From NCBI GenBank assembly GCA_937870685.1, contig CALMZX010000031.1, positions 1-60,106 of the forward strand: 60,106 bases of DNA, in the 5' to 3' direction. The DNA comes from an uncultured Alphaproteobacteria bacterium. GTDB taxonomy: Bacteria; Pseudomonadota; Alphaproteobacteria; Rhizobiales; Aestuariivirgaceae. The first letter of the stretch is position 1. Each line of letters opens with the position of its first letter. Both the position numbers and the translations under genes were made by a program. Under the pieces are notes generated by a model. That model was not told where the DNA came from, searched no databases, and saw only the letters and a program-made list of their open reading frames with translations. Shown one piece after another: positions 1 through 60,106 of the stretch.

Positions 1-451
1 CGGCAACGTCGCCCTGCTGGTCGTCACGGCCGCAGGTGCGGAAGGTGTTCCACAGGCCGCGTTCGGTCACCTGCGGGTTTGTGGCGGAGGGCGAGATCAC
101 GAGCACGCCGTTTTCGGCATAGACTTCCGAAGCCGGAATGGTGACGCCCGAGTTGAAGTGGCCGATGACATACTTCACGCCGTCAGCAACGAACTTCTGC
201 GCAACCGAAACGCCCTGCTTGGGGTCCGACACGTCGTCACCGTAAGTGAGGACGATCTTTTCGCCGTTGATGCCGCCAGCGGCATTGATGGCTTCGGCGG
301 CGGCTTCAGCGCCCTTCTGCAGCTGCGCACCGAAAGCGGCGTTCGGGCCCGTCATCGGGCCGGCAACGCCGATTGTGATGTCGGCCCAGGCAGCGCCGGA
401 GACAGCCACCATGGCCGCGAGCGCAAAGCCCGACATGAGGATTTTCTTCAT
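1..451 (-). CDS. livK: Branched-chain amino acid ABC transporter substrate-binding protein (partial, N-terminal part)
   Basis: The first 150 codons are present; the C-terminal part lies beyond the left edge. Reading from an ATG at 451 gives a signal peptide ([20 protein letters not shown], then AWAD) followed by the [12 protein letters not shown] opening, GINGEKI and [10 protein letters not shown], typical of periplasmic LivJ/LivK-type type-1 binding proteins. It should capture branched-chain or related amino acids in the periplasm and hand them to the LivHM permease. A GGGAG ribosome site lies just upstream of the start. It is the last liv gene seen, downstream of livF and the DUF6867 gene on the same strand. 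The family is clear; ligand specificity cannot be read. Confidence 0.93.
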
Positions 452-500
452 TTCACAACTCCCTGTGTGTGATTGAGGGTCTTTTGGATTGTCCCTTCGC

Positions 501-554
501 GGTGCCGTTTGCGGGCACCACTTGAGGCCAAGATTTGCCGATTTCCCGGCAAAT
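501..554. other. Two small hairpins in the gap upstream of livK
   Basis: The 163-base gap between the DUF6867 stop (615) and livK (451) contains two perfect inverted repeats: GGTGCC/GGCACC (501-506/514-519) and ATTTGCCG/CGGCAAAT (533-540/547-554). Neither is followed by a T-run on the minus strand, so they do not look like simple terminators. Strong production of binding protein relative to permease often depends on intercistronic hairpins that stabilise the binding-protein message; that role here is inference. Confidence 0.4.
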
Positions 555-614
555 GTCACGCTGATTTCAGACCACAAAACAGTGCCTTCCGGTCTGTCAG
601 GCGAATTTCGCGGT

Positions 615-971
615 TTAACCTTTATTCCGCCAGCCCAGCGGCGACGACTTTTCATAGAGCCAGTGGTACTGCCGGGTCATCTGGTTGGTGCGGGTGTAGC
701 GGTAGCCCAGCCAGATCACTGCCGCGAACAGAAGCGTGTCAACCAGGTAGCGGCCCAAGCTAAGGAATTGGGCCTCATAAAGGGCGAAATGCAGGAAGCG
801 CGCTCCAGCCCCCAGGAACAGTGCTGAAACCAGGATGTTCCATGCCGGTTTCCAGTCATTGGCGATGGAGCGGCCTGTCATCCAGGCGGCAGCCACGCAC
901 AGCAGGAGAAACACGGCTTCGCCATAGGCGCGGTTTTCGAAGATGTGGCCGGTGAGAATGTCCAGAAGCAT
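615..971 (-). CDS. DUF6867 family small membrane protein of the liv operon
   Basis: A 118-residue protein with about three hydrophobic segments (residues about 18-35, 45-65 and 75-95) and the motif [15 protein letters not shown] followed by an [12 protein letters not shown] segment. I recognise this as the DUF6867 type found beside livF in Hyphomicrobiales. The C-terminus ([17 protein letters not shown]) is polar. It starts nine bases after livF, so it is cotranscribed with the importer. No biochemical role is known to me; a permease accessory subunit is the simplest guess. Confidence 0.82.
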
Positions 972-980
972 GGTGTGTCC

Positions 981-1699
<719 letters not shown>

Positions 1700-1703
<4 letters not shown>

Positions 1704-2833
1704 GCCCGGCCTCCCTTCTTTTTCGCCGTCTTCTTCGCGGCGGTCTTGGTGGTCTTCTTCGCAGGAGTCTTGACGGGCCGGGCAACTGCCTTCTTCGCCG
1801 CAACCGTGGCGGCAACCCTTGCCGGTTCGGCGACCGCTTTCGTTTTCGCGGCAACGGCTGGCACCTCGTCCGGCAGCGTCAGCACCGGCGGGGGCGGAAT
1901 GTTGACGCGCTCACGCTTGAACTCCGTCGCCAGTTTCGGCAGTTCGGACTTGAGTGCGGGCGCGGCGGCAGCAGCCGCCTTGGCGGCAGGTTCGGCGGCG
2001 AGGGCATTGAGTTCCTCTTCAACGTCTTCCACGCCGAGATAGGCGCGGATCACAGCCGGATCATTCTTCACGTGATTGGGCGTGCCGTCGGAGATCTTCT
2101 TGCCGTAGTCGAGAACGACCACGTGGTCGGAAATGCCCATGACCACGCTCATGTCGTGCTCAATCAGCAGGATCGCCATGTTGTGGTCATCGCGGATCGC
2201 GAGCAGCAGCTTGTTCAGTTCGTCCGACTCGCGTGGGTTCAGGCCGGCCGCCGGTTCGTCGAGGCAGAGAAGCTCGGGTCCCGTGCACATGGCGCGGGCA
2301 ATTTCCAGGCGGCGCTGGGCGCCATAGGGCAGGTCGCCTGCCGGATCATCGGCGCGGGCCAGAAGGCCAATGCGGTCCAGCCAGAATCGGGCCTTGTCCT
2401 TCGCTTCGGCGGCATGGGTCTTGTAATGCGAGAGGCCAAACAGGCCGCCGATCGTGTAGTACGAGGCCTTGTTGAGCGCGTTGTGCTGGGCCACCAAGAG
2501 GTTTTCCAGCAGGGTGAGGCCGGAGAACAGCCGCAGGTTCTGGAAGGTGCGCGCCACCTTGGCTTCGCGGTTGACCTTGAAGTCGGGCAGCCGTTCGAGG
2601 AGGAATTCCTCGCCCGTCTTGCGCGTCAGCTTCATCATGCCCTGCGTCGGCTTGTAAAAACCCGTGATGCAGTTAAAGACCGTGGTTTTGCCGGCGCCAT
2701 TGGGGCCGATCAGCGCCGTGATCTCGCCCCGGTGGGCCTGGAAGCTCAGATCGTTGACGGCGATGAGGCCGCCAAAGATCATCGAGAGGTGTTCAACCGA
2801 GAGAATGGTGTCTTTGCCGGTCATGTCAGCCAT
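1700..2833 (-). CDS. livG: Branched-chain amino acid ABC transporter ATP-binding protein LivG with long basic tail
   Basis: A 377-residue ATPase. Walker A is GPNGAGKTT, the signature region is LPYGAQRRLEIARAM, Walker B is LLCLDEPAAGLNP, and the LivG-type ending DYGKKISDG...AYLG is present. LivG normally ends near there (about 250-290 residues). Here about 100 further residues follow: an Ala-rich segment, a PPPP segment, and a tail of Ala/Lys/Pro repeats such as PAKKTTKTAAKKTAKKK that looks like histone H1. The start is set at the ATG at 2833 (MADMTGKD); it overlaps the end of livM by eight bases. An upstream in-frame ATG at 2878 would run into livM and is not used. Confidence 0.93.
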
Positions 2834-4214
2834 GGCCTTCCTTGGTGAATTCGCCGGAGATGGCCTTGCGCTCAGCATGCATGAAGTCTGACGGTTCGCG
2901 TGTGCCCACGAAGCCGCGCGGCTTGTAAAGCATCACCACGACCATCGCCAAACCGAAGATCAGCATACGATAGAGCTCCGGCGTGAAATCGGGGCCGAAG
3001 ATCACTTTCATGAAATCCATCTGGCGCAGCAGTTCCGTGCCGCCGATCATGGCGATGGCGGCGATCGCGATGCCGCCCAGCGAACCCATGCCGCCCAGAA
3101 CCACGATGGCAAGGATCACCGCCGACTCGAGGAACACAAAGCTTTCCGGCGACACGAAGCCCTGGCGCACCGCGAAGAAGGCACCGGCAAAACCGCCGAA
3201 CATGGCGCCGATGGCGAAGGCCGTGAGCTTCGTCGTGGTCGTGTTGATTCCGAGCGAGCGGCACGCGATTTCGTCTTCGCGCAGCGCTTCCCATGCGCGC
3301 CCGATGGGCAGGCGGCGCAGGCGGATGGTCACATAGGCAGTGAGCAGGCAAAGCGCGAGGATGAGATAGTACAGGAAGATCTTGTACCAAACCGTCGACA
3401 TCTGCAGGCCGAACGTGGCGGCGAAGCCGTCAGGCTTGGCGTTGAACTCGACGAAGCCGAACAGGGTTGCCTTGGCAATGCCTGATACGCCGAAGGTACC
3501 CTTTGTCACCGCTGTCCAGTTGATCAGCACGAGGCGGATGATTTCGCCGAAAGCAAGTGTCACGATGGCGAGATAGTCACCCCGAAGGCGCAACACCGGG
3601 AAGCCGAGGATGACGCCCCAGAACGCGGCAAGAATGCCTGCGAGCGGCAGGAGGATCCAGAACGACAATCCGAAGTACGAGGAGAGCAGGGCGTATGCGT
3701 AGGCGCCGACCGCGTAGAACGCGACGTAGCCAAGGTCGAGAAGTCCTGCGAGGCCAACAACGATGTTCAGTCCCCAGGCCAGCATCACGTAGATCAGGAT
3801 CTGGATGCCGAAGTTGTCCACCCACTTGAGCGAACCGTTGACGCCGGTGAGAGCCAGCATCAGGAAGGGGTAGATGACCAGGAAAATCAGGGCCAGTTTG
3901 GCGAAGTTGTCGCGCAGCCAACCGTGTTTTTCAGCCGGTTTGGCTGCTGCCTTGGCGGCCTTGCGGGCCGCGAGCGCGGGCTGGATGAACGCCGTCGTCA
4001 CGAAGCGCAGCGCCATGGCTGCAGCCACCATGCTGAACAGCAGGCCCCAGCGCTGCACCAGGATGAGTTCGTTCTTGATGTTCTGGTCGGTCTTGAAACC
4101 GATCAGCAGGATGAAGAGCCCGAACACGACGATGCCGGCGTAGATGGCATCGCGGATGGCGTTCTGGAACAGGTTGCCCTGGGATGGGGCCTGCGTCTGG
4201 GATTGCGCGGTCAT
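2826..4214 (-). CDS. livM: Branched-chain amino acid ABC transporter permease LivM
   Basis: A 462-residue polytopic membrane protein. After an N-terminal extension with two hydrophobic segments and an Ala/Lys-rich loop (ARKAAKAAAKPAEKHGW) comes the LivM core: GLAGLLDLGYVAFYAVGAYAY, then GDYLAIVTLAFGEIIRLV, the coupling-helix region GRAWEALREDEIACRSLGIN, and GGMGSLGGIAIAA. It forms the transmembrane channel together with LivH and sits six bases downstream of livH. The extension makes it longer than many LivM proteins, as is common in Hyphomicrobiales. Confidence 0.95.
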   Translation of the reverse strand: MTAQSQTQAPSQGNLFQNAIRDAIYAGIVVFGLFILLIGFKTDQNIKNELILVQRWGLLFSMVAAAMALRFVTTAFIQPALAARKAAKAAAKPAEKHGWLRDNFAKLALIFLVIYPFLMLALTGVNGSLKWVDNFGIQILIYVMLAWGLNIVVGLAGLLDLGYVAFYAVGAYAYALLSSYFGLSFWILLPLAGILAAFWGVILGFPVLRLRGDYLAIVTLAFGEIIRLVLINWTAVTKGTFGVSGIAKATLFGFVEFNAKPDGFAATFGLQMSTVWYKIFLYYLILALCLLTAYVTIRLRRLPIGRAWEALREDEIACRSLGINTTTTKLTAFAIGAMFGGFAGAFFAVRQGFVSPESFVFLESAVILAIVVLGGMGSLGGIAIAAIAMIGGTELLRQMDFMKVIFGPDFTPELYRMLIFGLAMVVVMLYKPRGFVGTREPSDFMHAERKAISGEFTKEGHG

Positions 4215-4220
4215 GTGTGC

Positions 4221-5126
4221 TTAGACCTTTTCCACTTCCGGGCGTCCGAGAATGCCGGACGGCATGAAGATGAGGACGATGGCGAGGATGCTGAAGGCGG
4301 CGACATCCTTGTAGTCGATGGAGAAGTAGGCCGACCACAGGGCCTCGATGAGGCCGATCAGGAGGCCGCCCAGAACCGCACCCGGCAGGGAACCGATGCC
4401 CCCCAGAACGGCGGCGGTGAAGGCCTTCACGCCCGGCACGAAGCCGTCAGAGAACACGATCACGCCATAGTAAGTGAGATAGAGCGTGCCCGCGACCGCG
4501 GCCAGTGCCGCGCCCATGATGAAGGTGATGGAAATCGTCTTGTCCACGTCGATGCCAAGCAGCGCCGCCATCTTGCGGTCCTGTTCGCAGGCGCGCTGGG
4601 CGCGGCCAAGCGGCGTGCGGTGAACGAGATACCAGAAGGCACTGAGCAGGACAGCCGTCACGGCCACGATCAGCATCTGCTTCCAAGACACCGTGACATT
4701 TTCGGTGAGGTTGAAGCCGCCGGAAACGAGAGCTGGGATAGGCTTGTTGCGCGGACCCTGCGCGACCTGCAGGAAGTTGGACAGCACGATCGACATGCCG
4801 ATGGCGGTGATCAGCGGCGCGAGGCGGAAGGAGCCGCGCAAGGGCTTGTAGGCCACCCGCTCGATCGTCCAGTTCCACAGGCTGGTGAGGACCAGCGCCA
4901 CGATCATCATGATGACCAGTGCCACTGCCGCCGGAATGCCGACAAAAGTGGACGACAGCAGAAGGAAGACGATGAGGGCCATGAAGGCGCCAACGGTGAA
5001 GATGTCACCATGGGCAAAATTGATCATGCCGATGATGCCGTAGACCATCGTGTATCCGATGGCGATCAGGCCGTAGATTGACCCGAGTGTCAGTCCGTTA
5101 ATGAGCTGCTGGAGGAAGTACTCCAT
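4221..5126 (-). CDS. livH: Branched-chain amino acid ABC transporter permease LivH
   Basis: A 301-residue inner-membrane permease starting MEYFLQQLINGLTLGSIYGL, with the hallmark MVYGIIGMINFAHGD, the coupling-loop region QRACEQDRKMAALLGID and GGIGSLPGAVLGG. The reading frame stays open upstream to 5267, but the ATG at 5126 has a G-rich ribosome site (GGGGGG, a few bases ahead) and begins exactly where family members begin. It is the first gene of the liv operon, so the operon promoter should lie in 5127-5434. Confidence 0.95.
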   Translation of the reverse strand: MEYFLQQLINGLTLGSIYGLIAIGYTMVYGIIGMINFAHGDIFTVGAFMALIVFLLLSSTFVGIPAAVALVIMMIVALVLTSLWNWTIERVAYKPLRGSFRLAPLITAIGMSIVLSNFLQVAQGPRNKPIPALVSGGFNLTENVTVSWKQMLIVAVTAVLLSAFWYLVHRTPLGRAQRACEQDRKMAALLGIDVDKTISITFIMGAALAAVAGTLYLTYYGVIVFSDGFVPGVKAFTAAVLGGIGSLPGAVLGGLLIGLIEALWSAYFSIDYKDVAAFSILAIVLIFMPSGILGRPEVEKV

Positions 5127-5434
5127 GTGCCCCCCTATGTTATTGACGCGTGTCTCGTATGCCCGATGCTCATGAGCGGCGCCGGTTGCGCGTGGTTTTA
5201 GGGGAGGCCACCCATAAAGACAAGTGTAGCAATGGGCGCAAACCACCATACAAACGTCTATGAGCAATGTTTTTCACTATCAGCATCGATTGTAGCAGTG
5301 AAAGAACCTGAACTCATTCACGATCGTAATGATCCCCTTTGGTATTGATGATCTCCCTGTCAGGCTGTTGACCCTGGGAGCCGAGTCAGGCAAAGCCGAT
5401 ATATATCCGTTCGGCATATATCGGAGTGACACAC
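5127..5434. promoter_or_regulatory. Divergent intergenic region between livH and the padR-type gene
   Basis: About 308 bases with no convincing gene. It must hold the promoter of the liv operon (minus) and of the efflux operon (plus). I see the palindrome described separately at 5396-5424, and a weaker inverted repeat TTTCACT/AGTGAAA (5272-5278/5297-5303) that might bind the liv regulator. No confident -35/-10 pair was found for either direction. Confidence 0.6.
5396..5424. promoter_or_regulatory. Palindromic operator, probably bound by the PadR-type regulator
   Basis: Perfect 9-base arms CCGATATAT (5396-5404) and ATATATCGG (5416-5424) separated by 11 bases, ending next to the ribosome site of the regulator gene. 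Such AT-core palindromes just ahead of a PadR or TetR gene are usually its own operator. Binding here would block the regulator and the efflux genes together. The assignment is inference from position and symmetry. Confidence 0.7.
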
Positions 5435-5986
5435 TTGAACGTCAAAACCCTCTGTTTGGGCTTCCTGACGACACGAGAGGCAACTGGCTATGAAATCAAG
5501 AAGGAGTTCGAAGAGGGCTTCTTCAGCCATTTCATTGAGGCCAGCTATGGCTCGATCTATCCCGCGCTGAACCAGCTGGCCACGCAGGGGTTGGTGACAG
5601 TGCGTGAGGAAGAGCAGGCCGGAAAGCCGGACAAGAAGGTCTATGCCGTCACGGACGCGGGCCGGGATGTTCTCGGGAAGTGGCTGTCGGTTGTCCCGGC
5701 GCGCGACAAATACAAGTCCGAGTTCCTGTTTGAAATGTTCCTGCAGCAGTATCTTGCCCCCCATCACGTGGTGACGGCAGTGGAAACGCAGCTGGCGCAT
5801 TTGAGAACCGATCTCGACAATATCCGTATGTGCAGGGAGAAGTGTGTTGATCCTGCGATGATGGCCGGAGGCCCGGATTTCGTGCTGGGCTATGGCGAAT
5901 CGGTGCTGACAGCAGCTGTCAGTTACCTTGAGGGAAAACTGGTCGAACTGGGCGTGCCGCAGGCACCGCGCGCGGCCGCCGAATAA
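5435..5986 (+). CDS. PadR family transcriptional regulator
   Basis: A 183-residue PadR protein: NVKTLCLGFLTTREATGYEI opens the winged helix, followed by ASYGSIYPALNQLATQGLV and KKVYAVTDAGRDVL. The C-terminal half is the helical dimerisation region. The TTG at 5435 is preferred because GGAG (5423-5426) sits eight bases ahead and family members start MNVKTLCLG; the GTG at 5426 lies on that ribosome site and would add only three residues. The gene is followed by an RND adaptor and pump, so it probably represses the pump until a substrate is bound. Confidence 0.93.
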   Translation: MNVKTLCLGFLTTREATGYEIKKEFEEGFFSHFIEASYGSIYPALNQLATQGLVTVREEEQAGKPDKKVYAVTDAGRDVLGKWLSVVPARDKYKSEFLFEMFLQQYLAPHHVVTAVETQLAHLRTDLDNIRMCREKCVDPAMMAGGPDFVLGYGESVLTAAVSYLEGKLVELGVPQAPRAAAE

Positions 5987-6001
5987 TCTGGAGACGTGGG
6001 A

Positions 6002-7144
6002 ATGATCCGCCGTATTATCTATCTTCTGTTGGCGACAATTGTGTTCGGCGGTCTCGCCGGAGCCATTGCCTTCTATGCCTTCGACTTCAAACCCAAGATG
6101 ATCGCCGGGATCATCATGGGTGCGCCCCGCCCGCCCGTGACGATTGCCGCTGAGGAAGCAAAGACCGAGACTTGGCAGCCGCTCATCTCCGGCATCGGCA
6201 CTTTGCAGGCCGCCGAAGGCATCGACATCACACCGCAGGTGGGTGGCACGGTGCAGAAGATATTCTTCGACTCCGGAGCGCGCGTGAATAAGGGCGAGAC
6301 GCTGGTTCAGCTTGATACGGCGACCGATGAAGCTGACTTGCGCAGCCTTGAGGCCCAACTGACAAATGCCGAGGCCGATCTCGTCCGCAAGACCAAGGTC
6401 TTTGAAAAGGGTTACGCCGCCCGCGCCGCCCTCGATGCGGCGGAGGCGCTTCGTGACCAGCTTGCCGCGAGCGCTGAACGCATCCGCGAGCAGATGAAAC
6501 TCAAGACCGTTGTCGCCCCCTGGGATGGTCAGGTGGGGCTTCGCTCCATTTCGGTCGGCAGCTATGTGGCGCCCGGCCAGAAGGTAACGTGGCTGCAGAA
6601 GACCGACGACATTTTCGCCGACTTCGCCGTGACCGAAGCAGACTTCGGCCGGATCAAGAACGGCCAGAAAGTGCAGGCCCGCTTCGCGGCCTGGCCGGAC
6701 CAGGTGTTCGGTGGCGAGATCATCACCTCGGATGCCCGTGTGTCGGATGCAAGCCGCACCATCACTGTGCGCGCTAAGCTGCCCAATGCCGAGGGCAAGC
6801 TGCTTCCCGGCATGTATGCCAACGTGGATGTGGAAGCGGGCGAGCCTGTCGAGGTTGTGACCGTGCCGCAAACCGCGGTCACCTTCTCGCTCTATGGTGA
6901 CACGGTATTCGCCATCGTGCCCGCCAAGTCACTGGACCCCAATGCCAAGGACGACGAACTCGCGGCCGAGCGCCGCTTCGTGAAGACGGGTGACGTCCGA
7001 GAGGGGCGCATTGCCATCACAAAGGGTGTCGCCGCTGGCGACAAGCTGGTGACGGCTGGCCAGAACAAGGTGGACCAGGGCGCAAAGGTTGTCATCAACA
7101 ACGCCATTGCCCTCAAAGAATTTGACCCCACGACGGTGCAATAA
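6002..7144 (+). CDS. RND efflux transporter periplasmic adaptor subunit
   Basis: A 380-residue membrane-fusion protein: an N-terminal membrane anchor (IIYLLLATIVFGGLAGAIAF), a lipoyl half (GIGTLQAAEGIDITPQVGGT), a helical hairpin (about residues 95-150), the second lipoyl half (APWDGQVGLRSISVGSYV) and a beta-barrel with GKLLPGMYANVDVE. It links the pump to an outer-membrane channel. The ATG at 6002 has GGAG eight bases upstream; the in-frame GTG at 5996 is too close to that site. It is cotranscribed between padR and the pump. No outer-membrane factor gene follows, so a TolC-like protein must come from elsewhere. Confidence 0.95.
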   Translation: MIRRIIYLLLATIVFGGLAGAIAFYAFDFKPKMIAGIIMGAPRPPVTIAAEEAKTETWQPLISGIGTLQAAEGIDITPQVGGTVQKIFFDSGARVNKGETLVQLDTATDEADLRSLEAQLTNAEADLVRKTKVFEKGYAARAALDAAEALRDQLAASAERIREQMKLKTVVAPWDGQVGLRSISVGSYVAPGQKVTWLQKTDDIFADFAVTEADFGRIKNGQKVQARFAAWPDQVFGGEIITSDARVSDASRTITVRAKLPNAEGKLLPGMYANVDVEAGEPVEVVTVPQTAVTFSLYGDTVFAIVPAKSLDPNAKDDELAAERRFVKTGDVREGRIAITKGVAAGDKLVTAGQNKVDQGAKVVINNAIALKEFDPTTVQ

Positions 7145-7156
7145 GGACAAGCGCCC

Positions 7157-10100
7157 ATGCATTTCACCGACATTTTCGTCAAGCGCCCGGTCCTCGCCAC
7201 GGTGGTGAGCCTGCTCATCCTGCTGGCGGGTGCGCAGTCCGTGCTCAAGCTGCCCATCCGGCAGTTCCCGGAAGTCTCCGACACCAAGATCGAGATCACC
7301 ACAGTCTATCCCGGCGCCAACGCTGACCAGATCAAGGGCTTCGTCACCACGCCCTTGCAGCAGGCCGTCGCCTCGACGGAGGGCGTGGACACCCTGACCT
7401 CGCGCTCCTCACAGAACGTCTCGACGATCACCCTCAAGCTCCGCCTTGACGCCGATGCCGACCGCGCGCTCGCTGACGTTCTTTCCAAGGTGAACGAAGT
7501 CAAGGGCGTACTGCCTGAGGAAGCCAACGATCCTGTCGTGAAGCGCACCACGGGTGCGGGCTTCGCGCTCATGTACATCAGCTTCAAGAGCACCGAGATG
7601 ACGCCGCCGCAGGTGAGCGACTATCTCGACCGCGTCGTGAAACCCAAGCTGCAGGCCATCAACGGCGTGGCGTCTGCCGAAATCCTCGGCGGCTCCACCT
7701 TCGCCATGCGCGTCTGGCTTGACCCCGACAAGATGGCCTCCTTCGGCATCACGCCGCTGGATGTCGCTGGTGCCCTGCAGGCCAATAACTTCACCACCGC
7801 CGCAGGCGAAGTGAAGGGCCGCTTTACGCAGCAGAACATCAATGCCCAGACATCGCTTGAAACGCCCGAGGAGTTCGGCCAGCTGGTGGTCGCCAACCGT
7901 GGCGGCACCATCGTGCGCCTCGGCCAGATCGCCCAGATCAATCTCGGCCCGCAGAATTTCTCGTCTTCTTCCGCTTTCGATGGCGTGAAGGCCGTGTTCA
8001 TGGGCATCCAGACCACGCCGGACGCCAACCCGCTCACCGTGATTGCCACCGTTCGCGAGGCGATTCCCGAAATCGCCAGGCAGTTGCCGTCAGGCCTTGA
8101 AGCGAAGATTGCCTACGACGCCACCGAGTTCATCAATGAATCGATCTGGGAGGTTGCCAAGACGCTGGGCGAAGCCTCGGTCATCGTCATCATCGTGATC
8201 TTCCTCTTCCTTGGCAATTTGCGTTCCACCCTCATTCCGGTTGTCACCATCCCGCTCTCGCTCATCGGCGTGGCGCTGGTGCTGGTGGCGCTCGGCTACT
8301 CCATCAACCTGCTGACCCTGCTTGCACTCGTGCTCGCCATCGGCCTCGTGGTGGACGACGCCATCGTCGTCGTCGAGAACATCCACCGCCACATCGAGGA
8401 GGGCATGACGCCCTTCGTCGCGGCGCTGAAGGGCGCGCGCGAGATCACCGGCCCGGTCATCGCAATGACCATCACGCTGGCGGCCGTGTACGCACCAATC
8501 GGATTCACGTCGGGCTTGACCGGTGCGCTCTTCCGCGAGTTCGCCTTCACGCTGGCGGGTGCGGTGATCGTGTCCGGCATCGTCGCCCTGACACTGTCGC
8601 CGATGATGACCTCGAAGCTGCTCAAGTCCCACGAGCACCAGAGCTGGTTCAGCCGCTTGGTGGAGCGCGTCTTTGGCGCGCTGCAACGCTTCTACCGCCG
8701 TCGCCTTGATGGCACCATCCGGCAGCGCGCTGTCTTCGCCTGGATTGCCGTGCTGACGATTGTGCTCTCCGGCGTGCTCTACAACGCCATCAACCGCCAG
8801 CTTGCACCGGCGGAGGACCAGGGCGTGCTCTTCGCCTTCGTCAACGCCCCTGATCACACCAACCTCGACTATCTCACCAGCTACACAGACCCTCTGACCG
8901 AAGACCTGCTGAAACTGCCGGAGCGGCAGAACCTGTTCTCCATCAACGGGTTCCCCAACTCGCAGTCGGCCTTCATCGGTCTCATCCTGAAGCCGTGGGG
9001 CGATCGTGAGCGCTCCGACCTTTCGGTCATGGGTGAATTGCAGCCCAAGTTCGGTCAGGTCGCAGGCGCCAACATCTTCGCCACCGCACCATCTGCCATT
9101 CCGGTGGGTGCCGGCGAACTGCCCATCGAGTTCGTGATCACCCATCCCGGTGAATACACCGAACTGGCGGATGTGCTCGAGAAGCTGGACTCGGAAGCCA
9201 AGAAGAGTGGCCTCTTCATCTTCACCAACGCGGACCTGCGCTTCTCCACGCCACAGGTTGAACTGATCGTGGACAAGGACCGCGCCAACAAGCTTGGCAT
9301 CACCATGCGTGATGTCGGGGCCACGCTGGCAACACTGCTGGGCGGCAACAATGTCAACCGCTTCACCGTGCAGGGCCGCTCCTACCAGGTGATCCCGCAG
9401 GTGCCGCGCGCCGAGCGCGAAACGGCCGAGAACATCCTCAAGTACCGGGTCCGCGCCGCCGATGGCAGCATGGTGCCGCTCTCGTCCTTCGTGACGCTGG
9501 GCAAATCCGTGCAGCCCAACGGCCTGCAGACCTTCCAGCAGCTCAACTCGGCCACGCTGTCTGGCGTGCCGTTCCCCGGCCGCACCATCGGCGAAGGCAT
9601 CGCCTTCCTGCAAAACAAGGCACAAGAACTGTTCCCGCGCGGCATGGCCTATGACTTCAAAGGTGAAAGCCGCCAGTTCGTCAACGAAGGTAACACGCTG
9701 GCGATCACCTTCGCTGTCGCTTTGCTGCTGATCTATCTGGTGCTCGCAGCTCAGTTCGAAAGCTTCCGTGATCCCTTCGTGATTTTGATCGGCCTGCCCG
9801 CCACGATTTTCGGCGCGCTCTTCGTGCTCTTCATCCTCGGTGAAGTGAACGGGGCGATGCAGAACAATCCGCCCATCAACCTGGGTTCTGGCACCATCAA
9901 TATCTACACCCAGATCGGCCTCGTGACGCTGATCGGCCTGATCGCCAAGCATGGCATCCTGATGGTGGAGTTTGCCAACAAGCTCCAGGAAACGGATGGC
10001 CTCGACAAGCATACGGCGATCAAGGAAGCCGCCGCCGTGCGCTTGCGTCCCATTCTCATGACCACCGCGGCCATGGTGATCGGCGTGGTGCCACTGCTGA

Positions 10101-10399
10101 TTGCCGATGGTGCAGGTGCCAGAAGCCGCTTTGACATCGGCGTCATCATCGCCGCCGGCATGTCGATCGGCACGCTGTTCACGCTCTTCGTGACGCCAGC
10201 TGTGTACTCCTACGTGGCCCGCGACCGCCGCCGCTTCATGGCGGAGGCGCACCAGCATGAGGACGAACTGGCCGCCGACAACATCATCCACGGCGAAATA
10301 CCCGACGGTCCTCACGTTGTTGCGGCGCCCGCCAATGATCCGGGCCGGGAGACGGGCAAGGGTCGCAAGGCCAGCGAACAGCCCAAGGCTGCCGAATAG
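7157..10399 (+). CDS. RND multidrug efflux pump, inner-membrane permease (AcrB/HAE1 type)
   Basis: A 1080-residue proton-driven exporter with the usual twelve-helix plan and two large periplasmic loops. It opens MHFTDIFVKRPVLATVVSLL. The proton-relay aspartate pair is visible in GLVVDDAIVVVENI (D400/D401), and the second half repeats the fold with GLVTLIGLIAKHGILMVEFA. The family exports drugs, detergents and other amphiphiles. The C-terminus has a long polar tail (about 50 residues) after the last helix. An AAGGA ribosome site precedes the ATG. It ends the padR-adaptor-pump operon, and a terminator follows at once. Confidence 0.96.
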   Translation: MHFTDIFVKRPVLATVVSLLILLAGAQSVLKLPIRQFPEVSDTKIEITTVYPGANADQIKGFVTTPLQQAVASTEGVDTLTSRSSQNVSTITLKLRLDADADRALADVLSKVNEVKGVLPEEANDPVVKRTTGAGFALMYISFKSTEMTPPQVSDYLDRVVKPKLQAINGVASAEILGGSTFAMRVWLDPDKMASFGITPLDVAGALQANNFTTAAGEVKGRFTQQNINAQTSLETPEEFGQLVVANRGGTIVRLGQIAQINLGPQNFSSSSAFDGVKAVFMGIQTTPDANPLTVIATVREAIPEIARQLPSGLEAKIAYDATEFINESIWEVAKTLGEASVIVIIVIFLFLGNLRSTLIPVVTIPLSLIGVALVLVALGYSINLLTLLALVLAIGLVVDDAIVVVENIHRHIEEGMTPFVAALKGAREITGPVIAMTITLAAVYAPIGFTSGLTGALFREFAFTLAGAVIVSGIVALTLSPMMTSKLLKSHEHQSWFSRLVERVFGALQRFYRRRLDGTIRQRAVFAWIAVLTIVLSGVLYNAINRQLAPAEDQGVLFAFVNAPDHTNLDYLTSYTDPLTEDLLKLPERQNLFSINGFPNSQSAFIGLILKPWGDRERSDLSVMGELQPKFGQVAGANIFATAPSAIPVGAGELPIEFVITHPGEYTELADVLEKLDSEAKKSGLFIFTNADLRFSTPQVELIVDKDRANKLGITMRDVGATLATLLGGNNVNRFTVQGRSYQVIPQVPRAERETAENILKYRVRAADGSMVPLSSFVTLGKSVQPNGLQTFQQLNSATLSGVPFPGRTIGEGIAFLQNKAQELFPRGMAYDFKGESRQFVNEGNTLAITFAVALLLIYLVLAAQFESFRDPFVILIGLPATIFGALFVLFILGEVNGAMQNNPPINLGSGTINIYTQIGLVTLIGLIAKHGILMVEFANKLQETDGLDKHTAIKEAAAVRLRPILMTTAAMVIGVVPLLIADGAGARSRFDIGVIIAAGMSIGTLFTLFVTPAVYSYVARDRRRFMAEAHQHEDELAADNIIHGEIPDGPHVVAAPANDPGRETGKGRKASEQPKAAE

Positions 10400-10408
10400 G
10401 CTCTTTCG

Positions 10409-11635
10409 TCAGCCCAACATCGAAAGCCCTGACGCAATCCGCGTCAGGGCTTTTTTGATGTCATCCTCGCTGGCCGCGAAGGAAAGACGGATGGAGTTGG
10501 GAGCACCAAAGGCCGAGCCCGGCACCGTCGCGACGTTGTGCTCTTCGAGCAGCCAGTCACACAGTTCGTCCGAACTGGCGATCCGCGTATTGCCCGCGGC
10601 ATTGCCGAGGAAGGCAGAGACATCCGGGAAGGCATAGAAGGTGCCGGGAATGCTGCCGATCTTCAGTCCGGGAATGGCGCGCAATCCGGCAATCACCAGG
10701 TCGCGGCGGCGGCGGTAGGCCTCGCGCATGGTCACCACGTCATCACGCGGGCCTTCCAGCGCGGCGATTGCCGCGCGCTGCACGAATGAATTGGCACCGG
10801 CGGACACAATGCTCTGCATGCGCCCCATGGCCTTGGCGATGGGCTCTGCGGCTGCGGCATAACCCAGCCGCCAGCCGGTCATGGCAAAGCCCTTGGCAAA
10901 GCCGTTGAGCGTGATGGTGCGTGCCAACATGCCGGGCAGGGAACCGAACGACACCATCTCGCCGTCAAACAGGATGTATTCGTATATCTCGTCAGCCAGC
11001 ACCATCAGGTTGGGATGGGCAGAAACAATCGCTGCAATCGCTTCCAACTCGGCGCGGGTCCAGACGGCCCCCGTCGGGTTGCAGGGTGAATTGACGATGA
11101 TGAGTTTGGAGCGCGGCGTCACGGCAGCGGCGATGCGCGCGGCTGGCACCTTGTAGTCTTCTCCGACACTGGAGGTGAGCACCACGGGCGTGCCACCCGC
11201 CAGCCGTACCGTGGCCTCGTAGGACACCCAATAGGGAGCCAGGATGATCACCTCGTCACCCGGCCCGATGACCGAAAGAATGGCATTGGCGATGGCCTGC
11301 TTCGTGCCATTGGCCAGCACAACGCCCGAGGCCGGGTAGGGCAGGCCATTCTCGGCCTTCAGTTTGCGCGCAATGGCCTCCCGCAACTCCGGAATGCCGG
11401 CTACGGGGGAGTAGTGTGTAAAGCCTTGGTCCAGCGCGGCTTTGGCGGCGTCGCGAATGTTCTCCGGTGTATCGAAATCCGGCTCACCCACGGTGAGCGC
11501 CACCACATCGCGGCCCTTGGCCCGCAATTCGCGGGACTTCTGTGCCATGCGGATGATGGCGCCTTCATCGGCGGCATTGGCGCGGCTGGAAAGCTGGCGG
11601 GCGGGGTCGAAGACAGGCTGTGCGGGGACGCTCAT
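10409..11635 (-). CDS. Pyridoxal-phosphate aminotransferase, class I (aspartate/prephenate aminotransferase type)
   Basis: A 408-residue fold-type I enzyme of subgroup I-beta. Visible motifs are LTVGEPDFDTP, HYSPVAGIPELREAI, the NSPCNPTG substrate-binding loop, the VLADEIYEYILFDG aspartate/tyrosine PLP contacts, the catalytic lysine in NGFAKGFAMTGWRLGY, and the carboxylate-binding arginine region PNSIRLSFA. It transfers the amino group of aspartate or glutamate; in alphaproteobacteria this class also serves as prephenate aminotransferase. Just before the lysine the usual Ser is Ala, a minor variant. It is divergent from the lipoprotein gene and convergent with the pump. Confidence 0.93.
   Translation of the reverse strand: MSVPAQPVFDPARQLSSRANAADEGAIIRMAQKSRELRAKGRDVVALTVGEPDFDTPENIRDAAKAALDQGFTHYSPVAGIPELREAIARKLKAENGLPYPASGVVLANGTKQAIANAILSVIGPGDEVIILAPYWVSYEATVRLAGGTPVVLTSSVGEDYKVPAARIAAAVTPRSKLIIVNSPCNPTGAVWTRAELEAIAAIVSAHPNLMVLADEIYEYILFDGEMVSFGSLPGMLARTITLNGFAKGFAMTGWRLGYAAAAEPIAKAMGRMQSIVSAGANSFVQRAAIAALEGPRDDVVTMREAYRRRRDLVIAGLRAIPGLKIGSIPGTFYAFPDVSAFLGNAAGNTRIASSDELCDWLLEEHNVATVPGSAFGAPNSIRLSFAASEDDIKKALTRIASGLSMLG
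10423..10456 (+). terminator. Rho-independent terminator of the efflux operon, inside the converging gene
   Basis: A 13-base perfect stem AAAGCCCTGACGC (10423-10435) / GCGTCAGGGCTTT (10441-10453), a 5-base loop, and a T-run to 10456. It terminates plus-strand transcription of the pump. It lies wholly inside the last codons of the converging aminotransferase gene. The minus strand has only a short T-run after the stem, so it should stop that gene poorly. Confidence 0.88.
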
Positions 11636-11699
11636 GATGGCTGGCTGCTATGCCAGCTTCTCCTTGCCCCGTCGAGGGCGCGCGGCTAGATGCAGGCCC

Positions 11700-12071
11700 A
11701 TGAAAATCGCTGCCACCACGACTGTCCTGCTCGTTATCGCCTTGCCACTGGCCGCCTGCAACAACGAGGCCAATGGCGTGCGCATCAGCACCGACAAAAA
11801 GGCCGCCGCTCCGGCACCTGTCATCAGCCGGCCGCGCTCGGAACCGATTTTCTACAACGGCAAGACCTACCGGCTGGATTTTGCGCCTGGCGCGGGCGGG
11901 GCCTTCGACATGGCCGTGGGTGGCATGAGTGCCAAACAGGAGAAGGACGCCGTGGCCGTCGCCACATCATCACTCCGCTATTTCGCCTGCCCGGATGGCA
12001 AGACGGGCAAGCTCACCACCAAGCCGGCCTATGCGGCTGGCGCATGGAAGATGCAGGCCCGCTGCGGCTGA
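11700..12071 (+). CDS. Small lipoprotein of unknown function
   Basis: A 123-residue protein with a lipoprotein signal (MKIAATTTVLLVIALPL then AAC; lipobox LAAC). The mature part has a low-complexity linker (KKAAAPAPVISRP) and a small domain with two cysteines (FACPDGKT near residue 97 and the C-terminal RCG) that may form a disulfide in the periplasm. No family was recognised. It starts 65 bases from the divergent aminotransferase ATG. Confidence 0.75.
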   Translation: MKIAATTTVLLVIALPLAACNNEANGVRISTDKKAAAPAPVISRPRSEPIFYNGKTYRLDFAPGAGGAFDMAVGGMSAKQEKDAVAVATSSLRYFACPDGKTGKLTTKPAYAAGAWKMQARCG

Positions 12072-12205
12072 CCATGCGGACCGGGCCGCTTGCAGGGCCC
12101 GAATCATCGTGCTTAAAATTCTGTTAATGTTTGAGGGTCGCAGCCTGTGGTCCTTGTGCCCCCGGTTGCCGTGGCCCTGTGTGAGCGGTGTTGCGGGAGG
12201 AGCCT

Positions 12206-13459
12206 ATGCTTCTGTTGGATGCAGTTCTCGGAAAGCTGATCCGGAAGGGCGATTTGCGGATCACGGATTGGACAGGAGCCGTCAGCCGCTTCGGCGATGG
12301 CGGCACTCCCCGCGCCCACATCCGCATCGCCAATGCCGCCACGGCGCGCAAGATTGCGCTGGACCCCGATCTTCATCTCGGCGAGTGCTACATGGACGGC
12401 GGCATCGAAATGATCGAAGGCAGCATCTACGACTTCCTCGCGCTCGCCATGCAGAACACCGAGCGCCAGGGCAAGTCCCACTGGATTCACAACGTCGTCC
12501 ACAAGGGCAGGCTCGCCACGCGGCGGCTGGCCCAGAACAATCCCGTGGGCAAGGCCAAGAGCAACGTCGCCCACCACTACGACCTCTCGGGAAGCCTCTA
12601 TGATCTCTTCCTCGATGTGGACCGGCAGTATTCCTGCGCCTATTTCGAAAGCTCCACTGCCTCGCTGGAAGAGGCGCAACTCGCCAAGAAGCGCCACCTC
12701 GCCGCCAAGCTCAATATCAAGCCGGGTATGAAGGTGCTGGATATCGGCTCCGGCTGGGGCGGGCTCGGGCTTTACCTCGCCGAGGTCTGCGGCGCGGAGG
12801 TGACAGGTGTCACGCTCTCGGAAGAGCAGCACAAACTCTCGAACGAACGCGCCTGCCAGCGCGGCATCAGCCAGCGCGTGAAGTTCCTCCTGAAAGACTA
12901 TCGCCATCTTGATGAAACCTTTGACCGCATCGTCTCTGTGGGCATGTTCGAGCATGTGGGCATTGGCCACTATCCGGAATTCTTCGCCAAGGTTGCGGCC
13001 CTGCTGAAGGACGATGGCGTAGCGCTGCTGCACTCCATCAACCGCTCTGATGGTCCGGGCGTCACCAGCGCCTGGATCAGCCGCCACATCTTCCCGGGTG
13101 GATACATTCCGGCACTCTCCGAGGTGATCCCGCATCTGGAAGGGCAGGGGCTCTATGTCACCGACATCGAGATCCTGCGGCTGCACTATGCGGAGACGCT
13201 GCGCCACTGGTCACGCCGCTTCGTCGGCAACCGCGAGCGCGCCAAGGCGCTCTACGACGAACGCTTCTGCCGCATGTGGGAGTTCTATCTGGCCGGGTCC
13301 GAATGCGCCTTCCGTTACGGCGGCATGAACAACTTCCAGATCCAGTTCGGCCGGAACCAGCACATCCTGCCCATCACGCGTGACTACATCGGTCAGGAAG
13401 AAGAGCGCCTGCGCAAGATCGAGCGCAAGACTCCGTTGCTGCGCAAGGTGAGCGGCTGA
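12206..13459 (+). CDS. cfa: Cyclopropane-fatty-acyl-phospholipid synthase
   Basis: A 417-residue SAM-dependent enzyme that adds a methylene bridge to unsaturated acyl chains of membrane phospholipids. The N-terminal lipid-binding domain contains IRIANAATARKIALDPDLHL. The SAM domain has KVLDIGSGWGGLGLYLA and GVTLSEEQ, then VSVGMFEHVG and the active-site HSINRSD region. The ATG at 12206 has a strong GGAGGAG site just ahead; an in-frame GTG at 12188 is ignored. The 134-base gap upstream contains an AT-rich patch near 12112-12132 that may be its promoter. It stops one base before the stop of the converging Tam41-like gene, so this lipid-tailoring enzyme abuts the lipid locus. Confidence 0.95.
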   Translation: MLLLDAVLGKLIRKGDLRITDWTGAVSRFGDGGTPRAHIRIANAATARKIALDPDLHLGECYMDGGIEMIEGSIYDFLALAMQNTERQGKSHWIHNVVHKGRLATRRLAQNNPVGKAKSNVAHHYDLSGSLYDLFLDVDRQYSCAYFESSTASLEEAQLAKKRHLAAKLNIKPGMKVLDIGSGWGGLGLYLAEVCGAEVTGVTLSEEQHKLSNERACQRGISQRVKFLLKDYRHLDETFDRIVSVGMFEHVGIGHYPEFFAKVAALLKDDGVALLHSINRSDGPGVTSAWISRHIFPGGYIPALSEVIPHLEGQGLYVTDIEILRLHYAETLRHWSRRFVGNRERAKALYDERFCRMWEFYLAGSECAFRYGGMNNFQIQFGRNQHILPITRDYIGQEEERLRKIERKTPLLRKVSG

Positions 13460-13460
13460 C

Positions 13461-14312
13461 CTATTTCAGCCCCTTCTTGCCCAGCAGTTTGGGGAGCAGA
13501 AGAAGGCCTGCAAGGAATGGATGCCGCCGCTGCCAGTCCGTCACTTCGATTTTGACCCCCGAATGCCGCGCAATCTTCCATGCAGCATAGTCTGCGCCAC
13601 CTTGGAAAGTGAAGGCCGCCTTGGCGAGACGTGCCACCGACCACAGCTTGCCGAAGGCGCGCTTTGCCCGCCATGAAGACGTGACGGGCTGTACGTTCAC
13701 AAGCATTGGCCCGAGTGCGGCATAGTATTCGGCATCTGAGGCAACGATCAGTGCCGCCCGGTTGCCGCTCTCAGGCCGCAGCTCGGTCCGGTAGGTGTTC
13801 TCGAACAGTCTTTTCCATGGTTCACTGGACGACAGGAACATCCCGTGCCCATAGGCTGTGCGCACGGCAGTGCAGAGAGCCGCCACGACCCGCTCCCGCA
13901 CCACATCCTGCGGACACCACACAATCCGGCTGGGTTGGGCAAATCGTGCCCAGAGGTAGGGATTGGCCGTGCCGGCGGCAACGAGGTCCTCAAAGCGCTC
14001 CAGTGTCATCACGGCATACTTGCAGCGCAGCACAGTCCCGCCCGTGCCCAGTTCCGCGTAGTGCACGTTGGGCGGCACACGCTGGCCCAGCCAGCGCAAG
14101 GCGGCAATGCCGCTTACCTGCTGCGGCAGGTCTACCAGCACGTAGAAATCGATCAGCGTTTCGGTAGGCGACGAGTCGCGCAGGGCCGATCCATAGGCCA
14201 GCACAGCAAGCGTGCCGGCGTGGCGTTCCGCCAGCGTGCGCGCAAAGGCCTGCACCTCTGCATGCACGGGCCTGCGAGTGATGCCATCCAGAAAGGTGGC
14301 GAGATCGTCCAT
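13461..14312 (-). CDS. Tam41/Mmp37-like nucleotidyltransferase (putative CDP-lipid synthase)
   Basis: A 283-residue protein with the pol-beta-type nucleotidyltransferase signature AYGS (39-42) and LIDFYVLVD (53-61). Read against the mitochondrial phosphatidate cytidylyltransferase Tam41, the order of motifs is kept: AYGS, (L/I)DF, KY(A/G)V near residue 98, NPYLWARFAQPSRI near 117-130, a Tyr...Arg motif (NTYRTELRPE), and a C-terminal S..R..K...FT block (SVARLAKAAFTF). Tam41 makes CDP-diacylglycerol from CTP and phosphatidate. It is the last gene of a seven-gene operon; its ATG overlaps the lipid kinase stop (TGATG). The family is inferred from motif order, not a search. Confidence 0.72.
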   Translation of the reverse strand: MDDLATFLDGITRRPVHAEVQAFARTLAERHAGTLAVLAYGSALRDSSPTETLIDFYVLVDLPQQVSGIAALRWLGQRVPPNVHYAELGTGGTVLRCKYAVMTLERFEDLVAAGTANPYLWARFAQPSRIVWCPQDVVRERVVAALCTAVRTAYGHGMFLSSSEPWKRLFENTYRTELRPESGNRAALIVASDAEYYAALGPMLVNVQPVTSSWRAKRAFGKLWSVARLAKAAFTFQGGADYAAWKIARHSGVKIEVTDWQRRHPFLAGLLLLPKLLGKKGLK

Positions 14313-15265
14313 CAGCGGATGATGTAGGTGAATTCGGGACCGCTCTCAATGCGCAAGGCTTCGCCTTCCGGCGCATCGAAGAACTCGCCATCGATCACGA
14401 ACTCGGCCGATGTCTCGATGGAGCAGCCGGTCACGGCATGGCTGGTGGCACCGGGCGGTGCTGTGCGCTTCTCTCCACCCATGATGGCGGGCAGGAACCA
14501 GCGCGGGATGTTGGGCACGGGATAGGGGAAGGTGGTGACCCTGATGGGGCCGGACTTGCCCCCCCAGAAGGGCCGCGTGCCGAGGATCAGCTTGTCCAGC
14601 GTGGTGGCCAGCGCCAGCAATTGCGTGCCTGTTGCCAGCACCGTGTTCCCGGCCTTCACCGTGATCGGGAAAGGCCTGTCAAAACGGCTGGGATCATGCG
14701 GGTTGGGGGCGCTGAACAGGCTCTTGCCCACGGCACTGGCCAGTGCGGCGAAGGTCGCAAGGTTGCCTTTGACGCCTTTGTCGTTCAGTGAAACCTGCGT
14801 GTGGCGTGTAGCTGCGCTTACTGCCCCTGTACCGAGGAACATGCCATGCCGTGCCTGACCGTCACGCGGGTTGGCGGCCCGAAGGGTTGGCCTCACGCGC
14901 ACCTCCTGTGGCACCGGGGCGCCAATGAAAGCCGCCTGCGCCGCGATGCTCCTTGTCCGGTAGCCGATGTCGGCCGCCGTCATGTTGGTCGTACCGTGCG
15001 GCAGCAGGCAGATGCGCGGCAGCGCCGGGAAGATACGCTTCTCCGCCAGCAGCGTCTGGATCGCCTGCACCGTGCCATCGCCTGAGGAGATGAACAGGTC
15101 GGTGCAGCCGCCGCTGGCAAATGCGTACAATGCACCTTCCAACTGGCCGAAGGCCGTGAGCTGGTGAACCTTCACGTGGGAGTGTTGTTTCAGCGCCTCC
15201 GCCAGCGCAACGCCCTTGCCGTTCCCGCGTCCTGATTTCGGATTGATCAGAACGGCAGCGGTCAT
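14312..15265 (-). CDS. Diacylglycerol/sphingoid-type lipid kinase
   Basis: A 317-residue protein of the DAGK catalytic family: NPKSGRG (8-14) and the nucleotide-binding SGDGTVQ (61-67), then LLPHGTTNMTA, matching the GTxND region, and a beta-rich C-terminal domain ending EFVIDGEFFDAPEGEALRIE. Members phosphorylate diacylglycerol, sphingosine/ceramide or related lipids. It overlaps the CDP-alcohol phosphotransferase by ATGA and the Tam41-like gene by one base, so the three are translationally coupled: kinase, cytidylyltransferase and headgroup transferase in a row. The true lipid substrate (DAG or ceramide) is not readable. Confidence 0.85.
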   Translation of the reverse strand: MTAAVLINPKSGRGNGKGVALAEALKQHSHVKVHQLTAFGQLEGALYAFASGGCTDLFISSGDGTVQAIQTLLAEKRIFPALPRICLLPHGTTNMTAADIGYRTRSIAAQAAFIGAPVPQEVRVRPTLRAANPRDGQARHGMFLGTGAVSAATRHTQVSLNDKGVKGNLATFAALASAVGKSLFSAPNPHDPSRFDRPFPITVKAGNTVLATGTQLLALATTLDKLILGTRPFWGGKSGPIRVTTFPYPVPNIPRWFLPAIMGGEKRTAPPGATSHAVTGCSIETSAEFVIDGEFFDAPEGEALRIESGPEFTYIIR

Positions 15266-16431
15266 GTCCGTGCCATCCAGGACGTGAGCTTGCCGCCCGC
15301 CGCACGTTTGGCCGCGAGGGCCTGCGCCAGTTGCAGGCCATGCAGCGCGAGGCAGATTGCCGTCCATGCCGCAACCGCAATCAGACCCCAGTCCGGGCGT
15401 CCGGCCAGCCAGCCGATGGAGAGGAGAATGAGGTTCGGGTTTCGCCGTGCCGTGATCTGCCGGAAGAAGGTGTCGATGGGGCGCCAGATGTGGATTTCGA
15501 GGCCCAGCCACTTGATGCTGATCCCCTCCATCACCCGCTGCAACACGTAGCCGCCGAGGATCACTGCCGTGACCCACCAGAACATCTGGTCTGTCAGGGC
15601 AAGTCCCCAGGCCGCAAGGCCAAGTGCCCAGGCGATGTACCAGAAGGGAGGATGCACAAGGTCGATGCCATGGTCGAACACATCGCCCCACTTGCTGGAG
15701 GTCAGCGTGGTGCGCGCCAGCTTGCCATCAACCGTGTCGAGGAAGGTCATCAGCCACGCGGCCAGCAAGCCCCAACCAAAATATCCGTTGAGGAACAGGA
15801 AGAACGCAGCCACCGTCGCCACGGCGGCGACACTCGTTACCATGTTGGGCGTCACGCCGCGCGCCGCAAGGAATGTGGTGGCGAGGAAAGCAGGCCGGGG
15901 CCAGACATGCTTTGTCACAAGGTCCGTGGCACCTTTGTAGGTGCCCATGAACATCCGCCAGGCGATGGTCTCTGCCGATGGCGCAGTCACCACCAGCGCG
16001 TAAGGCGTTTCGCGCTTGCGCAAGGCCTTCCAGAAGGCAACGTCGAGTTGGCCGGGCGCACGTGCCTCGACGCCGGGAATGGACGGGACGCTGTTTCCCA
16101 GCATCGCCGCCTGAACCGCAGGAAGATCGGCCGCCTGCACATGCGCCGCGACCGGAACGCCTGTATCACTCGACAGCAGGACGAGGTTTGATTTCTGCAA
16201 CAGGCCGGTCACCAGCGGCTGGTCCAGAACGGCATCGGCCCTGACCGCAATGACCGCACCGGCGTGGCTGCGCGCCTCGTCCACCGAAATCCTGTGGGCA
16301 AGCCCTGCGCGGGCAAATTGCACGGCGATGCGTTCCGGCAATGTCTTGCCAAAAAGCCGGATGCCGCTGTCTCCGAGGATGCAGAGGGCGGGTTCGGCGG
16401 CACTGGGCCGGGATGCAGGAGATTGGTCCAT
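15262..16431 (-). CDS. CDP-alcohol phosphotransferase with degenerate N-terminal nucleotidyltransferase-like domain
   Basis: A 389-residue integral membrane enzyme. The CDP-alcohol phosphotransferase signature is complete: D232, D235, G236, A239, R240, G249, D253, D257 (FLDTVDGKLAR...GDVFDHGID). The first 150 residues look like a worn nucleotidyltransferase domain (CILGDSGIRLFGKTLPER) lacking the LAAGxGxR loop. The linker (AERMF...TPNMV type) matches the layout of two-domain inositol-phosphate cytidylyltransferase/phosphotransferase fusions. It should join a CDP-activated moiety to an alcohol or alcohol phosphate within the membrane. The ATG at 16431 has no strong ribosome site, so the start is moderately sure. 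Confidence 0.85.
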   Translation of the reverse strand: MDQSPASRPSAAEPALCILGDSGIRLFGKTLPERIAVQFARAGLAHRISVDEARSHAGAVIAVRADAVLDQPLVTGLLQKSNLVLLSSDTGVPVAAHVQAADLPAVQAAMLGNSVPSIPGVEARAPGQLDVAFWKALRKRETPYALVVTAPSAETIAWRMFMGTYKGATDLVTKHVWPRPAFLATTFLAARGVTPNMVTSVAAVATVAAFFLFLNGYFGWGLLAAWLMTFLDTVDGKLARTTLTSSKWGDVFDHGIDLVHPPFWYIAWALGLAAWGLALTDQMFWWVTAVILGGYVLQRVMEGISIKWLGLEIHIWRPIDTFFRQITARRNPNLILLSIGWLAGRPDWGLIAVAAWTAICLALHGLQLAQALAAKRAAGGKLTSWMART

Positions 16432-16445
16432 GGATGTGTTTGCGC

Positions 16446-17525
16446 TCAGACTCGTTCTGTCTGCAGCGTCAGATAGGCCGCCAGCGCGGCAAAGGCCAGA
16501 ACCGGCGTCCATGCCGCCAGCCAGGGCGTCACGAAACCGAGTTCCCCGACCGACAGCGCAATCCCGTCGAAAACAAAGAAGGCAAAGCCCAGGCCGATGC
16601 CCACGGCAAACAGGAGCCCCAAGCCACCGCCGCGCCGGAACCGCGCCGCCAGCGGAACACACAGGCCCACCATCACGATGGAAATCAGGATCGGCGTCAA
16701 CCGCTTGTGCAACCACGTCTTGTAGACGTAGGCCGGACGGATTCCGAAGCCATCGTTGGAAATGAAATAACGGAGATCGGACAACGACATTTCTTCCGGG
16801 TCACCGGAGCGCGAGCCCGCTGCCGCTGGCCGCATCTGGCCGCCGTACTGAAGTGTGGATGCCTTTTCCGGCGGCTTGTTGCCACGGAAGTATGTCGTCG
16901 CATTGGTCAAGTCCCAGACGCCGTTTGTCTGCACCGCACGTTCCGCGAAAATCTGCTCCAGCAGCAGGCCATCGGCATCGCGCTTGAAGATCACCACGTC
17001 TTCAAGACGGCGCGAATCCCGGCTGGCGCTGGCAGCGCGCATGATGTCATTGCCGGAGCGCAGCCAGATCGGATCCCGCTCGCCGATTTTGAGCCGTTCC
17101 CTGCCATAGTCACCGATGCCCCATTCGCGCAGGGAAGGCGCTGCGGCGGGAACGGCCCTGTCCAGCAGGGCAAAATGGGCAACTCCTATCAGGATGGCCA
17201 GAGGCACCAGCAGGAAAATGAGCCGCCCCGGAGAAATGCCACTGGCCCAGATCGCCACCAGTTCGTTGCGGTAGCTCAGTTCGGTGAGGGTAAGCAGCAG
17301 GGCCATGAGAAGGCTCATGGGCAGGAATGTCGCCAGCGTCAGTGGCAGGCGGTGCACGATGTATGTGAAAACTGACGACAGTGTGCCACCGTCTGCATCA
17401 ATGGCGAGGACGTCCTTGGAATAGGCCGCCACCTCCAGAGTCAAAACGAACAGCGACAGGCCAAAAAGAAGGGCCAGAAACCGTGCCAGCACCATCTTGC
17501 TGATCATGAACGCGACAATTCTCAT
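16446..17525 (-). CDS. LptF/LptG family permease (LptG-like)
   Basis: A 359-residue YjgP/YjgQ-family protein: three N-terminal helices, a periplasmic beta-jellyroll (about residues 130-255, with SGNDIMRAASA and YFRGN), then three C-terminal helices (KRLTPILISIVMVGLCVPLAARF). Canonical LptF/LptG with LptB2 extract LPS from the inner membrane toward the outer membrane. It overlaps lptF by ATGA (17522-17525) and is followed 14 bases later by the CDP-alcohol phosphotransferase. The usual neighbours (pepA, lptD) are absent, so either these are the LPS pair in an unusual place or a second pair devoted to another lipid. Confidence 0.88.
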   Translation of the reverse strand: MRIVAFMISKMVLARFLALLFGLSLFVLTLEVAAYSKDVLAIDADGGTLSSVFTYIVHRLPLTLATFLPMSLLMALLLTLTELSYRNELVAIWASGISPGRLIFLLVPLAILIGVAHFALLDRAVPAAAPSLREWGIGDYGRERLKIGERDPIWLRSGNDIMRAASASRDSRRLEDVVIFKRDADGLLLEQIFAERAVQTNGVWDLTNATTYFRGNKPPEKASTLQYGGQMRPAAAGSRSGDPEEMSLSDLRYFISNDGFGIRPAYVYKTWLHKRLTPILISIVMVGLCVPLAARFRRGGGLGLLFAVGIGLGFAFFVFDGIALSVGELGFVTPWLAAWTPVLAFAALAAYLTLQTERV

Positions 17526-18745
17526 GCGTTCTCCCTCCGTATGCCGACAAGCGCCAGCAGGCGCGTGGTCATGCGCGAGGTGAACTCCTGGATGGGGATC
17601 AGCACACGGTCGAGACCGTCACTGCCCAGGAGGAAACTGGCAGAATAAAAGCGCCAGAAGGCGAAGGCGGCCAGCAGGCCAAGCGGCAGCCATTGCGTGA
17701 TCCATGGCGAAATCCCGCTGGAACGTGTGGCAAGTGCGCCCTGCTGGATGACTTCATGATAGGCCACCAGCAAAGCCATTGCCACGACGATCCTGTAGGC
17801 CCGCGGGCTGCGCGCCCGCCCGATGGCAAATGGCAGGGCGAGGAAGGGCAGAAGCAGCATTGTGAGAATGCTGACGATACGGCGGTGCAATTCCGACCGG
17901 AAGGAATCGGGCGTGACCTCCGGGAATGCGGCTGCGTCCCCACTCAGGAGTTCGTTGATGTAGAGTTCTTCGCCGTCGTTGCCGCGTGGGCGGAAGATGT
18001 CCTTGGCCACTTTGCCGAGCGGTGTGTCGGTTGTGGTGAACTCCGCCACGCCAGCCGTCACGGGCTCCTCGCCGGACGAGAGCGTCGGCCAGCGCTCCAC
18101 CTGCAGGCGGTGGCCGTTGTTGAGTCGCAGGACAGGCCGCGTCTGGCCGGGAACCGGAATGAGCACACCGTTCGAGGCCGTCAGCGTTTCAGCGCCGTTC
18201 GGTCCCTGATAGTCGAAGAGGAAGATGCGCTTGAAGGTGCTGTTGCTGCGGTCCAGTTCATCCAGAATGAAGGTACGGGAACCGGATTGCATGAATACAC
18301 CTTCTTCGGCCAGGTAGAAGGCATCAACGCTGGTAATGTCGAACAAAAGCGAACGGTATGCATAGCGCGTCATCGGTTGCAGCCAGCCGAAGATCAGTGT
18401 CGAGGCCAGGGCGAAGATCATGGCCAGCAGGAACACCGGCCAGGCAAGCCTGTGGAGACCGATGCCTGCCGCCAGCATGGCATCCAGTTCATTGCTCTTG
18501 GAGATCTTGCTGAAGCCGAACAGGAGGCCGATGAACAGGGCCGCAGGCACGGCTGTACCCAGATAGTGCGGAACGAGATAGGCCAACAGTTCGAACACCG
18601 CGCCAAAGGAATTGTTCTTGCCCAGCGTTGTGTCGAGCAGGCGCACCAGCCGCTCTGCCAGAAGCATGAGCAGGCCGATTGCGAGACTGGCACCCAGAGG
18701 CATCAGCACCTGGCGCAGGACATATCGGTCTATGATGTTGAGCAC
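17522..18745 (-). CDS. LptF/LptG family permease (LptF-like)
   Basis: A 407-residue paralogue of the next gene: N-terminal IDRYVLRQVLMPLGASLAIG helices, then GFSKISKSNELDAMLAAGIG (the conserved cytoplasmic coupling region), a jellyroll domain (about 130-280), and the helix triplet beginning HRRIVSILTMLLLPFLALPF. The C-terminal tail is longer than usual. It begins with GTG at 18745 with AAGG ahead; the ATG-type start is absent. It follows the HIT gene by 19 bases in the same operon. It is predicted to act with the LptG-like protein and an LptB-type ATPase encoded elsewhere. Confidence 0.88.
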   Translation of the reverse strand: MLNIIDRYVLRQVLMPLGASLAIGLLMLLAERLVRLLDTTLGKNNSFGAVFELLAYLVPHYLGTAVPAALFIGLLFGFSKISKSNELDAMLAAGIGLHRLAWPVFLLAMIFALASTLIFGWLQPMTRYAYRSLLFDITSVDAFYLAEEGVFMQSGSRTFILDELDRSNSTFKRIFLFDYQGPNGAETLTASNGVLIPVPGQTRPVLRLNNGHRLQVERWPTLSSGEEPVTAGVAEFTTTDTPLGKVAKDIFRPRGNDGEELYINELLSGDAAAFPEVTPDSFRSELHRRIVSILTMLLLPFLALPFAIGRARSPRAYRIVVAMALLVAYHEVIQQGALATRSSGISPWITQWLPLGLLAAFAFWRFYSASFLLGSDGLDRVLIPIQEFTSRMTTRLLALVGIRRENA

Positions 18746-18764
18746 GTTGATACCTTGACCGGGT

Positions 18765-19202
18765 TTAGCCGGACAACCGGAAGGCGTCCAGCAGGGCTGA
18801 ATGCAGCCTGCCGCGGCGTGTCTCGTCCAGCGCCGTTGCCTGCTTCAGGTCCGGCACGCCGGGCCAGCCGGTGTCAGGGAACGCCGTGCCTTCGAAATCC
18901 TGAACCGCGGCGTACCGTGGCAGCACATGAAAATGCACGTGCGGGTCCACCATCATCAGCGCGAGATAGTTGATCTTGTCGAAAGGCCGAAACGTCCTGA
19001 GCGCGTCTTCGATCCGCCGTGAGATCTCCGCCAGTTCGGTGAATGCGGCGGCGGGAAGCTGCCCGAGAGCTGGCACGTCGCTTTTCGCGCACAGCACCAG
19101 CGCGCCGAGCGTCACCTGTTGTGGCCGCAGCAGCACGCACCAATGGGCGCCTTCGTGCAGCAGCGATCCGGGGTAGCCGAATTTTTGCAGCGTTGCATGC
19201 AT
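18765..19202 (-). CDS. HIT family protein
   Basis: A 145-residue HIT-domain protein. The histidine triad is HVHFHV (H88, H90, H92) in DPHVHFHVLPRYA, preceded by DKINYLALMM. HIT enzymes hydrolyse or transfer nucleotidyl groups (AMP-lysine, diadenosine or CDP-type substrates). Within this lipid operon it could remove unused nucleotide-activated intermediates, which is inference. It starts two bases after the metallophosphoesterase gene and precedes lptF. Confidence 0.9.
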   Translation of the reverse strand: MHATLQKFGYPGSLLHEGAHWCVLLRPQQVTLGALVLCAKSDVPALGQLPAAAFTELAEISRRIEDALRTFRPFDKINYLALMMVDPHVHFHVLPRYAAVQDFEGTAFPDTGWPGVPDLKQATALDETRRGRLHSALLDAFRLSG

Positions 19203-19204
19203 GT

Positions 19205-20110
19205 TCAGAAATCCTCACCCAGGATGCCGGACCGGCTTTCGCCAAAACGCCCCGTGCCGCTGTCGATGCGGTGAACGGTCATCCGCGTTTGCCATTGCCC
19301 CCGCGACCGGCTGATGGTGTAGGCATGCCATTGGGCGCTTTCATGGCCGTCGCGGTCCACCATGCTGGCCGACGGCACGCACACCACATGAGCCACACCG
19401 CCAGCTGTTTCGAGACGGTTGACCATGGTCTTGTGGTTGTGGCCGTGGATCACCAGTTCAGCGCCGCCTGTCCTCAACACTTCCGCCAGCTCCGGCGCGT
19501 CGGTCAGCGCCTTGCGGGGGCGTGTCAGACCCGGCAGTGGTGGATGGTGGATCATGACCGCGCGATAGAAGCCGCGCCCGCCCAGTTCCGCCAGTTTGGC
19601 TGCAAGGGCCGCTCGCTGTTCGCTGCCCAGCGTGCCGCCCGCGCGCCGCAGCGATTGCGGCACGGCGCTGCTCAGGCCGATGATCGCCACGTTGCGGCGC
19701 AGGCGCACAAACGGAAAGGGATGCGGGGACGGCACGCCATCCCCCTGCATGAAGGCATTGAACAGGCCCAGTCCGGTTTCGTGCGCGGCTTTCACGTAGG
19801 CGTCGTGATTGCCCGGCACCATGGTGACGTGGGCGGCATCGCCGAAGGTTTCGAGCCATGAAAGGCCGCGCCGGAACTCGGCCCTGGACGCGATGTTGGC
19901 GAGATCGCCCGTAAAGCAGATGTGGTCGGGCTTGCGCGCCAGGATGTCCGCGCGCAGGCCATCGGCATGGGCGTTGATGTGCAGCCCCCTGCGCCGGAAG
20001 CGCCACGACAGTCCGCCAATGATGCGCTTTAGCCGGAAGTCCGAGAAAACGTCTGAAACTCCCACAGGCCCCAGGTGGACGTCGGAAAAATGGGCGAGCG
20101 TGAAGGACAT
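19205..20110 (-). CDS. Calcineurin-like metallophosphoesterase
   Basis: A 301-residue phosphoesterase with the full set of metal-binding motifs: FSDVHLG (D10, H12), FTGDLAN, VPGNHDAY, MIHHPP and VIHGHNHKT. No signal peptide is seen, so it acts in the cytoplasm or at the inner membrane surface. Members hydrolyse phosphomonoesters, phosphodiesters or UDP-lipid intermediates (LpxH type). As the first gene of the seven-gene lipid operon it may trim a phosphate from the headgroup product. The ATG at 20110 fits the family; an upstream in-frame ATG at 20170 is possible. Confidence 0.9.
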   Translation of the reverse strand: MSFTLAHFSDVHLGPVGVSDVFSDFRLKRIIGGLSWRFRRRGLHINAHADGLRADILARKPDHICFTGDLANIASRAEFRRGLSWLETFGDAAHVTMVPGNHDAYVKAAHETGLGLFNAFMQGDGVPSPHPFPFVRLRRNVAIIGLSSAVPQSLRRAGGTLGSEQRAALAAKLAELGGRGFYRAVMIHHPPLPGLTRPRKALTDAPELAEVLRTGGAELVIHGHNHKTMVNRLETAGGVAHVVCVPSASMVDRDGHESAQWHAYTISRSRGQWQTRMTVHRIDSGTGRFGESRSGILGEDF

Positions 20111-20185
20111 GGGGGCGGTGATGGCTTCCGTTGACTTCGCCTGAATCGGGTGCGAAGGAGCCCCATCCATATTCCTTTCAACTCA

Positions 20186-20938
20186 ATGGGTTCAAGTCTC
20201 GTGCGTGTCATCATTCTTGCCGCAGGCCAGGGCAAACGGCTTCTGCCCCTCACAGCCGACGTGCCCAAGGCGCTCCTCGACATCGGCGGCAAGCCGTTGA
20301 TCGAGCGCCAGATCGAGGCCTTTGCGGCCTGTGGCGTGAAGGACGTCGTGGTGGTGACGGGCTATGCCTCGGGCCGCATGGAAGAGGCCCTGAAGGCCAT
20401 CGCGGGCCGCAACGGCGCGCAACTCACCTGTGTCTACAACCCGTTCTATGCCGTGGCCGACAACCTCGCCAGTTGCTGGTTGGCGCGTGGGCAGATGACG
20501 GGCGACTTCATCCAGGTGAACGGCGACAATGTGTTCCGCAGCGACCTGGTGCAAAAGCTCCTCGATGCTCCGCAAACCCCGGCCAGCGTCGCCATCAACG
20601 TCAAACCCGCCTACGATGCCGACGACATGAAGGTGATGATGGACCGTGGCCGCCTGACCGAAGTGGGAAAGACACTGCCTGTCGATACCGTCAATGCAGA
20701 AGCCATCGGCTTCTACATGTTCCGGGGGTCGGGCGTGAAGGCCTACAGCGACGAACTGGAACTGGCGATGCGCGATCCGCAAGGGCTCAAGCGCTGGTTC
20801 CCCTCGGCCGTCGGCTCACTGGCAAAGAAGATCCCCATCTCGACAATCGAGATCACCGGCCTGCGCTGGGCCGAAGTGGATTTCCCCGCCGATCTCGCCC
20901 ATGCGCGGCAACTCGTGGCAGGTTGGGATCAGGTCTAG
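20186..20938 (+). CDS. Nucleotidyltransferase of the phosphocholine/sugar-phosphate cytidylyltransferase type
   Basis: A 250-residue enzyme with the nucleotide-binding loop LAAGQGKRL and the lysine motif PKALLDIGGKPLIERQIEAF, then YNPFYAVADNLASCWLARG, metal-binding QVNGDNVF, and a C-terminal WAEVDFPADLAHA. This pattern is that of LicC-like cytidylyltransferases, which make CDP-alcohols from CTP and a phosphorylated small alcohol. It is divergent from the lipid operon (75-base gap) and would supply an activated headgroup. The start is uncertain: ATG 20186 has no close ribosome site; ATG 20150 and GTG 20201 are alternatives. Confidence 0.87.
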   Translation: MGSSLVRVIILAAGQGKRLLPLTADVPKALLDIGGKPLIERQIEAFAACGVKDVVVVTGYASGRMEEALKAIAGRNGAQLTCVYNPFYAVADNLASCWLARGQMTGDFIQVNGDNVFRSDLVQKLLDAPQTPASVAINVKPAYDADDMKVMMDRGRLTEVGKTLPVDTVNAEAIGFYMFRGSGVKAYSDELELAMRDPQGLKRWFPSAVGSLAKKIPISTIEITGLRWAEVDFPADLAHARQLVAGWDQV

Positions 20939-21735
20939 GTTTTCGCCTGGTTTTTCATCCGTGTCCGGATGATCATTTCGGCCAGTGCATGGTCGGAAGG
21001 CTTGTCCACGTCGATGGCCGCTTCGGCAGACGACATCAGCACTGGCACGATGCGGAAACCAAGCCGCCGGGACACTTCAGAGAAAGCCGCGTCGAGCCCG
21101 AGGCGCCCCAGCAAGAACATCAGCAGTGGGCGCAAGCCGAAAGCCGCGACCAGCTTCCAGGGCTTCTTGCGGTTCTTTTCCAGCCCGTGCCAGACGTCAA
21201 ACAGGGCCAGCCCTTTGGGCGACAGCACGGCGAAAAGATTGCAGCCGGAGACACGGTCGTTACCGAGGCGGAAGAAGGTGCGCTTGGTTTCGGGATAGGC
21301 CGCCAGGATGGTTTCCGCCGTTGCGAGCCCGGCGCAGAAATCCGCCCCGCTTGCTGTGGCCTTGACGCAGAACTCCCGCACCATGTCCGGGGTGAGCAGG
21401 GCATGGTCACCGGTGGTCACCAGCACCGGGAAGGACGCAGCGGCAACGACCGCCTCCCGCGCTGACGCAGGCGCCGAGGCGGAGGACTGAACCATCGCAA
21501 CGTGATGGACAAGGGACCCGGCGGCACTCTGTCCGGCGCTGGCATCATCGATTGAAACAAGGATGGGCCTGCGGACATGCGCGTCACAGAGAGCCTGCAA
21601 CACACGCTGCAACATGGGGATTCCAGCGACAGGCAGGGCGCACTTGTGCGCCACGCCAAAAGCCTTCGCCATGGGATCATCCGGCCCGCGTCCCGCTGCC
21701 AATACAATGGCAGCCCAGGAGGTGGGCGGGCTCAC
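20935..21735 (-). CDS. MobA-like NTP transferase domain protein
   Basis: A 266-residue protein with the Rossmann-like nucleotidyltransferase core: AAIVLAAGRG (loop), KCALPVAGIPML, VLVTTGDHALL (metal-binding aspartate) and VSGCNLFAVLSP. The C-terminal part contains KKPWKLVAAFGLRPLL and ends AAIDVDKPSDHALAE, as in family members that act on sugar or alcohol phosphates. It begins with GTG at 21735 overlapping the upstream acyltransferase stop (GTGA). Its stop shares CTAG with the converging cytidylyltransferase. It is probably a second headgroup-activating enzyme; the substrate is unknown. Confidence 0.85.
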   Translation of the reverse strand: MSPPTSWAAIVLAAGRGPDDPMAKAFGVAHKCALPVAGIPMLQRVLQALCDAHVRRPILVSIDDASAGQSAAGSLVHHVAMVQSSASAPASAREAVVAAASFPVLVTTGDHALLTPDMVREFCVKATASGADFCAGLATAETILAAYPETKRTFFRLGNDRVSGCNLFAVLSPKGLALFDVWHGLEKNRKKPWKLVAAFGLRPLLMFLLGRLGLDAAFSEVSRRLGFRIVPVLMSSAEAAIDVDKPSDHALAEMIIRTRMKNQAKT

Positions 21736-22868
21736 AGGTCTTTCTCGTAGATGCGGTAGGTCTTGTAATGCACTCCGCCCAGCTCTTCGATGATGTGGCG
21801 GATGCGCATGTTGTCTTCGAGAATCCACGACATCTCGCAGGCCTTGGTGCCGCGTGAGATGTGGTAGTTGCGCACATGGTCAATCGCCGCCACGGCCAGT
21901 GCAGAACCGAGAATGCCGTCCTGGAACTTCTTGCGCACGCCGAGCAGCGGCATGCGGATGGAAGGTGGCCGCTTGGCGATCACGGCCTTCGCCAGCTTCA
22001 GCCAGTTGAACGGCAGCAGCCGGCCGTTGAAGCCGTCGATCCAGTCATTCAGGTTGGGCAGGGTCACAGACATGGCGGCGTTCTCGCCCTTGTAGGTGAC
22101 GATTGCCACATAGTCGCCGTGCACCAGCATCTTCATGTCATTGGCGAGTTTTTCAAGTTCCGCCGAGGTGAACGGCACAAAGCCCCAGTTGTGCGACCAT
22201 GCATCGTTGAAGATGTCCATCACGATCGCGATGTCACGCTTGATGTTCTTCTTGTCGAGCGGGCGGATGGCAATGTCGCCGGTCGCCATGGCACGCTTGG
22301 CCACCCGTTGCAGCAGCGCGGGCAGGGGGCCGAGATCCTCGGTATAATACGCGATGAGATCCTTGGCTTTGCGCAAGCCCTGGCCGTCCATCAGGCCTTG
22401 ATAGTAGGGCAGGGCGTGCCCCATCATCATGTTGGGCTTGTGTCCGAAACCATGCACCAGCATGCCGAGTTCGTCGTTGATCGAGAAGTTGAAAGGGCCT
22501 TGCACTTTTGCCAATCCGCGCTGGCGCAGCCAGCTTTCAGCCGCGCTGAACAGGGCCTGCGCCACCGCAGGATCATTCTCGCTTTCAAAGAATCCGAACT
22601 GCCCCGCATTGTCCTTGTGACGTTCCAGGCGTAGCCGGTCATGTTGGGCGGAAATACGCCCGACGGGCTTGCCGCCGCGATAGGCGACAAAGAGTTGCGC
22701 ATCAGCGTGCTGGAAGTAGGGATTTTTCTTCGGATTGAGATGGTCCAGGCGTTCGAGAAAGAGCGGAGCAACCCAGTTCGGGTCATCGCGGTAGAGCGCG
22801 AAGGGCACCTCCAGAAAGGCGCGGATCGCTGCCTTGTCGCTGACCGGCCGGATGCTGATGGCGCTCAT
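21732..22868 (-). CDS. GNAT-fold acyltransferase-like protein (bacterial ceramide-synthase-like)
   Basis: A 378-residue protein. The opening ALYRDDPNWVAPLFLERLDH and NPKKNPYFQHADAQLFVAYR, followed by GKPVGRISAQ, is characteristic of a large GNAT-like family often misnamed dATP pyrophosphohydrolase. A second GNAT-like half follows (DIFNDAWSHNWGFVPFT; ending SWILEDNMRIRHIIEELGG). The ceramide synthase (bCerS) of Caulobacter belongs to the GNAT acyltransferases, and my reading is that this protein is of that kind. It overlaps the ABC exporter by ATGA and the MobA-like gene by GTGA. N-acylation of a lipid base is inference. Confidence 0.72.
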   Translation of the reverse strand: MSAISIRPVSDKAAIRAFLEVPFALYRDDPNWVAPLFLERLDHLNPKKNPYFQHADAQLFVAYRGGKPVGRISAQHDRLRLERHKDNAGQFGFFESENDPAVAQALFSAAESWLRQRGLAKVQGPFNFSINDELGMLVHGFGHKPNMMMGHALPYYQGLMDGQGLRKAKDLIAYYTEDLGPLPALLQRVAKRAMATGDIAIRPLDKKNIKRDIAIVMDIFNDAWSHNWGFVPFTSAELEKLANDMKMLVHGDYVAIVTYKGENAAMSVTLPNLNDWIDGFNGRLLPFNWLKLAKAVIAKRPPSIRMPLLGVRKKFQDGILGSALAVAAIDHVRNYHISRGTKACEMSWILEDNMRIRHIIEELGGVHYKTYRIYEKDL

Positions 22869-24631
22869 GCGCGTTTGACCTTGCTTTGTTTCGCAGGAGG
22901 AGCCACGTCGACATCCGCCGCCGCAACCATGGTCTTCTTCGGCGTGGCAGTGACTCGCCCGCCAAGGAACGTGTACTGTACATCTGCAATGCGCGTCCAC
23001 GCCGGTCGGTGGGTGATGGCGATGATGGTGTATCTGCCACGCAGCCCGGCGATATTGTCCACAATTGCGGTCTCGGTTTCTGGATCGAGCGCGCTTGTCA
23101 CTTCGTCCAGCACCAGCACGTCCGGTTTGCGCACAAGTGCGCGCGCCAGTGAAATGCGTTGCCGCTGGCCACCCGAGAGCTTGCCACCAAACTCGCCGAC
23201 GTCGGTGTCGAGTCCGGTGGGCAGGGAAGCGATGAAGCTGTCGGCACCAGCCAGACGCAAGGCTTCCATGATGTCGTCATCGCTGATGCCGGGCTCCGAC
23301 AGCGAAATGTTTTCCCGGATCGAATCGTGGAACAGCGCCAGTTCCTGCGGCACGTAGCCGATGTTCCGGCGGAAGGCGGTGATGTCGGTCTCTTCCAGCG
23401 GCTGCTGACCGATGCGGATCGTCCCCGCCTGCGGCCTGTGCAGGCCGATCAGCAGGTCGATCAGCGTGGTCTTGCCAGCACCGGACGGACCCTGCAGCAC
23501 CGTGATCTGGCGGGCGGGGATGGACACTGACACATCCACCAGAATCGGCCTGTCACCATGGGCAAAACTGACATGTTCAAAGACGAAATCCTGACCTGCC
23601 GGCGGAGGCAGTTTGCCGGGACGCATTTCCCGCTGCGCCTCTGCCTCGGCAATCATGTCCTGCGTGCGCACATAGGATGCCTCGACCTGGCTCGCCATCT
23701 GCACCTGCTTCAGGAACTTCGACATGTAGGACATGACCTGGAAGAACAGGATGCCGATGACGAGCAACTGTTCCACCGGCACCCCGGCTTTGGTGACCGC
23801 ATACCAGGACGCGGCAGCCAGCATGCTGACCATCAGAACGTCATTCCCGTAAACGAGGCCAAAGCGCGAAACATTCTGCACATAGAGCGAGCGCCGCAGC
23901 CGCTTCACGATGGCCGAAAGGCTCTCGATCATCGGGTCATAACGGTGCATCGCTTTCAGCGATTTCATGTTTTGCACAAGGTCCACCATGTCGGATGTCA
24001 GCAGGGCCGTGCGGTCAGACTGCTTGTAGGAAGCGTTGCGTGTCACCTCGATCAGCAGGCGCGAGATCATCGCGATCACCAGCCCGCCGACAATGGCAAC
24101 GAGTGCTACTGTCCAGTTGATGAGCAGGGCAACGAGCGCATAAGCCACGATCTGCACGCTGTTGGTAGCGGCGATTGCCGCCATGTTGTAGGCCTCCCCG
24201 GCACGGGTCGCGTCGTTGCTGATGACACTGGCAATGCGGCCGCTGCTCTGGTCGGCATAGTAGCTCCAGCGCGCTTCGAACACCGCCTTGATCAGGCGCC
24301 GCCGAAGGCTGTTGGCCACGCGCGCACCCATGATGCCCGCATAGGTCATGGCGACAAACAGCAGCACCGCCCGCAGCAGCAGGAAGCTTACCGAGAGGGT
24401 GAGCAGCGTGCTGAAATCGGGGGTCAGTCCAAGCGATGCCATGCCTGACCGCAGATAGGTCTCGAAGGTGGTCATGGCACCGCCCGACGATCCGCTGAGA
24501 AGTGTGCCAATGGCAGGCAGAAGCGCGCCAATGCCGATCGCTTCCAGCGTGCCACCCACCAGCAGGCAAAGCAGGACGATGAAGGGCCGCGTGTCCTCGG
24601 CCTTGAAGAAAATCTGGAAAACTTGCCGCAT
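22865..24631 (-). CDS. ABC exporter, fused membrane and ATPase domains (MsbA-like)
   Basis: A 588-residue half-transporter. Six transmembrane helices lie in residues about 15-310. The ATPase domain has Walker A GPSGAGKTT, the Q-loop YVPQELALF, signature LSGGQRQRISLARAL, Walker B VLVLDEVTSALD and the switch ITHR. A homodimer would flip a lipid or peptide across the inner membrane. The ATG at 24631 is used; one at 24676 is in frame. Neither has a strong ribosome site. It heads the acyltransferase/MobA-like operon and is divergent from the Nudix gene. A lipid substrate is likely from context. Confidence 0.88.
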   Translation of the reverse strand: MRQVFQIFFKAEDTRPFIVLLCLLVGGTLEAIGIGALLPAIGTLLSGSSGGAMTTFETYLRSGMASLGLTPDFSTLLTLSVSFLLLRAVLLFVAMTYAGIMGARVANSLRRRLIKAVFEARWSYYADQSSGRIASVISNDATRAGEAYNMAAIAATNSVQIVAYALVALLINWTVALVAIVGGLVIAMISRLLIEVTRNASYKQSDRTALLTSDMVDLVQNMKSLKAMHRYDPMIESLSAIVKRLRRSLYVQNVSRFGLVYGNDVLMVSMLAAASWYAVTKAGVPVEQLLVIGILFFQVMSYMSKFLKQVQMASQVEASYVRTQDMIAEAEAQREMRPGKLPPPAGQDFVFEHVSFAHGDRPILVDVSVSIPARQITVLQGPSGAGKTTLIDLLIGLHRPQAGTIRIGQQPLEETDITAFRRNIGYVPQELALFHDSIRENISLSEPGISDDDIMEALRLAGADSFIASLPTGLDTDVGEFGGKLSGGQRQRISLARALVRKPDVLVLDEVTSALDPETETAIVDNIAGLRGRYTIIAITHRPAWTRIADVQYTFLGGRVTATPKKTMVAAADVDVAPPAKQSKVKRA

Positions 24632-24701
24632 GGGGCGGTGGGTTCCGGTCTGGACGTTTCGGATGCGCTCTCCCATAAGGCCATGGCAGGCGAGACTCAA
24701 C

Positions 24702-25175
24702 ATGAATGCACGGTACTTCCTCTTTGGCGTTTTCCACCGCAGCCTCGGCCAGAAATTCCTGCGCTGGAAGCGGAGCCTCACGCTGGGCGCCCGCGTTGCG
24801 GTGATTGACGGCCAGGGCCGCTTCCTTCTGGTGAAACAGAGCTATGCACCGGGCTGGCTTTTCCCCGGAGGCGGCGTTGAGTTCGGCGAAACCTGCGAAG
24901 AGGCAGCACTGCGCGAATTGCACGAGGAGGCGGAGGTGCAGCCGTCAGGCCCGCTGGTCCTGCATGGCGTGTTTTCGAATCACACGGTGTTTCCCGGCGA
25001 TCATCTCGTCATTTACACGCTGCGTGATTTCGTCTGGAACGGCTTCACGCCCACCAGCGAAATCGTGGCCGCGGAGTTCTTCGCACCTGACCAGTTGCCG
25101 CCCGATACCATGGCCTCGACCCTGCGCCGCATCGACGAAATCCTTGGCAGGGCCCCGCTCTCGCCGGAGTGGTAG
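24702..25175 (+). CDS. Nudix hydrolase
   Basis: A 157-residue protein with the Nudix box in positions 57-79 (GGGVEFGETCEEAALRELHE, then EAEV), where the usual last Gly is Glu. The start of the domain is LTLGARVAVIDGQGRFLLVK, and an APGWLFPGGG run leads into the box. Members hydrolyse nucleoside diphosphates linked to another group, so CDP-alcohols or sugar nucleotides of the adjacent lipid locus are reasonable substrates. It is divergent from the ABC exporter; the 70-base gap should hold both promoters. Confidence 0.92.
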   Translation: MNARYFLFGVFHRSLGQKFLRWKRSLTLGARVAVIDGQGRFLLVKQSYAPGWLFPGGGVEFGETCEEAALRELHEEAEVQPSGPLVLHGVFSNHTVFPGDHLVIYTLRDFVWNGFTPTSEIVAAEFFAPDQLPPDTMASTLRRIDEILGRAPLSPEW

Positions 25176-25183
25176 CAACTTGC

Positions 25184-25212
25184 TTGACGTGCCAGCCTGC
25201 CGTCGCTATGCG
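25184..25212 (+). promoter_or_regulatory. Sigma-70-like promoter
   Basis: TTGACG (25184-25189), a 17-base spacer, and TATGCG (25207-25212). It lies immediately after the Nudix stop and about 135 bases ahead of the GNAT acetyltransferase start, so it gives that gene its own promoter with a leader. The -10 matches only moderately. Confidence 0.5.
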
Positions 25213-25218
25213 CGCCCC

Positions 25219-25287
25219 ATGACATTGCGCGAGACAACAGTCCGAAGCCTGCGACGAGGATCGCTGATCCTCCCCGCCATTCGCTGA
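25219..25287 (+). CDS. Possible 22-codon leader peptide upstream of the GNAT gene
   Basis: From an ATG seven bases after the -10-like box, an open frame reads MTLRETTVRSLRRGSLILPA then IR and stops. It has five arginines, coded CGC, CGA, CGA, CGA and CGC, and no ribosome site can be expected so close to the transcript start. A weak stem CCTGCC/GGCAGG (25290-25295/25310-25315) follows it. It may be a regulatory leader ORF or chance; nothing beyond its position supports translation. Confidence 0.25.
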   Translation: MTLRETTVRSLRRGSLILPAIR

Positions 25288-25346
25288 CGCCTGCCGCCGT
25301 ACATGCCGGGGCAGGGTTTCCCGCTCTCTTGCTCCCGGTCCTTTCC

Positions 25347-25868
25347 ATGAACACGCCTTGCCTGCCTGAAGCGGCCACGCCCGCTGACGAACCTGCCATC
25401 GAAACCCTGTTGGACCAGGCCTTCGGCCTCTCCCGCCGTACCAAGACAAGCTATCGCCTGCGCGAAGGCAACACGGCTGCGGAAGGACTCTCGATGGTGG
25501 TGCGTGAGCCCGGACTCGGCATCGTCGGTACCATCAGCTACTGGCCGCTGCGCATCGGGGCGGACGGCACGAAGGCCCTGCTTCTGGGGCCCATTGCCAT
25601 ACATCCCGAACGCCAGAACCGCGGCATCGGCATGGCCCTCATGCGTACCACCCTTGCGAAGGCGGCGGAACAGGGCCATGCGCTGATCGTTCTTGTGGGC
25701 GACGCGCCGTATTATGCCCGTGTCGGTTTCATGAAAGTGCCGGACGGCCAGTTGCTCCTGCCGGGACCGGTTGACCCGAAACGCCTGCTGTTCCTGGAAC
25801 TCCGCGCCGGGGCGCTTTCGGCGGCCAAGGGGCTCGTGCTGCCGGAAAACCGCTATCACGCCGCCTGA
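25347..25868 (+). CDS. GNAT family N-acetyltransferase
   Basis: A 173-residue YhbS-like acetyltransferase: PADEPAIETLLDQAFGLSR, the beta4 region LLLGPIAIHPERQNRGIGMAL with the acetyl-CoA binding QNRGIG, then VGDAPYYARVGF. The substrate is unknown. The ATG at 25347 is preferred; an in-frame ATG at 25329 would add six residues. Its TGA abuts the stop of the converging membrane protein (TGATCA, 25866-25871). Confidence 0.88.
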   Translation: MNTPCLPEAATPADEPAIETLLDQAFGLSRRTKTSYRLREGNTAAEGLSMVVREPGLGIVGTISYWPLRIGADGTKALLLGPIAIHPERQNRGIGMALMRTTLAKAAEQGHALIVLVGDAPYYARVGFMKVPDGQLLLPGPVDPKRLLFLELRAGALSAAKGLVLPENRYHAA

Positions 25869-27944
25869 TCAGCGGCCCTCGCGGTACCACATGAAGGACA
25901 GCGCCAGCAGCAGCACGGCAAGGCTGGCAAGGGTGGAGAACAGCGGCGTCTCACGCACCGCCAGCACGCGGAACTGCTGGTTGTCCGTCAACGCCATCCA
26001 GCCTGAGCCACCCTTCAGCGCGTTGGCCCGCGCCTTGCTCAGGCGGGGAAGGCCATCTTCCAGCCAGTAGGTGCCGCCGCCCGTGGCCGCAGCGATTGGC
26101 GCCATCAGGTCGGCCGTGGCGCGCACGTCGGCAAATTCCTTCTGGTCACCGTTGCCGGTCACCGCAAAGGCCACAAGGTCACCGTCCCTCAGGCTGTAGA
26201 GCCCCGTTTCATCAAGCGGAATGCTGCCTGTGAAAACACCGCTCCTGCCCGCCTGCAGGGCGAGCTGTGAAACCTTGCCCGAGGGTGTTGTCACCTCGAC
26301 GGGATTTGCAGAATCGGCAAGCGTCTGGCGCTCCACCACCAGGTTGCGGCCGTCCTGCCGTGCCCGCAGCGCTTCTTCTTCCAGATCAGGCTCTTTCATC
26401 AGCCAGTGCGAAATGCGACGCAGCAGTTCCACCTGCGGGCCACCGCCCTCGAAGCCGCGAGCCCACAGCCAGCCTTGGTCGGAGAGGAACTGAGCCACGC
26501 GGCCTTCTTCCACCCGCGCCAGCGCGAGTAGCGGCTTTTCACCAGGACCGGACATCAGTTGCTGGGCCTCGTTCTGGGGCGATGTATCAATCAGCCGGAA
26601 CCAGCGGCCCCAAGTCGGCTCGGTGGCCGAGTCACCGGGAAGTCCGCGACTGACTGGATGCCGCTGCCCCGTCAACGTCACGCGCGGCTTGAAGCCTTCC
26701 TGCGTCACCTCACCGGTGGGGATGGCGGCCAGCACGTCGGCGAGCGGCGTGGAGGCAAGCCCATCCACGCTGGCGAAATCCGGCCCCGACGACACGAGCA
26801 CAGCACCACCGCGCCGCACATAGTCGGCGACATTGGCAAGGTAGGCATCGGGCAGGATGGTCTGGCGCTGGTAACGGTCAAAGATCACCAGATCGAACTG
26901 GTCGAGCTTTTCGAGGAACAGTTCCCGTGTCGGGAAGGCGATCAGCGAAAGCTCGCGCGTCGGCGTCCCGTCCTGCTTTTCCGGCGGCCGCAGGATGGTG
27001 AAATGCACGAGGTCAACCGAAGCGTCGGCCTTCAGCATGTTGCGCCAGGTGCGCTCGCCTGGATGCGGTTCACCGGAAATCAGCAGCACGCGCAGCCGGT
27101 CGCGGATGCCGTCGATCACCGCCATGGCGCGGTTGTTGATGGTGGTGATTTCGCCCGCGCGTTCCGCCGCCGTGATCTCGACGATGTTCTGGCCCGCCCG
27201 GTCAATGGGAACGACCAGCGCCTCTGTGGTGTTCGGAGCCAGCGTCAGGTTGCGCGTCTCGCCATTCGGCAGGCGCACAGTCACGGCAACCGCCTCGCTG
27301 CCGGCCGGAGTCTCGCTCACCCGGAACCGGATTTCATGCGCCTGGCCGGTGATGGCGTAGCGCGGTGCCTGCTCGATCACCACGCGGCGGTCGATCTCAG
27401 ACCTGCTGCCGGAGAGCAGTGTGTGAACGGGGCCTTTCAAAGGGCTGGATTCGGTTGCCGCCGGCACATCATGGATCTGGCCATCACTGATCACCACCGC
27501 GCCGGCATAGCGGTCCGGCGGGATATCGGCTGTGATGCGGGCGAGTGCGGCGAACACCCGCGTACCATCCGTGTCAGGCGTTGTGCCCGTCACCGTGCGG
27601 CCGATGCGCAACTCAGTATTGCCCAACGCCGCAACCTGCTGTCGCAAGGATTCCAACGCCTCATCCGATTGCTTGCGCCGCTCGCCAAAGGTCTGGCTGT
27701 CGCTGTCATCGATGATGACGGCTGCAATGTCACTCAGCTGTTCGCGCTCGTCCTGCGCCAGTTGCGGATTGGCCAGCGCCCCCAGAAGCAGCAGGAACCC
27801 CGCCGCCCGCAAGACGCCGCCACGCATCCTCGCATACAGCATCGCCGCCACTGCCAGTGCACCAACGCCGCACATGAGCCAGAACACCAGCCATGGCACA
27901 TGCGGCAGAAACGAGAGGGTCCAGCTTCCCAGTTGCAGGCTCAT
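25869..27944 (-). CDS. Membrane protein with class I glutamine-amidotransferase-like domain (moxR locus)
   Basis: A 691-residue protein with two N-terminal helices (VPWLVFWLMCGVGALAVAAM and a second near 45-60), a von Willebrand-like segment (AAVIIDDSDSQTFGERRKQ; VVISDGQIHD), a carbohydrate-binding-like beta region, a GATase1-like segment (LISGEPHPGERTWRNML; YVRRGGAVLVSSGPDFA), and a C-terminal helix (STLASLAVLLLALSF). The catalytic triad of true amidotransferases is not evident. It overlaps the DUF4159 gene by ATGA and is last in the moxR-DUF58-DUF4159 operon. It probably assembles at the inner membrane with those partners. Confidence 0.85.
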   Translation of the reverse strand: MSLQLGSWTLSFLPHVPWLVFWLMCGVGALAVAAMLYARMRGGVLRAAGFLLLLGALANPQLAQDEREQLSDIAAVIIDDSDSQTFGERRKQSDEALESLRQQVAALGNTELRIGRTVTGTTPDTDGTRVFAALARITADIPPDRYAGAVVISDGQIHDVPAATESSPLKGPVHTLLSGSRSEIDRRVVIEQAPRYAITGQAHEIRFRVSETPAGSEAVAVTVRLPNGETRNLTLAPNTTEALVVPIDRAGQNIVEITAAERAGEITTINNRAMAVIDGIRDRLRVLLISGEPHPGERTWRNMLKADASVDLVHFTILRPPEKQDGTPTRELSLIAFPTRELFLEKLDQFDLVIFDRYQRQTILPDAYLANVADYVRRGGAVLVSSGPDFASVDGLASTPLADVLAAIPTGEVTQEGFKPRVTLTGQRHPVSRGLPGDSATEPTWGRWFRLIDTSPQNEAQQLMSGPGEKPLLALARVEEGRVAQFLSDQGWLWARGFEGGGPQVELLRRISHWLMKEPDLEEEALRARQDGRNLVVERQTLADSANPVEVTTPSGKVSQLALQAGRSGVFTGSIPLDETGLYSLRDGDLVAFAVTGNGDQKEFADVRATADLMAPIAAATGGGTYWLEDGLPRLSKARANALKGGSGWMALTDNQQFRVLAVRETPLFSTLASLAVLLLALSFMWYREGR

Positions 27945-30679
27945 TGTCCGAGCCTTTCGAGGAGTGCAGGCACATGCACCTGGTCCGCCTTGTAGTTGCC
28001 AGTGAGCGCATACATCACGATGTTGATGCCGGTGCGGAAGGCGAACTCCCGCTGGCGGTCGGAACCGGGCACAACGGCGTAGAGCGGATTGCCATTGTCA
28101 TCCAGCGCCCAGGCCGCCGCATAGTCATTGGAACCGATGATGACGGAAGACACACCGTCTGCTGTGCCAGGATCTGTGGATGCCTCGCCCAGGGCAGACT
28201 CCACCCAAAGGGGCCCGCCCTCATAGCGACCGGGGAATGTCGTCAGCAGGTAGAAACTCCGAGTCAGCACATGCTTGTCTGGCACTGGCTCCAGCGGCGG
28301 CACATCGAGCTTGCCCAGAATGCGCCGCAGCGCCGCCCCGCTGCCATCGGAGTCCAGGCCGCCGTTGCGCAGGTCGAAGAAAATGGTGCCGCCATTTTTC
28401 ATGTAGGCGGCGATCCTGCCGCGCGCCTGCTCGGTGGGTTCCTCCGCCGTCTCAAGAACGGGCCAGTAGAGCAGGGGATAGACACTGAGTTCGTCCACCG
28501 TCACATCCACAGCCTGCGGGTCCGCCAACTGCGCCGAGGTGCGGTCCGAGAGAATGAGTGTGAGGCCTTTCAGGCCCGCATCGCTGACCTTGTCGGCTTC
28601 GGCGTCCCCCGTTTTGACATAGGCAAGGCGCGGCTCCAGCGCGGCATTGATGGCATCATCCTGAGCCCTTGCATCAGGTGCAGGCGCCAGCAGCAGCGCA
28701 AGCGCCAGCAGCGCGGGCGCGGACCTGAAGCGCGACAGGCCTCCGCCGATCCAGAGCGTGGCAAGGCAATCGAGCAGGAACAGTGCCAGCGCGCCGAGCG
28801 CAATGGGTGGCACCAGAGACGTCTTGACCTGCGGCACATATCCGCTGACCACAACGCCGCCAACCGTCTGTGGCAGGGGCTGCACATCAGAGACGGCAAG
28901 CACGTGGTTCAGCGCCTGCTCGCGGCCCCCGCGTACATAGAGCCCCGGCGGATGAATGGCGGAAACCGCGCTGCGCTCGAAATCTGCCGCGGCAATGGGC
29001 TGTGCCGTACCATCCGGAGAGACGAGATCGCCTTCTCCGGTCATCACCAGGCGCGGCGCAAAGTCGGCGGGCGCATCTGCCGAGTTGGCAGCGACCGCCT
29101 GCGTGGGGTCCAGTCCGGCAACACGCGCCATCATGTCAACGAACAGGCCGGAGAGCGGCAGGTTCGACCAGTTGGCGTTGGCCGTCACATGGAAGAGCAC
29201 GATCAAACCCTTGCCACGCGCTTCAGCCGTCACAAGCGGCGTGCCGTCGGCCAGGCTGGCCCAGGTCTTGGCTGCAAGCTCGCTGTCGGGTTCGGCCAGA
29301 ACCAGCCGCGTCACCGTGATGCGCGGGTCAACCGTGAGCCCCGCAAAAGGCGAGGTGCGCGGAAACTCTTGCAACGTCTGTGGCGTTTCCCACGACAGCG
29401 CGCTGCCCAGCGTGCGGTCGCCCTCACGCAGGCCCACAGGCACAAGCGCATCATGCCCGGCGGCAAGGCGGGGGCCTGCAAAGCGCAGCAGAATGCCGCC
29501 CTTGTCCACCCACTCCGACACCTTGGGCAAAACCTCGTCCGGAAGCGTGCCGACATCGGCGAGCACCAGCATGGAAAGCCCCGCGTCAATCAGGTCCGAA
29601 ATGTCGCCAGAGGTTTCCGGCGTGAACAGTTCGGCATAGGGCTCGAGCCCGCGCGAGACATAATGCAGCGGCGAGAGCAGCGGCTGTGCCAGTTCCCGTG
29701 ACTCCGTCGCGACGAGCGCGATGGTCCTCCGCCGCCAGCGGTCATCCAGCAATTGCCGCGCCCCGGCATGGGATTGTCCGGCCAGCGTGATCGATTGGAT
29801 GTCGTTGCGCAGCGCCGTGGGCAGGCTGAAGCGTGCCGTTGCCGCAGCACCGGGCGAGAGTGTCACTGGCACATCCAGCAACGTGCGGCCATTGCTGGCT
29901 TTAACCGCCAGTGACGCCGTGCCGCCGGTCACACCGGCTGGCGTGAGCACGTCAAGAACGATCTCGCTTTTCTCCAGCTTGGCTGCCCCAAGCGCCAACG
30001 GCAGCTTCCCCGCAGGTGGGGCGATGACACGCAAGGCCGCACCCGGAAAGGCCTGTTGAATGGCGCCGGCGAAGGCCGTGCCGGATCCCGCGTCCAGTCC
30101 ATCCGTCAGCCAGAGGATGCTCTTTGTCTCCTCCAGTTTTGCCGCTTGCAGCCTTGCAACCAAGGCCAGCCTGTCGGTCGAACCCGGTGCAGCCACCATC
30201 ACCCGCACGCGGTCCTGAACCGCACGCGCGGCCTGCGGTGTCAAATCGGTAGCCTGCGGGCGCGGCGCTGTTCCCGCGAGCACAACGCGTTCACCCTTGC
30301 CGTGGGCTTCTGCCAGGACATCCGTGAGAATGCGCCGCGTCTCGCTCCAGTTCTGCGCCCCCGCCCAGCCGTCATCAACAATGATGAGGCGTTGTCCGGC
30401 CGGCATACCTCCGGTTCCAGGAGGTTGCAGGAAAGGCTGCGCCACCAGGAAAATGACCAGCGCCGCCAGTAGCAGGCGAAGCGCCAGCAGCCACCAGGGC
30501 GTCTTGTCCGGTGTCTCGTCCTGCTTGGGCAGATCGAGGAGGATACGGATTGGCGGAAAGGCCTGCGGGCGTGGACGTGGCGGCGTGAAGCGCAACAGCC
30601 ACCAGATCACCGGCAGGGCCAGCAACCCGTATAGCGCCAGCGGCGTGCCGAAGCCCAGGGCTTGCAGGAAGGCTGTCAT
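27941..30679 (-). CDS. BatA-like and DUF4159 domain membrane protein
   Basis: A 912-residue protein. The first 90 residues are the aerotolerance-regulator N-terminal domain (LPVIWWLLRFTPPRPRPQAF, then a PWWLLALRLLLAALVIFLVA helix). A vWA-like fold follows (LIIVDDGWAGAQNWSETRR), then amidotransferase-like segments (LVLADVGTLPDEVLPKVSEW), two central helices near residue 640-675, and a C-terminal DUF4159 (YPLLYWPVLETAEEPTEQAR). The locus is widespread in alphaproteobacteria, its role unsettled; envelope stress or metalloprotein maturation have been proposed for relatives. It overlaps DUF58 by ATGA. Confidence 0.9.
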   Translation of the reverse strand: MTAFLQALGFGTPLALYGLLALPVIWWLLRFTPPRPRPQAFPPIRILLDLPKQDETPDKTPWWLLALRLLLAALVIFLVAQPFLQPPGTGGMPAGQRLIIVDDGWAGAQNWSETRRILTDVLAEAHGKGERVVLAGTAPRPQATDLTPQAARAVQDRVRVMVAAPGSTDRLALVARLQAAKLEETKSILWLTDGLDAGSGTAFAGAIQQAFPGAALRVIAPPAGKLPLALGAAKLEKSEIVLDVLTPAGVTGGTASLAVKASNGRTLLDVPVTLSPGAAATARFSLPTALRNDIQSITLAGQSHAGARQLLDDRWRRRTIALVATESRELAQPLLSPLHYVSRGLEPYAELFTPETSGDISDLIDAGLSMLVLADVGTLPDEVLPKVSEWVDKGGILLRFAGPRLAAGHDALVPVGLREGDRTLGSALSWETPQTLQEFPRTSPFAGLTVDPRITVTRLVLAEPDSELAAKTWASLADGTPLVTAEARGKGLIVLFHVTANANWSNLPLSGLFVDMMARVAGLDPTQAVAANSADAPADFAPRLVMTGEGDLVSPDGTAQPIAAADFERSAVSAIHPPGLYVRGGREQALNHVLAVSDVQPLPQTVGGVVVSGYVPQVKTSLVPPIALGALALFLLDCLATLWIGGGLSRFRSAPALLALALLLAPAPDARAQDDAINAALEPRLAYVKTGDAEADKVSDAGLKGLTLILSDRTSAQLADPQAVDVTVDELSVYPLLYWPVLETAEEPTEQARGRIAAYMKNGGTIFFDLRNGGLDSDGSGAALRRILGKLDVPPLEPVPDKHVLTRSFYLLTTFPGRYEGGPLWVESALGEASTDPGTADGVSSVIIGSNDYAAAWALDDNGNPLYAVVPGSDRQREFAFRTGINIVMYALTGNYKADQVHVPALLERLGQ

Positions 30680-31581
30680 GCGCTCACCCGTCCACCGTGA
30701 CGGTGTTCAGCCCCGCTGATGCGCAGGTGCAACGGCAGCAGTACGGAAGCAGGGGTCTCGTCGGTGCGGTGAAGCGTGAAGCTCCAGCCCAGCCCGCGCG
30801 TCAATTGCCTGAGCCCGTCGCGGTGGGCCCGGTAGGCCGCGATGTAATCTTCGCGCAAGGCTTCCGTTTTCTTCGCCAGGTACTTGAGCGGACTGCCCAT
30901 TCCGAGGAATTCGATGCGCCCGTCATAGGGCAGCGTCTCTTCCGCCGGATCAGCGATTTGCACCACATGGCCGGTGACACCCGCTGCCGCGATGGCGCTG
31001 AGCCTGGCCCGCACCTCATCCAGCGGTTCGAGGAAATCAGAGATCAGCACGCAGGCCGCACGGCGCTGTTGCGCGCCAGCCGAAGGCAACCCCGCGTCAT
31101 GGATTTGCCCCACCCATTCTGCCACCCGCAACAGGGCAAGCCGTCCGTAACCCGGTGCCCGCGGCGAACCCAGTGCCCCGATCCGTTCATGGGCCCGCGC
31201 CGCAAGGCTGGCCAGTGCCAGCGCCAGAAGCTGCGCTCGCTCACGCTTTGTTTCCGGCGCGAGGTGCGAGCGGAACGCCATGCGTGGGCCGGTGTTGCAC
31301 CAGACCCAGAGCGTGTTGGCGCTTTCCCACTCGTTCTCGCGGATGAACACCCGGTCGGCCTGCGCCGACTTGTGCCAGTCGATGCGCTGCGTGGAATCGC
31401 CAAAGCCATAGGGCCGGTATTGCCAGAAGGTCTCGCCGGGTCCTGCTGCGCGGCGGCCATGCACGCCCAGGATCACCGTGGCGGCGATCTTCTCGGCGCG
31501 CACCAGCATCGGCGGCAGGGCGAGGCTGGCGCCTTCGCCTTTCTGTGCGAGACGGTGTGTATCGGGTGACGCTTGCGCCAT
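30676..31581 (-). CDS. DUF58 domain-containing protein
   Basis: A 301-residue protein with the DUF58 core: RRAAGPGETFWQYRPYGFGD, then STQRIDWHKSAQADRVFIRE, and an integrin-like segment (ACVLISDFLEPLDEVRARL). DUF58 proteins are the usual partners of MoxR AAA+ ATPases. No transmembrane segment is seen. Its ATG overlaps the moxR stop by one base (TGATG), and its stop overlaps the next gene by ATGA, so it is translationally coupled on both sides. Confidence 0.92.
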   Translation of the reverse strand: MAQASPDTHRLAQKGEGASLALPPMLVRAEKIAATVILGVHGRRAAGPGETFWQYRPYGFGDSTQRIDWHKSAQADRVFIRENEWESANTLWVWCNTGPRMAFRSHLAPETKRERAQLLALALASLAARAHERIGALGSPRAPGYGRLALLRVAEWVGQIHDAGLPSAGAQQRRAACVLISDFLEPLDEVRARLSAIAAAGVTGHVVQIADPAEETLPYDGRIEFLGMGSPLKYLAKKTEALREDYIAAYRAHRDGLRQLTRGLGWSFTLHRTDETPASVLLPLHLRISGAEHRHGGRVSA

Positions 31582-32579
31582 CAGGCGAGTTGCCCCTTCA
31601 GGTGCGCGATCACATCGCCCACCGTCTTGCCATCGGCGCGGGCGCTGAAGTTCAGCGCCATGCGGTGCTTGAACACCGGCTCCAGCAACTCGGCCACGTC
31701 TTCGACGGAAGGCGACAGGCGGCCCTCGATCAGCGCCTTGGCCCGCGCTCCGAGCATCAGCGCCTGGCTGGCGCGTGGCGACGGTCCCCATGCCACACAC
31801 TCATTGACCATCTGGCTCGCATCCGGTCCGGGGCGGGCGGCGCGCACAACGCGCAGAATGGCATCGGCCACTTGTTCGCCCACTGGAAGGGTGCGGCAGA
31901 GGCGCTGGGCCTGCATCAACTCGGCTGAGGACATGGCATTGGCGGGTGGCGCTTCTTCCACACCGGTGGTCGAGAACAACATGCGCCGCTCGGCCTCCAG
32001 CGGCGGATAGGAGATGTCGATCTGCATGATGAAGCGGTCCAACTGCGCTTCCGGCAGCGGGTAGGTGCCTTCCTGCTCGATCGGGTTCTGCGTCGCCAGC
32101 ACATGGAAGGGCTGCGGCAGGTCGTGGCGCGCGCCTGCCACGGTGACGTGGTGTTCCTGCATCGCCTGCAACAGGGCAGACTGGGTGCGCGGGCTGGCGC
32201 GGTTGATTTCGTCCGCCATCAACAACTGGCAGAACACCGGACCCGGCACGAAACGGAAGGATTTCTGCCCGCGCTCGTTTTCCTCAAGCACCTCTGACCC
32301 CAAAATGTCGGCGGGCATCAGGTCGGGCGTGAACTGCACGCGCTTTTCATCCAGCCCGAGAACGCGCCCCAGGGCGGAGGCAAGTTTCGTCTTGGCAAGT
32401 CCCGGCGCACCCACGATCAGCCCGTGCCCGCCGGCAATGATCGTTGTGAGACACAGGTCGATCACCTGTTCCTGCCCGAAGATCACCTGCTTCAGCGCCG
32501 CCCGCGCCTTGCCCAGCTGCGCGCTGGCACCTTCAAGGTTCTGGATTGCCTGTTTTCCGGCGTCGTTGATGCTGGCCAT
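31581..32579 (-). CDS. MoxR family AAA+ ATPase
   Basis: A 332-residue chaperone-like ATPase. Visible are VIVGAPGLAKTKLASALG (Walker A region GAPGLAKT), LMADEINRASPRTQSALLQA (Walker B and beyond), sensor 1 ATQNPIEQEGTYPLPEAQLD, and the lid motif SPRASQALMLGARAKAL. With DUF58 and the vWA/BatA-like proteins it probably remodels a target protein complex at the inner membrane. The ATG at 32579 has GGAAG upstream. It is the first gene of the four-gene operon and divergent from DUF1285. Confidence 0.95.
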   Translation of the reverse strand: MASINDAGKQAIQNLEGASAQLGKARAALKQVIFGQEQVIDLCLTTIIAGGHGLIVGAPGLAKTKLASALGRVLGLDEKRVQFTPDLMPADILGSEVLEENERGQKSFRFVPGPVFCQLLMADEINRASPRTQSALLQAMQEHHVTVAGARHDLPQPFHVLATQNPIEQEGTYPLPEAQLDRFIMQIDISYPPLEAERRMLFSTTGVEEAPPANAMSSAELMQAQRLCRTLPVGEQVADAILRVVRAARPGPDASQMVNECVAWGPSPRASQALMLGARAKALIEGRLSPSVEDVAELLEPVFKHRMALNFSARADGKTVGDVIAHLKGQLA

Positions 32580-32708
32580 GTCTTCCACTATCTCTGTTCT
32601 GGGCTTTCTTCGGCTGTCCGCCCGCCACGGATTTGTCTTTCCTGTCACAGGATGGCGCAAAAAGGGCGGGACGGAACCGGAAGAGACCGATTCTGATGAT
32701 CCGGGTGA

Positions 32709-33290
32709 ATGATGGCCGCAAGCCGTGATGCAAGCAATCCCTTGGCAGGGTTAAAAGAACTTCAGGCGGGAGGCACAAAGCTGCCACCTGTGCACCTGTG
32801 GAATCCCCCCTTCTGCGGCGACATCGACATGCGCATCGCCGCCGACGGCACATGGTTCTACATGAATTCGCCCATCGGCCGCAAACCGCTCTACACGCTG
32901 TTTTCCCGGGTGTTGCGGAAAGATGGCGACCAGTACTTCCTCGTCACCCCGGTGGAGAAGTGCGGCATCAGGGTAGATGATGCGCCTTTCACGGCGATCC
33001 GCATGCAGGTGGAGGGAGAGGGCCGATCACAAAGAATTGCATTCGAAACCAACTGCGATGACACCGTGAATGTGGATGCCGAACATCCCCTCCGTTTCGC
33101 CACGGAAGTGGGGACGGGCGGCCTCAAACCCTATGTGCTCGTGCGCGCCAACCTCGAGGCGCTGGTAATCCGCGCGCTGTTCTATGACCTCGTGGCGCGG
33201 GGCACCGTGGAAGATGGGTGGTTCGGCGTCTGGTCCGGAGGCATGTTCTTCCCCATGCAGCGCGCTGACGAAATCGGGATCGCACCATGA
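32709..33290 (+). CDS. DUF1285 domain-containing protein
   Basis: A 193-residue protein (two adjacent ATGs at 32709 and 32712) with PPVHLWNPPFCGDIDMRIAA, then DGTWFYMNSPIGRKPLYTLF and YFLVTPVEKCGIRVDDAPF, the signature of DUF1285. The structure of relatives is a small beta-fold; function is unknown. It overlaps the CoA-type Nudix gene by ATGA and heads the DUF1285-Nudix-CCA string common in Hyphomicrobiales. Confidence 0.92.
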   Translation: MMAASRDASNPLAGLKELQAGGTKLPPVHLWNPPFCGDIDMRIAADGTWFYMNSPIGRKPLYTLFSRVLRKDGDQYFLVTPVEKCGIRVDDAPFTAIRMQVEGEGRSQRIAFETNCDDTVNVDAEHPLRFATEVGTGGLKPYVLVRANLEALVIRALFYDLVARGTVEDGWFGVWSGGMFFPMQRADEIGIAP

Positions 33291-33928
33291 CGTCGCCCTT
33301 CTCCCAGGCGGCGTTTCTGGAGCGTGCCCGCACCGGTCTCCTCGCCGATCCGCCCGCCTCCTGGGACATCAGCGATGACGACATGAACATGAAGGCGCGC
33401 ATGATCCCGGACGGAATCCAGCCCAAGCTGGCATCGGTTCTGGTGCCGCTTGTCTGCCGTGGTGAAGACCTGCACGTTCTGCTCACGCAGCGCACCGCAC
33501 ATCTTTCCAAACATGCAGGCCAGATCGCATTCCCCGGGGGCCGCCGCGACAATGGTGAAACGCCGCTGCAGGCCGCCTTGCGCGAAACCCAGGAGGAAAC
33601 CGGCATTGACCCCCGCTTTGTGAGACCGCTTGGCTATCTGGATGGTTATCTCACCGTCACGGGCTACCTCGTGATTCCGGTCGTGGCTCTTGTTGAAGAT
33701 GGCTATACGCTGTCACCCCACGATCATGAGGTGGCGGACATCTTCGATGTGCCGCTGTCGTTCCTGATGACCGAAGCGAACCGTGAAACCCACAGCCTCG
33801 AATGGCAGGGGCTCACACGCCGCTACTATGCCTACCCCTTCGGAGAGCGCTATATCTGGGGAGCGACCGCTGGGATGATCAAGAACATGGGAGACAGGCT
33901 CTATGGCGACGCGCCGCAAGGCACCTGA
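33287..33928 (+). CDS. Nudix hydrolase, CoA pyrophosphatase type
   Basis: A 213-residue protein. The Nudix box is GGRRDNGETPLQAALRETQE then ETGI, preceded by the UPF0035-type LLTQRTAHLSKHAGQIAFPG, which marks CoA diphosphohydrolases (NudL/CoaSE type). It would cleave CoA or oxidised CoA to 4'-phosphopantetheine and 3',5'-ADP. Its 3' end overlaps the start of the CCA nucleotidyltransferase gene by 26 bases in another frame. Confidence 0.93.
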   Translation: MTSPFSQAAFLERARTGLLADPPASWDISDDDMNMKARMIPDGIQPKLASVLVPLVCRGEDLHVLLTQRTAHLSKHAGQIAFPGGRRDNGETPLQAALRETQEETGIDPRFVRPLGYLDGYLTVTGYLVIPVVALVEDGYTLSPHDHEVADIFDVPLSFLMTEANRETHSLEWQGLTRRYYAYPFGERYIWGATAGMIKNMGDRLYGDAPQGT

Positions 33929-35105
33929 TCTGCCATCCTTGGCCGGGGAAAGCTGGCTGGCCGACCACCGCTTGCAGACCCTGCTGGCGCTGCTGAACGG
34001 GGCGGGTGGAGAGGCAAGGGTCGCGGGCGGCGCTGTCCGCAACGCGCTCCTGGGGCTGGCCGTCGCTGACATTGATGTCGCAACAACCCTGCCTCCCCGC
34101 GAAGTGGTACAGCGCTGCAACAATGCCGGTTTTGCCGTGCACCCCACCGGCATCGAGCACGGCACCGTGACGGTTGTCGTTCATCACATGCCCTTCGAGG
34201 TGACCACGCTGCGCCGCGACGTGACGACCGACGGCCGCCGTGCCACCGTCGCCTTCACTGGCGACTGGTCCGAAGACGCCGCCCGCCGCGACTTCACCAT
34301 GAATGCCATGTACTGTGATTCCGTTGGGAAAGTATACGATTTTACAGATGGTTATGCCGATATCCTGCGGCGCAAGGTGAGGTTTGTCGGCCCCCCCTCG
34401 CGGCGGATCCGGGAGGACTATCTCCGAATTCTCCGCTTCTTCCGCTTCCACGCCCACTACGGCAAAGGAGCGCCGGACCCGAAGGGCCTCTCGGCCTGCA
34501 CCCGCCTGCGCAAGGGACTGGACGGACTCTCCGCTGAGCGCATCCGCCAGGAACTGCTGAAGCTGCTGGTGGCCCCGCGCGCCGTTGAAACGCTGAAAGC
34601 CATGCAAAAGGCGGGCATCCTCAAACACGTGCTGGACGCGGCGCCAGAATGGCGTGTGCTGAAACGCCTGCCACCGGACCCGATCCTGCGGCTCTCGGTT
34701 CTCGCAAGGGACGCCACCTTGCTTCAGGATCATCTACGCCTCTCCAACGAGCAGGCGAAGCGCCTGCAGGCCATCGCGGAAGCGCCGCTGCTCTCTCCGG
34801 ATTTCCGCGACACCGAGCGCCGCCGCATTCTCTATCACATCGGCCCACAGGCATGGCGTGATGCCGTGCATCTCTCCTGGGCACGTTCACGCGCGGCCGT
34901 GGACGATCCGGATTGGCAGGCCCTTGCCGGTCTTCCCGACGATTGGCCGGTCCCCACGTTTCCGGTCACGGGCCGAGACCTGCAGGCCGCAGGCTTTGCC
35001 GCAGGCCCGGCTCTCGGAGAGGCCTTGCGCAAACTCGAAGACTGGTGGATTGCCAGTGACTTCAAACCGGCGCGCGAAGATATTCTGGCCCGCGCCAAAC
35101 CCTGA
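33903..35105 (+). CDS. cca: CCA tRNA nucleotidyltransferase
   Basis: A 400-residue class II enzyme that adds or repairs the 3' CCA of tRNA. The head domain has GGEARVAGGAVRNALLGL then VADIDVATTLPP, the DxD metal motif; RRDFTMNAMYCD and REDYLRILRFFRFHAHYG (neck) follow. The C-terminal half is helical. The ATG at 33903 lies 26 bases inside the Nudix gene; MATRRKAPDLPSLAGESWL fits the family start, so the overlap is probably real. Confidence 0.95.
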   Translation: MATRRKAPDLPSLAGESWLADHRLQTLLALLNGAGGEARVAGGAVRNALLGLAVADIDVATTLPPREVVQRCNNAGFAVHPTGIEHGTVTVVVHHMPFEVTTLRRDVTTDGRRATVAFTGDWSEDAARRDFTMNAMYCDSVGKVYDFTDGYADILRRKVRFVGPPSRRIREDYLRILRFFRFHAHYGKGAPDPKGLSACTRLRKGLDGLSAERIRQELLKLLVAPRAVETLKAMQKAGILKHVLDAAPEWRVLKRLPPDPILRLSVLARDATLLQDHLRLSNEQAKRLQAIAEAPLLSPDFRDTERRRILYHIGPQAWRDAVHLSWARSRAAVDDPDWQALAGLPDDWPVPTFPVTGRDLQAAGFAAGPALGEALRKLEDWWIASDFKPAREDILARAKP

Positions 35106-35120
35106 AAACGGAGAGAGACG

Positions 35121-35489
35121 ATGCCCGCACCATTCCTGATGACGACCAAGGGCAAAGGCGCCCCCAAGGTGGAAAAGGGCAAGCCCGATCCCGCCAAGCT
35201 CCTCAAAGGGAAATACCTTACCCAGACCTGGAACCACTGGACGGGCGAGGACGACCGCCTCTACTGCGGCATCTGGGAGTCGACGCCCGGCAAGGTCACT
35301 TGTGAATACAGCGAATGGGAGTTCTGCCACATCATCTCCGGCGAGGTGATCCTCACGGAGGAGGGCAAGAAGAAGGGCCACCGCTTCAAGAAGGGCGACG
35401 GCTTCATCATTCCCGCCGGCTTCAAGGGCACATGGGAAACCGTTAAGAAGGTGAAGAAGCACTACGTCATCCTGATGCCGAAGGGCTGA
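35121..35489 (+). CDS. Cupin domain protein (DUF861 type)
   Basis: A 122-residue single-domain cupin: YCGIWESTPGKVTCEYSEWE, FCHIISGEVILTEEGKKKGH and FKKGDGFIIPAGFKGTWET form the two cupin motifs. The Glu in YSEWEFCHI and the FIIPAGF turn are as in DUF861 proteins. Only one plausible metal His is visible (CHI), so it may not be a classical metal cupin. It follows cca by 15 bases. The two cupins at 36636-37372 share the same layout. Confidence 0.88.
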   Translation: MPAPFLMTTKGKGAPKVEKGKPDPAKLLKGKYLTQTWNHWTGEDDRLYCGIWESTPGKVTCEYSEWEFCHIISGEVILTEEGKKKGHRFKKGDGFIIPAGFKGTWETVKKVKKHYVILMPKG

Positions 35490-35491
35490 GC

Positions 35492-36247
35492 GTGAGCGAA
35501 ACCATCCTCATCACCGGCGCAGCCAGACGTATCGGACGCCAGCTTGCGCTGGACCTTGCGGCGGCAGGCCATGACATCGTCATCCACTGCAATACCTCGC
35601 GCGGCGCTGCCGAGGAGGTCGCTGCCGAAATCCGCGTGCTGGGCCGCAAGGCCGCCATCGTGCAGGGTGACCTCGCCCATGCCGATGTGCCGGACAGGCT
35701 GGTGACGGAAGCCACGCGGCTCTTGGGGCCGCTCACCGTGCTCATCAACAACGCCTCCGTTTTCGAGCCGGACGATGTGGGCGAGATCACCCTCGACAGC
35801 TGGGCCCAGCATCAGGACACCAACCTGCGCGCCCCAGTCATGCTGGCGCAGGCCTTTGCCCGTGCCCTGTCGCCACAGCGCCATGGCAACATCATCAACA
35901 TCATCGACCAGCGGGTGGGGAAGCTGAACCCGCGCTTCTTCTCCTACACCATGTCAAAGACCGGCCTGTGGACGGCAACGCGCACGCTCGCCCAGGCGCT
36001 GGCCCCGCGCATCCGGGTCAACGCCATCGGTCCCGGTCCCGCCCTGCCAAGCGCCCGCATGGACCAGGCCGAATTCGACAAGCAGGCCCGCCTGACGCTT
36101 CTGGGGCGCGGCACGTCGCCCCGGGAAATTTCCGAAGCGGCAAAATTCATACTGTCTCAGCCGGCCCTCACCGGGCAGATGATCGCTCTGGATGGCGGCC
36201 AGCATCTCGTCTGGCAGACGCCGGATGTCGTCGAGGTTCAGGAATGA
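35492..36247 (+). CDS. SDR family oxidoreductase, pteridine-reductase-like
   Basis: A 251-residue short-chain dehydrogenase: NADPH motif ILITGAARRIGRQLAL (TGAARRIG is typical of pteridine/dihydromonapterin reductases), CNTSRG, LINNASVFEPD, catalytic YTMSK, and NAIGPGPALPS. It begins with GTG at 35492 and overlaps folB by ATGA. Coupling to dihydroneopterin aldolase points to reduction of a pterin, i.e. a FolM-like step in tetrahydrofolate or tetrahydromonapterin formation. Confidence 0.9.
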   Translation: MSETILITGAARRIGRQLALDLAAAGHDIVIHCNTSRGAAEEVAAEIRVLGRKAAIVQGDLAHADVPDRLVTEATRLLGPLTVLINNASVFEPDDVGEITLDSWAQHQDTNLRAPVMLAQAFARALSPQRHGNIINIIDQRVGKLNPRFFSYTMSKTGLWTATRTLAQALAPRIRVNAIGPGPALPSARMDQAEFDKQARLTLLGRGTSPREISEAAKFILSQPALTGQMIALDGGQHLVWQTPDVVEVQE

Positions 36248-36639
36248 CCAAGAAACCAATGATTTCTCACCACGTGGCCAACGCCGCCCAGCGCCTGCGC
36301 CACGTGTTTGTGCGCGACCTCGAATTGACCACGCTCATCGGCATCTATGAACAGGAAAAGGCCGAGCCGCAGCGCATCGTCGTCAACATCGACTTGTCGG
36401 TGCGCGAAGGCTCGGGTGACGACGACATCAGCCACGTCGTCTCCTACGAGATCGTGGTGAAGAAGGTGGAAGCCATCATCGCTGCAGGCCACATCAATCT
36501 GGTGGAAACCCTCTGCGAGAAGATCGCTGAAAGCTGCCTGAAAGACCCCCGCGTCATGGCCGCCCGCGTCCGCGTGGAAAAACCCGACATCATCCCCAAC
36601 GCGAGGAGCGTTGGTGTGGAGATTGAGCGGACCCGTTAG
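36244..36639 (+). CDS. folB: Dihydroneopterin aldolase
   Basis: A 131-residue protein of usual length: VFVRDLELTTLIGIYEQEKA, QRIVVNIDLSV, HVVSYEIVVKKVEAII, and HINLVETLCEKIAESCL with the catalytic region, ending RVRVEKPDIIPNARSVGVEI. It converts dihydroneopterin to hydroxymethyl-dihydropterin in folate synthesis. The start overlaps the SDR stop (ATGA). Its TAG overlaps the stop of the converging cupin gene by four bases. Confidence 0.95.
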   Translation: MTKKPMISHHVANAAQRLRHVFVRDLELTTLIGIYEQEKAEPQRIVVNIDLSVREGSGDDDISHVVSYEIVVKKVEAIIAAGHINLVETLCEKIAESCLKDPRVMAARVRVEKPDIIPNARSVGVEIERTR

Positions 36640-37001
36640 CGGATCATGTACACCTTTCGCACCGTCTCGTGGATGCGGCAGGTGCCTTTCCAGTCCTTCG
36701 GGAAGAAGGCGGCGGTGCCGGGAACGATCTCGATCACTTCGCCGCTCTCGTGCGTGTAGGTGCAGCGGCCAAGAAGGAAGTGGCAGAACTCGTCGCTCGT
36801 GACATGGCAGTTCCAGTATCCCGGCGTGGCAATCCAGATGCCGGTTTCGCTTTCGCCGTTTGGACCCTTGTAGAGCACGAGGCCCGAGGTGCGGCTTTCA
36901 CCCTCGATCATGGTGGGGATCACGCCCCAGTCCTTGAACGGGCCGGAATAGCTCTCGGGATGGACGAGATGGGGCGCGGAAGAATCCAGTTTCAGTGTCA
37001 T
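36636..37001 (-). CDS. Cupin domain protein (second of a tandem pair)
   Basis: A 121-residue cupin: LVLYKGPNGESETGIWIATP, HVTSDEFCHFLLGRCTYTHE, and SGEVIEIVPGTAAFFPKDWK. It is a close paralogue of the next cupin (36-37 kb pair): both begin with SSAPHL, share THESGEVIE and end HETxRxVYM. The start is ATG 37001, five bases after the upstream copy's stop. It is downstream of the glycosyltransferase on the same strand. No substrate is known. Confidence 0.88.
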   Translation of the reverse strand: MTLKLDSSAPHLVHPESYSGPFKDWGVIPTMIEGESRTSGLVLYKGPNGESETGIWIATPGYWNCHVTSDEFCHFLLGRCTYTHESGEVIEIVPGTAAFFPKDWKGTCRIHETVRKVYMIR

Positions 37002-37006
37002 GTCTC

Positions 37007-37372
37007 TCAACTCAGCATGTAAACATTGCGCAGGGTTTCGTGCACGGTACAGGTGCCGGTCCATCCTTCCTTGAACAGCACCACGGTGCCGGCGATCACT
37101 TCAATGACCTCGCCGCTCTCGTGCGTATAGGTGGCGCGGCCTGAAACGAAATGGCAGCATTCGTCACGCGGGATGGACAGCGGCCAGGTGCCGGGCGTCA
37201 CCTGCCACAGCCCGCATTCCGGCTGGTTGTTGGGCCCCTTGAACAGCAGCACGCCATCCGATTTAGAGTTTCCGGCAATCGGGTTGGGCTGGTGTCCCCA
37301 GTCTTTCAGCGGCCCGGCATAGGTCGCCGGGCCTTCGAGGTGCGGAGCGGATGAGTCGAATTTGGTTGGCAT
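37007..37372 (-). CDS. Cupin domain protein (first of a tandem pair)
   Basis: A 121-residue cupin: VLLFKGPNNQPECGLWQVTP, IPRDECCHFVSGRATYTHES, GEVIEVIAGTVVLFKEGWTG. It is a tandem duplicate of the following gene, and more distantly related to the cupin at 35121. The glycosyltransferase upstream is separated by a gap of 134 bases holding a large inverted repeat, so whether it shares a transcript is unclear. Function unknown. Confidence 0.88.
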   Translation of the reverse strand: MPTKFDSSAPHLEGPATYAGPLKDWGHQPNPIAGNSKSDGVLLFKGPNNQPECGLWQVTPGTWPLSIPRDECCHFVSGRATYTHESGEVIEVIAGTVVLFKEGWTGTCTVHETLRNVYMLS

Positions 37373-37381
37373 GGTGTCTCC

Positions 37382-37501
37382 CCCTCCCCCTTGTGGGGAG
37401 GGCCGGGGTGGGGGTCTGGGATTGGTTCAAGCAGTTTTGTGCGCAAGGTGATAGGGGGCGGAGTGACCCCCACCCTTTGTCCCTCCCCACAAGGGGGAGG
37501 G
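37382..37501. repeat. Intergenic inverted repeat (G/C-run family)
   Basis: Two arms, 37382-37416 and 37465-37501, are near-perfect reverse complements: each holds CCCTCCCCCTTGTGGGGAGG (or its complement) and a GGTGGGGGTC end. Each arm is also internally palindromic (CCCTCCCC/GGGGAGGG). This is the kind of short palindromic repeat scattered between genes in Hyphomicrobiales. It lies between the glycosyltransferase stop and the cupin start. Confidence 0.8.
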
Positions 37502-37506
37502 AAACG

Positions 37507-38877
37507 TCAAACGATTTTCCTTCTGAGCAGTCCGTCGATCACCTTCGCGGCCTTGCTGGGGCCGTGCTTGGCGCGCATGGATTTGCTGGTCTTTTTCAGC
37601 TTCGCCTTCATCTTCTTGTCCGAGAGCATGGCCATGATCTTGGCCTGCATCTCGTCGTCGCTCCAGGCGTAGCGGTCCATCTTGAAGCCAAGGCCGGTTT
37701 CCTGCACGCGCGTGGCGTTGTCATGCCCGTCCCAGACATAGGGCATGATGATCGCGGGCTTGCCGAAATACAGGCATTCCGTGAAGCTGTTATTGCCGCC
37801 GTGATGGATGACGCCATCCACCTTCGGAATGACCGAGGGCTGCGGGAACCACTTGTCGATGATCACATTGTCCGGAATGTCGGAATACTGGTCCATGTAG
37901 TCACCCACATTGACCAGCGCGCGCACCGGCATCTTGCCGATCACGGCGATCAGGCGCTTCAGCAGGTCGGTGTCGCCCGAGCCCAGCGAACCAAAGCTCA
38001 CATAGAGCAGTGGCTTGTCGTTGTTGGCCTTGAAGGTGGGCACCGTATAGGGCGCATCCTTGCGCACGCAGCCCTCAAGATACTGGAACTGCTTGGGCGA
38101 GAGCTTGTGCTTGCGCTTGAACTTCACGGCACTCGGATAGAGCAAGATGTTCATGTGCGGGCTCGCTTCGAAGAACTGCCCGATGGGATATTTCTTCTCG
38201 CTCACGGATGTCAGGAAGGCGTTGAAGTTGTCGTGGATCGGCTTGATCACCTCGTTGAAGCGCTTGCGGTAGGCGGCATGGCCCTTCTTGTCATTCGCTC
38301 CGCAGCCGGAAAGATGCGGCGGAATGTCAGGATCCTCGATCTCGTTCTCGGAGCATGAGATCACCCGCACCCACGGCTTCTTGTTCTTCTTGGCGTAAGC
38401 CTTGATGGCGGGGAACAGGATCACGTTGTCCACGCACACCACGTCAGGCTTCACGGCGGCCAGAACGCCGGGCAAATCCTTCTCCGCCCACTTGGCGGTT
38501 TCCACGATCATCTCCCAGCAGCCCTTCACGTAGTTGTCGATCTGGTCGTAGGGGCTTTTGCGGAAATTGGGGATGTGGCCGTTGATGAAGTCCACCCAGA
38601 ACTTGGCCATTTCCTCGGGCGGCAGCGGTTCGGACAGATTGACCGGATGCGCCTCGAAACCATAGCCCTTGTACACATCAAGGAAGCCGGGGTCCGACAG
38701 GAACACCACCTTGTGCCCTAGCTTCTCCAGCGCCTGGCCTATGCCGACGGAATTCAGGGCAGGGCCGAAAGCGGCTTCCGGGAACAGCGCCACGACCTTC
38801 TTCTGCTTGGACTTTGCTGGCGCTTTCTTTTTCACAGCCTTCTTGGCCGTCTTCTTCTTTGCAGTGGCCTTTGCCAT
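37507..38877 (-). CDS. UGT-like glycosyltransferase with N-terminal basic tail
   Basis: A 456-residue GT1-type (GT-B fold) enzyme. N-terminal acceptor domain: VVALFPEAAFGPALNSVGIG and GHKVVFLSDPGF. C-terminal donor domain: LLYVSFGSLGSG and the PSPG-like IHHGGNNSFTECLYFGKPAI, then MPYVWDGHDNA. It would transfer a sugar from a nucleotide sugar to a lipid or small molecule. The first 27 residues (MAKATAKKKTAKKAVKKKAP...) are a histone-H1-like Lys/Ala tail, unusual for this family. It is 23 bases downstream of potC, so possibly in the same transcript. Confidence 0.9.
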   Translation of the reverse strand: MAKATAKKKTAKKAVKKKAPAKSKQKKVVALFPEAAFGPALNSVGIGQALEKLGHKVVFLSDPGFLDVYKGYGFEAHPVNLSEPLPPEEMAKFWVDFINGHIPNFRKSPYDQIDNYVKGCWEMIVETAKWAEKDLPGVLAAVKPDVVCVDNVILFPAIKAYAKKNKKPWVRVISCSENEIEDPDIPPHLSGCGANDKKGHAAYRKRFNEVIKPIHDNFNAFLTSVSEKKYPIGQFFEASPHMNILLYPSAVKFKRKHKLSPKQFQYLEGCVRKDAPYTVPTFKANNDKPLLYVSFGSLGSGDTDLLKRLIAVIGKMPVRALVNVGDYMDQYSDIPDNVIIDKWFPQPSVIPKVDGVIHHGGNNSFTECLYFGKPAIIMPYVWDGHDNATRVQETGLGFKMDRYAWSDDEMQAKIMAMLSDKKMKAKLKKTSKSMRAKHGPSKAAKVIDGLLRRKIV

Positions 38878-38900
38878 CCTTGCCTCCTCGAATACAGCAT

Positions 38901-39674
38901 TTACATGCCCGGAACCTGGCCCTTGTTCAAGCGCTGCGCCGCGAACAGCGCGACGAACGCCACCCCCATGATGATCGTCGCCATGGCATTGATCTCCGGC
39001 GTCACCCCGAAGCGGATCATGGAATAGATCTGCATGGGCAGCGTGGTGGAGGATTGCCCCGCACCCGCCGTGAAATAAGCGATGATGAATTCATCCACCG
39101 AGAGCGTGAAAGCCAGCAGCGCCGCCGCGATCACTGATGGCAGGATCAGCGGCAGGGTGATGTGCCAGAACGTTGCGACGGGACCCGCGCCCAGGTCGCG
39201 CGAGACTTCCGTCAGCGCCCAGTCGAAACCCTTCAGCCGCGCCCGCACCACCGCTGTCACGAAGGCGATGTTGAACACCACATGCGCCATGATGATGGAG
39301 TGCAGCCCCAGCGAGAACTTCAACAGCCTGAAAAACGAGAGCAATGCAATCGCCAGCACGATGTCGGGAATGATCATCGGCGTGAACAGCAGGGCCTCGC
39401 GCGCCGCCGAAGGCCGCGAGCGCTCCACCCCCAGCGCCAGCAATGTGCCAAGCGCCGTGGCGATGACAGTGGAGACCAGTGCCACAACTCCTGAGTTGAA
39501 AGCGGCCTGCTGGATTTTCGGATTGGCGAACAGCTTGCCGTACCACTCCACCGAAAACCCACCCCAGGCAGTTGGCAACCCGGCCTTGTTGAAGGACAGG
39601 ATCATCAGCACGAGGATGGGCAGGTAGAGAAACGCATAGGTGAGGACGAGATGCACCCTGTGCCAGCGACTCAT
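38901..39674 (-). CDS. potC: Spermidine/putrescine-type ABC transporter permease (PotC-like)
   Basis: A 257-residue permease with six helices. The coupling motif is EVSRDLGAGPVATFWHITLP, and the end of the domain is SVDEFIIAYFTAGAGQSSTT, as in PotC/YdcV. It overlaps potB by ATGA. With PotB it forms the channel for a polyamine-like substrate bound by PotD. No ATPase gene is found in this locus. Confidence 0.92.
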   Translation of the reverse strand: MSRWHRVHLVLTYAFLYLPILVLMILSFNKAGLPTAWGGFSVEWYGKLFANPKIQQAAFNSGVVALVSTVIATALGTLLALGVERSRPSAAREALLFTPMIIPDIVLAIALLSFFRLLKFSLGLHSIIMAHVVFNIAFVTAVVRARLKGFDWALTEVSRDLGAGPVATFWHITLPLILPSVIAAALLAFTLSVDEFIIAYFTAGAGQSSTTLPMQIYSMIRFGVTPEINAMATIIMGVAFVALFAAQRLNKGQVPGM

Positions 39675-40519
39675 GACTGTTCTCCCAGGGCCCGGCGCGA
39701 AAACAGTGCCTGGATGAACAGCAGAACCAGCATGACGCCGATGAGGATGGCGGAGAGCGTGGCACCAAAGGGCCAGTCCCGCGCCGTGAGGAACTGATCG
39801 TAGATCAGGTTGCCCGCCATCTGCAGCTTGCCGCCGCCCAGCAGGTCCGGCGTGATGAAGTTGCCGATGGAGAGCACGAACACGAACACCGCGCCCGCCG
39901 CCACGCCGGGTGCGGTCAGTGGCAGGGTGATGCGCCAGAACGTCGTCATCGCCGTGGCACCGAGATCGCGCGAGGCTTCCGCATAGGACGGGTCAAGGCG
40001 TTGCAGCGCCGCAAAGATCGCGAGGATGACGAAGGGCGTGTAGTTGTAGGTGAGACCCAGCACGACTGCGAATTCGTTGTAGAGCAGCGGCCACGGCCCG
40101 AGCCCCACGGAGGCCAGCGCCGTATTCACCAGACCCGCCGGATTGAGCAGCACGATCCAGGCATAGGTGCGGATCAGGTAGTTGGTCCAGAACGGTAGGA
40201 TGGCGAGGAAGAGCAGGGCAGTCTGCGCCTTCTCCGGCGCCTTGGAGATGGCATAGGCCGCAGGATAGCCGATCAGCAGCGCCATGATTGTCGCCAATGA
40301 GGCAATGCGCAGCGAATCCCACAGGATGGTCGCGTAGAGCGGGTCGAAGGCCCGCGCCACGTTTTCGAAGGTCACGATCGACCAGTCGATGCCGCCATAG
40401 GTGCCGCGCTCGAAGAACATCAGCCCGAAGATCAGCAGGCACGGCACCACCATCAGGCACACGAGCCAGAGCAGGCCGGGCGCCATGAGAAGATAGGATT
40501 TGCGGTCTGCCTCGGTCAC
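39671..40519 (-). CDS. potB: Spermidine/putrescine-type ABC transporter permease (PotB-like)
   Basis: A 282-residue permease with six helices: LLMAPGLLWLVCLMVVPCLL first, then AILPFWTNYLIRTYAWIVLL, the EAA loop EASRDLGATAMTTFWRITLP, and SIGNFITPDLLGGGK, as in PotB/YdcU. It is separated from potD by a 171-base gap with a large inverted repeat, so the start (ATG 40519) is far from potD; the repeat may lower downstream expression relative to the binding protein. Confidence 0.92.
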   Translation of the reverse strand: MTEADRKSYLLMAPGLLWLVCLMVVPCLLIFGLMFFERGTYGGIDWSIVTFENVARAFDPLYATILWDSLRIASLATIMALLIGYPAAYAISKAPEKAQTALLFLAILPFWTNYLIRTYAWIVLLNPAGLVNTALASVGLGPWPLLYNEFAVVLGLTYNYTPFVILAIFAALQRLDPSYAEASRDLGATAMTTFWRITLPLTAPGVAAGAVFVFVLSIGNFITPDLLGGGKLQMAGNLIYDQFLTARDWPFGATLSAILIGVMLVLLFIQALFSRRALGEQS

Positions 40520-40526
40520 CCAAATT

Positions 40527-40660
40527 CTCCGTCACCCCGGCGCAGGTCGGGGCGGGGCTGAATCGCACGCATCACGAGGCCAGGCAGGCGTACGCGCGTC
40601 ATGGGCAAGCCTGGATTGCTCACGCAAAGCCCGGCCCCGGCTTGCGCCGGGGTGACGGAG
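40527..40660. repeat. Intergenic inverted repeat between potD and potB
   Basis: Arms of 33 bases (40527-40559 and 40628-40660) match in 30 of 33 positions as reverse complements, beginning CTCCGTCACCCCGGCGCA. They enclose a 68-base loop. It is a typical mobile palindromic repeat of GC-rich alphaproteobacteria. Within the operon, the resulting RNA hairpin could stabilise the potD message; that is inference. Confidence 0.85.
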
Positions 40661-40690
40661 TGCGTGGGGAGTGGACGGAAAAGCGATGGC

Positions 40691-41740
40691 TCACTTCGCT
40701 GCCATGATCTCGGACACGGTCTTGGAGAAGGCCTTCATGCCGTCGCCAAGGTCGCGCAGCTGCTCGAACTTCAGCAGGTCCGCCGGGGCAATCGCCATGT
40801 TGGGGTATTGCGTCAGCATGGCCGGATCAATCGCTTCCATCGCCGCCTTGTTCGGCGACTTGTACATGATGTTTTCCACCATCCACTTGCCGTTGTCGGC
40901 GGACATGATGAAGTCGATGAACTTGGCGGCCCCTTCCGGGTTCTTCGCCGCCTTGGTGATCACCATAGTGTCCACCCACAGGTCGGAGCCTTCCTTGGGG
41001 ATCACGTATTTGATCTCGGGCTTCTCGGCGATGCCGTAGTTGCACCAGCCATCCCAAGCCTCCACCAGCGAGGCCTCGCCGGAGACGAGCTTGGAATAGA
41101 ATGTGGTGTCGTCATAGGCGAGCAGCGTCTTCTTGGTGGCGACCAGCTGGTCACGCGCGGCGTCGAGGTCGGCCTGGTCGGTGCTGTTCACGGACTTGCC
41201 AGCCAACAGGAATGCAGGCGCCATCAGCCAGCGGTCGGTCGCCAGCATGGTGGTCTTGCCCTTCACGTCCTCGGCGGGTGTCAGCAGGTCGGCCCAGCTG
41301 TCGGGCGCCTCCTTCACGACGTCCGAACGATAGCAAAGCCCGGTCGTGCCCCAGGTGTAGGGAACCGAGAAGGCGTTGCCCGGATCATGCTTCAGCTGCG
41401 TGGCTTCCGGGTAGAGGTTCTTGAGATTGGGAATCTTGGTGGGGTCAACCGGTGCCAGCAGGCCCATCTTGTTCAACGCTTCGGCAAAGGGTGAGGAGAC
41501 GAACAGCACATCGTAGCCCTCGCCACCGGAAGCCGTCACCTTGCCCATGATCTCTTCATTGGTGGCATGCACTGAGACTTCGAGGTCAATGCCGGTTGCC
41601 GCCTTGAACTTCTCGGCAATGTCCTTGGGCATGTAGCCGTCCCAGTTGGACACGACGATCTTGTCGGCGAGTGCCGCCGTCGCGGAAACAGCCAGCATGG
41701 CCGCCGCCGCAATGCCCCTGACGAGTGATGAAATGCGCAT
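40691..41740 (-). CDS. potD: Polyamine-type ABC transporter substrate-binding protein (PotD-like)
   Basis: A 349-residue periplasmic protein with a signal peptide ([20 protein letters not shown] then ADK). The mature start [20 protein letters not shown] and [15 protein letters not shown] are typical of the PotD/PotF family. The substrate may be spermidine, putrescine or a related compound. It is the first gene of potD-potB-potC and divergent from uvrC; the promoter should lie in 41741-41881. Confidence 0.92.
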
Positions 41741-41881
41741 GGTCTTCTCCCTGTGGTTTTATTGGTTTGGACAAAGCCTAACAGGGATATGGGGCAGCCG
41801 GGAAGGGGGCACGTCTCGCCGCTCGTTCTGCCCTCCGCTCCTGCCATTGTCCGGCGCGGCAAAAGCCCTACATTCCGGCGC

Positions 41882-43765
41882 ATGACCGAATCTGAACCCG
41901 CCCGTCTGGAAGGGGCCGCCCTCATTGCCGACTTCGTGACACGCCTGCCCGGCAAGCCTGGCGTGTACCGGATGTATGACGGCAAGGGGAACGTGTTGTA
42001 CGTTGGCAAGGCCCGGAACCTGAGGAACCGCGTCTCCAACTACGCCCGCGGCCAGGGCCACAACAACCGCATCGCGCTGATGATCTCGCTCACCGCGCAC
42101 ATGGAGTTTGTGACCACCGCCAGCGAGGCCGAGGCGCTGCTGCTGGAATCAAACCTCATCAAGAAGCTCAAACCCCGCTTCAACGTCATTCTGCGCGACG
42201 ACAAGAGTTTCCCCTACATCCTCATCGCCCGCGACCACGCCGTGCCGCAACTGGCCAAGCACCGGGGCGCGCGTAACCGCAAGGGCAGCTACTTCGGTCC
42301 TTTCGCCTCGGCCAGCGCCGTCAACCAGGCCATCAACACCCTGCAGAAGGCCTTCCTCATCCGCACCTGTTCCGATGCCACCTACGAGAACCGCACCCGT
42401 CCCTGCCTGCTGTTCCAGATCAAGCGCTGCGCCGCACCTTGCGTGAACTACGTGACGCCGGATGACTACGCCGCGCTGGTGGACCAGGCCGAAAGCTTCC
42501 TGTCCAAGGGCGGCGGCCCTGTGAAGGCGGAACTGGCCCAGAAGATGGAATCGGCCTCCGACGCCCTCGATTTTGAAACCGCTGCCCGTTACCGCGACCG
42601 CATCCAGGCCATGAGCTTTGTCACCCAGTCGCAGGGCATCAACCCGCAAGGGGTGGAGGAGGCGGATGTCTTCGCGCTGGCCCAGGAGGCCGGCCAGACC
42701 TGCGTGCAGGTGTTCTTTTTCCGCTCCGGCCAGAACTGGGGCAACCGCGCCTATTTTCCGCGCACTGACAAATATGCCAGCGAAAGCGAAATCCTCGCGG
42801 CCTTTCTCGGCCAGTTCTATGACGACAAGCCGCTGCCGCCCCTCGTCCTGCTCTCCCACGAGGTGGAGGAACGGGAACTCCTCGAAGAGGCCTTCACCGC
42901 CCATGCCGGCCACAAGGTGGACATCCTCGTGCCCCAGCGCGGCGAGAAGAAGATGCTGGTCGATCATGCCGTCACCAATGCCCGCGAGGCCAATGGCCGG
43001 AAACTCGCCGAAACATCATCCCAGGAAAAGCTGCTGGAAGGCGTGGCACGCGCCTTCGGGCTGGAGGCAAGCCCGCGCCGCATCGAGGTCTATGACAACT
43101 CCCACATCCAGGGGGCGGAGGCCGTGGGCGGCATGGTCGTGGCCGGGCCGGACGGTTTCATGAAATCGCAATACCGCAAGTTCAACATCCGCCAGACCGA
43201 GGTGGCGGGAGACGATTTCGGCATGATGCGCGAAGTGTTGACCCGGCGGTTTTCACGCCTTTTGCGCGAGACGGGCGAGGGCGTGGAAACGCCGGAATCC
43301 GACATCCCGCAATGGCCGGACCTCGTGCTCATCGACGGCGGCCAGGGCCAGCTGTCCGCCGCCCGCGCGGTGCTGGAAGAACTGGGCATCCACGACGTGC
43401 CGCTGGTTGGTGTCGCCAAGGGCCCGGACCGGGATGCCGGCCGCGAACACTTCTACCAGCCGGGCAAGACCAGCTTCATGCTGGAGGCCCGCGATCCGGT
43501 GCTCTATTACGTGCAGCGCCTGCGCGACGAAGCCCACCGTTTCGCCATCGGCACCCACCGCGCCCGCCGCAGCCGCGCCATCGGCCTCAATCCGCTGGAC
43601 GAGATCGCCGGAATCGGTCCCACGCGCAAGAAGGCCTTGCTCCAAAGCTTCGGATCGGCGAAAGCAGTTGGTAAGGCAAATGTGGCTGATTTGGCGGCCG
43701 TGGACGGAGTGAGCAGGCAACTGGCCCAGGCGATCTTCGACCACTTCCACCCCGACTCCAAGTGA
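41882..43765 (+). CDS. uvrC: Excinuclease ABC subunit C
   Basis: A 627-residue UvrC: GIY-YIG nuclease [20 protein letters not shown] (about residues 26-45), UVR motif region ([20 protein letters not shown]), the RNase H-like second nuclease with [19 protein letters not shown] and [14 protein letters not shown], and a C-terminal HhH pair ([19 protein letters not shown]). It makes both incisions in nucleotide excision repair. ATG 41882 matches the family start; an upstream open frame to 41753 is not used. Confidence 0.97.
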
Positions 43766-43775
43766 GGAGAGCCAC

Positions 43776-44420
43776 ATGAGCGGAGCCGCGATGAATGTGA
43801 AAGCAAACCCCGGTGCAGGCGTGTCGAAGGTCTGGAATGTTCCCAACATCCTGACCTATGGCCGCATCGTGGCCGTGCCGCTGGTCGCAGCCCTCCTGCT
43901 CTGGAACGACCGGGCAGAGACGATCACGGGCCTCGGCGTGATGACGGCCCGGTGGATTGCGCTGGGCATTTATGTCGTGGCCGCCATCACCGACTTCTTT
44001 GACGGCTACCTCGCCCGCAAGTGGCAGCAGCAGTCTTCGCTCGGCCGCATGCTCGATCCCATCGCCGACAAGGTGCTGGTGGCCGTCATCCTGCTCGTCC
44101 TCTGTGGCGACCAGATCCTCCGTGGCGGCCATGTCTGGGCCGCCATCATCATCCTCGCCCGCGAAGTGCTGGTCTCGGGCCTGCGCGAATATCTGGGCCA
44201 GCTTTCGGTTTCGGTTCCGGTCACGCAGATCGCCAAGTGGAAGACCACCGTACAACTCGTGGCCATCGGTTTCCTCATCGCCGGTCCGGCAGGTGATGCG
44301 CATGTGCCGGGCGTCACCTGGATTGGCATCGCGGGATTGTGGGTCGCTGCTGCCCTCACGCTCTACACGGGCTATGATTATTTCCGCGCCGGTCTCCGGC
44401 ATGTTGTGGACAACGAATGA
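43776..44420 (+). CDS. pgsA: CDP-diacylglycerol--glycerol-3-phosphate 3-phosphatidyltransferase
   Basis: A 214-residue membrane enzyme: NVPNILTYGRIVAVPLV opens, and the CDP-alcohol phosphotransferase signature ITDFFDGYLARKWQQQSSLG then RMLDPIADK is complete. It makes phosphatidylglycerol phosphate for bulk membrane lipid. ATG 43776 is used; ATG 43791 is possible. It sits ten bases after uvrC and overlaps moaD by ATGA. Its presence shows that the other CDP-alcohol phosphotransferase (15262-16431) is not needed for basic PG synthesis. Confidence 0.95.
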   Translation: MSGAAMNVKANPGAGVSKVWNVPNILTYGRIVAVPLVAALLLWNDRAETITGLGVMTARWIALGIYVVAAITDFFDGYLARKWQQQSSLGRMLDPIADKVLVAVILLVLCGDQILRGGHVWAAIIILAREVLVSGLREYLGQLSVSVPVTQIAKWKTTVQLVAIGFLIAGPAGDAHVPGVTWIGIAGLWVAAALTLYTGYDYFRAGLRHVVDNE

Positions 44421-44668
44421 AGGTTCTCTATTTCGCCCGTTTTCGCCAGCTCATCGGCCGTGGCGCGGATGATGTGACGCCGCCGCCCGAAGTCAGGACT
44501 GTGGGCGAGCTGCTGGCATTCCTCATCAGCACCGACAACGGCTGTGCCGCCGCCTTTACCGATGAAAAGATCATCCGTCCTGCCGTGGACCACTCCCATG
44601 TGAAAATGGACCACTCCATCGTCGGAGCCCGCGAAGTGGCTTTCTTTCCACCAGTGACGGGCGGCTGA
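44417..44668 (+). CDS. moaD: Molybdopterin synthase sulfur-carrier subunit
   Basis: An 83-residue ubiquitin-like protein: VLYFARFRQLIGRGADDVTP starts, and FFPPVTGG ends in the required Gly-Gly that is thiocarboxylated to donate sulfur for molybdopterin. It overlaps pgsA by ATGA and the pseudouridine synthase gene by one base (TGATG). The moaE partner is not adjacent. Confidence 0.95.
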   Translation: MKVLYFARFRQLIGRGADDVTPPPEVRTVGELLAFLISTDNGCAAAFTDEKIIRPAVDHSHVKMDHSIVGAREVAFFPPVTGG

Positions 44669-45432
44669 TGCGCCTGAATGTCTATCTCCAGCAGGCGGGC
44701 GTCGGCTCCCGCCGCGAGGCTGAGCGCATGGTCGAGCAGGGCCGTGTCAAGGTGAACGGTGCGCTTGCCACGCCAACCGTGCCGGTGAATGACGGCGACA
44801 AGGTGGAACTGGATGGCAAGCCATTGTCCCCCGCCACCCGCGCCCAGCCACGCCTGTTCCTGCTCTACAAGCCGCTCGACTATCTGGTCACAGCCTTCGA
44901 CAAGGAAGGCCGTCCGACGATCTATGATCTGCCGGTCCTCAAGCCACCCGCCTGGGACAAGTCGAAGCCCCGTGTCATCTACGTCGGGCGCCTCGACGTG
45001 AACTCCGAAGGCCTGCTGGTGCTGTCATCGGATGGCCCGCTGGCCCAGACCATGATGTCGCCTGCCACAGCGCTGCCGCGAGTCTATCGCGTGCGCGTGC
45101 ACGGCCGCCTGAAGGAACGGGAAGTGGAACTTCTCCGCCGTGGAGTGACCGTCGAGGGCGAGCGTTACCGCAGTGTCGATGTGACCGAAGAGACCGGCCA
45201 CACCGGCCGCACCAACACCTGGTACCGGGTCATTCTCACCGAAGGCAAGAACCGCGAAATCCGCCGCCTCTTCGAGCATTTCGGCTGCGTTGTGAACCGC
45301 CTGATCCGCGTGCAGTACGGGCCATTCCATCTGGGCAAACTTGAGCGCGGCCAGATCACCGAAGTGCCAGCAGCCGAGGTGAAGCGCTTCATGAAGGAAC
45401 TCGCCGCCGAACCCGTCCGGATCAAGGCGTGA
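44668..45432 (+). CDS. rluB: RNA pseudouridine synthase, RsuA/RluB family
   Basis: A 254-residue enzyme: S4 domain RLNVYLQQAGVGSRREAERM, KVNGALATP, and the catalytic aspartate in VGRLDVNSEGLLVLSSDG, with the KNREIRRLFEHFG motif typical of RluB/RsuA. It isomerises a uridine in rRNA, probably 23S. It begins by overlapping moaD (TGATG) and its stop overlaps the HPP gene (GTGA). The exact site (RluB, RluE or RluF) is not certain. Confidence 0.9.
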   Translation: MRLNVYLQQAGVGSRREAERMVEQGRVKVNGALATPTVPVNDGDKVELDGKPLSPATRAQPRLFLLYKPLDYLVTAFDKEGRPTIYDLPVLKPPAWDKSKPRVIYVGRLDVNSEGLLVLSSDGPLAQTMMSPATALPRVYRVRVHGRLKEREVELLRRGVTVEGERYRSVDVTEETGHTGRTNTWYRVILTEGKNREIRRLFEHFGCVVNRLIRVQYGPFHLGKLERGQITEVPAAEVKRFMKELAAEPVRIKA

Positions 45433-45920
45433 AGAGCTTCTGGCACCGCCACCAGCCACCCATGCGGGTGCATTCGGCACTGCTGGCCGGGGCAGGGGCG
45501 GCACTGGCGCTGGCTGCATTGGGCTTTCTGGGGGAATGGACCGGCCATCTCTGGCTCATCGCGCCGTTTGGTGCTTCCGCTGTCCTCATCTTCGCCGCAC
45601 CCACAGCCGTGCTCTCGCAACCCGCCAATCTCGTGGGTGGCCATGTGACGGGCGCACTCATCGCGCTGGCGCTTGTGGCCGTCTTTCCGGGGCATGTCTG
45701 GCTGGCCGCAGTTGCAGCGGGCCTTGCCATCACGACCATGGTCCTGATGCGCATCGTGCACCCGCCCGCCGGTGCCACGGCCTTGCTGGCCTATCTCACA
45801 AGTGCGGAGTGGACGTTCCTGTTCCTGCCGGTGCTCGCCGGCAGCATCCTGCTCGTTGCCTTCGCCTGGGGTTGGCAGAGGCTGATCGGCGGAACCTATC
45901 CGCTGGCCCCGTCAGAGTAG
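45429..45920 (+). CDS. HPP family membrane protein
   Basis: A 163-residue protein with four to five helices: LLAGAGAALALAALGFLGEW, WLIAPFGASAVLIFA with the family PFGASAVLIF, QPANLVGGHVTGALIAL, and the name-giving VHPPAGATALLAYL. Members are linked to nitrite or other anion transport in plastids and bacteria; no substrate is indicated here. GTG start at 45429 overlaps the rluB stop. The last 25 bases overlap the converging DUF2161 gene. Confidence 0.92.
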   Translation: MKSFWHRHQPPMRVHSALLAGAGAALALAALGFLGEWTGHLWLIAPFGASAVLIFAAPTAVLSQPANLVGGHVTGALIALALVAVFPGHVWLAAVAAGLAITTMVLMRIVHPPAGATALLAYLTSAEWTFLFLPVLAGSILLVAFAWGWQRLIGGTYPLAPSE

Positions 45921-46549
45921 CGCGCCAGCGCCACACGTCCGTCATCCGACAGGGCATAGATCCCGCGCTCCACCTTGGCGAACCAGCCATAGACATTGTC
46001 GCGGAAAATGCCCGCCACCCGGTCCACGGATGTTGCAGCCTTCACATCCCGGATGCGTGCCGGGCCTGCCTCCGAGAGATGCGCGGCGCACTTCAGCGCA
46101 TCCTGACGGTAGGCCGTCATCAGCGGTGTGCGGGTGCTGCCACCCAAATTGGGGTCGCCGCTGCGTGCGTTGAACTCCCTGAGCAGCAATCCGCGCTTCT
46201 TCGCGTTGGGGCGCGGCGCGTAGGGAACAGGGTCCGCCAGCACTTCCAGCGAGCCCGCCGCCGTGACAACGATCAGCCCCAGCCCCAGCCGCCTGCACAG
46301 CTTGAGCGCCGACGCACCAACGCCGCGCTTGGGCCGGGCAATGGCGATATACACATGCTCCGCCACCGAGAAGCGCTCCACTGCCTGATAGAGAAGCTGC
46401 AGCGTCAACCCCGTCTTCAGTTCCACGATGACAGGCGTCTCATCCCCCCGCACCGCCACCACATCACAGCCCTTCACCTCCGCCTTCACGGCGTAGCCCT
46501 GCGCTTCCAGATGGCGCTTCACGGGGAGATAAAGGTCAGTCTCACGCAT
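45896..46549 (-). CDS. DUF2161 family PD-(D/E)XK-type putative nuclease
   Basis: A 217-residue protein. DLYLPVKRHLEAQGYAVKAE, then VKGCDVVAVRGDETPVIVEL followed by K: D and E-L-K form the PD-(D/E)XK core. The rest has RPKRGVGASALKLCRRLGLG and, near the C-terminus, a wing-like segment with YGWFAKVERGIYALSDDG. No true nuclease substrate is known. Its end overlaps the HPP gene by 25 bases in antisense. Confidence 0.9.
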   Translation of the reverse strand: MRETDLYLPVKRHLEAQGYAVKAEVKGCDVVAVRGDETPVIVELKTGLTLQLLYQAVERFSVAEHVYIAIARPKRGVGASALKLCRRLGLGLIVVTAAGSLEVLADPVPYAPRPNAKKRGLLLREFNARSGDPNLGGSTRTPLMTAYRQDALKCAAHLSEAGPARIRDVKAATSVDRVAGIFRDNVYGWFAKVERGIYALSDDGRVALARYSDGASG

Positions 46550-46573
46550 GGCATCAGCCTAGCGCGATTCGGC

Positions 46574-47203
46574 TCAAAGCCCCTTCTTGTACGGCAGCAC
46601 CACCACGCGCGTGCCCACTTTCACGCGGTTGGCGAGGTCGATCACGGCGCTGTTCAGCATGCGGAAGCAGCCGGATGTGGTGGCCTTGCCGATGGTGTAG
46701 GGGGCGGGCGTGCCGTGGACGCGGTACTTGTTGTCGATGCCACCCTCGTTGATCAGGTAGAGGGCGCGCGCCCCCATGGGGTTGTCGAGGCCGCCGGGCA
46801 TGCCGTCCTTCCATTGGTCATAGGTGGTGTGCTTGGCCATCATCTCTTCGGTGGGCGTCCACTTCGGCCACTTGGCCATGCGGGTGATGGTGGCATTGCC
46901 GCTCCAGCGCGTGGCGCTGCTGCCCACGCCGATAACGTAACGGATCGCCTTGCCGCCCGGCTTCACGAAGTAGAGAAAGCGCTTGCGCATGTCGACAACG
47001 ATCGTGCCCGGCGGTTCAGTGGTCTTGAACTTCACTTCCTGCTGGCGGTACTTGAACTCGACCTTGTGCTCTTCATAGACGGGGATGTGAAACGGTTCCG
47101 CCGCTGCGGCCACACGGGGCACGGCAAGGGCGGCAAGCGACGACAACAGGAACGAACGGCGGCTCAGCATCATGGGAGGGAGAATATCCAGCCCCGCCGT
47201 CAT
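46574..47203 (-). CDS. L,D-transpeptidase (YkuD/ErfK type), Tat-exported
   Basis: A 209-residue protein. Near its start is a twin-arginine signal (LSRRSFLLSSLAALAVPRVA). The YkuD domain has FLYFVKPGGKAIRYVIGVG, then VHGTPAPYTIGKATTSGCFR M with the catalytic Cys in SGCFRM. It makes 3-3 cross-links in peptidoglycan or links outer-membrane proteins to it. ATG 47203 lies two bases after the MFS stop; ATG 47173 or 47170 would put the signal peptide at the very start and is an alternative. Confidence 0.9.
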   Translation of the reverse strand: MTAGLDILPPMMLSRRSFLLSSLAALAVPRVAAAAEPFHIPVYEEHKVEFKYRQQEVKFKTTEPPGTIVVDMRKRFLYFVKPGGKAIRYVIGVGSSATRWSGNATITRMAKWPKWTPTEEMMAKHTTYDQWKDGMPGGLDNPMGARALYLINEGGIDNKYRVHGTPAPYTIGKATTSGCFRMLNSAVIDLANRVKVGTRVVVLPYKKGL

Positions 47204-47205
47204 GA

Positions 47206-48411
47206 TCAATTCACAACCGCATGCTGCCGCGTGGCGCGCTCCAGCGCCCATCCCAAGCCTGCACCGGCAACGGAAATGGTGGCGAGAACCAGCGCCACGG
47301 ATGTCCATCCCCCTGCCTCCAGGAACATTGCCAGCAGCGGCGTGCCAAGGAAGGTTCCAAGATTGCCGAACAGGGCAATGGCGCTGAACCCCAGCGTGGT
47401 TTGCTCAGGCGAGCGCGCCACACGTGGCATGTTGGCGAAGGCAAGGCCCGGCAACAGTCCGAAACACGCCATCATCACGGCCAGTGACACCAGCAGCAGC
47501 GGGGGCGGCGGCACAAGCGCGAACACCACCAGCGCCGCAGCCGCCAGCACGGCAAAGACAATCCCGAAACTCCGGGCAATTCCGAGCCCGCTGCGCGCCA
47601 CGAATCCGGACATGAGTGTGAACACCAGACTCCACAGGGGCGCGATGAAGAGGGCGACGCCGATCTGCTCGGCCGGCCAGTTGAGTTGCGTCTGCAGGAA
47701 GATATTGAGGAAGGTGAGAACCGCGAGGAACTGCACCGTGTAGGCAAAGAAGGTGAGGGCCAGCAGCAGTGGCGCACCGCTGCGCGCCACATCCGCATGC
47801 TTGCGCAGGATCGCGGAGAACCCCGGCCACGCGCCTTGCGCCATCTGTCCGCGCGTGACCCAGGTGACGGCAAGGCCAACAGCAATCATGGCGGCACCAT
47901 GGGCGAGGAGCAGGTTCCGCCATGCCGCTTCGCCGACGATGAAGGGCGCAAGCAGGCTGGTCAGTGCGTAGCCTGCGCCAAAGAAGCAGCCCCACAGGGC
48001 AAGGGCCAGTGGCTTGTCCCGCGGTGCCGCCGCATTCGCCATCAGCGCCGGCGTGCACACCACCACGAAGAGGTGGGAGAAGCCTTCAAGAAAGCGCGAC
48101 AGCAGGAAGCTGTTGGCCTCGGGCGCGAAAGCGCCGGCAAGCGCCACGGCCCCGCCGCCGAAGAGGGCAAGGCGCAAGGCCCGGGCAAGGCCCACTGCAT
48201 TGGCAACAGCGCCAACGGATACCGCAAACAGCACGCCGACGAGGCCAAGGATCGAGACGGAAAGCCCGGCCCCCACAGGGCCAAGTGCAAGGTCACGCGC
48301 CACCAGGCTCATCACGGGAGACAATTTGGCGAACTGCATCGCCGCCACCAGACCCGCACAGTAGAGAATGATGATGGCAAGCCAATCTGTGCGCGGTGCG
48401 GGTTCACTCAT
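47206..48411 (-). CDS. MFS transporter
   Basis: A 401-residue twelve-helix carrier with the usual two-half plan: DWLAIIILYCAGLVAAMQFA starts, and SILGLVGVLFAVSVGAVANA and RFLEGFSHLFVVVCTPALMA follow. The loop 2-3 motif is weak. Substrate unknown; the pattern fits the CynX/NarK-like or drug-sugar exporter branches. It is immediately upstream of the L,D-transpeptidase gene and downstream of ilvE, whose terminator separates them. Confidence 0.9.
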   Translation of the reverse strand: MSEPAPRTDWLAIIILYCAGLVAAMQFAKLSPVMSLVARDLALGPVGAGLSVSILGLVGVLFAVSVGAVANAVGLARALRLALFGGGAVALAGAFAPEANSFLLSRFLEGFSHLFVVVCTPALMANAAAPRDKPLALALWGCFFGAGYALTSLLAPFIVGEAAWRNLLLAHGAAMIAVGLAVTWVTRGQMAQGAWPGFSAILRKHADVARSGAPLLLALTFFAYTVQFLAVLTFLNIFLQTQLNWPAEQIGVALFIAPLWSLVFTLMSGFVARSGLGIARSFGIVFAVLAAAALVVFALVPPPPLLLVSLAVMMACFGLLPGLAFANMPRVARSPEQTTLGFSAIALFGNLGTFLGTPLLAMFLEAGGWTSVALVLATISVAGAGLGWALERATRQHAVVN

Positions 48412-48437
48412 GCCGCGACCGTTGCCACGTGCGGCTC

Positions 48438-48467
48438 AAAAACGAAAGGGGCCGGTCGCCCGGCCCC
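48438..48467 (-). terminator. Rho-independent terminator of ilvE
   Basis: On the minus strand, an 8-base GGGGCCGG/CCGGCCCC stem (48467-48448) with a 4-base loop is followed by TTTCGTTTTT. It sits 22 bases after the ilvE stop and ahead of the MFS gene, so it closes the ilvE transcript. Confidence 0.85.
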
Positions 48468-48489
48468 CGCATGTCAGGATTGCGCTGTC

Positions 48490-49362
48490 TCAGGCGCGCA
48501 CGAGGTTGGAATAGGCGTCCATCATCGTCCGGCTCATGTTGCCGGGCTTGAACGTGTAGGGGCCGATCTCCGAGACCGGCGTCACTTCCGCCGCCGAGCC
48601 CACGATGAAGCATTCGTTGAAGGTCGAAAGCTCCTCCGGCATGATCCGGCGTTCGATGAGTTCGAGGCCTTCCTTCTTCGCCAGCGCGATCACCGTCTGG
48701 CGGGTGATGCCATTGAGGAAGCAGTCGGCAATCGGCGTATGGATGGCACCGTCGCGCACGAAGAAGATGTTGGCACCGGTGCATTCCGCCACACGGCCCT
48801 GCCAGTCCAGCATCATGGCGTCGGCATAGCCCTTCTTCTCCGCCTTGTGCTTGGAGATGGTACAGATCATGTAGAGGCCGGCGGCCTTGGCATGGACAGG
48901 CGCACACTGCGGATCAGGGCGGCGATAGTCGGCGATATCGAGCTTGATGCCCTTCATCTTTGTTTCCGGGTCGAACATGGAGGGCCAGGCCCAGGTTGCG
49001 ATGGCCACATGGATGCGGTTGTTCTGCGCTGAAACGGCCATCATCTCCGAGCCGCGGAAGGCCACGGGCCGCACATACTGGTCGCCGCCGCCGCTCGCCG
49101 CCACCACTTCGTCCTTGGCCTTGTTGATTTCGTCATCAGTGAAGGGCAGGTCGAAATCCATGATGTTGGCGGACTTGCGGAAGCGCTGCGTGTGCTCCAC
49201 CGTCTTGAAGATCTTGCCGTTGTAGGCGCGCTCGCCTTCGAAAACGGAAGAGCCATAGTGCAGGCCATGGGTCAGCACATGCACCTTTGCATCACGCCAG
49301 GGAATGATTTTGCCGTTGAACCAGATCACGCCGTCGCGGTCGTCAAAAGGGATGATTGCCAT
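48490..49362 (-). CDS. ilvE: Branched-chain amino acid aminotransferase
   Basis: A 290-residue fold-type IV PLP enzyme. IWFNGKIIPWRDAKVHVLTH, GLHYGSSVFEGERAYNG, the YVRPVAFRG region, and GRVAECTGANIFFV near the phosphate-binding cup are typical, as is the end MSRTMMDAYSNLVRA. It makes or breaks Leu, Ile and Val by exchange with glutamate. Start at ATG 49362 gives the normal length; the open frame upstream to 49920 is not used. It is divergent from marR. Confidence 0.94.
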   Translation of the reverse strand: MAIIPFDDRDGVIWFNGKIIPWRDAKVHVLTHGLHYGSSVFEGERAYNGKIFKTVEHTQRFRKSANIMDFDLPFTDDEINKAKDEVVAASGGGDQYVRPVAFRGSEMMAVSAQNNRIHVAIATWAWPSMFDPETKMKGIKLDIADYRRPDPQCAPVHAKAAGLYMICTISKHKAEKKGYADAMMLDWQGRVAECTGANIFFVRDGAIHTPIADCFLNGITRQTVIALAKKEGLELIERRIMPEELSTFNECFIVGSAAEVTPVSEIGPYTFKPGNMSRTMMDAYSNLVRA

Positions 49363-49475
49363 GGCCTTGGTCTCCAAAGATTTTGCGTTGCAGCAAGCGC
49401 ATGCCATACTGGGCCGGAATTGACTCGTGATCAGGCATGCCTGCTGTGATCTCGAGCAGACGCTAACAGAAGTGG

Positions 49476-49504
49476 AAAATATGTCAATATGGCTGACATA
49501 ATTT
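49476..49504. promoter_or_regulatory. Palindromic operator overlapping the marR start
   Basis: Arms AAAATATGTCA (49476-49486) and TGACATAATTT (49494-49504) match in 10 of 11 positions as reverse complements, with a 7-base spacer containing the start codon at 49489. A MarR dimer binding here would block its own operon, and possibly the divergent ilvE. The link to the protein is inference. Confidence 0.65.
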
Positions 49505-49998
49505 CGAATCCGCCCCTTTCGGATGAAGATGCTGTCGCCCTGGTGGAGCTGCTGTTCTTCGCCTATCGCGATTTCGTGGCTGATCCCGACACCATTCTGG
49601 AGGGGCTTGGGTTTGGCCGCGCCCACCACCGCGTGCTGCATTTCGTCGGCCGTGATCCCGGCATGACCGTGGCGCAGCTGCTGGATATCCTGCGCATCAC
49701 CAAGCAATCCCTCAGCCGCGTCCTGAAAGACCTGATCGAGAAAGGCTACATCTACCAGAAGGCAGGCGAGGAAGACCGCCGCCAGCGCCTGCTGCATCTT
49801 ACCGATGAGGGCGAGCGTCTCTGGCGCGCCCTGGCCGCACCGCAGATGCGGCGTTTCAACCGCGCCGTCGCCGGACTGGAAGAAGGCGAAGCCTCCAGCT
49901 ACCGGAACCTTCTGCTGCAACTCATCAATCCTGAAAACCGCGATGTGGCGGAAGCCTGGATCAGCCGGGCGCGCCGCACGTCTCCAGGGGCTCCGTGA
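49489..49998 (+). CDS. MarR family transcriptional regulator
   Basis: A 169-residue winged-helix protein: GFGRAHHRVLHFVGRDPGMT, VAQLLDILRITKQSLSRVLK (recognition helix), DLIEKGYIYQKAGEEDRRQR (wing), LLHLTDEGERL. It is the first gene of marR-response regulator-histidine kinase; its stop overlaps the response regulator start (GTGA). A one-component regulator cotranscribed with a two-component system suggests two-layer control. Confidence 0.94.
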   Translation: MADIISNPPLSDEDAVALVELLFFAYRDFVADPDTILEGLGFGRAHHRVLHFVGRDPGMTVAQLLDILRITKQSLSRVLKDLIEKGYIYQKAGEEDRRQRLLHLTDEGERLWRALAAPQMRRFNRAVAGLEEGEASSYRNLLLQLINPENRDVAEAWISRARRTSPGAP

Positions 49999-50696
49999 AC
50001 AATCCTGTGAGTGATGCCGCCCATATCCTGATCGTCGATGATGACCGGCGGATCCGTGCGTTGCTGGAAACCTATCTCACGGGCCAGGGCTTCCGCGTCA
50101 CCACGGCGGCCAATGCGGCAGAGGCGCGCGAGCGCATGCGTGGCCTCGTCTTCGACCTGCTCATCCTCGATGTCATGATGCCCGGTGAGACGGGCGTGAG
50201 CCTTGCCGAGAGTCTGCGCGCCGCGCGCCAGCAGGTTCCGATCCTCATGTTGTCGGCCCGCGCCGACAGTGGCGACCGCATCAAGGGCCTTGCCGCCGGA
50301 AGCGACGACTATCTGACCAAGCCTTTCGAGCCCGAGGAACTGCTGCTGCGCCTGCGCAACCTCCTGCGCCGCGCCGGTCCGGCGACGCCCGCCATCAGGG
50401 AGGCACAATTCGGCGATTGCCTCTTCGACATGGTGAAAGGCGAACTCTGGCGGGCAGGCGAGGTGGTCCACCTCACGGGCCGCGAAAAGGATCTGCTGCG
50501 CCAGCTTGTGCTCGGCAGCGGCAGGCCCGTGTCCCGTGCCGACTTGCGCGGCGATGGGCAGGATGATGCCGCCCGCGCTGTTGACGTGCAGATCAACCGC
50601 CTGCGCCAGAAAATCGAGAATGATCCCGCCAACCCCGCGCTGTTGCAGACGGTGCGCGGCGAAGGCTATGTGCTCTATGTGGAAAGCGTGGAATAG
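49995..50696 (+). CDS. OmpR-family response regulator
   Basis: A 233-residue protein. Receiver domain: acid pocket IVDDDRRIR, phospho-acceptor D59 (LLILDVMMPGETG), and K109 in DDYLTKPFEP. The C-terminal winged helix has LTGREKDLLRQLV and VDVQINRLRQKIENDPANPA. It begins with GTG overlapping marR by GTGA and precedes the histidine kinase without a gap. It is the EnvZ/OmpR-like partner of that kinase. Confidence 0.95.
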   Translation: MNNPVSDAAHILIVDDDRRIRALLETYLTGQGFRVTTAANAAEARERMRGLVFDLLILDVMMPGETGVSLAESLRAARQQVPILMLSARADSGDRIKGLAAGSDDYLTKPFEPEELLLRLRNLLRRAGPATPAIREAQFGDCLFDMVKGELWRAGEVVHLTGREKDLLRQLVLGSGRPVSRADLRGDGQDDAARAVDVQINRLRQKIENDPANPALLQTVRGEGYVLYVESVE

Positions 50697-52061
50697 ATGC
50701 CGCACCAGACAGGCTTCATGAACAGCTTCAACCGCTTCCTGGAACGTCACCTTCCGGGCGGGCTTTACCGGCGTGCCCTGATCATCCTGATAGCGCCTGT
50801 GGTGCTTCTGCAGACGATCATGGCTGCCATCATCCTCGACCGTCACTGGGACAACGTCACCAAGGCCCTGGGCCGTTCGCTGTCGATGGAAATCGGCTTG
50901 CTGGTGGACGACTACCAGAAGTCCGACAAGTCTGCGGAGGCCGTGGCCCTGATCGAACAGCGCGCCCGCGAGCGCTTGCGCCTCGACATGGATGTCATCC
51001 GCGGAGCCGACCTGCCGCCGCCGGAAACACCGCCGTTCTACGCCCTCTTTGAACGCAAGATGCAGAAATACCTCACCCGTGACACCGGCCGCGCCTTCTG
51101 GGTGAAGAGCGGCGGGCCGAACGGCGATGTGGAGGTGCAGGTGGAGGTGGACAAGGGCACCATCTTCCGCATCCGCACCGAAGCCGAACGCGCCCAGGCC
51201 AGCGGAACGGGCGGCCTGCTGCTGTTGATGCTTGCCGCCTCCGGCATGCTGCTCGGAATCGCCATGATCTTCCTGCGCAAGCAGGTGGTGCCGATCCTTG
51301 AACTCGCCGAGGCCGCCAAGAACTTCGGCATGGGCCGCGACACATCTGGCTTCCACCCCCGTGGCGCCGATGAAATCCGCGCCGCTGGCAATGCCTTCCT
51401 CGACATGCGCCGCCGCATCGCCCGCCATGTGGAACAGCGCACCGACATGCTGGCTGGCGTGTCCCATGACCTCCGCACTATTCTCACCCGCTTCAAGCTG
51501 GAACTGGCTGTCCTCGGCGACAACCCCAAGGTCCACCCCCTGAAGGAGGACGTGGACGAGATGCAGCACATGCTGGAAGACTACATGGCCTTCGTGAAGG
51601 GCGATGGCGGCGAGCAGGCCAGCGACGTCAATGTGCCCGACGCCGTGCGCATGACGGTGGAAAACGTGGAGCGCGACCGGCCCGATTCAGACGCGGAAAT
51701 CGCCATGAAGGATCTGCCCCGCGCCACCGTGCATCTCAAGGCCAATGCCTTCCGCAGGCTGCTGGCCAATCTCATCAGCAATGCCGTGCGCTATGGCCAC
51801 CGCGTGCAGATTTCAGGCGAGATCAGGGACCACCGCCTCTGGCTTTATGTGGATGACAATGGCCCCGGCATTCCCGCCCACCAGCGCGAGGAGGCGTTCC
51901 GGCCCTTCGTCCGCCTCGACAACGCCCGCAACCTTGATGAGACGGGAACCGGCCTCGGCCTTGCCATCGCCCAGGACATCGCCCACGCCCATGGCGGGGA
52001 GATCACGCTGGAGGATGGTCCGCTGGGCGGCCTGCGCGCCGTGGTGCGCTTGCCGGTTTAA
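50697..52061 (+). CDS. EnvZ-like sensor histidine kinase
   Basis: A 454-residue inner-membrane kinase: first helix [20 protein letters not shown], a periplasmic sensor of about 130 residues, a second helix ([20 protein letters not shown]), HAMP, and the H-box [17 protein letters not shown] with the phospho-acceptor H257. Position 262, usually Pro, is Ile. N-box [20 protein letters not shown]1 DDNGPGIP and G2 GTGLGLAIA are intact. ATG 50697 follows the response regulator stop at once; ATG 50718 is an alternative start. Confidence 0.94.
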
Positions 52062-52396
52062 AACAGCCTGCCGCCGTTCGGCACATCAAGGTCCGGCCCG
52101 ATCAGCACCACGCCACCTTCCGTGTCGGGGAAGCCGAGCGTCAGCACCTCCGACATGAACGGCCCGATCTGCCGGGGCGGGAAATTCACAACCGCCGCCA
52201 CCTGCCGCCCGAGCAGCGTTTCGATCACATAGTGCTTGGTGATTTGCGCCGACGAACGCTTCACGCCGATCTCCGGCCCGAAATCGATGCGCAGCTTGAA
52301 GGCCGGTTTGCGCGCCTCCGGGAAGGGCTCGACACCAATGATGGTGCCGACCCGGATGTCGACCTTCTCGAAGTCTGCATAGGTGATGCTGTTCAT
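52058..52396 (-). CDS. csaA: tRNA-binding protein, CsaA family
   Basis: A 112-residue OB-fold protein: [45 protein letters not shown] and [20 protein letters not shown] are CsaA signatures. It binds tRNA and was named for a chaperone activity in Bacillus. GGAGAG lies just ahead of ATG 52396. Its TAA shares the TTAA with the stop of the converging histidine kinase gene. Confidence 0.94.
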
Positions 52397-52437
52397 GAAC
52401 TCTCCATCTGTCGCGACCCCCTCTGCCCTGCGGGCAC

Positions 52438-52497
52438 CTCCCCCAGCGAGCTGGGGGAGGGTGGTTCGGCCCCGCTCCCCCAACTTGTTGGGGGAGC
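52438..52497. repeat. Two adjacent perfect palindromes between csaA and proC
   Basis: CTCCCCCAGC/GCTGGGGGAG (52438-52447/52450-52459) and GCTCCCCCAAC/GTTGGGGGAGC (52474-52484/52487-52497), each with a 2-base loop, form two hairpins in a 135-base gap between csaA and proC (same strand). They belong to a GC-rich intergenic palindrome family distinct from those at 37.4 and 40.6 kb. No T-run follows on the minus strand, so they are not simple terminators of proC. Confidence 0.8.
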
Positions 52498-52531
52498 TGT
52501 CCGAAGGACTGAGGGGGGCCCTTGTCCGTTC

Positions 52532-53353
52532 CTAACTCGCCAGTTCCCTGGACCGCCGCGCCGCTGCTTTCACGGCCTCGATCATCAGCGGCTTCATGCC
52601 GTCTTCGGCCATCAGCACCTGCAAGGCTTCATAGGTGGTGCCCTTGGGCGAGGTCACGTTCTGCCGCAGCGTGGCGGCGTCAATGCCGGACGAGCGCATC
52701 AACTCGCCGGAACCCGCCACTGTGGCGCGCGCCAGCTTCACCGCCACATCAGGCGGCAGCCCGACTGCCTCCGCAGCCGCGGCAAGGCACTCCGTGAGAT
52801 AGAACACATAGGCTGGCCCCGAGCCGGACACGGCCGTCGCCGCATCAATCAGTGCCTCGTCATCCACGCGCACCACTTCGCCGATGGAGGACAGCAATTC
52901 TTCGGCGAGGGTCATTTGGGCAGGCGAAACGTTCCGGTTGGCCGCCATGGCCGTGATGCCGCGACCCACGGCGGCGGGCGTGTTGGGAATGGTGCGGATG
53001 ACAGCCGCCTCATTTCCGAAATGCCGTTCGAAGGACGCGATGGTCTTGCCTGCGGCAATCGAGAGGATCAGGGGCTTTGAGGCAGCGAGGCCGTGCAATG
53101 GCGTCAACACATCGTCCATCACCTGCGGCTTCACGGCCACCAGAACGACTTCGGCATCCGTGATGCTGTTGATCGGCGGATTGTGCCGCACGCCATGCTT
53201 CGCCAGAAGTGCTGCCACTTCTGCCGGGGGAGAGGGATCAAGCGCCACCACCTGCCGCGCCGCAACGCCAGCCTTCAGCCAGCCTTCCAGCATGGCTCCG
53301 CCCATTTTGCCGGCGCCGATCAGCACCAGCGTGCCCTTTAGAGAAATGCTCAT
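52532..53353 (-). CDS. proC: Pyrroline-5-carboxylate reductase
   Basis: A 273-residue NADPH-dependent enzyme for the last step of proline synthesis. LVLIGAGKMGGAMLEGWLKA is the nucleotide fold; IRTIPNTPAAVGRGITAM and AVSGSGPAYVFYLTECLAAA, then LRQNVTSPKGTTYEALQVL, are the P5CR signature. Its ATG overlaps the ybjN-type gene by ATGA. Confidence 0.95.
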   Translation of the reverse strand: MSISLKGTLVLIGAGKMGGAMLEGWLKAGVAARQVVALDPSPPAEVAALLAKHGVRHNPPINSITDAEVVLVAVKPQVMDDVLTPLHGLAASKPLILSIAAGKTIASFERHFGNEAAVIRTIPNTPAAVGRGITAMAANRNVSPAQMTLAEELLSSIGEVVRVDDEALIDAATAVSGSGPAYVFYLTECLAAAAEAVGLPPDVAVKLARATVAGSGELMRSSGIDAATLRQNVTSPKGTTYEALQVLMAEDGMKPLMIEAVKAAARRSRELAS

Positions 53354-53853
53354 GCCTCACCGTGTGTTTCGAGAAGGGCGCTGTCAAGCGCCTGATCTGC
53401 CGTATGCCCGGCCCAGATGACGAACTGCACTGCCGGGTAATAACGCTGGCAGCAATCCACCGCGAGGCGGATCAGCCCTTCGCACTGGGCGTCATTGGCC
53501 TCGGCCCCGCCCGCCAACAGAAGGCTGTCGCGGAACAGGATACTGCCATCCTTGTCCCAGAACTCGAAATGGCCATGCACAAGTTGCGCATTCATGGCAG
53601 CGATCAGCCGCGCCATTTCATCCCGGCGCTTTTCCGGAACTTTCAGCTCGAAGGTGCAGGCCACCAGCAGTGACTCAAGGTCTTCGCGCCAAGTGAGCGA
53701 AAGAGAGAGCGCGCACCAGCCGCCCTCCACCGACATCAGCAGTTCGTCGTTGCTTGGCCGGTCCAGTGTCCATTCCCGCCGCTCGGCAAGGCGCTCCACC
53801 CGGTCCAGCGGGTTCGAGTGAATGGGGTCAAGTGTTGCCGCAAGGCCCATCAA
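53350..53853 (-). CDS. YbjN domain-containing protein
   Basis: A 167-residue cytosolic protein of the YbjN family: DRVERLAERREWTLDRPSND, SVEGGWCALSLSLTWREDLE, LLVACTFELKVPEKRRDEMA, and LVHGHFEFWDKDGSILFRDS. The fold is like type III secretion chaperones; function is unsettled. It overlaps proC and is separated from ubiK by 115 bases, which is non-coding as far as I see. Confidence 0.92.
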   Translation of the reverse strand: MMGLAATLDPIHSNPLDRVERLAERREWTLDRPSNDELLMSVEGGWCALSLSLTWREDLESLLVACTFELKVPEKRRDEMARLIAAMNAQLVHGHFEFWDKDGSILFRDSLLLAGGAEANDAQCEGLIRLAVDCCQRYYPAVQFVIWAGHTADQALDSALLETHGEA

Positions 53854-53968
53854 AATCCTCCGCCAACGGAAGAATCAAATGCGTTGGCTGAGGGGCAACA
53901 TGGTCATGCGTGTGATTCACGGCAAGAATGCCGCTGATTCCTCCACACAAATTTGTGCTGACAGGATT

Positions 53969-54232
53969 TCAGGCGGATTCGGTCTTGCCGAGCCGCGACT
54001 CAAGGTCCGCGATTCGCCTTGCGAGGTCTTCGTTTTCGCTGCGCGCCTTCTCCGCCATCTCCTTGACGACGTCGAACTCTTCGCGCTTCACCACATTGAG
54101 GTTGTTGAGAACGCGCTCCACCTGGCCCTGCACCAGCGTGTCCACTTCCTTGCGCACGCCCTGTGCGGCCGTTGCGGCATTGCCCATCAGCTTGGCGAGT
54201 TCATCGAAGAACTTGGAATTGGTGGTGACCAT
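53969..54232 (-). CDS. ubiK: Accessory factor UbiK family protein (BMFP coiled coil)
   Basis: An 87-residue protein: FFDELAKLMGNAATAAQGVR then an amphipathic stretch, REEFDVVKEMAEKARSENED and LARRIADLESRLGKTE form a C-terminal coiled coil. UbiK/YqiC proteins trimerise and assist ubiquinone synthesis at the membrane. Start ATG 54232; the upstream open frame to 54421 is not used. It is divergent from lgt. Confidence 0.9.
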   Translation of the reverse strand: MVTTNSKFFDELAKLMGNAATAAQGVRKEVDTLVQGQVERVLNNLNVVKREEFDVVKEMAEKARSENEDLARRIADLESRLGKTESA

Positions 54233-54332
54233 GGAAGGGGCTCCTGTGTTGGCGCAACACCTAGGCATTCTGCCCAGGTGATTCAAGTGCCGCCGCGCCG
54301 CAGCGCTCCCCAAGGCCACACTTGGCGGCGCC

Positions 54333-55166
54333 ATGATTAACGCATATGAGCAGGCCATGTTCGCCGTCATCAGCCATCCCGGCATCGATCCCGTGGCCCT
54401 CCAGATCGGCCCCTTCGCCATCCACTGGTACGCGCTGGCTTATGTGGTGGGGCTGCTTTTTGCCGTCTGGTATATCAAATACCTGTCCCGCCAGCCGCGC
54501 CTGTGGGGGGCCAACTCGCCCACCCTCAGCCCCGCCGAAGCGGATGACTTCTTCATCTTCGCGCTCCTTGGTGTCGTGCTTGGCGGGCGGCTGGGCTACG
54601 TGCTCTTCTACAAGCCGCTCTTCTACCTGCAGAACCCGCTGGACATTCTCAAGACATGGGACGGCGGCATGTCCTTCCATGGCGGCTTCCTCGGCGTTGT
54701 CATCGCCTGCTGGCTCTATGGCCGCGCCAAGGGCAAAACGCTCGACCGCATGCTCGACCTTGGTGCCGCCTCAGTGCCCGTGGGGCTGGGGCTGGGGCGC
54801 ATCGCCAACTTCATCAACGCCGAACTTTGGGGCCGCCCCAGCGACATGCCCTGGGCCGTCATCTTTCCGGGAGAGAGCTTCGCCCGCCACCCGAGCCAGC
54901 TTTACGAGGCGCTGCTGGAAGGGCTGTTGCTTTTCCTCGCTGTGCGCATCGCCACCCATCGCTTCAGTGCGCTGAAGCATCCGGGCCGTGCCTCCGGCAT
55001 TTTCGCCGCAGGTTATGCCCTTTCGCGCATCATTGTGGAGTTCTTCCGAGAGCCCGACGCCCACATCGGCTACATCGGTGGCATTTTCACCATGGGCATG
55101 GTGCTGTCGCTGCCGCTTCTGGCCATCGGCATCTGGCTCCTCCTCCGCTCGCGCCGCACCGGATGA
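54333..55166 (+). CDS. lgt: Prolipoprotein diacylglyceryl transferase
   Basis: A 277-residue membrane enzyme that attaches diacylglycerol to the lipobox cysteine of lipoproteins. Motifs: IGPFAIHWYALAYVVG, GGRLGYVLFY, GGMSFHGGFLGVV and the Lgt signature GRIANFINAELWGRPS. It supports the lipoproteins encoded at 11700 and 58123. It overlaps the methyltransferase gene by ATGA. Confidence 0.96.
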   Translation: MINAYEQAMFAVISHPGIDPVALQIGPFAIHWYALAYVVGLLFAVWYIKYLSRQPRLWGANSPTLSPAEADDFFIFALLGVVLGGRLGYVLFYKPLFYLQNPLDILKTWDGGMSFHGGFLGVVIACWLYGRAKGKTLDRMLDLGAASVPVGLGLGRIANFINAELWGRPSDMPWAVIFPGESFARHPSQLYEALLEGLLLFLAVRIATHRFSALKHPGRASGIFAAGYALSRIIVEFFREPDAHIGYIGGIFTMGMVLSLPLLAIGIWLLLRSRRTG

Positions 55167-56212
55167 CACCCCTTGAAACCATCATCCGCGGCATGATCCG
55201 GGCCGATGGCCCCATGCCGCTGGACCGCTACATGGCGCTGTGCCTCGGCCATCCCGAACATGGCTACTACATGACCCGCGATCCCTTCGGTGCAGGCGGT
55301 GACTTCACCACGGCACCTGAAATCTCGCAGGTCTTCGGTGAACTGATTGGCGTCTGGGTGGCGCAGGTCTGGCAGGCGCTGGGCTCTCCCCGCCATTTTG
55401 CGCTGGTGGAACTGGGGCCGGGCAGGGGCACGCTGATGGCCGATGTGCTGCGCGTCCTCTCTCGCGTGAAGGATGCGGCCAAGGCGGCTGAGGTGCACTT
55501 TGTCGAGACCAGCCCGGTGCTGCGCGAGGCGCAAGGGATCCGCGTGCCGCAGTCCACCTGGCACCACACCATCGCCTCGCTTCCGGCGCGCCCCTCCATC
55601 ATCATCGCCAACGAGTTCTTCGATGCGCTGCCCATCCGCCAGTTCGAGCGCAAGAACGGAACGGTCTTCGAGCGCGTCATCGGCCTGACAGGTGACATGC
55701 TGGAACGGGGCCTTGTGCCGTCGCCGGTGCCTGTGCCGCTGCGGGGCGAGGGCGTCTTCGAGGATCACGCCATCCGCGCCGCCGCGGCCCGGCAACTGGG
55801 CGATCATCTGGCAAGGTCCGGTGGTGCCGCACTCATCTTCGACTATGGCCACGCCAGAAGCGCCTTGGGCGACACCTTGCAGGCCATGATCGCCCACAAG
55901 TACTGCCGCGTCACCGAGAGGCCCGGCGAGGCCGACATCACTTCGCATGTGGATTTTGAGGCGCTGGCCCGCGCCTTTCCCGAAGGGGGCGCCCGCATCG
56001 CCGGTCTGATGGCGCAGGGCGATTTCCTCAATGCCATGGGCCTCGAAGCCCGCACCGAAGTGTTGTCCCGCAGCGTTGAAGGCGAGGCCCGCACGCAACT
56101 GGTCGCGGCATCGGAACGGCTTGCACATCCCGCCCAGATGGGCCACCTTTTCAAGGTGATGGCGGTCACAAGCGCGGGGCTTCAGCCCCCATATCCATTT
56201 GGTGCGACATGA
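55163..56212 (+). CDS. MidA/NDUFAF7-type SAM-dependent methyltransferase
   Basis: A 349-residue protein: PLDRYMALCLGHPEHGYYMT then RDPFGAGGDFTTAPEISQVF, VELGPGRGTLMADVLRVL (SAM binding), HFVETSPVLREAQ and IIIANEFFDALPIRQF. This is the family of NDUFAF7, which dimethylates an arginine in complex I. It begins within the lgt stop (ATGA) and overlaps pgeF by ATGA. Confidence 0.94.
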   Translation: MTPLETIIRGMIRADGPMPLDRYMALCLGHPEHGYYMTRDPFGAGGDFTTAPEISQVFGELIGVWVAQVWQALGSPRHFALVELGPGRGTLMADVLRVLSRVKDAAKAAEVHFVETSPVLREAQGIRVPQSTWHHTIASLPARPSIIIANEFFDALPIRQFERKNGTVFERVIGLTGDMLERGLVPSPVPVPLRGEGVFEDHAIRAAAARQLGDHLARSGGAALIFDYGHARSALGDTLQAMIAHKYCRVTERPGEADITSHVDFEALARAFPEGGARIAGLMAQGDFLNAMGLEARTEVLSRSVEGEARTQLVAASERLAHPAQMGHLFKVMAVTSAGLQPPYPFGAT

Positions 56213-56970
56213 TTGACAGCGAGGCCCTGAACATCCCCGGCATTGCGCACGGGTTTTTCACCCGTGGCGGCGGCCATTCCACCGGCATCTTTGCCTCCCT
56301 CAATTGCGGGCTGGGCTCCGGTGACGATCCGGATCTGGTGCGCATGAACCGCGAGACCGTGGCCCGCGGCCTTGGCATCGATGCGGCCAACCTCGTCACC
56401 GCCCACCAGGTCCACAGCGCCGAGGCCATCGAAGTCGTGACGCCATGGGCCATCGACGCCCGCCCCAAGGTCGATGGCATCGTCAGCAAGACCCGTGGCA
56501 TCGGCCTTGGCGTGCTCACAGCCGATTGCGGCCCGGTGCTCTTCGCCGATCCGGAGGCAGGCGTGGTTGGGGCCTGCCACGCGGGCTGGAAGAGCGCGCT
56601 CACTGGCGTCACCGAGGCAACGCTTTCCGCCATGGAAAAGCTCGGTGCCGTCCGCACCCGCATCACCGCGGTGCTCGGCCCCACCATTTCGAAGGACGCC
56701 TATGAAGTGGGCCCGGATTTCCCCAAGCCCTTCCTCGAACAGGATGCCGCCCACGCCAGATACTTCACGCCCAGCGTGAAGCAGGGCCACCACATGTTTG
56801 ATTTGCCTCGCTATTTGGTGGACCGTCTGCGCCGCGAGGGCGTCGGAACCGTGGCCAATCTGGGGCTCTGCACCTACTCCGATGAAGCCCGCTTCTACAG
56901 CTACCGCCGCGCCACCCATCGCGGCGAACAGGATTACGGCCGCCTGATTTCGGCCATTGCAGTGGTGTGA
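56209..56970 (+). CDS. pgeF: Peptidoglycan editing factor PgeF (laccase-domain protein)
   Basis: A 253-residue protein of the YfiH/DUF152 family. AHGFFTRGGGHSTGIFASLN, HQVHSAEAIEV (metal His), TADCGPVLFADPEAGVVGAC and HAGWKSAL (second metal site), and GPTISKDAYEVGPDF are present. PgeF removes wrongly incorporated serine from peptidoglycan precursors. It overlaps the methyltransferase by ATGA. Confidence 0.95.
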   Translation: MIDSEALNIPGIAHGFFTRGGGHSTGIFASLNCGLGSGDDPDLVRMNRETVARGLGIDAANLVTAHQVHSAEAIEVVTPWAIDARPKVDGIVSKTRGIGLGVLTADCGPVLFADPEAGVVGACHAGWKSALTGVTEATLSAMEKLGAVRTRITAVLGPTISKDAYEVGPDFPKPFLEQDAAHARYFTPSVKQGHHMFDLPRYLVDRLRREGVGTVANLGLCTYSDEARFYSYRRATHRGEQDYGRLISAIAVV

Positions 56971-56974
56971 CGAG

Positions 56975-58126
56975 ATGGCAATCCATTTTACCCGTGACGA
57001 ATTCAAGGCCCGCATGGAGAAGGCCACTGCGGCCATGGCGGCACGCGGCCTTGATGGCATGCTGCTCTTCCAGCAGGAGAGCATGTACTGGCTCACGGGC
57101 TACGACACCTTCGGCTTCTGCTTCTTCCAGTGCCTCTATGTCGGCGCCGATGGCCGCATGGCGCTGCTCACCCGCTCGGCGGATTTGCGCCAGGCACAAC
57201 ACACCTCGATCATCGATGACATCCGTATCTGGACCGACGCCGCAGGTGCCCAACCCGCCGCGCAGTTGAAGGACATGCTGGAAAGCCTCGGTTGCCGCGG
57301 CCACAATCTCGGCATCGAAACCAAGTCCTACGGTCTCACCCATTTCAACGGCAAGGCCGTGGATGCGGCCCTCGACGGTTTCTGCACGCTGAAGGAATCG
57401 ACCGACCTCATCGACCGCCTGCGCCTCGTCAAATCGCCTGCCGAACTGAAATACGTCCGCAAGGCAGGCGAACTTGGAGACGCCGCACTCAAGGCCGCCA
57501 TCCGCAAGACAAAAGCCGGTGCCGACGAGGGCGACATTCTCGCCGCCCAGCAGGCCGCCATCTTCGCGGGTGGCGGCGACTATCCCGCCAATGAATTCAT
57601 CATCGGCTCGGGCCGCGACGCGCTGCTCTGCCGCTACAAGGCAGGCCGCCGCAAACTGGCAAAGCGCGACCAACTCACGCTGGAATGGGCCGGCGTCTAT
57701 CGCCACTACCACGCCGCCTTCATGCGCACCCTCATCATCGGCAAGCCGACGAAACATCATGAAGCCATGGACACCGCCTGCCAGGCCGCACTTGCGGCAG
57801 TGGAGGAAAAGCTCCGCCCCGGCAACACGGCGGGTGATGTTTTCGCTGCCCACGCCCGCGTCATGGACGAGCACGGCATGAAGGACCACCGCCTCAACGC
57901 CTGCGGCTATTCGCTCGGTGCCAAATTCACGCCAAGCTGGATGGATATGCCCATGTTCTACACCGGCAATGACGCCGCACTGGGAGCAGGCATGGTCTTC
58001 TTCGCCCACATGATCCTGATGGATTCGAAATCGGCCAACGCCTTCTGCCTCGGCCGCACCTACATCATCACCAAAGGCAAGCCCGAACCCGTATCAACCT
58101 TCCCACTGGGCATGATCACCCGTTGA
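56975..58126 (+). CDS. M24 family (pita-bread fold) protein lacking metal ligands
   Basis: A 383-residue creatinase/aminopeptidase-fold protein: an N-terminal creatinase-like domain (MLLFQQESMYWLTGYDTFGF) and a C-terminal domain. The metal ligands of true aminopeptidases (two Asp, His, two Glu) are mostly replaced: LEWAGVYRHYHAAFMRT instead of the D...D pair, ACGYSLGAKF instead of GHG, FFAHMILMD in place of the last Glu region. It is thus metal-independent like creatinase, or acts on an amide such as ectoine (DoeA/EutD type). ATG 56975; the stop overlaps the next gene by TTGA. Confidence 0.88.
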   Translation: MAIHFTRDEFKARMEKATAAMAARGLDGMLLFQQESMYWLTGYDTFGFCFFQCLYVGADGRMALLTRSADLRQAQHTSIIDDIRIWTDAAGAQPAAQLKDMLESLGCRGHNLGIETKSYGLTHFNGKAVDAALDGFCTLKESTDLIDRLRLVKSPAELKYVRKAGELGDAALKAAIRKTKAGADEGDILAAQQAAIFAGGGDYPANEFIIGSGRDALLCRYKAGRRKLAKRDQLTLEWAGVYRHYHAAFMRTLIIGKPTKHHEAMDTACQAALAAVEEKLRPGNTAGDVFAAHARVMDEHGMKDHRLNACGYSLGAKFTPSWMDMPMFYTGNDAALGAGMVFFAHMILMDSKSANAFCLGRTYIITKGKPEPVSTFPLGMITR

Positions 58127-59166
58127 AGACACGCGCGGCTATAGTGCTGGCGCTCGCGCTGGCAGGATGCACTGGCGATAGCCAGAGCCTGCTGCTGCGC
58201 GATCTCGAACAATTGGCCGAACTGCCGAAGAAGATGGACAAGGTGGCCCGCAAGGACGTGGCTCCCGCACCCGCCGAACAGGCCGTGGCGGCAACGGCGC
58301 AGGGCACGGCAATCGCAGCCGCGCCACTTGAAACCAAAGTGCCGGAGCCCGCGCCACAGGAGACGGCTCCTCTGCCTGAAGCATCACCAGCACCCGAACC
58401 TGTCGTCGCTTCGACTGATGTGCCCCAGACCGTTCCCGCAAAAAAAACCAAGCCGACATTGCTGGAGCACCTGCGCAAGTCCGGCGTGGTGAAAACCGAA
58501 GCGCAGCAGCCGGAACTGCGCGGAGCCTACGACCAGATTCCCGAACCCATCCCCGTGGAAAATCCGCTGGCCCGCCCGCCCTGGGAGGTCTTTGTCGAGG
58601 CCGGTCCCAACGCCCACAAGGAACTTGATCTCGAAACCCTCTATGGTTCCGGAAACATTCCAGCCGAACTGATTGCCGAGCAGCAAGCCAATGAGCAGGT
58701 GGCCGTGGCAACAGAGCAAGCCCCGATCGCCATGCCACCCGTCGATGAACCGGCAGCGGAAGCCGCTCCGGCGGAAGCGCCAGACAAGAAGGAAAAGAAG
58801 GGCGACGTGGTCATCAAGGCCGTCGCCGTTCCCGCCGTGAAGGGTGCGCGCGGCGAAGGCAACAGCGAATTGACCGAAGCCATGCGCAACGCGCTCAAGG
58901 AGGCCGGCTGGCCCGTGCTGAACGCCACCCGCAAGGACGCCCTCACCGTGCAAGGCCGCGTCACCATCGCCAAGGCCAACGGCGCAACGCAAGCCGTGAA
59001 AATCGTCTGGGACGTGCTGACGCCGGACGGCAAACACCTCGGCGACCTCAAACAAGACAACGCCGTACCCGCAGGCTCACTGGATCAAAGCTGGGGCGAA
59101 AACGCGCAGTATGCAGCGGATGCAGCGGCGGAGGGGATATTCAAGTTGATCCAAAAGTACAGGTGA
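58123..59166 (+). CDS. Proline/alanine-rich lipoprotein
   Basis: A 347-residue protein starting with TTG at 58123 (overlapping the M24 stop by TTGA) with a lipobox in LALALAGC (Cys near residue 16). A long Ala/Pro/Glu-rich linker (residues about 45-110 and 195-225) is followed by a C-terminal domain (residues about 225-347; VIKAVAVPAVKGARGEGNSE, LTVQGRVTIAKANGATQAVK), likely a periplasmic binding or assembly module. It is anchored in a membrane by its lipid. No family name is certain. It is the last gene before the composition change. Confidence 0.85.
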   Translation: MKTRAAIVLALALAGCTGDSQSLLLRDLEQLAELPKKMDKVARKDVAPAPAEQAVAATAQGTAIAAAPLETKVPEPAPQETAPLPEASPAPEPVVASTDVPQTVPAKKTKPTLLEHLRKSGVVKTEAQQPELRGAYDQIPEPIPVENPLARPPWEVFVEAGPNAHKELDLETLYGSGNIPAELIAEQQANEQVAVATEQAPIAMPPVDEPAAEAAPAEAPDKKEKKGDVVIKAVAVPAVKGARGEGNSELTEAMRNALKEAGWPVLNATRKDALTVQGRVTIAKANGATQAVKIVWDVLTPDGKHLGDLKQDNAVPAGSLDQSWGENAQYAADAAAEGIFKLIQKYR

Positions 59167-59347
59167 GGGGGGAGGGAGGGCTACAACGCAAGCAAAAGTT
59201 GTCGCGCGCAAACGTAGACAAATACTCGTGGTTGTGCGATCTGTTGGTACTTGAAGCGCGAGACGCATGTTTTCTCATGGAGGTGCGTGGCTCAGCTTTT
59301 TCGGGAAGAAGCAGTCCGATGAATAGGTACCCACAAGGTAATGACTG
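59167..59347. other. Boundary gap before the AT-richer segment
   Basis: About 180 bases with mixed composition and no tRNA, repeat or integrase site that I can see. A 61-codon open frame (59163-59348, GTG start) ends by TGATG on the next ATG but has no recognisable product and overlaps the preceding gene; I treat it as unproven. The AAGG at 59335-59338 serves as ribosome site for the gene at 59348. Confidence 0.5.
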
Positions 59348-60106
59348 ATGAAAATCGAGACTAGTCAACTGCAAGACATTGCCGGCGTTGCGCAATATTT
59401 GGATGATCAGTGGGCTCCTTCAAGCGTGATGAGCAAGGCTACGGCAGAAGGAAAATCGCACAGAGATTTTCAGGATGAGATCAACGAGCGGGCCCGCGCT
59501 GAGTTTATGAAGTCGCTATTGCTGTATGAGCAACTAGTGGTCAATCGGGCGTTCATGTACAATAATCCTATACTGGTCGGGTTGTACGCTGACGGAAGTC
59601 CTGAGCGCAGTGACTTTGAAAAAATGCTCAGTACCCGTTGTCTAGTTCCATTCCTGTACAATGAAGGGTCTGTAGTCGAGAAGCCAATAAACATACCTGT
59701 TGAAAATCACATTTGGGAGAATTGGCTTAGCGTTTGCCGTAACTCGAGTCCGACTGCTGTCCGCTTAAGTTGGGACGACAATTTGAATGCCACCGCAATC
59801 AAACAGAAGTTGGCAAACCGATTTGGCGCATTCGCAAAAAATCTGAATCAACTCAATCTTTCGGAACTTATGGGGTCTTTGGGGCAAATCAGCGAACCCT
59901 CAACTGCGGAGGCGTTGCGAAGTGTCTTACGGAAGATTGCTATAGACGCCGTAAATTTTGAATTTGACAACAATGGCAAACCAATAACGCGTCAAGAAAT
60001 ATACAGGCGTTACATCTGTGTTGAGGGAGCTGATCCAACTCGCGGAATCGTCGACTCTAAAAAGCCGTTTTCAATTGCACTGAAACAGTTCTTCGATCTC
60101 AAATAT
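59348..60106 (+). CDS. Unrecognised protein, incomplete at the right edge
   Basis: An open frame of 253 codons from ATG 59348 runs off the window without a stop. It begins MKIETSQLQDIAGVAQYLDD. Further on are RARAEFMKSLLLYEQLVVNR, LSTRCLVPFLYNEG and a helix-rich stretch (KQKLANRFGAFAKNLNQLN). The predicted protein is soluble, with no signal peptide or membrane segment. AAGG nine bases upstream supports the start. Codons are AT-rich (ATA, TTG, AAT, CGA), unlike all genes to the left; three lines I counted have 29-30 G+C in 60. I do not recognise it; the composition suggests horizontal transfer. Confidence 0.75.
   Translation, partial: MKIETSQLQDIAGVAQYLDDQWAPSSVMSKATAEGKSHRDFQDEINERARAEFMKSLLLYEQLVVNRAFMYNNPILVGLYADGSPERSDFEKMLSTRCLVPFLYNEGSVVEKPINIPVENHIWENWLSVCRNSSPTAVRLSWDDNLNATAIKQKLANRFGAFAKNLNQLNLSELMGSLGQISEPSTAEALRSVLRKIAIDAVNFEFDNNGKPITRQEIYRRYICVEGADPTRGIVDSKKPFSIALKQFFDLKY

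Follow-up and report, generated by a model that had tools for sequence, protein, structure and literature searches.

What does the eleven-gene locus at positions 13461-24631 of this window (the whole analysed stretch of DNA, 60,106 nucleotides) make, and how could its product be exported? The initial annotation described it as an undescribed lipid synthesis-and-export locus. All eleven ORFs are present at the positions it gave, and their families, assigned mostly by Pfam/NCBIfam models, together with the conserved gene company support the reading as lipid synthesis and export. The word "undescribed" has to be dropped, since ten of the genes correspond, by family and order, to a published C. 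crescentus cluster (PMC11324152). The genes are:

22865..24631, minus strand: ABC exporter with membrane and ATPase domains (PF00664 and PF00005), candidate phosphosphingolipid flippase, CC_1166-like
21732..22868, minus strand: CerS-like GNAT-type N-acyltransferase (weak GNAT matches and neighbourhood), CC_1154-like ceramide synthase candidate
20935..21735, minus strand: MobA/CofC-like nucleotidyltransferase (PF12804), CC_1153-like
20150..20938, plus strand: LicC-like cytidylyltransferase (PF12804/PF00483), CpgD-like (CC_1152)
19205..20170, minus strand: metallophosphoesterase (PF00149), CC_1158-like
18765..19202, minus strand: HIT-domain protein (PF01230 and HIT motif)
17522..18745, minus strand: LptF2, an LptF of the sphingolipid-associated clade (PF03739 and tree)
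16446..17525, minus strand: LptG2, an LptG, partner of LptF2 (PF03739 and profile score)
15262..16431, minus strand: CDP-alcohol phosphotransferase with N-terminal cytidylyltransferase-like domain (CDP-OH_P_transf), CpgA-like (CC_1159)
14312..15265, minus strand: DAGK-family lipid kinase (PF00781, DAGK_cat), CpgB-like ceramide kinase candidate (CC_1160)
13461..14312, minus strand: Tam41-fold nucleotidyltransferase (predicted structure), CpgC-like (CC_1161)

Two proteins of the locus match LptF_LptG (PF03739; 215.7 and 195.6 bits). The top PDB match of the LicC-like protein is CTP:phosphocholine cytidylyltransferase 1jyk. Regular expressions for patterns that we took to be family signatures located the CDP-alcohol motif at residue 232, the HIT triad at residue 88 and the DAGK GDGT at residue 61, as well as NTase loops and, in the Tam41-like protein, GS...D. 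The original call of a lipid kinase agrees with the DAGK_cat domain and GDGT motif of that protein, which gave no useful match as a query against PDB. The call of a GNAT-fold acyltransferase also holds, the protein being CerS-like and GNAT-like; its GNAT matches (PF00583, E 0.012; one NCBIfam GNAT model, 4e-4) are below the model cut-offs.

The CDP-alcohol transferase has the AF2299/IPCT-DIPPS architecture and gives weak matches to CDP-alcohol transferases in PDB. The usual NTase loop is glycine-rich. The N-terminal domain of the window-type transferases differs from AF2299 and IPCT-DIPPS in having instead a conserved loop LIGxSxxxLWG (consensus of 27 rows), and thus is probably inactive.

Four-bp overlaps join ABC/CerS, CerS/MobA, LptF/LptG and CDP-OH/kinase; the kinase and Tam41-like genes overlap by 1 bp, and the remaining spacings are gaps of 2, 19 and 14 bp. 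Thus the seven genes from the phosphoesterase through the Tam41-like gene form one likely operon, as originally suggested, and ABC-CerS-MobA a second one. The LicC-like gene stands alone on the plus strand. The true start of the metallophosphoesterase may lie further in, which would leave room for a divergent promoter between it and the plus strand gene.

Serine palmitoyltransferase (SPT) had been reported absent from the window, and indeed Pfam places the PLP enzyme encoded at 10409-11635 among the class I/II aminotransferases. A PF00155 search of the genome located SPT on contig C1 (584.7 bits for NF047599, whose cut-off is 500; PDB SPT 2x8u, E 4e-132); a PF00696 search of the genome gave nothing informative. 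There it belongs to a full ceramide operon (one likely operon), which also encodes an ACP domain, an epimerase-type CerR-like protein and a fatty acyl-AMP ligase (AasR-like) above the NF006624 cut-off. The proposed genome check for SPT, CerR and ACP thus succeeded for all three.

The reading that we favour, with a probability of roughly 0.78, is that the locus serves the synthesis and export of a phosphoglycerate-type phosphosphingolipid (CPG or CPG2), that the host has lost lipid A, and that the Lpt bridge carries this lipid in place of LPS. It builds on the observed gene set and folds, on the negative results for LpxC, LpxB and a second LptF/LptG pair, on the retained Lpt parts and on the pattern across genomes. 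The contents of a CPG/CPG2 cluster are found here: spt, acpR, cerR and aasR in the genome; a CpgB-type kinase of predicted activity beside CpgC; a CpgC whose CDP-DAG-synthase-like domain is represented by the predicted Tam41 fold; CpgD-type and CC_1153-type NTases and a CpgA-type transferase, as needed for CPG2, present as families with predicted specificities; and an LptF/LptG apart from the LPS pair, the LptF assigned by clade and the LptG by profile score only.

From Caulobacter genetics and the folds we infer the following synthesis. AasR, ACP, SPT and CerR from contig C1 together with CerS would yield dihydroceramide, the kinase would convert it to ceramide-1-phosphate, and the Tam41-fold protein with CTP would form CDP-ceramide. 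A glycerate or phosphoglycerate acceptor would then displace CMP, giving CPG. The LicC-like enzyme would make CDP-glycerate, which the CDP-alcohol transferase would use to turn CPG into CPG2; the metallophosphoesterase would trim. For export we infer that the ABC exporter would flip the lipid, and that LptB with the LptF/LptG of the locus would extract it and pass it to LptC, LptA and LptD.

The CDP-ceramide step depends on the Tam41-fold protein. Tam41 turns a lipid phosphate and CTP into a CDP-lipid. The predicted structure clearly matches mitochondrial and bacterial Tam41 CDP-DAG synthases, including CTP-bound structures, with the stretch beyond about residue 236 barely covered in the VIA rows of the model. 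The call of a Tam41-like enzyme was therefore apt, although the protein has no Pfam match of its own: its sequence retrieved nothing from Pfam, NCBIfam and PDB, and a profile gave E 0.046 or worse. We propose, from the fold, that it is a CTP:ceramide-1-phosphate cytidylyltransferase. One possibility is that the CpgC step bypasses CDP-ceramide, with the protein transferring a different nucleotide or attaching glycerate in some other way. The established chemistry of Tam41 and the matched CTP-bound structures argue against such a bypass, while published models do not commit to a mechanism for CpgC. According to PMC11324152, the CDP-alcohol transferase CC_1159 is dispensable for CPG in Caulobacter, which favours a bypass, whereas the counterpart of the neighbouring kinase yields a lipid phosphate, as the CDP-ceramide route would need. 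We consider the bypass less likely than not. No paper was found for the term CDP-ceramide in open-licence PMC text.

The second part of the favoured reading concerns export. No LpxC (one HMM, E 0.001) and no LpxB, the pair expected of an LPS producer, were found in the genome, which is 92.19% complete in 155 contigs. The only LptF/LptG pair found is that of the locus, which neither groups with the LPS-site LptF nor lies between pepA and lptD. LptC, LptA and an LptB-like ATPase are kept on contig C49, and LptD on C41. Lipid A synthesis thus seems to be missing from this genome, as does any other LptF/LptG pair.

A survey of 385 alphaproteobacterial genomes (42 CpgC carriers and 343 others; same LpxC search) gave a similar picture. 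Of the carriers, 24 of 42 lack LpxC, compared with 33 of 343 non-carriers (odds ratio 12.5), or, by genus, 15/29 against 24/248; the Fisher tests on these counts ignore the relatedness of the genomes, and four changes of LpxC state suffice on the CpgC tree. Carriers without LpxC mostly have one LptFG pair, and those with LpxC two: exactly two LptF/LptG proteins occur in 21/24 of the former, in 20 of these 21 at most 12 kb from CpgC, and four or five in 18/18 of the latter. LptD is present in all 24 and all 18. The two types of LptF form separate clades (41 and 20 rows, support 100/100). Exceptions among the LpxC-negative carriers are G341, G244 and G071, with four, three and no LptF/LptG proteins, and G058 (105 bits) and G275 (pieces of at most 31 bits), with LpxB-family matches above the cut-off; carriers with LpxC score 275-352 bits, and two of these (G027 and G227) gave no LpxB match.

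In LpxC-negative genomes the bridge might instead carry another lipid (glycosphingolipid, hopanoid, glycolipid), with CPG exiting differently. Like the carriers of the same families, the non-carriers listed for f15 and f69 (G012 and G066) are devoid of LpxC. The same holds for CerS carriers that have no CpgC in the fetched flank (e.g. L008, L016, L020 and L073). LPS loss, as judged from gene content, is not specific to CpgC. Moreover, G012 has LptD and a sphingolipid-clade LptF, and thus the cargo need not be CPG. Nevertheless, the proximity of LptFG to CpgC in the two-copy genomes, and their sharing of one likely operon in the window, make a different cargo rather unlikely, and we retain the phosphosphingolipid as the candidate cargo.

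The neighbourhood of the locus is conserved. Among 85 CerS relatives, 80 loci were kept for comparison; 13 of them hold all ten other genes, and 10 of these 13 have the ABC gene as well, so the co-location in relatives that had been set as a test is observed. The ABC gene adjoins CerS in loci L005-L013 and L083, and the MobA-like gene follows CerS in those relatives that carry it. In the 40 CpgC neighbourhoods fetched, the kinase and Tam41-like genes lie no more than 600 bp apart in 35 and SPT is found in 30; the metallophosphoesterase gene occurs in 22, the CDP-alcohol transferase gene in 17, the HIT gene in 9 and the LicC-like gene in 3. Given the counts for the LicC-like and transferase genes, CPG2 may be uncommon, in contrast to CPG, or the genes for it may be located elsewhere.

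This gene company also bears on whether the Tam41-fold protein serves ordinary phospholipid synthesis as a second CDP-diacylglycerol synthase, as its structural matches alone might suggest. It shares the fold and the GS...D signature with Tam41/Mmp37, but its neighbours are ceramide genes, and PF09139 (Tam41/Mmp37) does not match it up to E 10 and touches 1 of 28 family members (E 0.0089), for which reason we call it Tam41-fold and not a Tam41. CdsA is separately present in the genome, and thus CDP-DAG supply needs no Tam41-like gene. In addition, the Caulobacter CC_1161 mutant has no CPG, according to PMC11324152. A role in ordinary phospholipid synthesis is therefore doubtful.

It is very improbable that the host is an ordinary LPS maker with lpxC, lpxB, lpxD and a second lptFG lost in assembly gaps and the locus an additional CPG2 cluster like that of Caulobacter. 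The incomplete, fragmented assembly would allow this, and the examined carriers from Hellea, Hyphomonadaceae and Caulobacterales possess LpxC. However, at two separate sites the sequence is unbroken and the flanking genes have closed up. At the first, pepA and lptD adjoin (L158), whereas lptF-lptG lies between them in 3/3 same-order relatives fetched. At the second, lpxD is not between bamA and fabZ (L189, spacing about 65 bp), where the relative G283 has lpxD-fabZ-lpxA, with lpxB further on; contig C98 stops just past fabZ, so lpxA is not seen either way. LpxC is also absent in all 16 examined of the 24 named loci with CerS at least 48% identical to that of the window, and the pattern recurs in four genomes of 99-100% completeness in 1 to 30 contigs (G037, G131, G159 and G325). 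That unrelated lipid genes came together here by chance, the initial annotation's own null, is ruled out for practical purposes by the 13 of 80 conserved CerS loci and by the partial conservation around CpgC.

The closest known system is the C. crescentus CPG/CPG2 cluster, CC_1168-CC_1152 (PMC11324152), which includes CpgA-D, CerS and LptF2/LptG2. By family, order and the description given there, ten window genes match CC_1166, CC_1161-CC_1158 and CC_1156-CC_1152, in line with the resemblance to Caulobacter noted originally: the flippase, CerS, two NTases, phosphoesterase, LptF2, LptG2, CDP-alcohol transferase, kinase and CDP-DAG-synthase-like protein. CC_1161 has a CDP-DAG-synthase domain, and an NDP-activated ceramide was proposed (PMC11324152). 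Both hosts have a ceramide operon, but that of the window host is on another contig. The single HIT gene of the window operon was not matched to CC_1157. The window genome has no second LptC above the Pfam cut-off, in contrast to CC_1168 in the Caulobacter cluster; one LptC, on C49, is over the cut-off, and the other match is the N-terminal part of LptD. A second LptC is not required for such a cluster, since N. eutropha, A. vinelandii and P. luteola lack it and are still expected to make CPG2 (PMC11324152). Finally, Caulobacter vibrioides, used as a control, has LpxC, whereas lipid A and the other LptFG pair seem to be missing from the window host. The pathway is thus known from Caulobacter; here it sits in a host that apparently lacks LPS and seems to keep, for part of the lipid-export machinery, only the version in the locus.

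The route of bacterial sphingolipids to the outer membrane is stated to be unknown in PMC11324152 and PMC11087976, and titles and abstract openings of the open-licence PMC literature contained no link of sphingolipid-type LptFG to lipid A gene loss across genomes. Nature thus provides genomes that have lost the LPS-type LptFG but kept LptD and the sphingolipid-type pair. They point to a sphingolipid transporter, and the LpxC-negative carriers, among them the cultured Aestuariivirga sp. YIM B02566 and Dongia deserti, are organisms in which it could be studied with no interference from LPS. Sphingomonas, described as having sphingolipids and no LPS (PMC11324152), is similar in the replacement of LPS by a sphingolipid. 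However, it is cited for glycosphingolipids, whereas the locus in the window is of the phosphosphingolipid type and brings an LptFG pair of its own. The set of genomes also suggests that LPS loss among sphingolipid makers extends well past the Sphingomonas example.

The window's own genome (3.29 Mb, 155 contigs, 92.19% complete) was searched for LpxC and LpxB, and neither was found. It encodes exactly two LptF/LptG proteins, both within the lipid locus. LptD is on contig C41. LptC, LptA and an ABC ATPase, the latter taken for LptB from its position, stand in a row before rpoN on contig C49.

The pepA-lptD and bamA-fabZ sites, both ancestral, have closed up in this genome. Of the four relatives known from the same order three were fetched, and all three have pepA, lptF, lptG, lptD in a row; in the own genome (stretch L158) pepA adjoins lptD directly, with no lptFG between them. 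Here pepA and lptD were identified by Pfam, and pepA of the relatives by similarity to the L158 gene. The junction without lptFG occurs in five of the seven LpxC-negative genomes fetched at lptD (L158, L162, L164, L165, L167; own included), and the remaining two stretches (L163, L166) contain no pepA family. At the second site, the relative G283 has the order bamA, lpxD, fabZ, lpxA, putative lpxI, lpxB. In the own genome fabZ starts about 65 bp after bamA with no intervening gene, and thus lpxD is gone from this site; the contig ends soon past fabZ, short of where lpxA would follow. On the same contig (C98, stretch L189), a dxr-type family was not found between cdsA and rseP (about 6734-6838). 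This family, which we take to be dxr, lies between cdsA and rseP in the relative stretch L192, with a further copy at the edge of L190.

LpxC is present in 328 of 385 alphaproteobacterial genomes. It is absent from 24 of the 42 genomes carrying CpgC, the Tam41-like protein, versus 33 of 343 non-carriers (odds ratio 12.5, p 6e-12), and by genus from 15 of 29 with CpgC versus 24 of 248 without (p 2e-7); neither test corrects for relatedness. A quick tree of CpgC (64 rows) requires four changes of the LpxC state, at least three of them on well-supported branches. In families f31, f82 and f95 the carriers (G159; G080, G195; G093) lack LpxC and the tabulated non-carriers (G028; G288, G366; G203, G295, G373) have it. 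Families f15 and f69 are contrary, as the listed non-carriers G012 and G066 also lack LpxC. The latter, a 5.4 Mb single contig from the same family as the carrier G186, has no match for LpxC, LpxB, LptF/LptG or LptD.

LptF/LptG proteins were counted in 60 genomes. There are two in 21 of the 24 LpxC-negative carriers (exceptions: G244 three, G341 four, G071 none), and four in 17 of the 18 LpxC-positive carriers, the last having five. Non-carriers with LpxC have two in 15 of 16 cases (G022 has four), and the two without LpxC have two (G012) and none (G066). In the two-copy genomes the pair is no more than 12 kb from CpgC in 20 of 21 cases, all but G325. LptD is retained in all 24 LpxC-negative and all 18 LpxC-positive carriers; among 48 genomes it is missing in G066 only. 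LpxB was matched in 16 of 18 LpxC-positive carriers (275-352 bits) and in 2 of 24 LpxC-negative ones (G058, 105 bits; G275, pieces up to 31 bits).

LpxC is present in 16 of 41 genomes that belong to named loci. In 24 named loci the candidate ceramide synthase CerS shares 48% or more identity with that of the window; LpxC is absent from all 16 examined, including Aestuariivirga sp. YIM B02566 and Thermopetrobacter sp. TC1. Dongia deserti also lacks it. LpxC is present in all eight of the Hellea, Hyphomonadaceae and Caulobacterales genomes checked. Outside Alphaproteobacteria, two Nitrosomonas genomes with CerS (L080, L081) have no LpxC match.

The LptF proteins are of two kinds. A tree of 61 fetched proteins (extra copies of G244 and G341 left out) separates 41 from CPG (ceramide phosphoglycerate) loci or LpxC-negative genomes from 20 at LPS sites by a single change, with support 100/100. 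Profile scores are 294-546 bits for sphingolipid-associated LptF and 86-163 for LPS-site LptF; the scored rows include profile-building sequences (seven named loci, the window, and L110 from the L047 genome), the others being independent. G012, with neither CpgC nor LpxC, carries LptF of the first kind, and thus the association of this kind may be with sphingolipids as a class and not specifically with CPG.

All eleven ORFs of the initial annotation are there, and their families agree with Pfam and NCBIfam. The GNAT-like protein has weak matches under the cut-off in both databases (NCBIfam 4e-4, Pfam 0.012), and the Tam41-like protein, queried alone by sequence, has no match in Pfam, NCBIfam or PDB. 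Coupling distances support the suggested seven-gene operon, from the phosphoesterase to the Tam41-like gene, and a second likely operon of the ABC, CerS and MobA-like genes. The LicC-like gene stands by itself on the opposite strand. A cyclopropane-fatty-acid-synthase-type methyltransferase gene (12188-13459, plus strand; PF02353) is convergent with the Tam41-like gene, with one base between. The recommended genome search for serine palmitoyltransferase (SPT), CerR and ACP yielded a likely operon of SPT, ACP, CerR-like and AasR-like genes on contig C1. The SPT scores 584.7 bits (curated NF047599 cut-off 500), and its best structural-database matches are solved SPTs. Upstream lies an OlsE-related fatty-acid hydroxylase (L104:10477-11253), a candidate sphingolipid hydroxylase.

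The proposed co-location in relatives was observed. A single search of named genomes gave 85 CerS relatives. In the fetched flanks of the best 80, all ten non-ABC genes occur together in 13 loci, 10 of them with the ABC gene; the Tam41-like gene occurs in 28, in 27 with the kinase, and SPT in 31. Of 24 CerS loci selected, 19 have a family including ORFs with an SPT-type motif in one stretch with the cluster. The HIT gene (18765-19202) is in the same stretch in all 13 full-set loci; its product could hydrolyse a CDP intermediate. Five CerS loci (L008, L015, L016, L022, L073) have a phosphoesterase, LptF and/or LptG and an SPT-type gene, three also the kinase; their flanks lack CpgC, CDP-alcohol transferase and LicC-like genes, and the head group may differ. 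LpxC is absent from all five genomes.

Independently, a Tam41-like family profile (28 rows) run over the 385 genomes found CpgC in 42. Neighbourhoods were fetched for 40 (the window and G163, with matches on two contigs, omitted), mostly of 20 kb, some stopping at contig ends (shortest 3 kb), and scanned at 35 bits with profiles from L005-L084, the window and L104. The kinase is present in 37, within 600 bp of CpgC in 35. SPT, LptF and LptG were each found in 30, CerS and MobA-like genes in 25, phosphoesterase in 22, CDP-alcohol transferase in 17, HIT in 9, ABC in 6 and LicC-like genes in 3. The low counts from CDP-alcohol transferase onwards argue against a uniform pathway to the diphosphoglycerate CPG2: in some carriers the end product may be CPG, or the remaining genes may be elsewhere or missed by the profiles. 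Clusters L047, L048 and L054 contain two CDP-alcohol transferase paralogues (about 2800-4200 and 7700-9100), one on the kinase/CpgC side, the other between LptG and CerS. The latter might be the missing CDP-ceramide-using enzyme.

Caulobacter is reported, at second hand, to survive without lipid A given CPG-type lipids, and Sphingomonas is known to lack LPS. Among the open-licence papers listed, judged by titles and abstract openings, none connects the disappearance of lipid A genes with that of LPS-type LptFG and retention of the sphingolipid-type pair. The novelty is the genomic setting of a known cluster type, and it bears on an open question.

The locus had been called undescribed, but this kind of gene set is already known from the CPG2 cluster CC_1168-CC_1152 of C. 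crescentus. In PMC11324152 that cluster comprises CC_1166 as a potential flippase, the ceramide genes CC_1165-1162 and CC_1154, six genes for the head group (CC_1161-1158, CC_1153, CC_1152), and a second LptC, LptF and LptG (CC_1168, CC_1156, CC_1155), these three being proposed there as a sphingolipid route. CPG requires CC_1161 and the ceramide kinase CC_1160; CPG2 requires CC_1159, CC_1153 and CC_1152, with a contribution from CC_1158. A CDP-DAG synthase domain is present in CC_1161, and the authors suggest NDP-activated ceramide; the mechanism of CpgC is left open in PMC12275187 and PMC13228409, the former identifying CDP-glycerate as the product of CC_1152 (CpgD). The resemblance to Caulobacter noted initially holds: ten window genes, the HIT gene not among them, fit the published C. 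crescentus list by family and context, and the locus is a member of this known cluster type.
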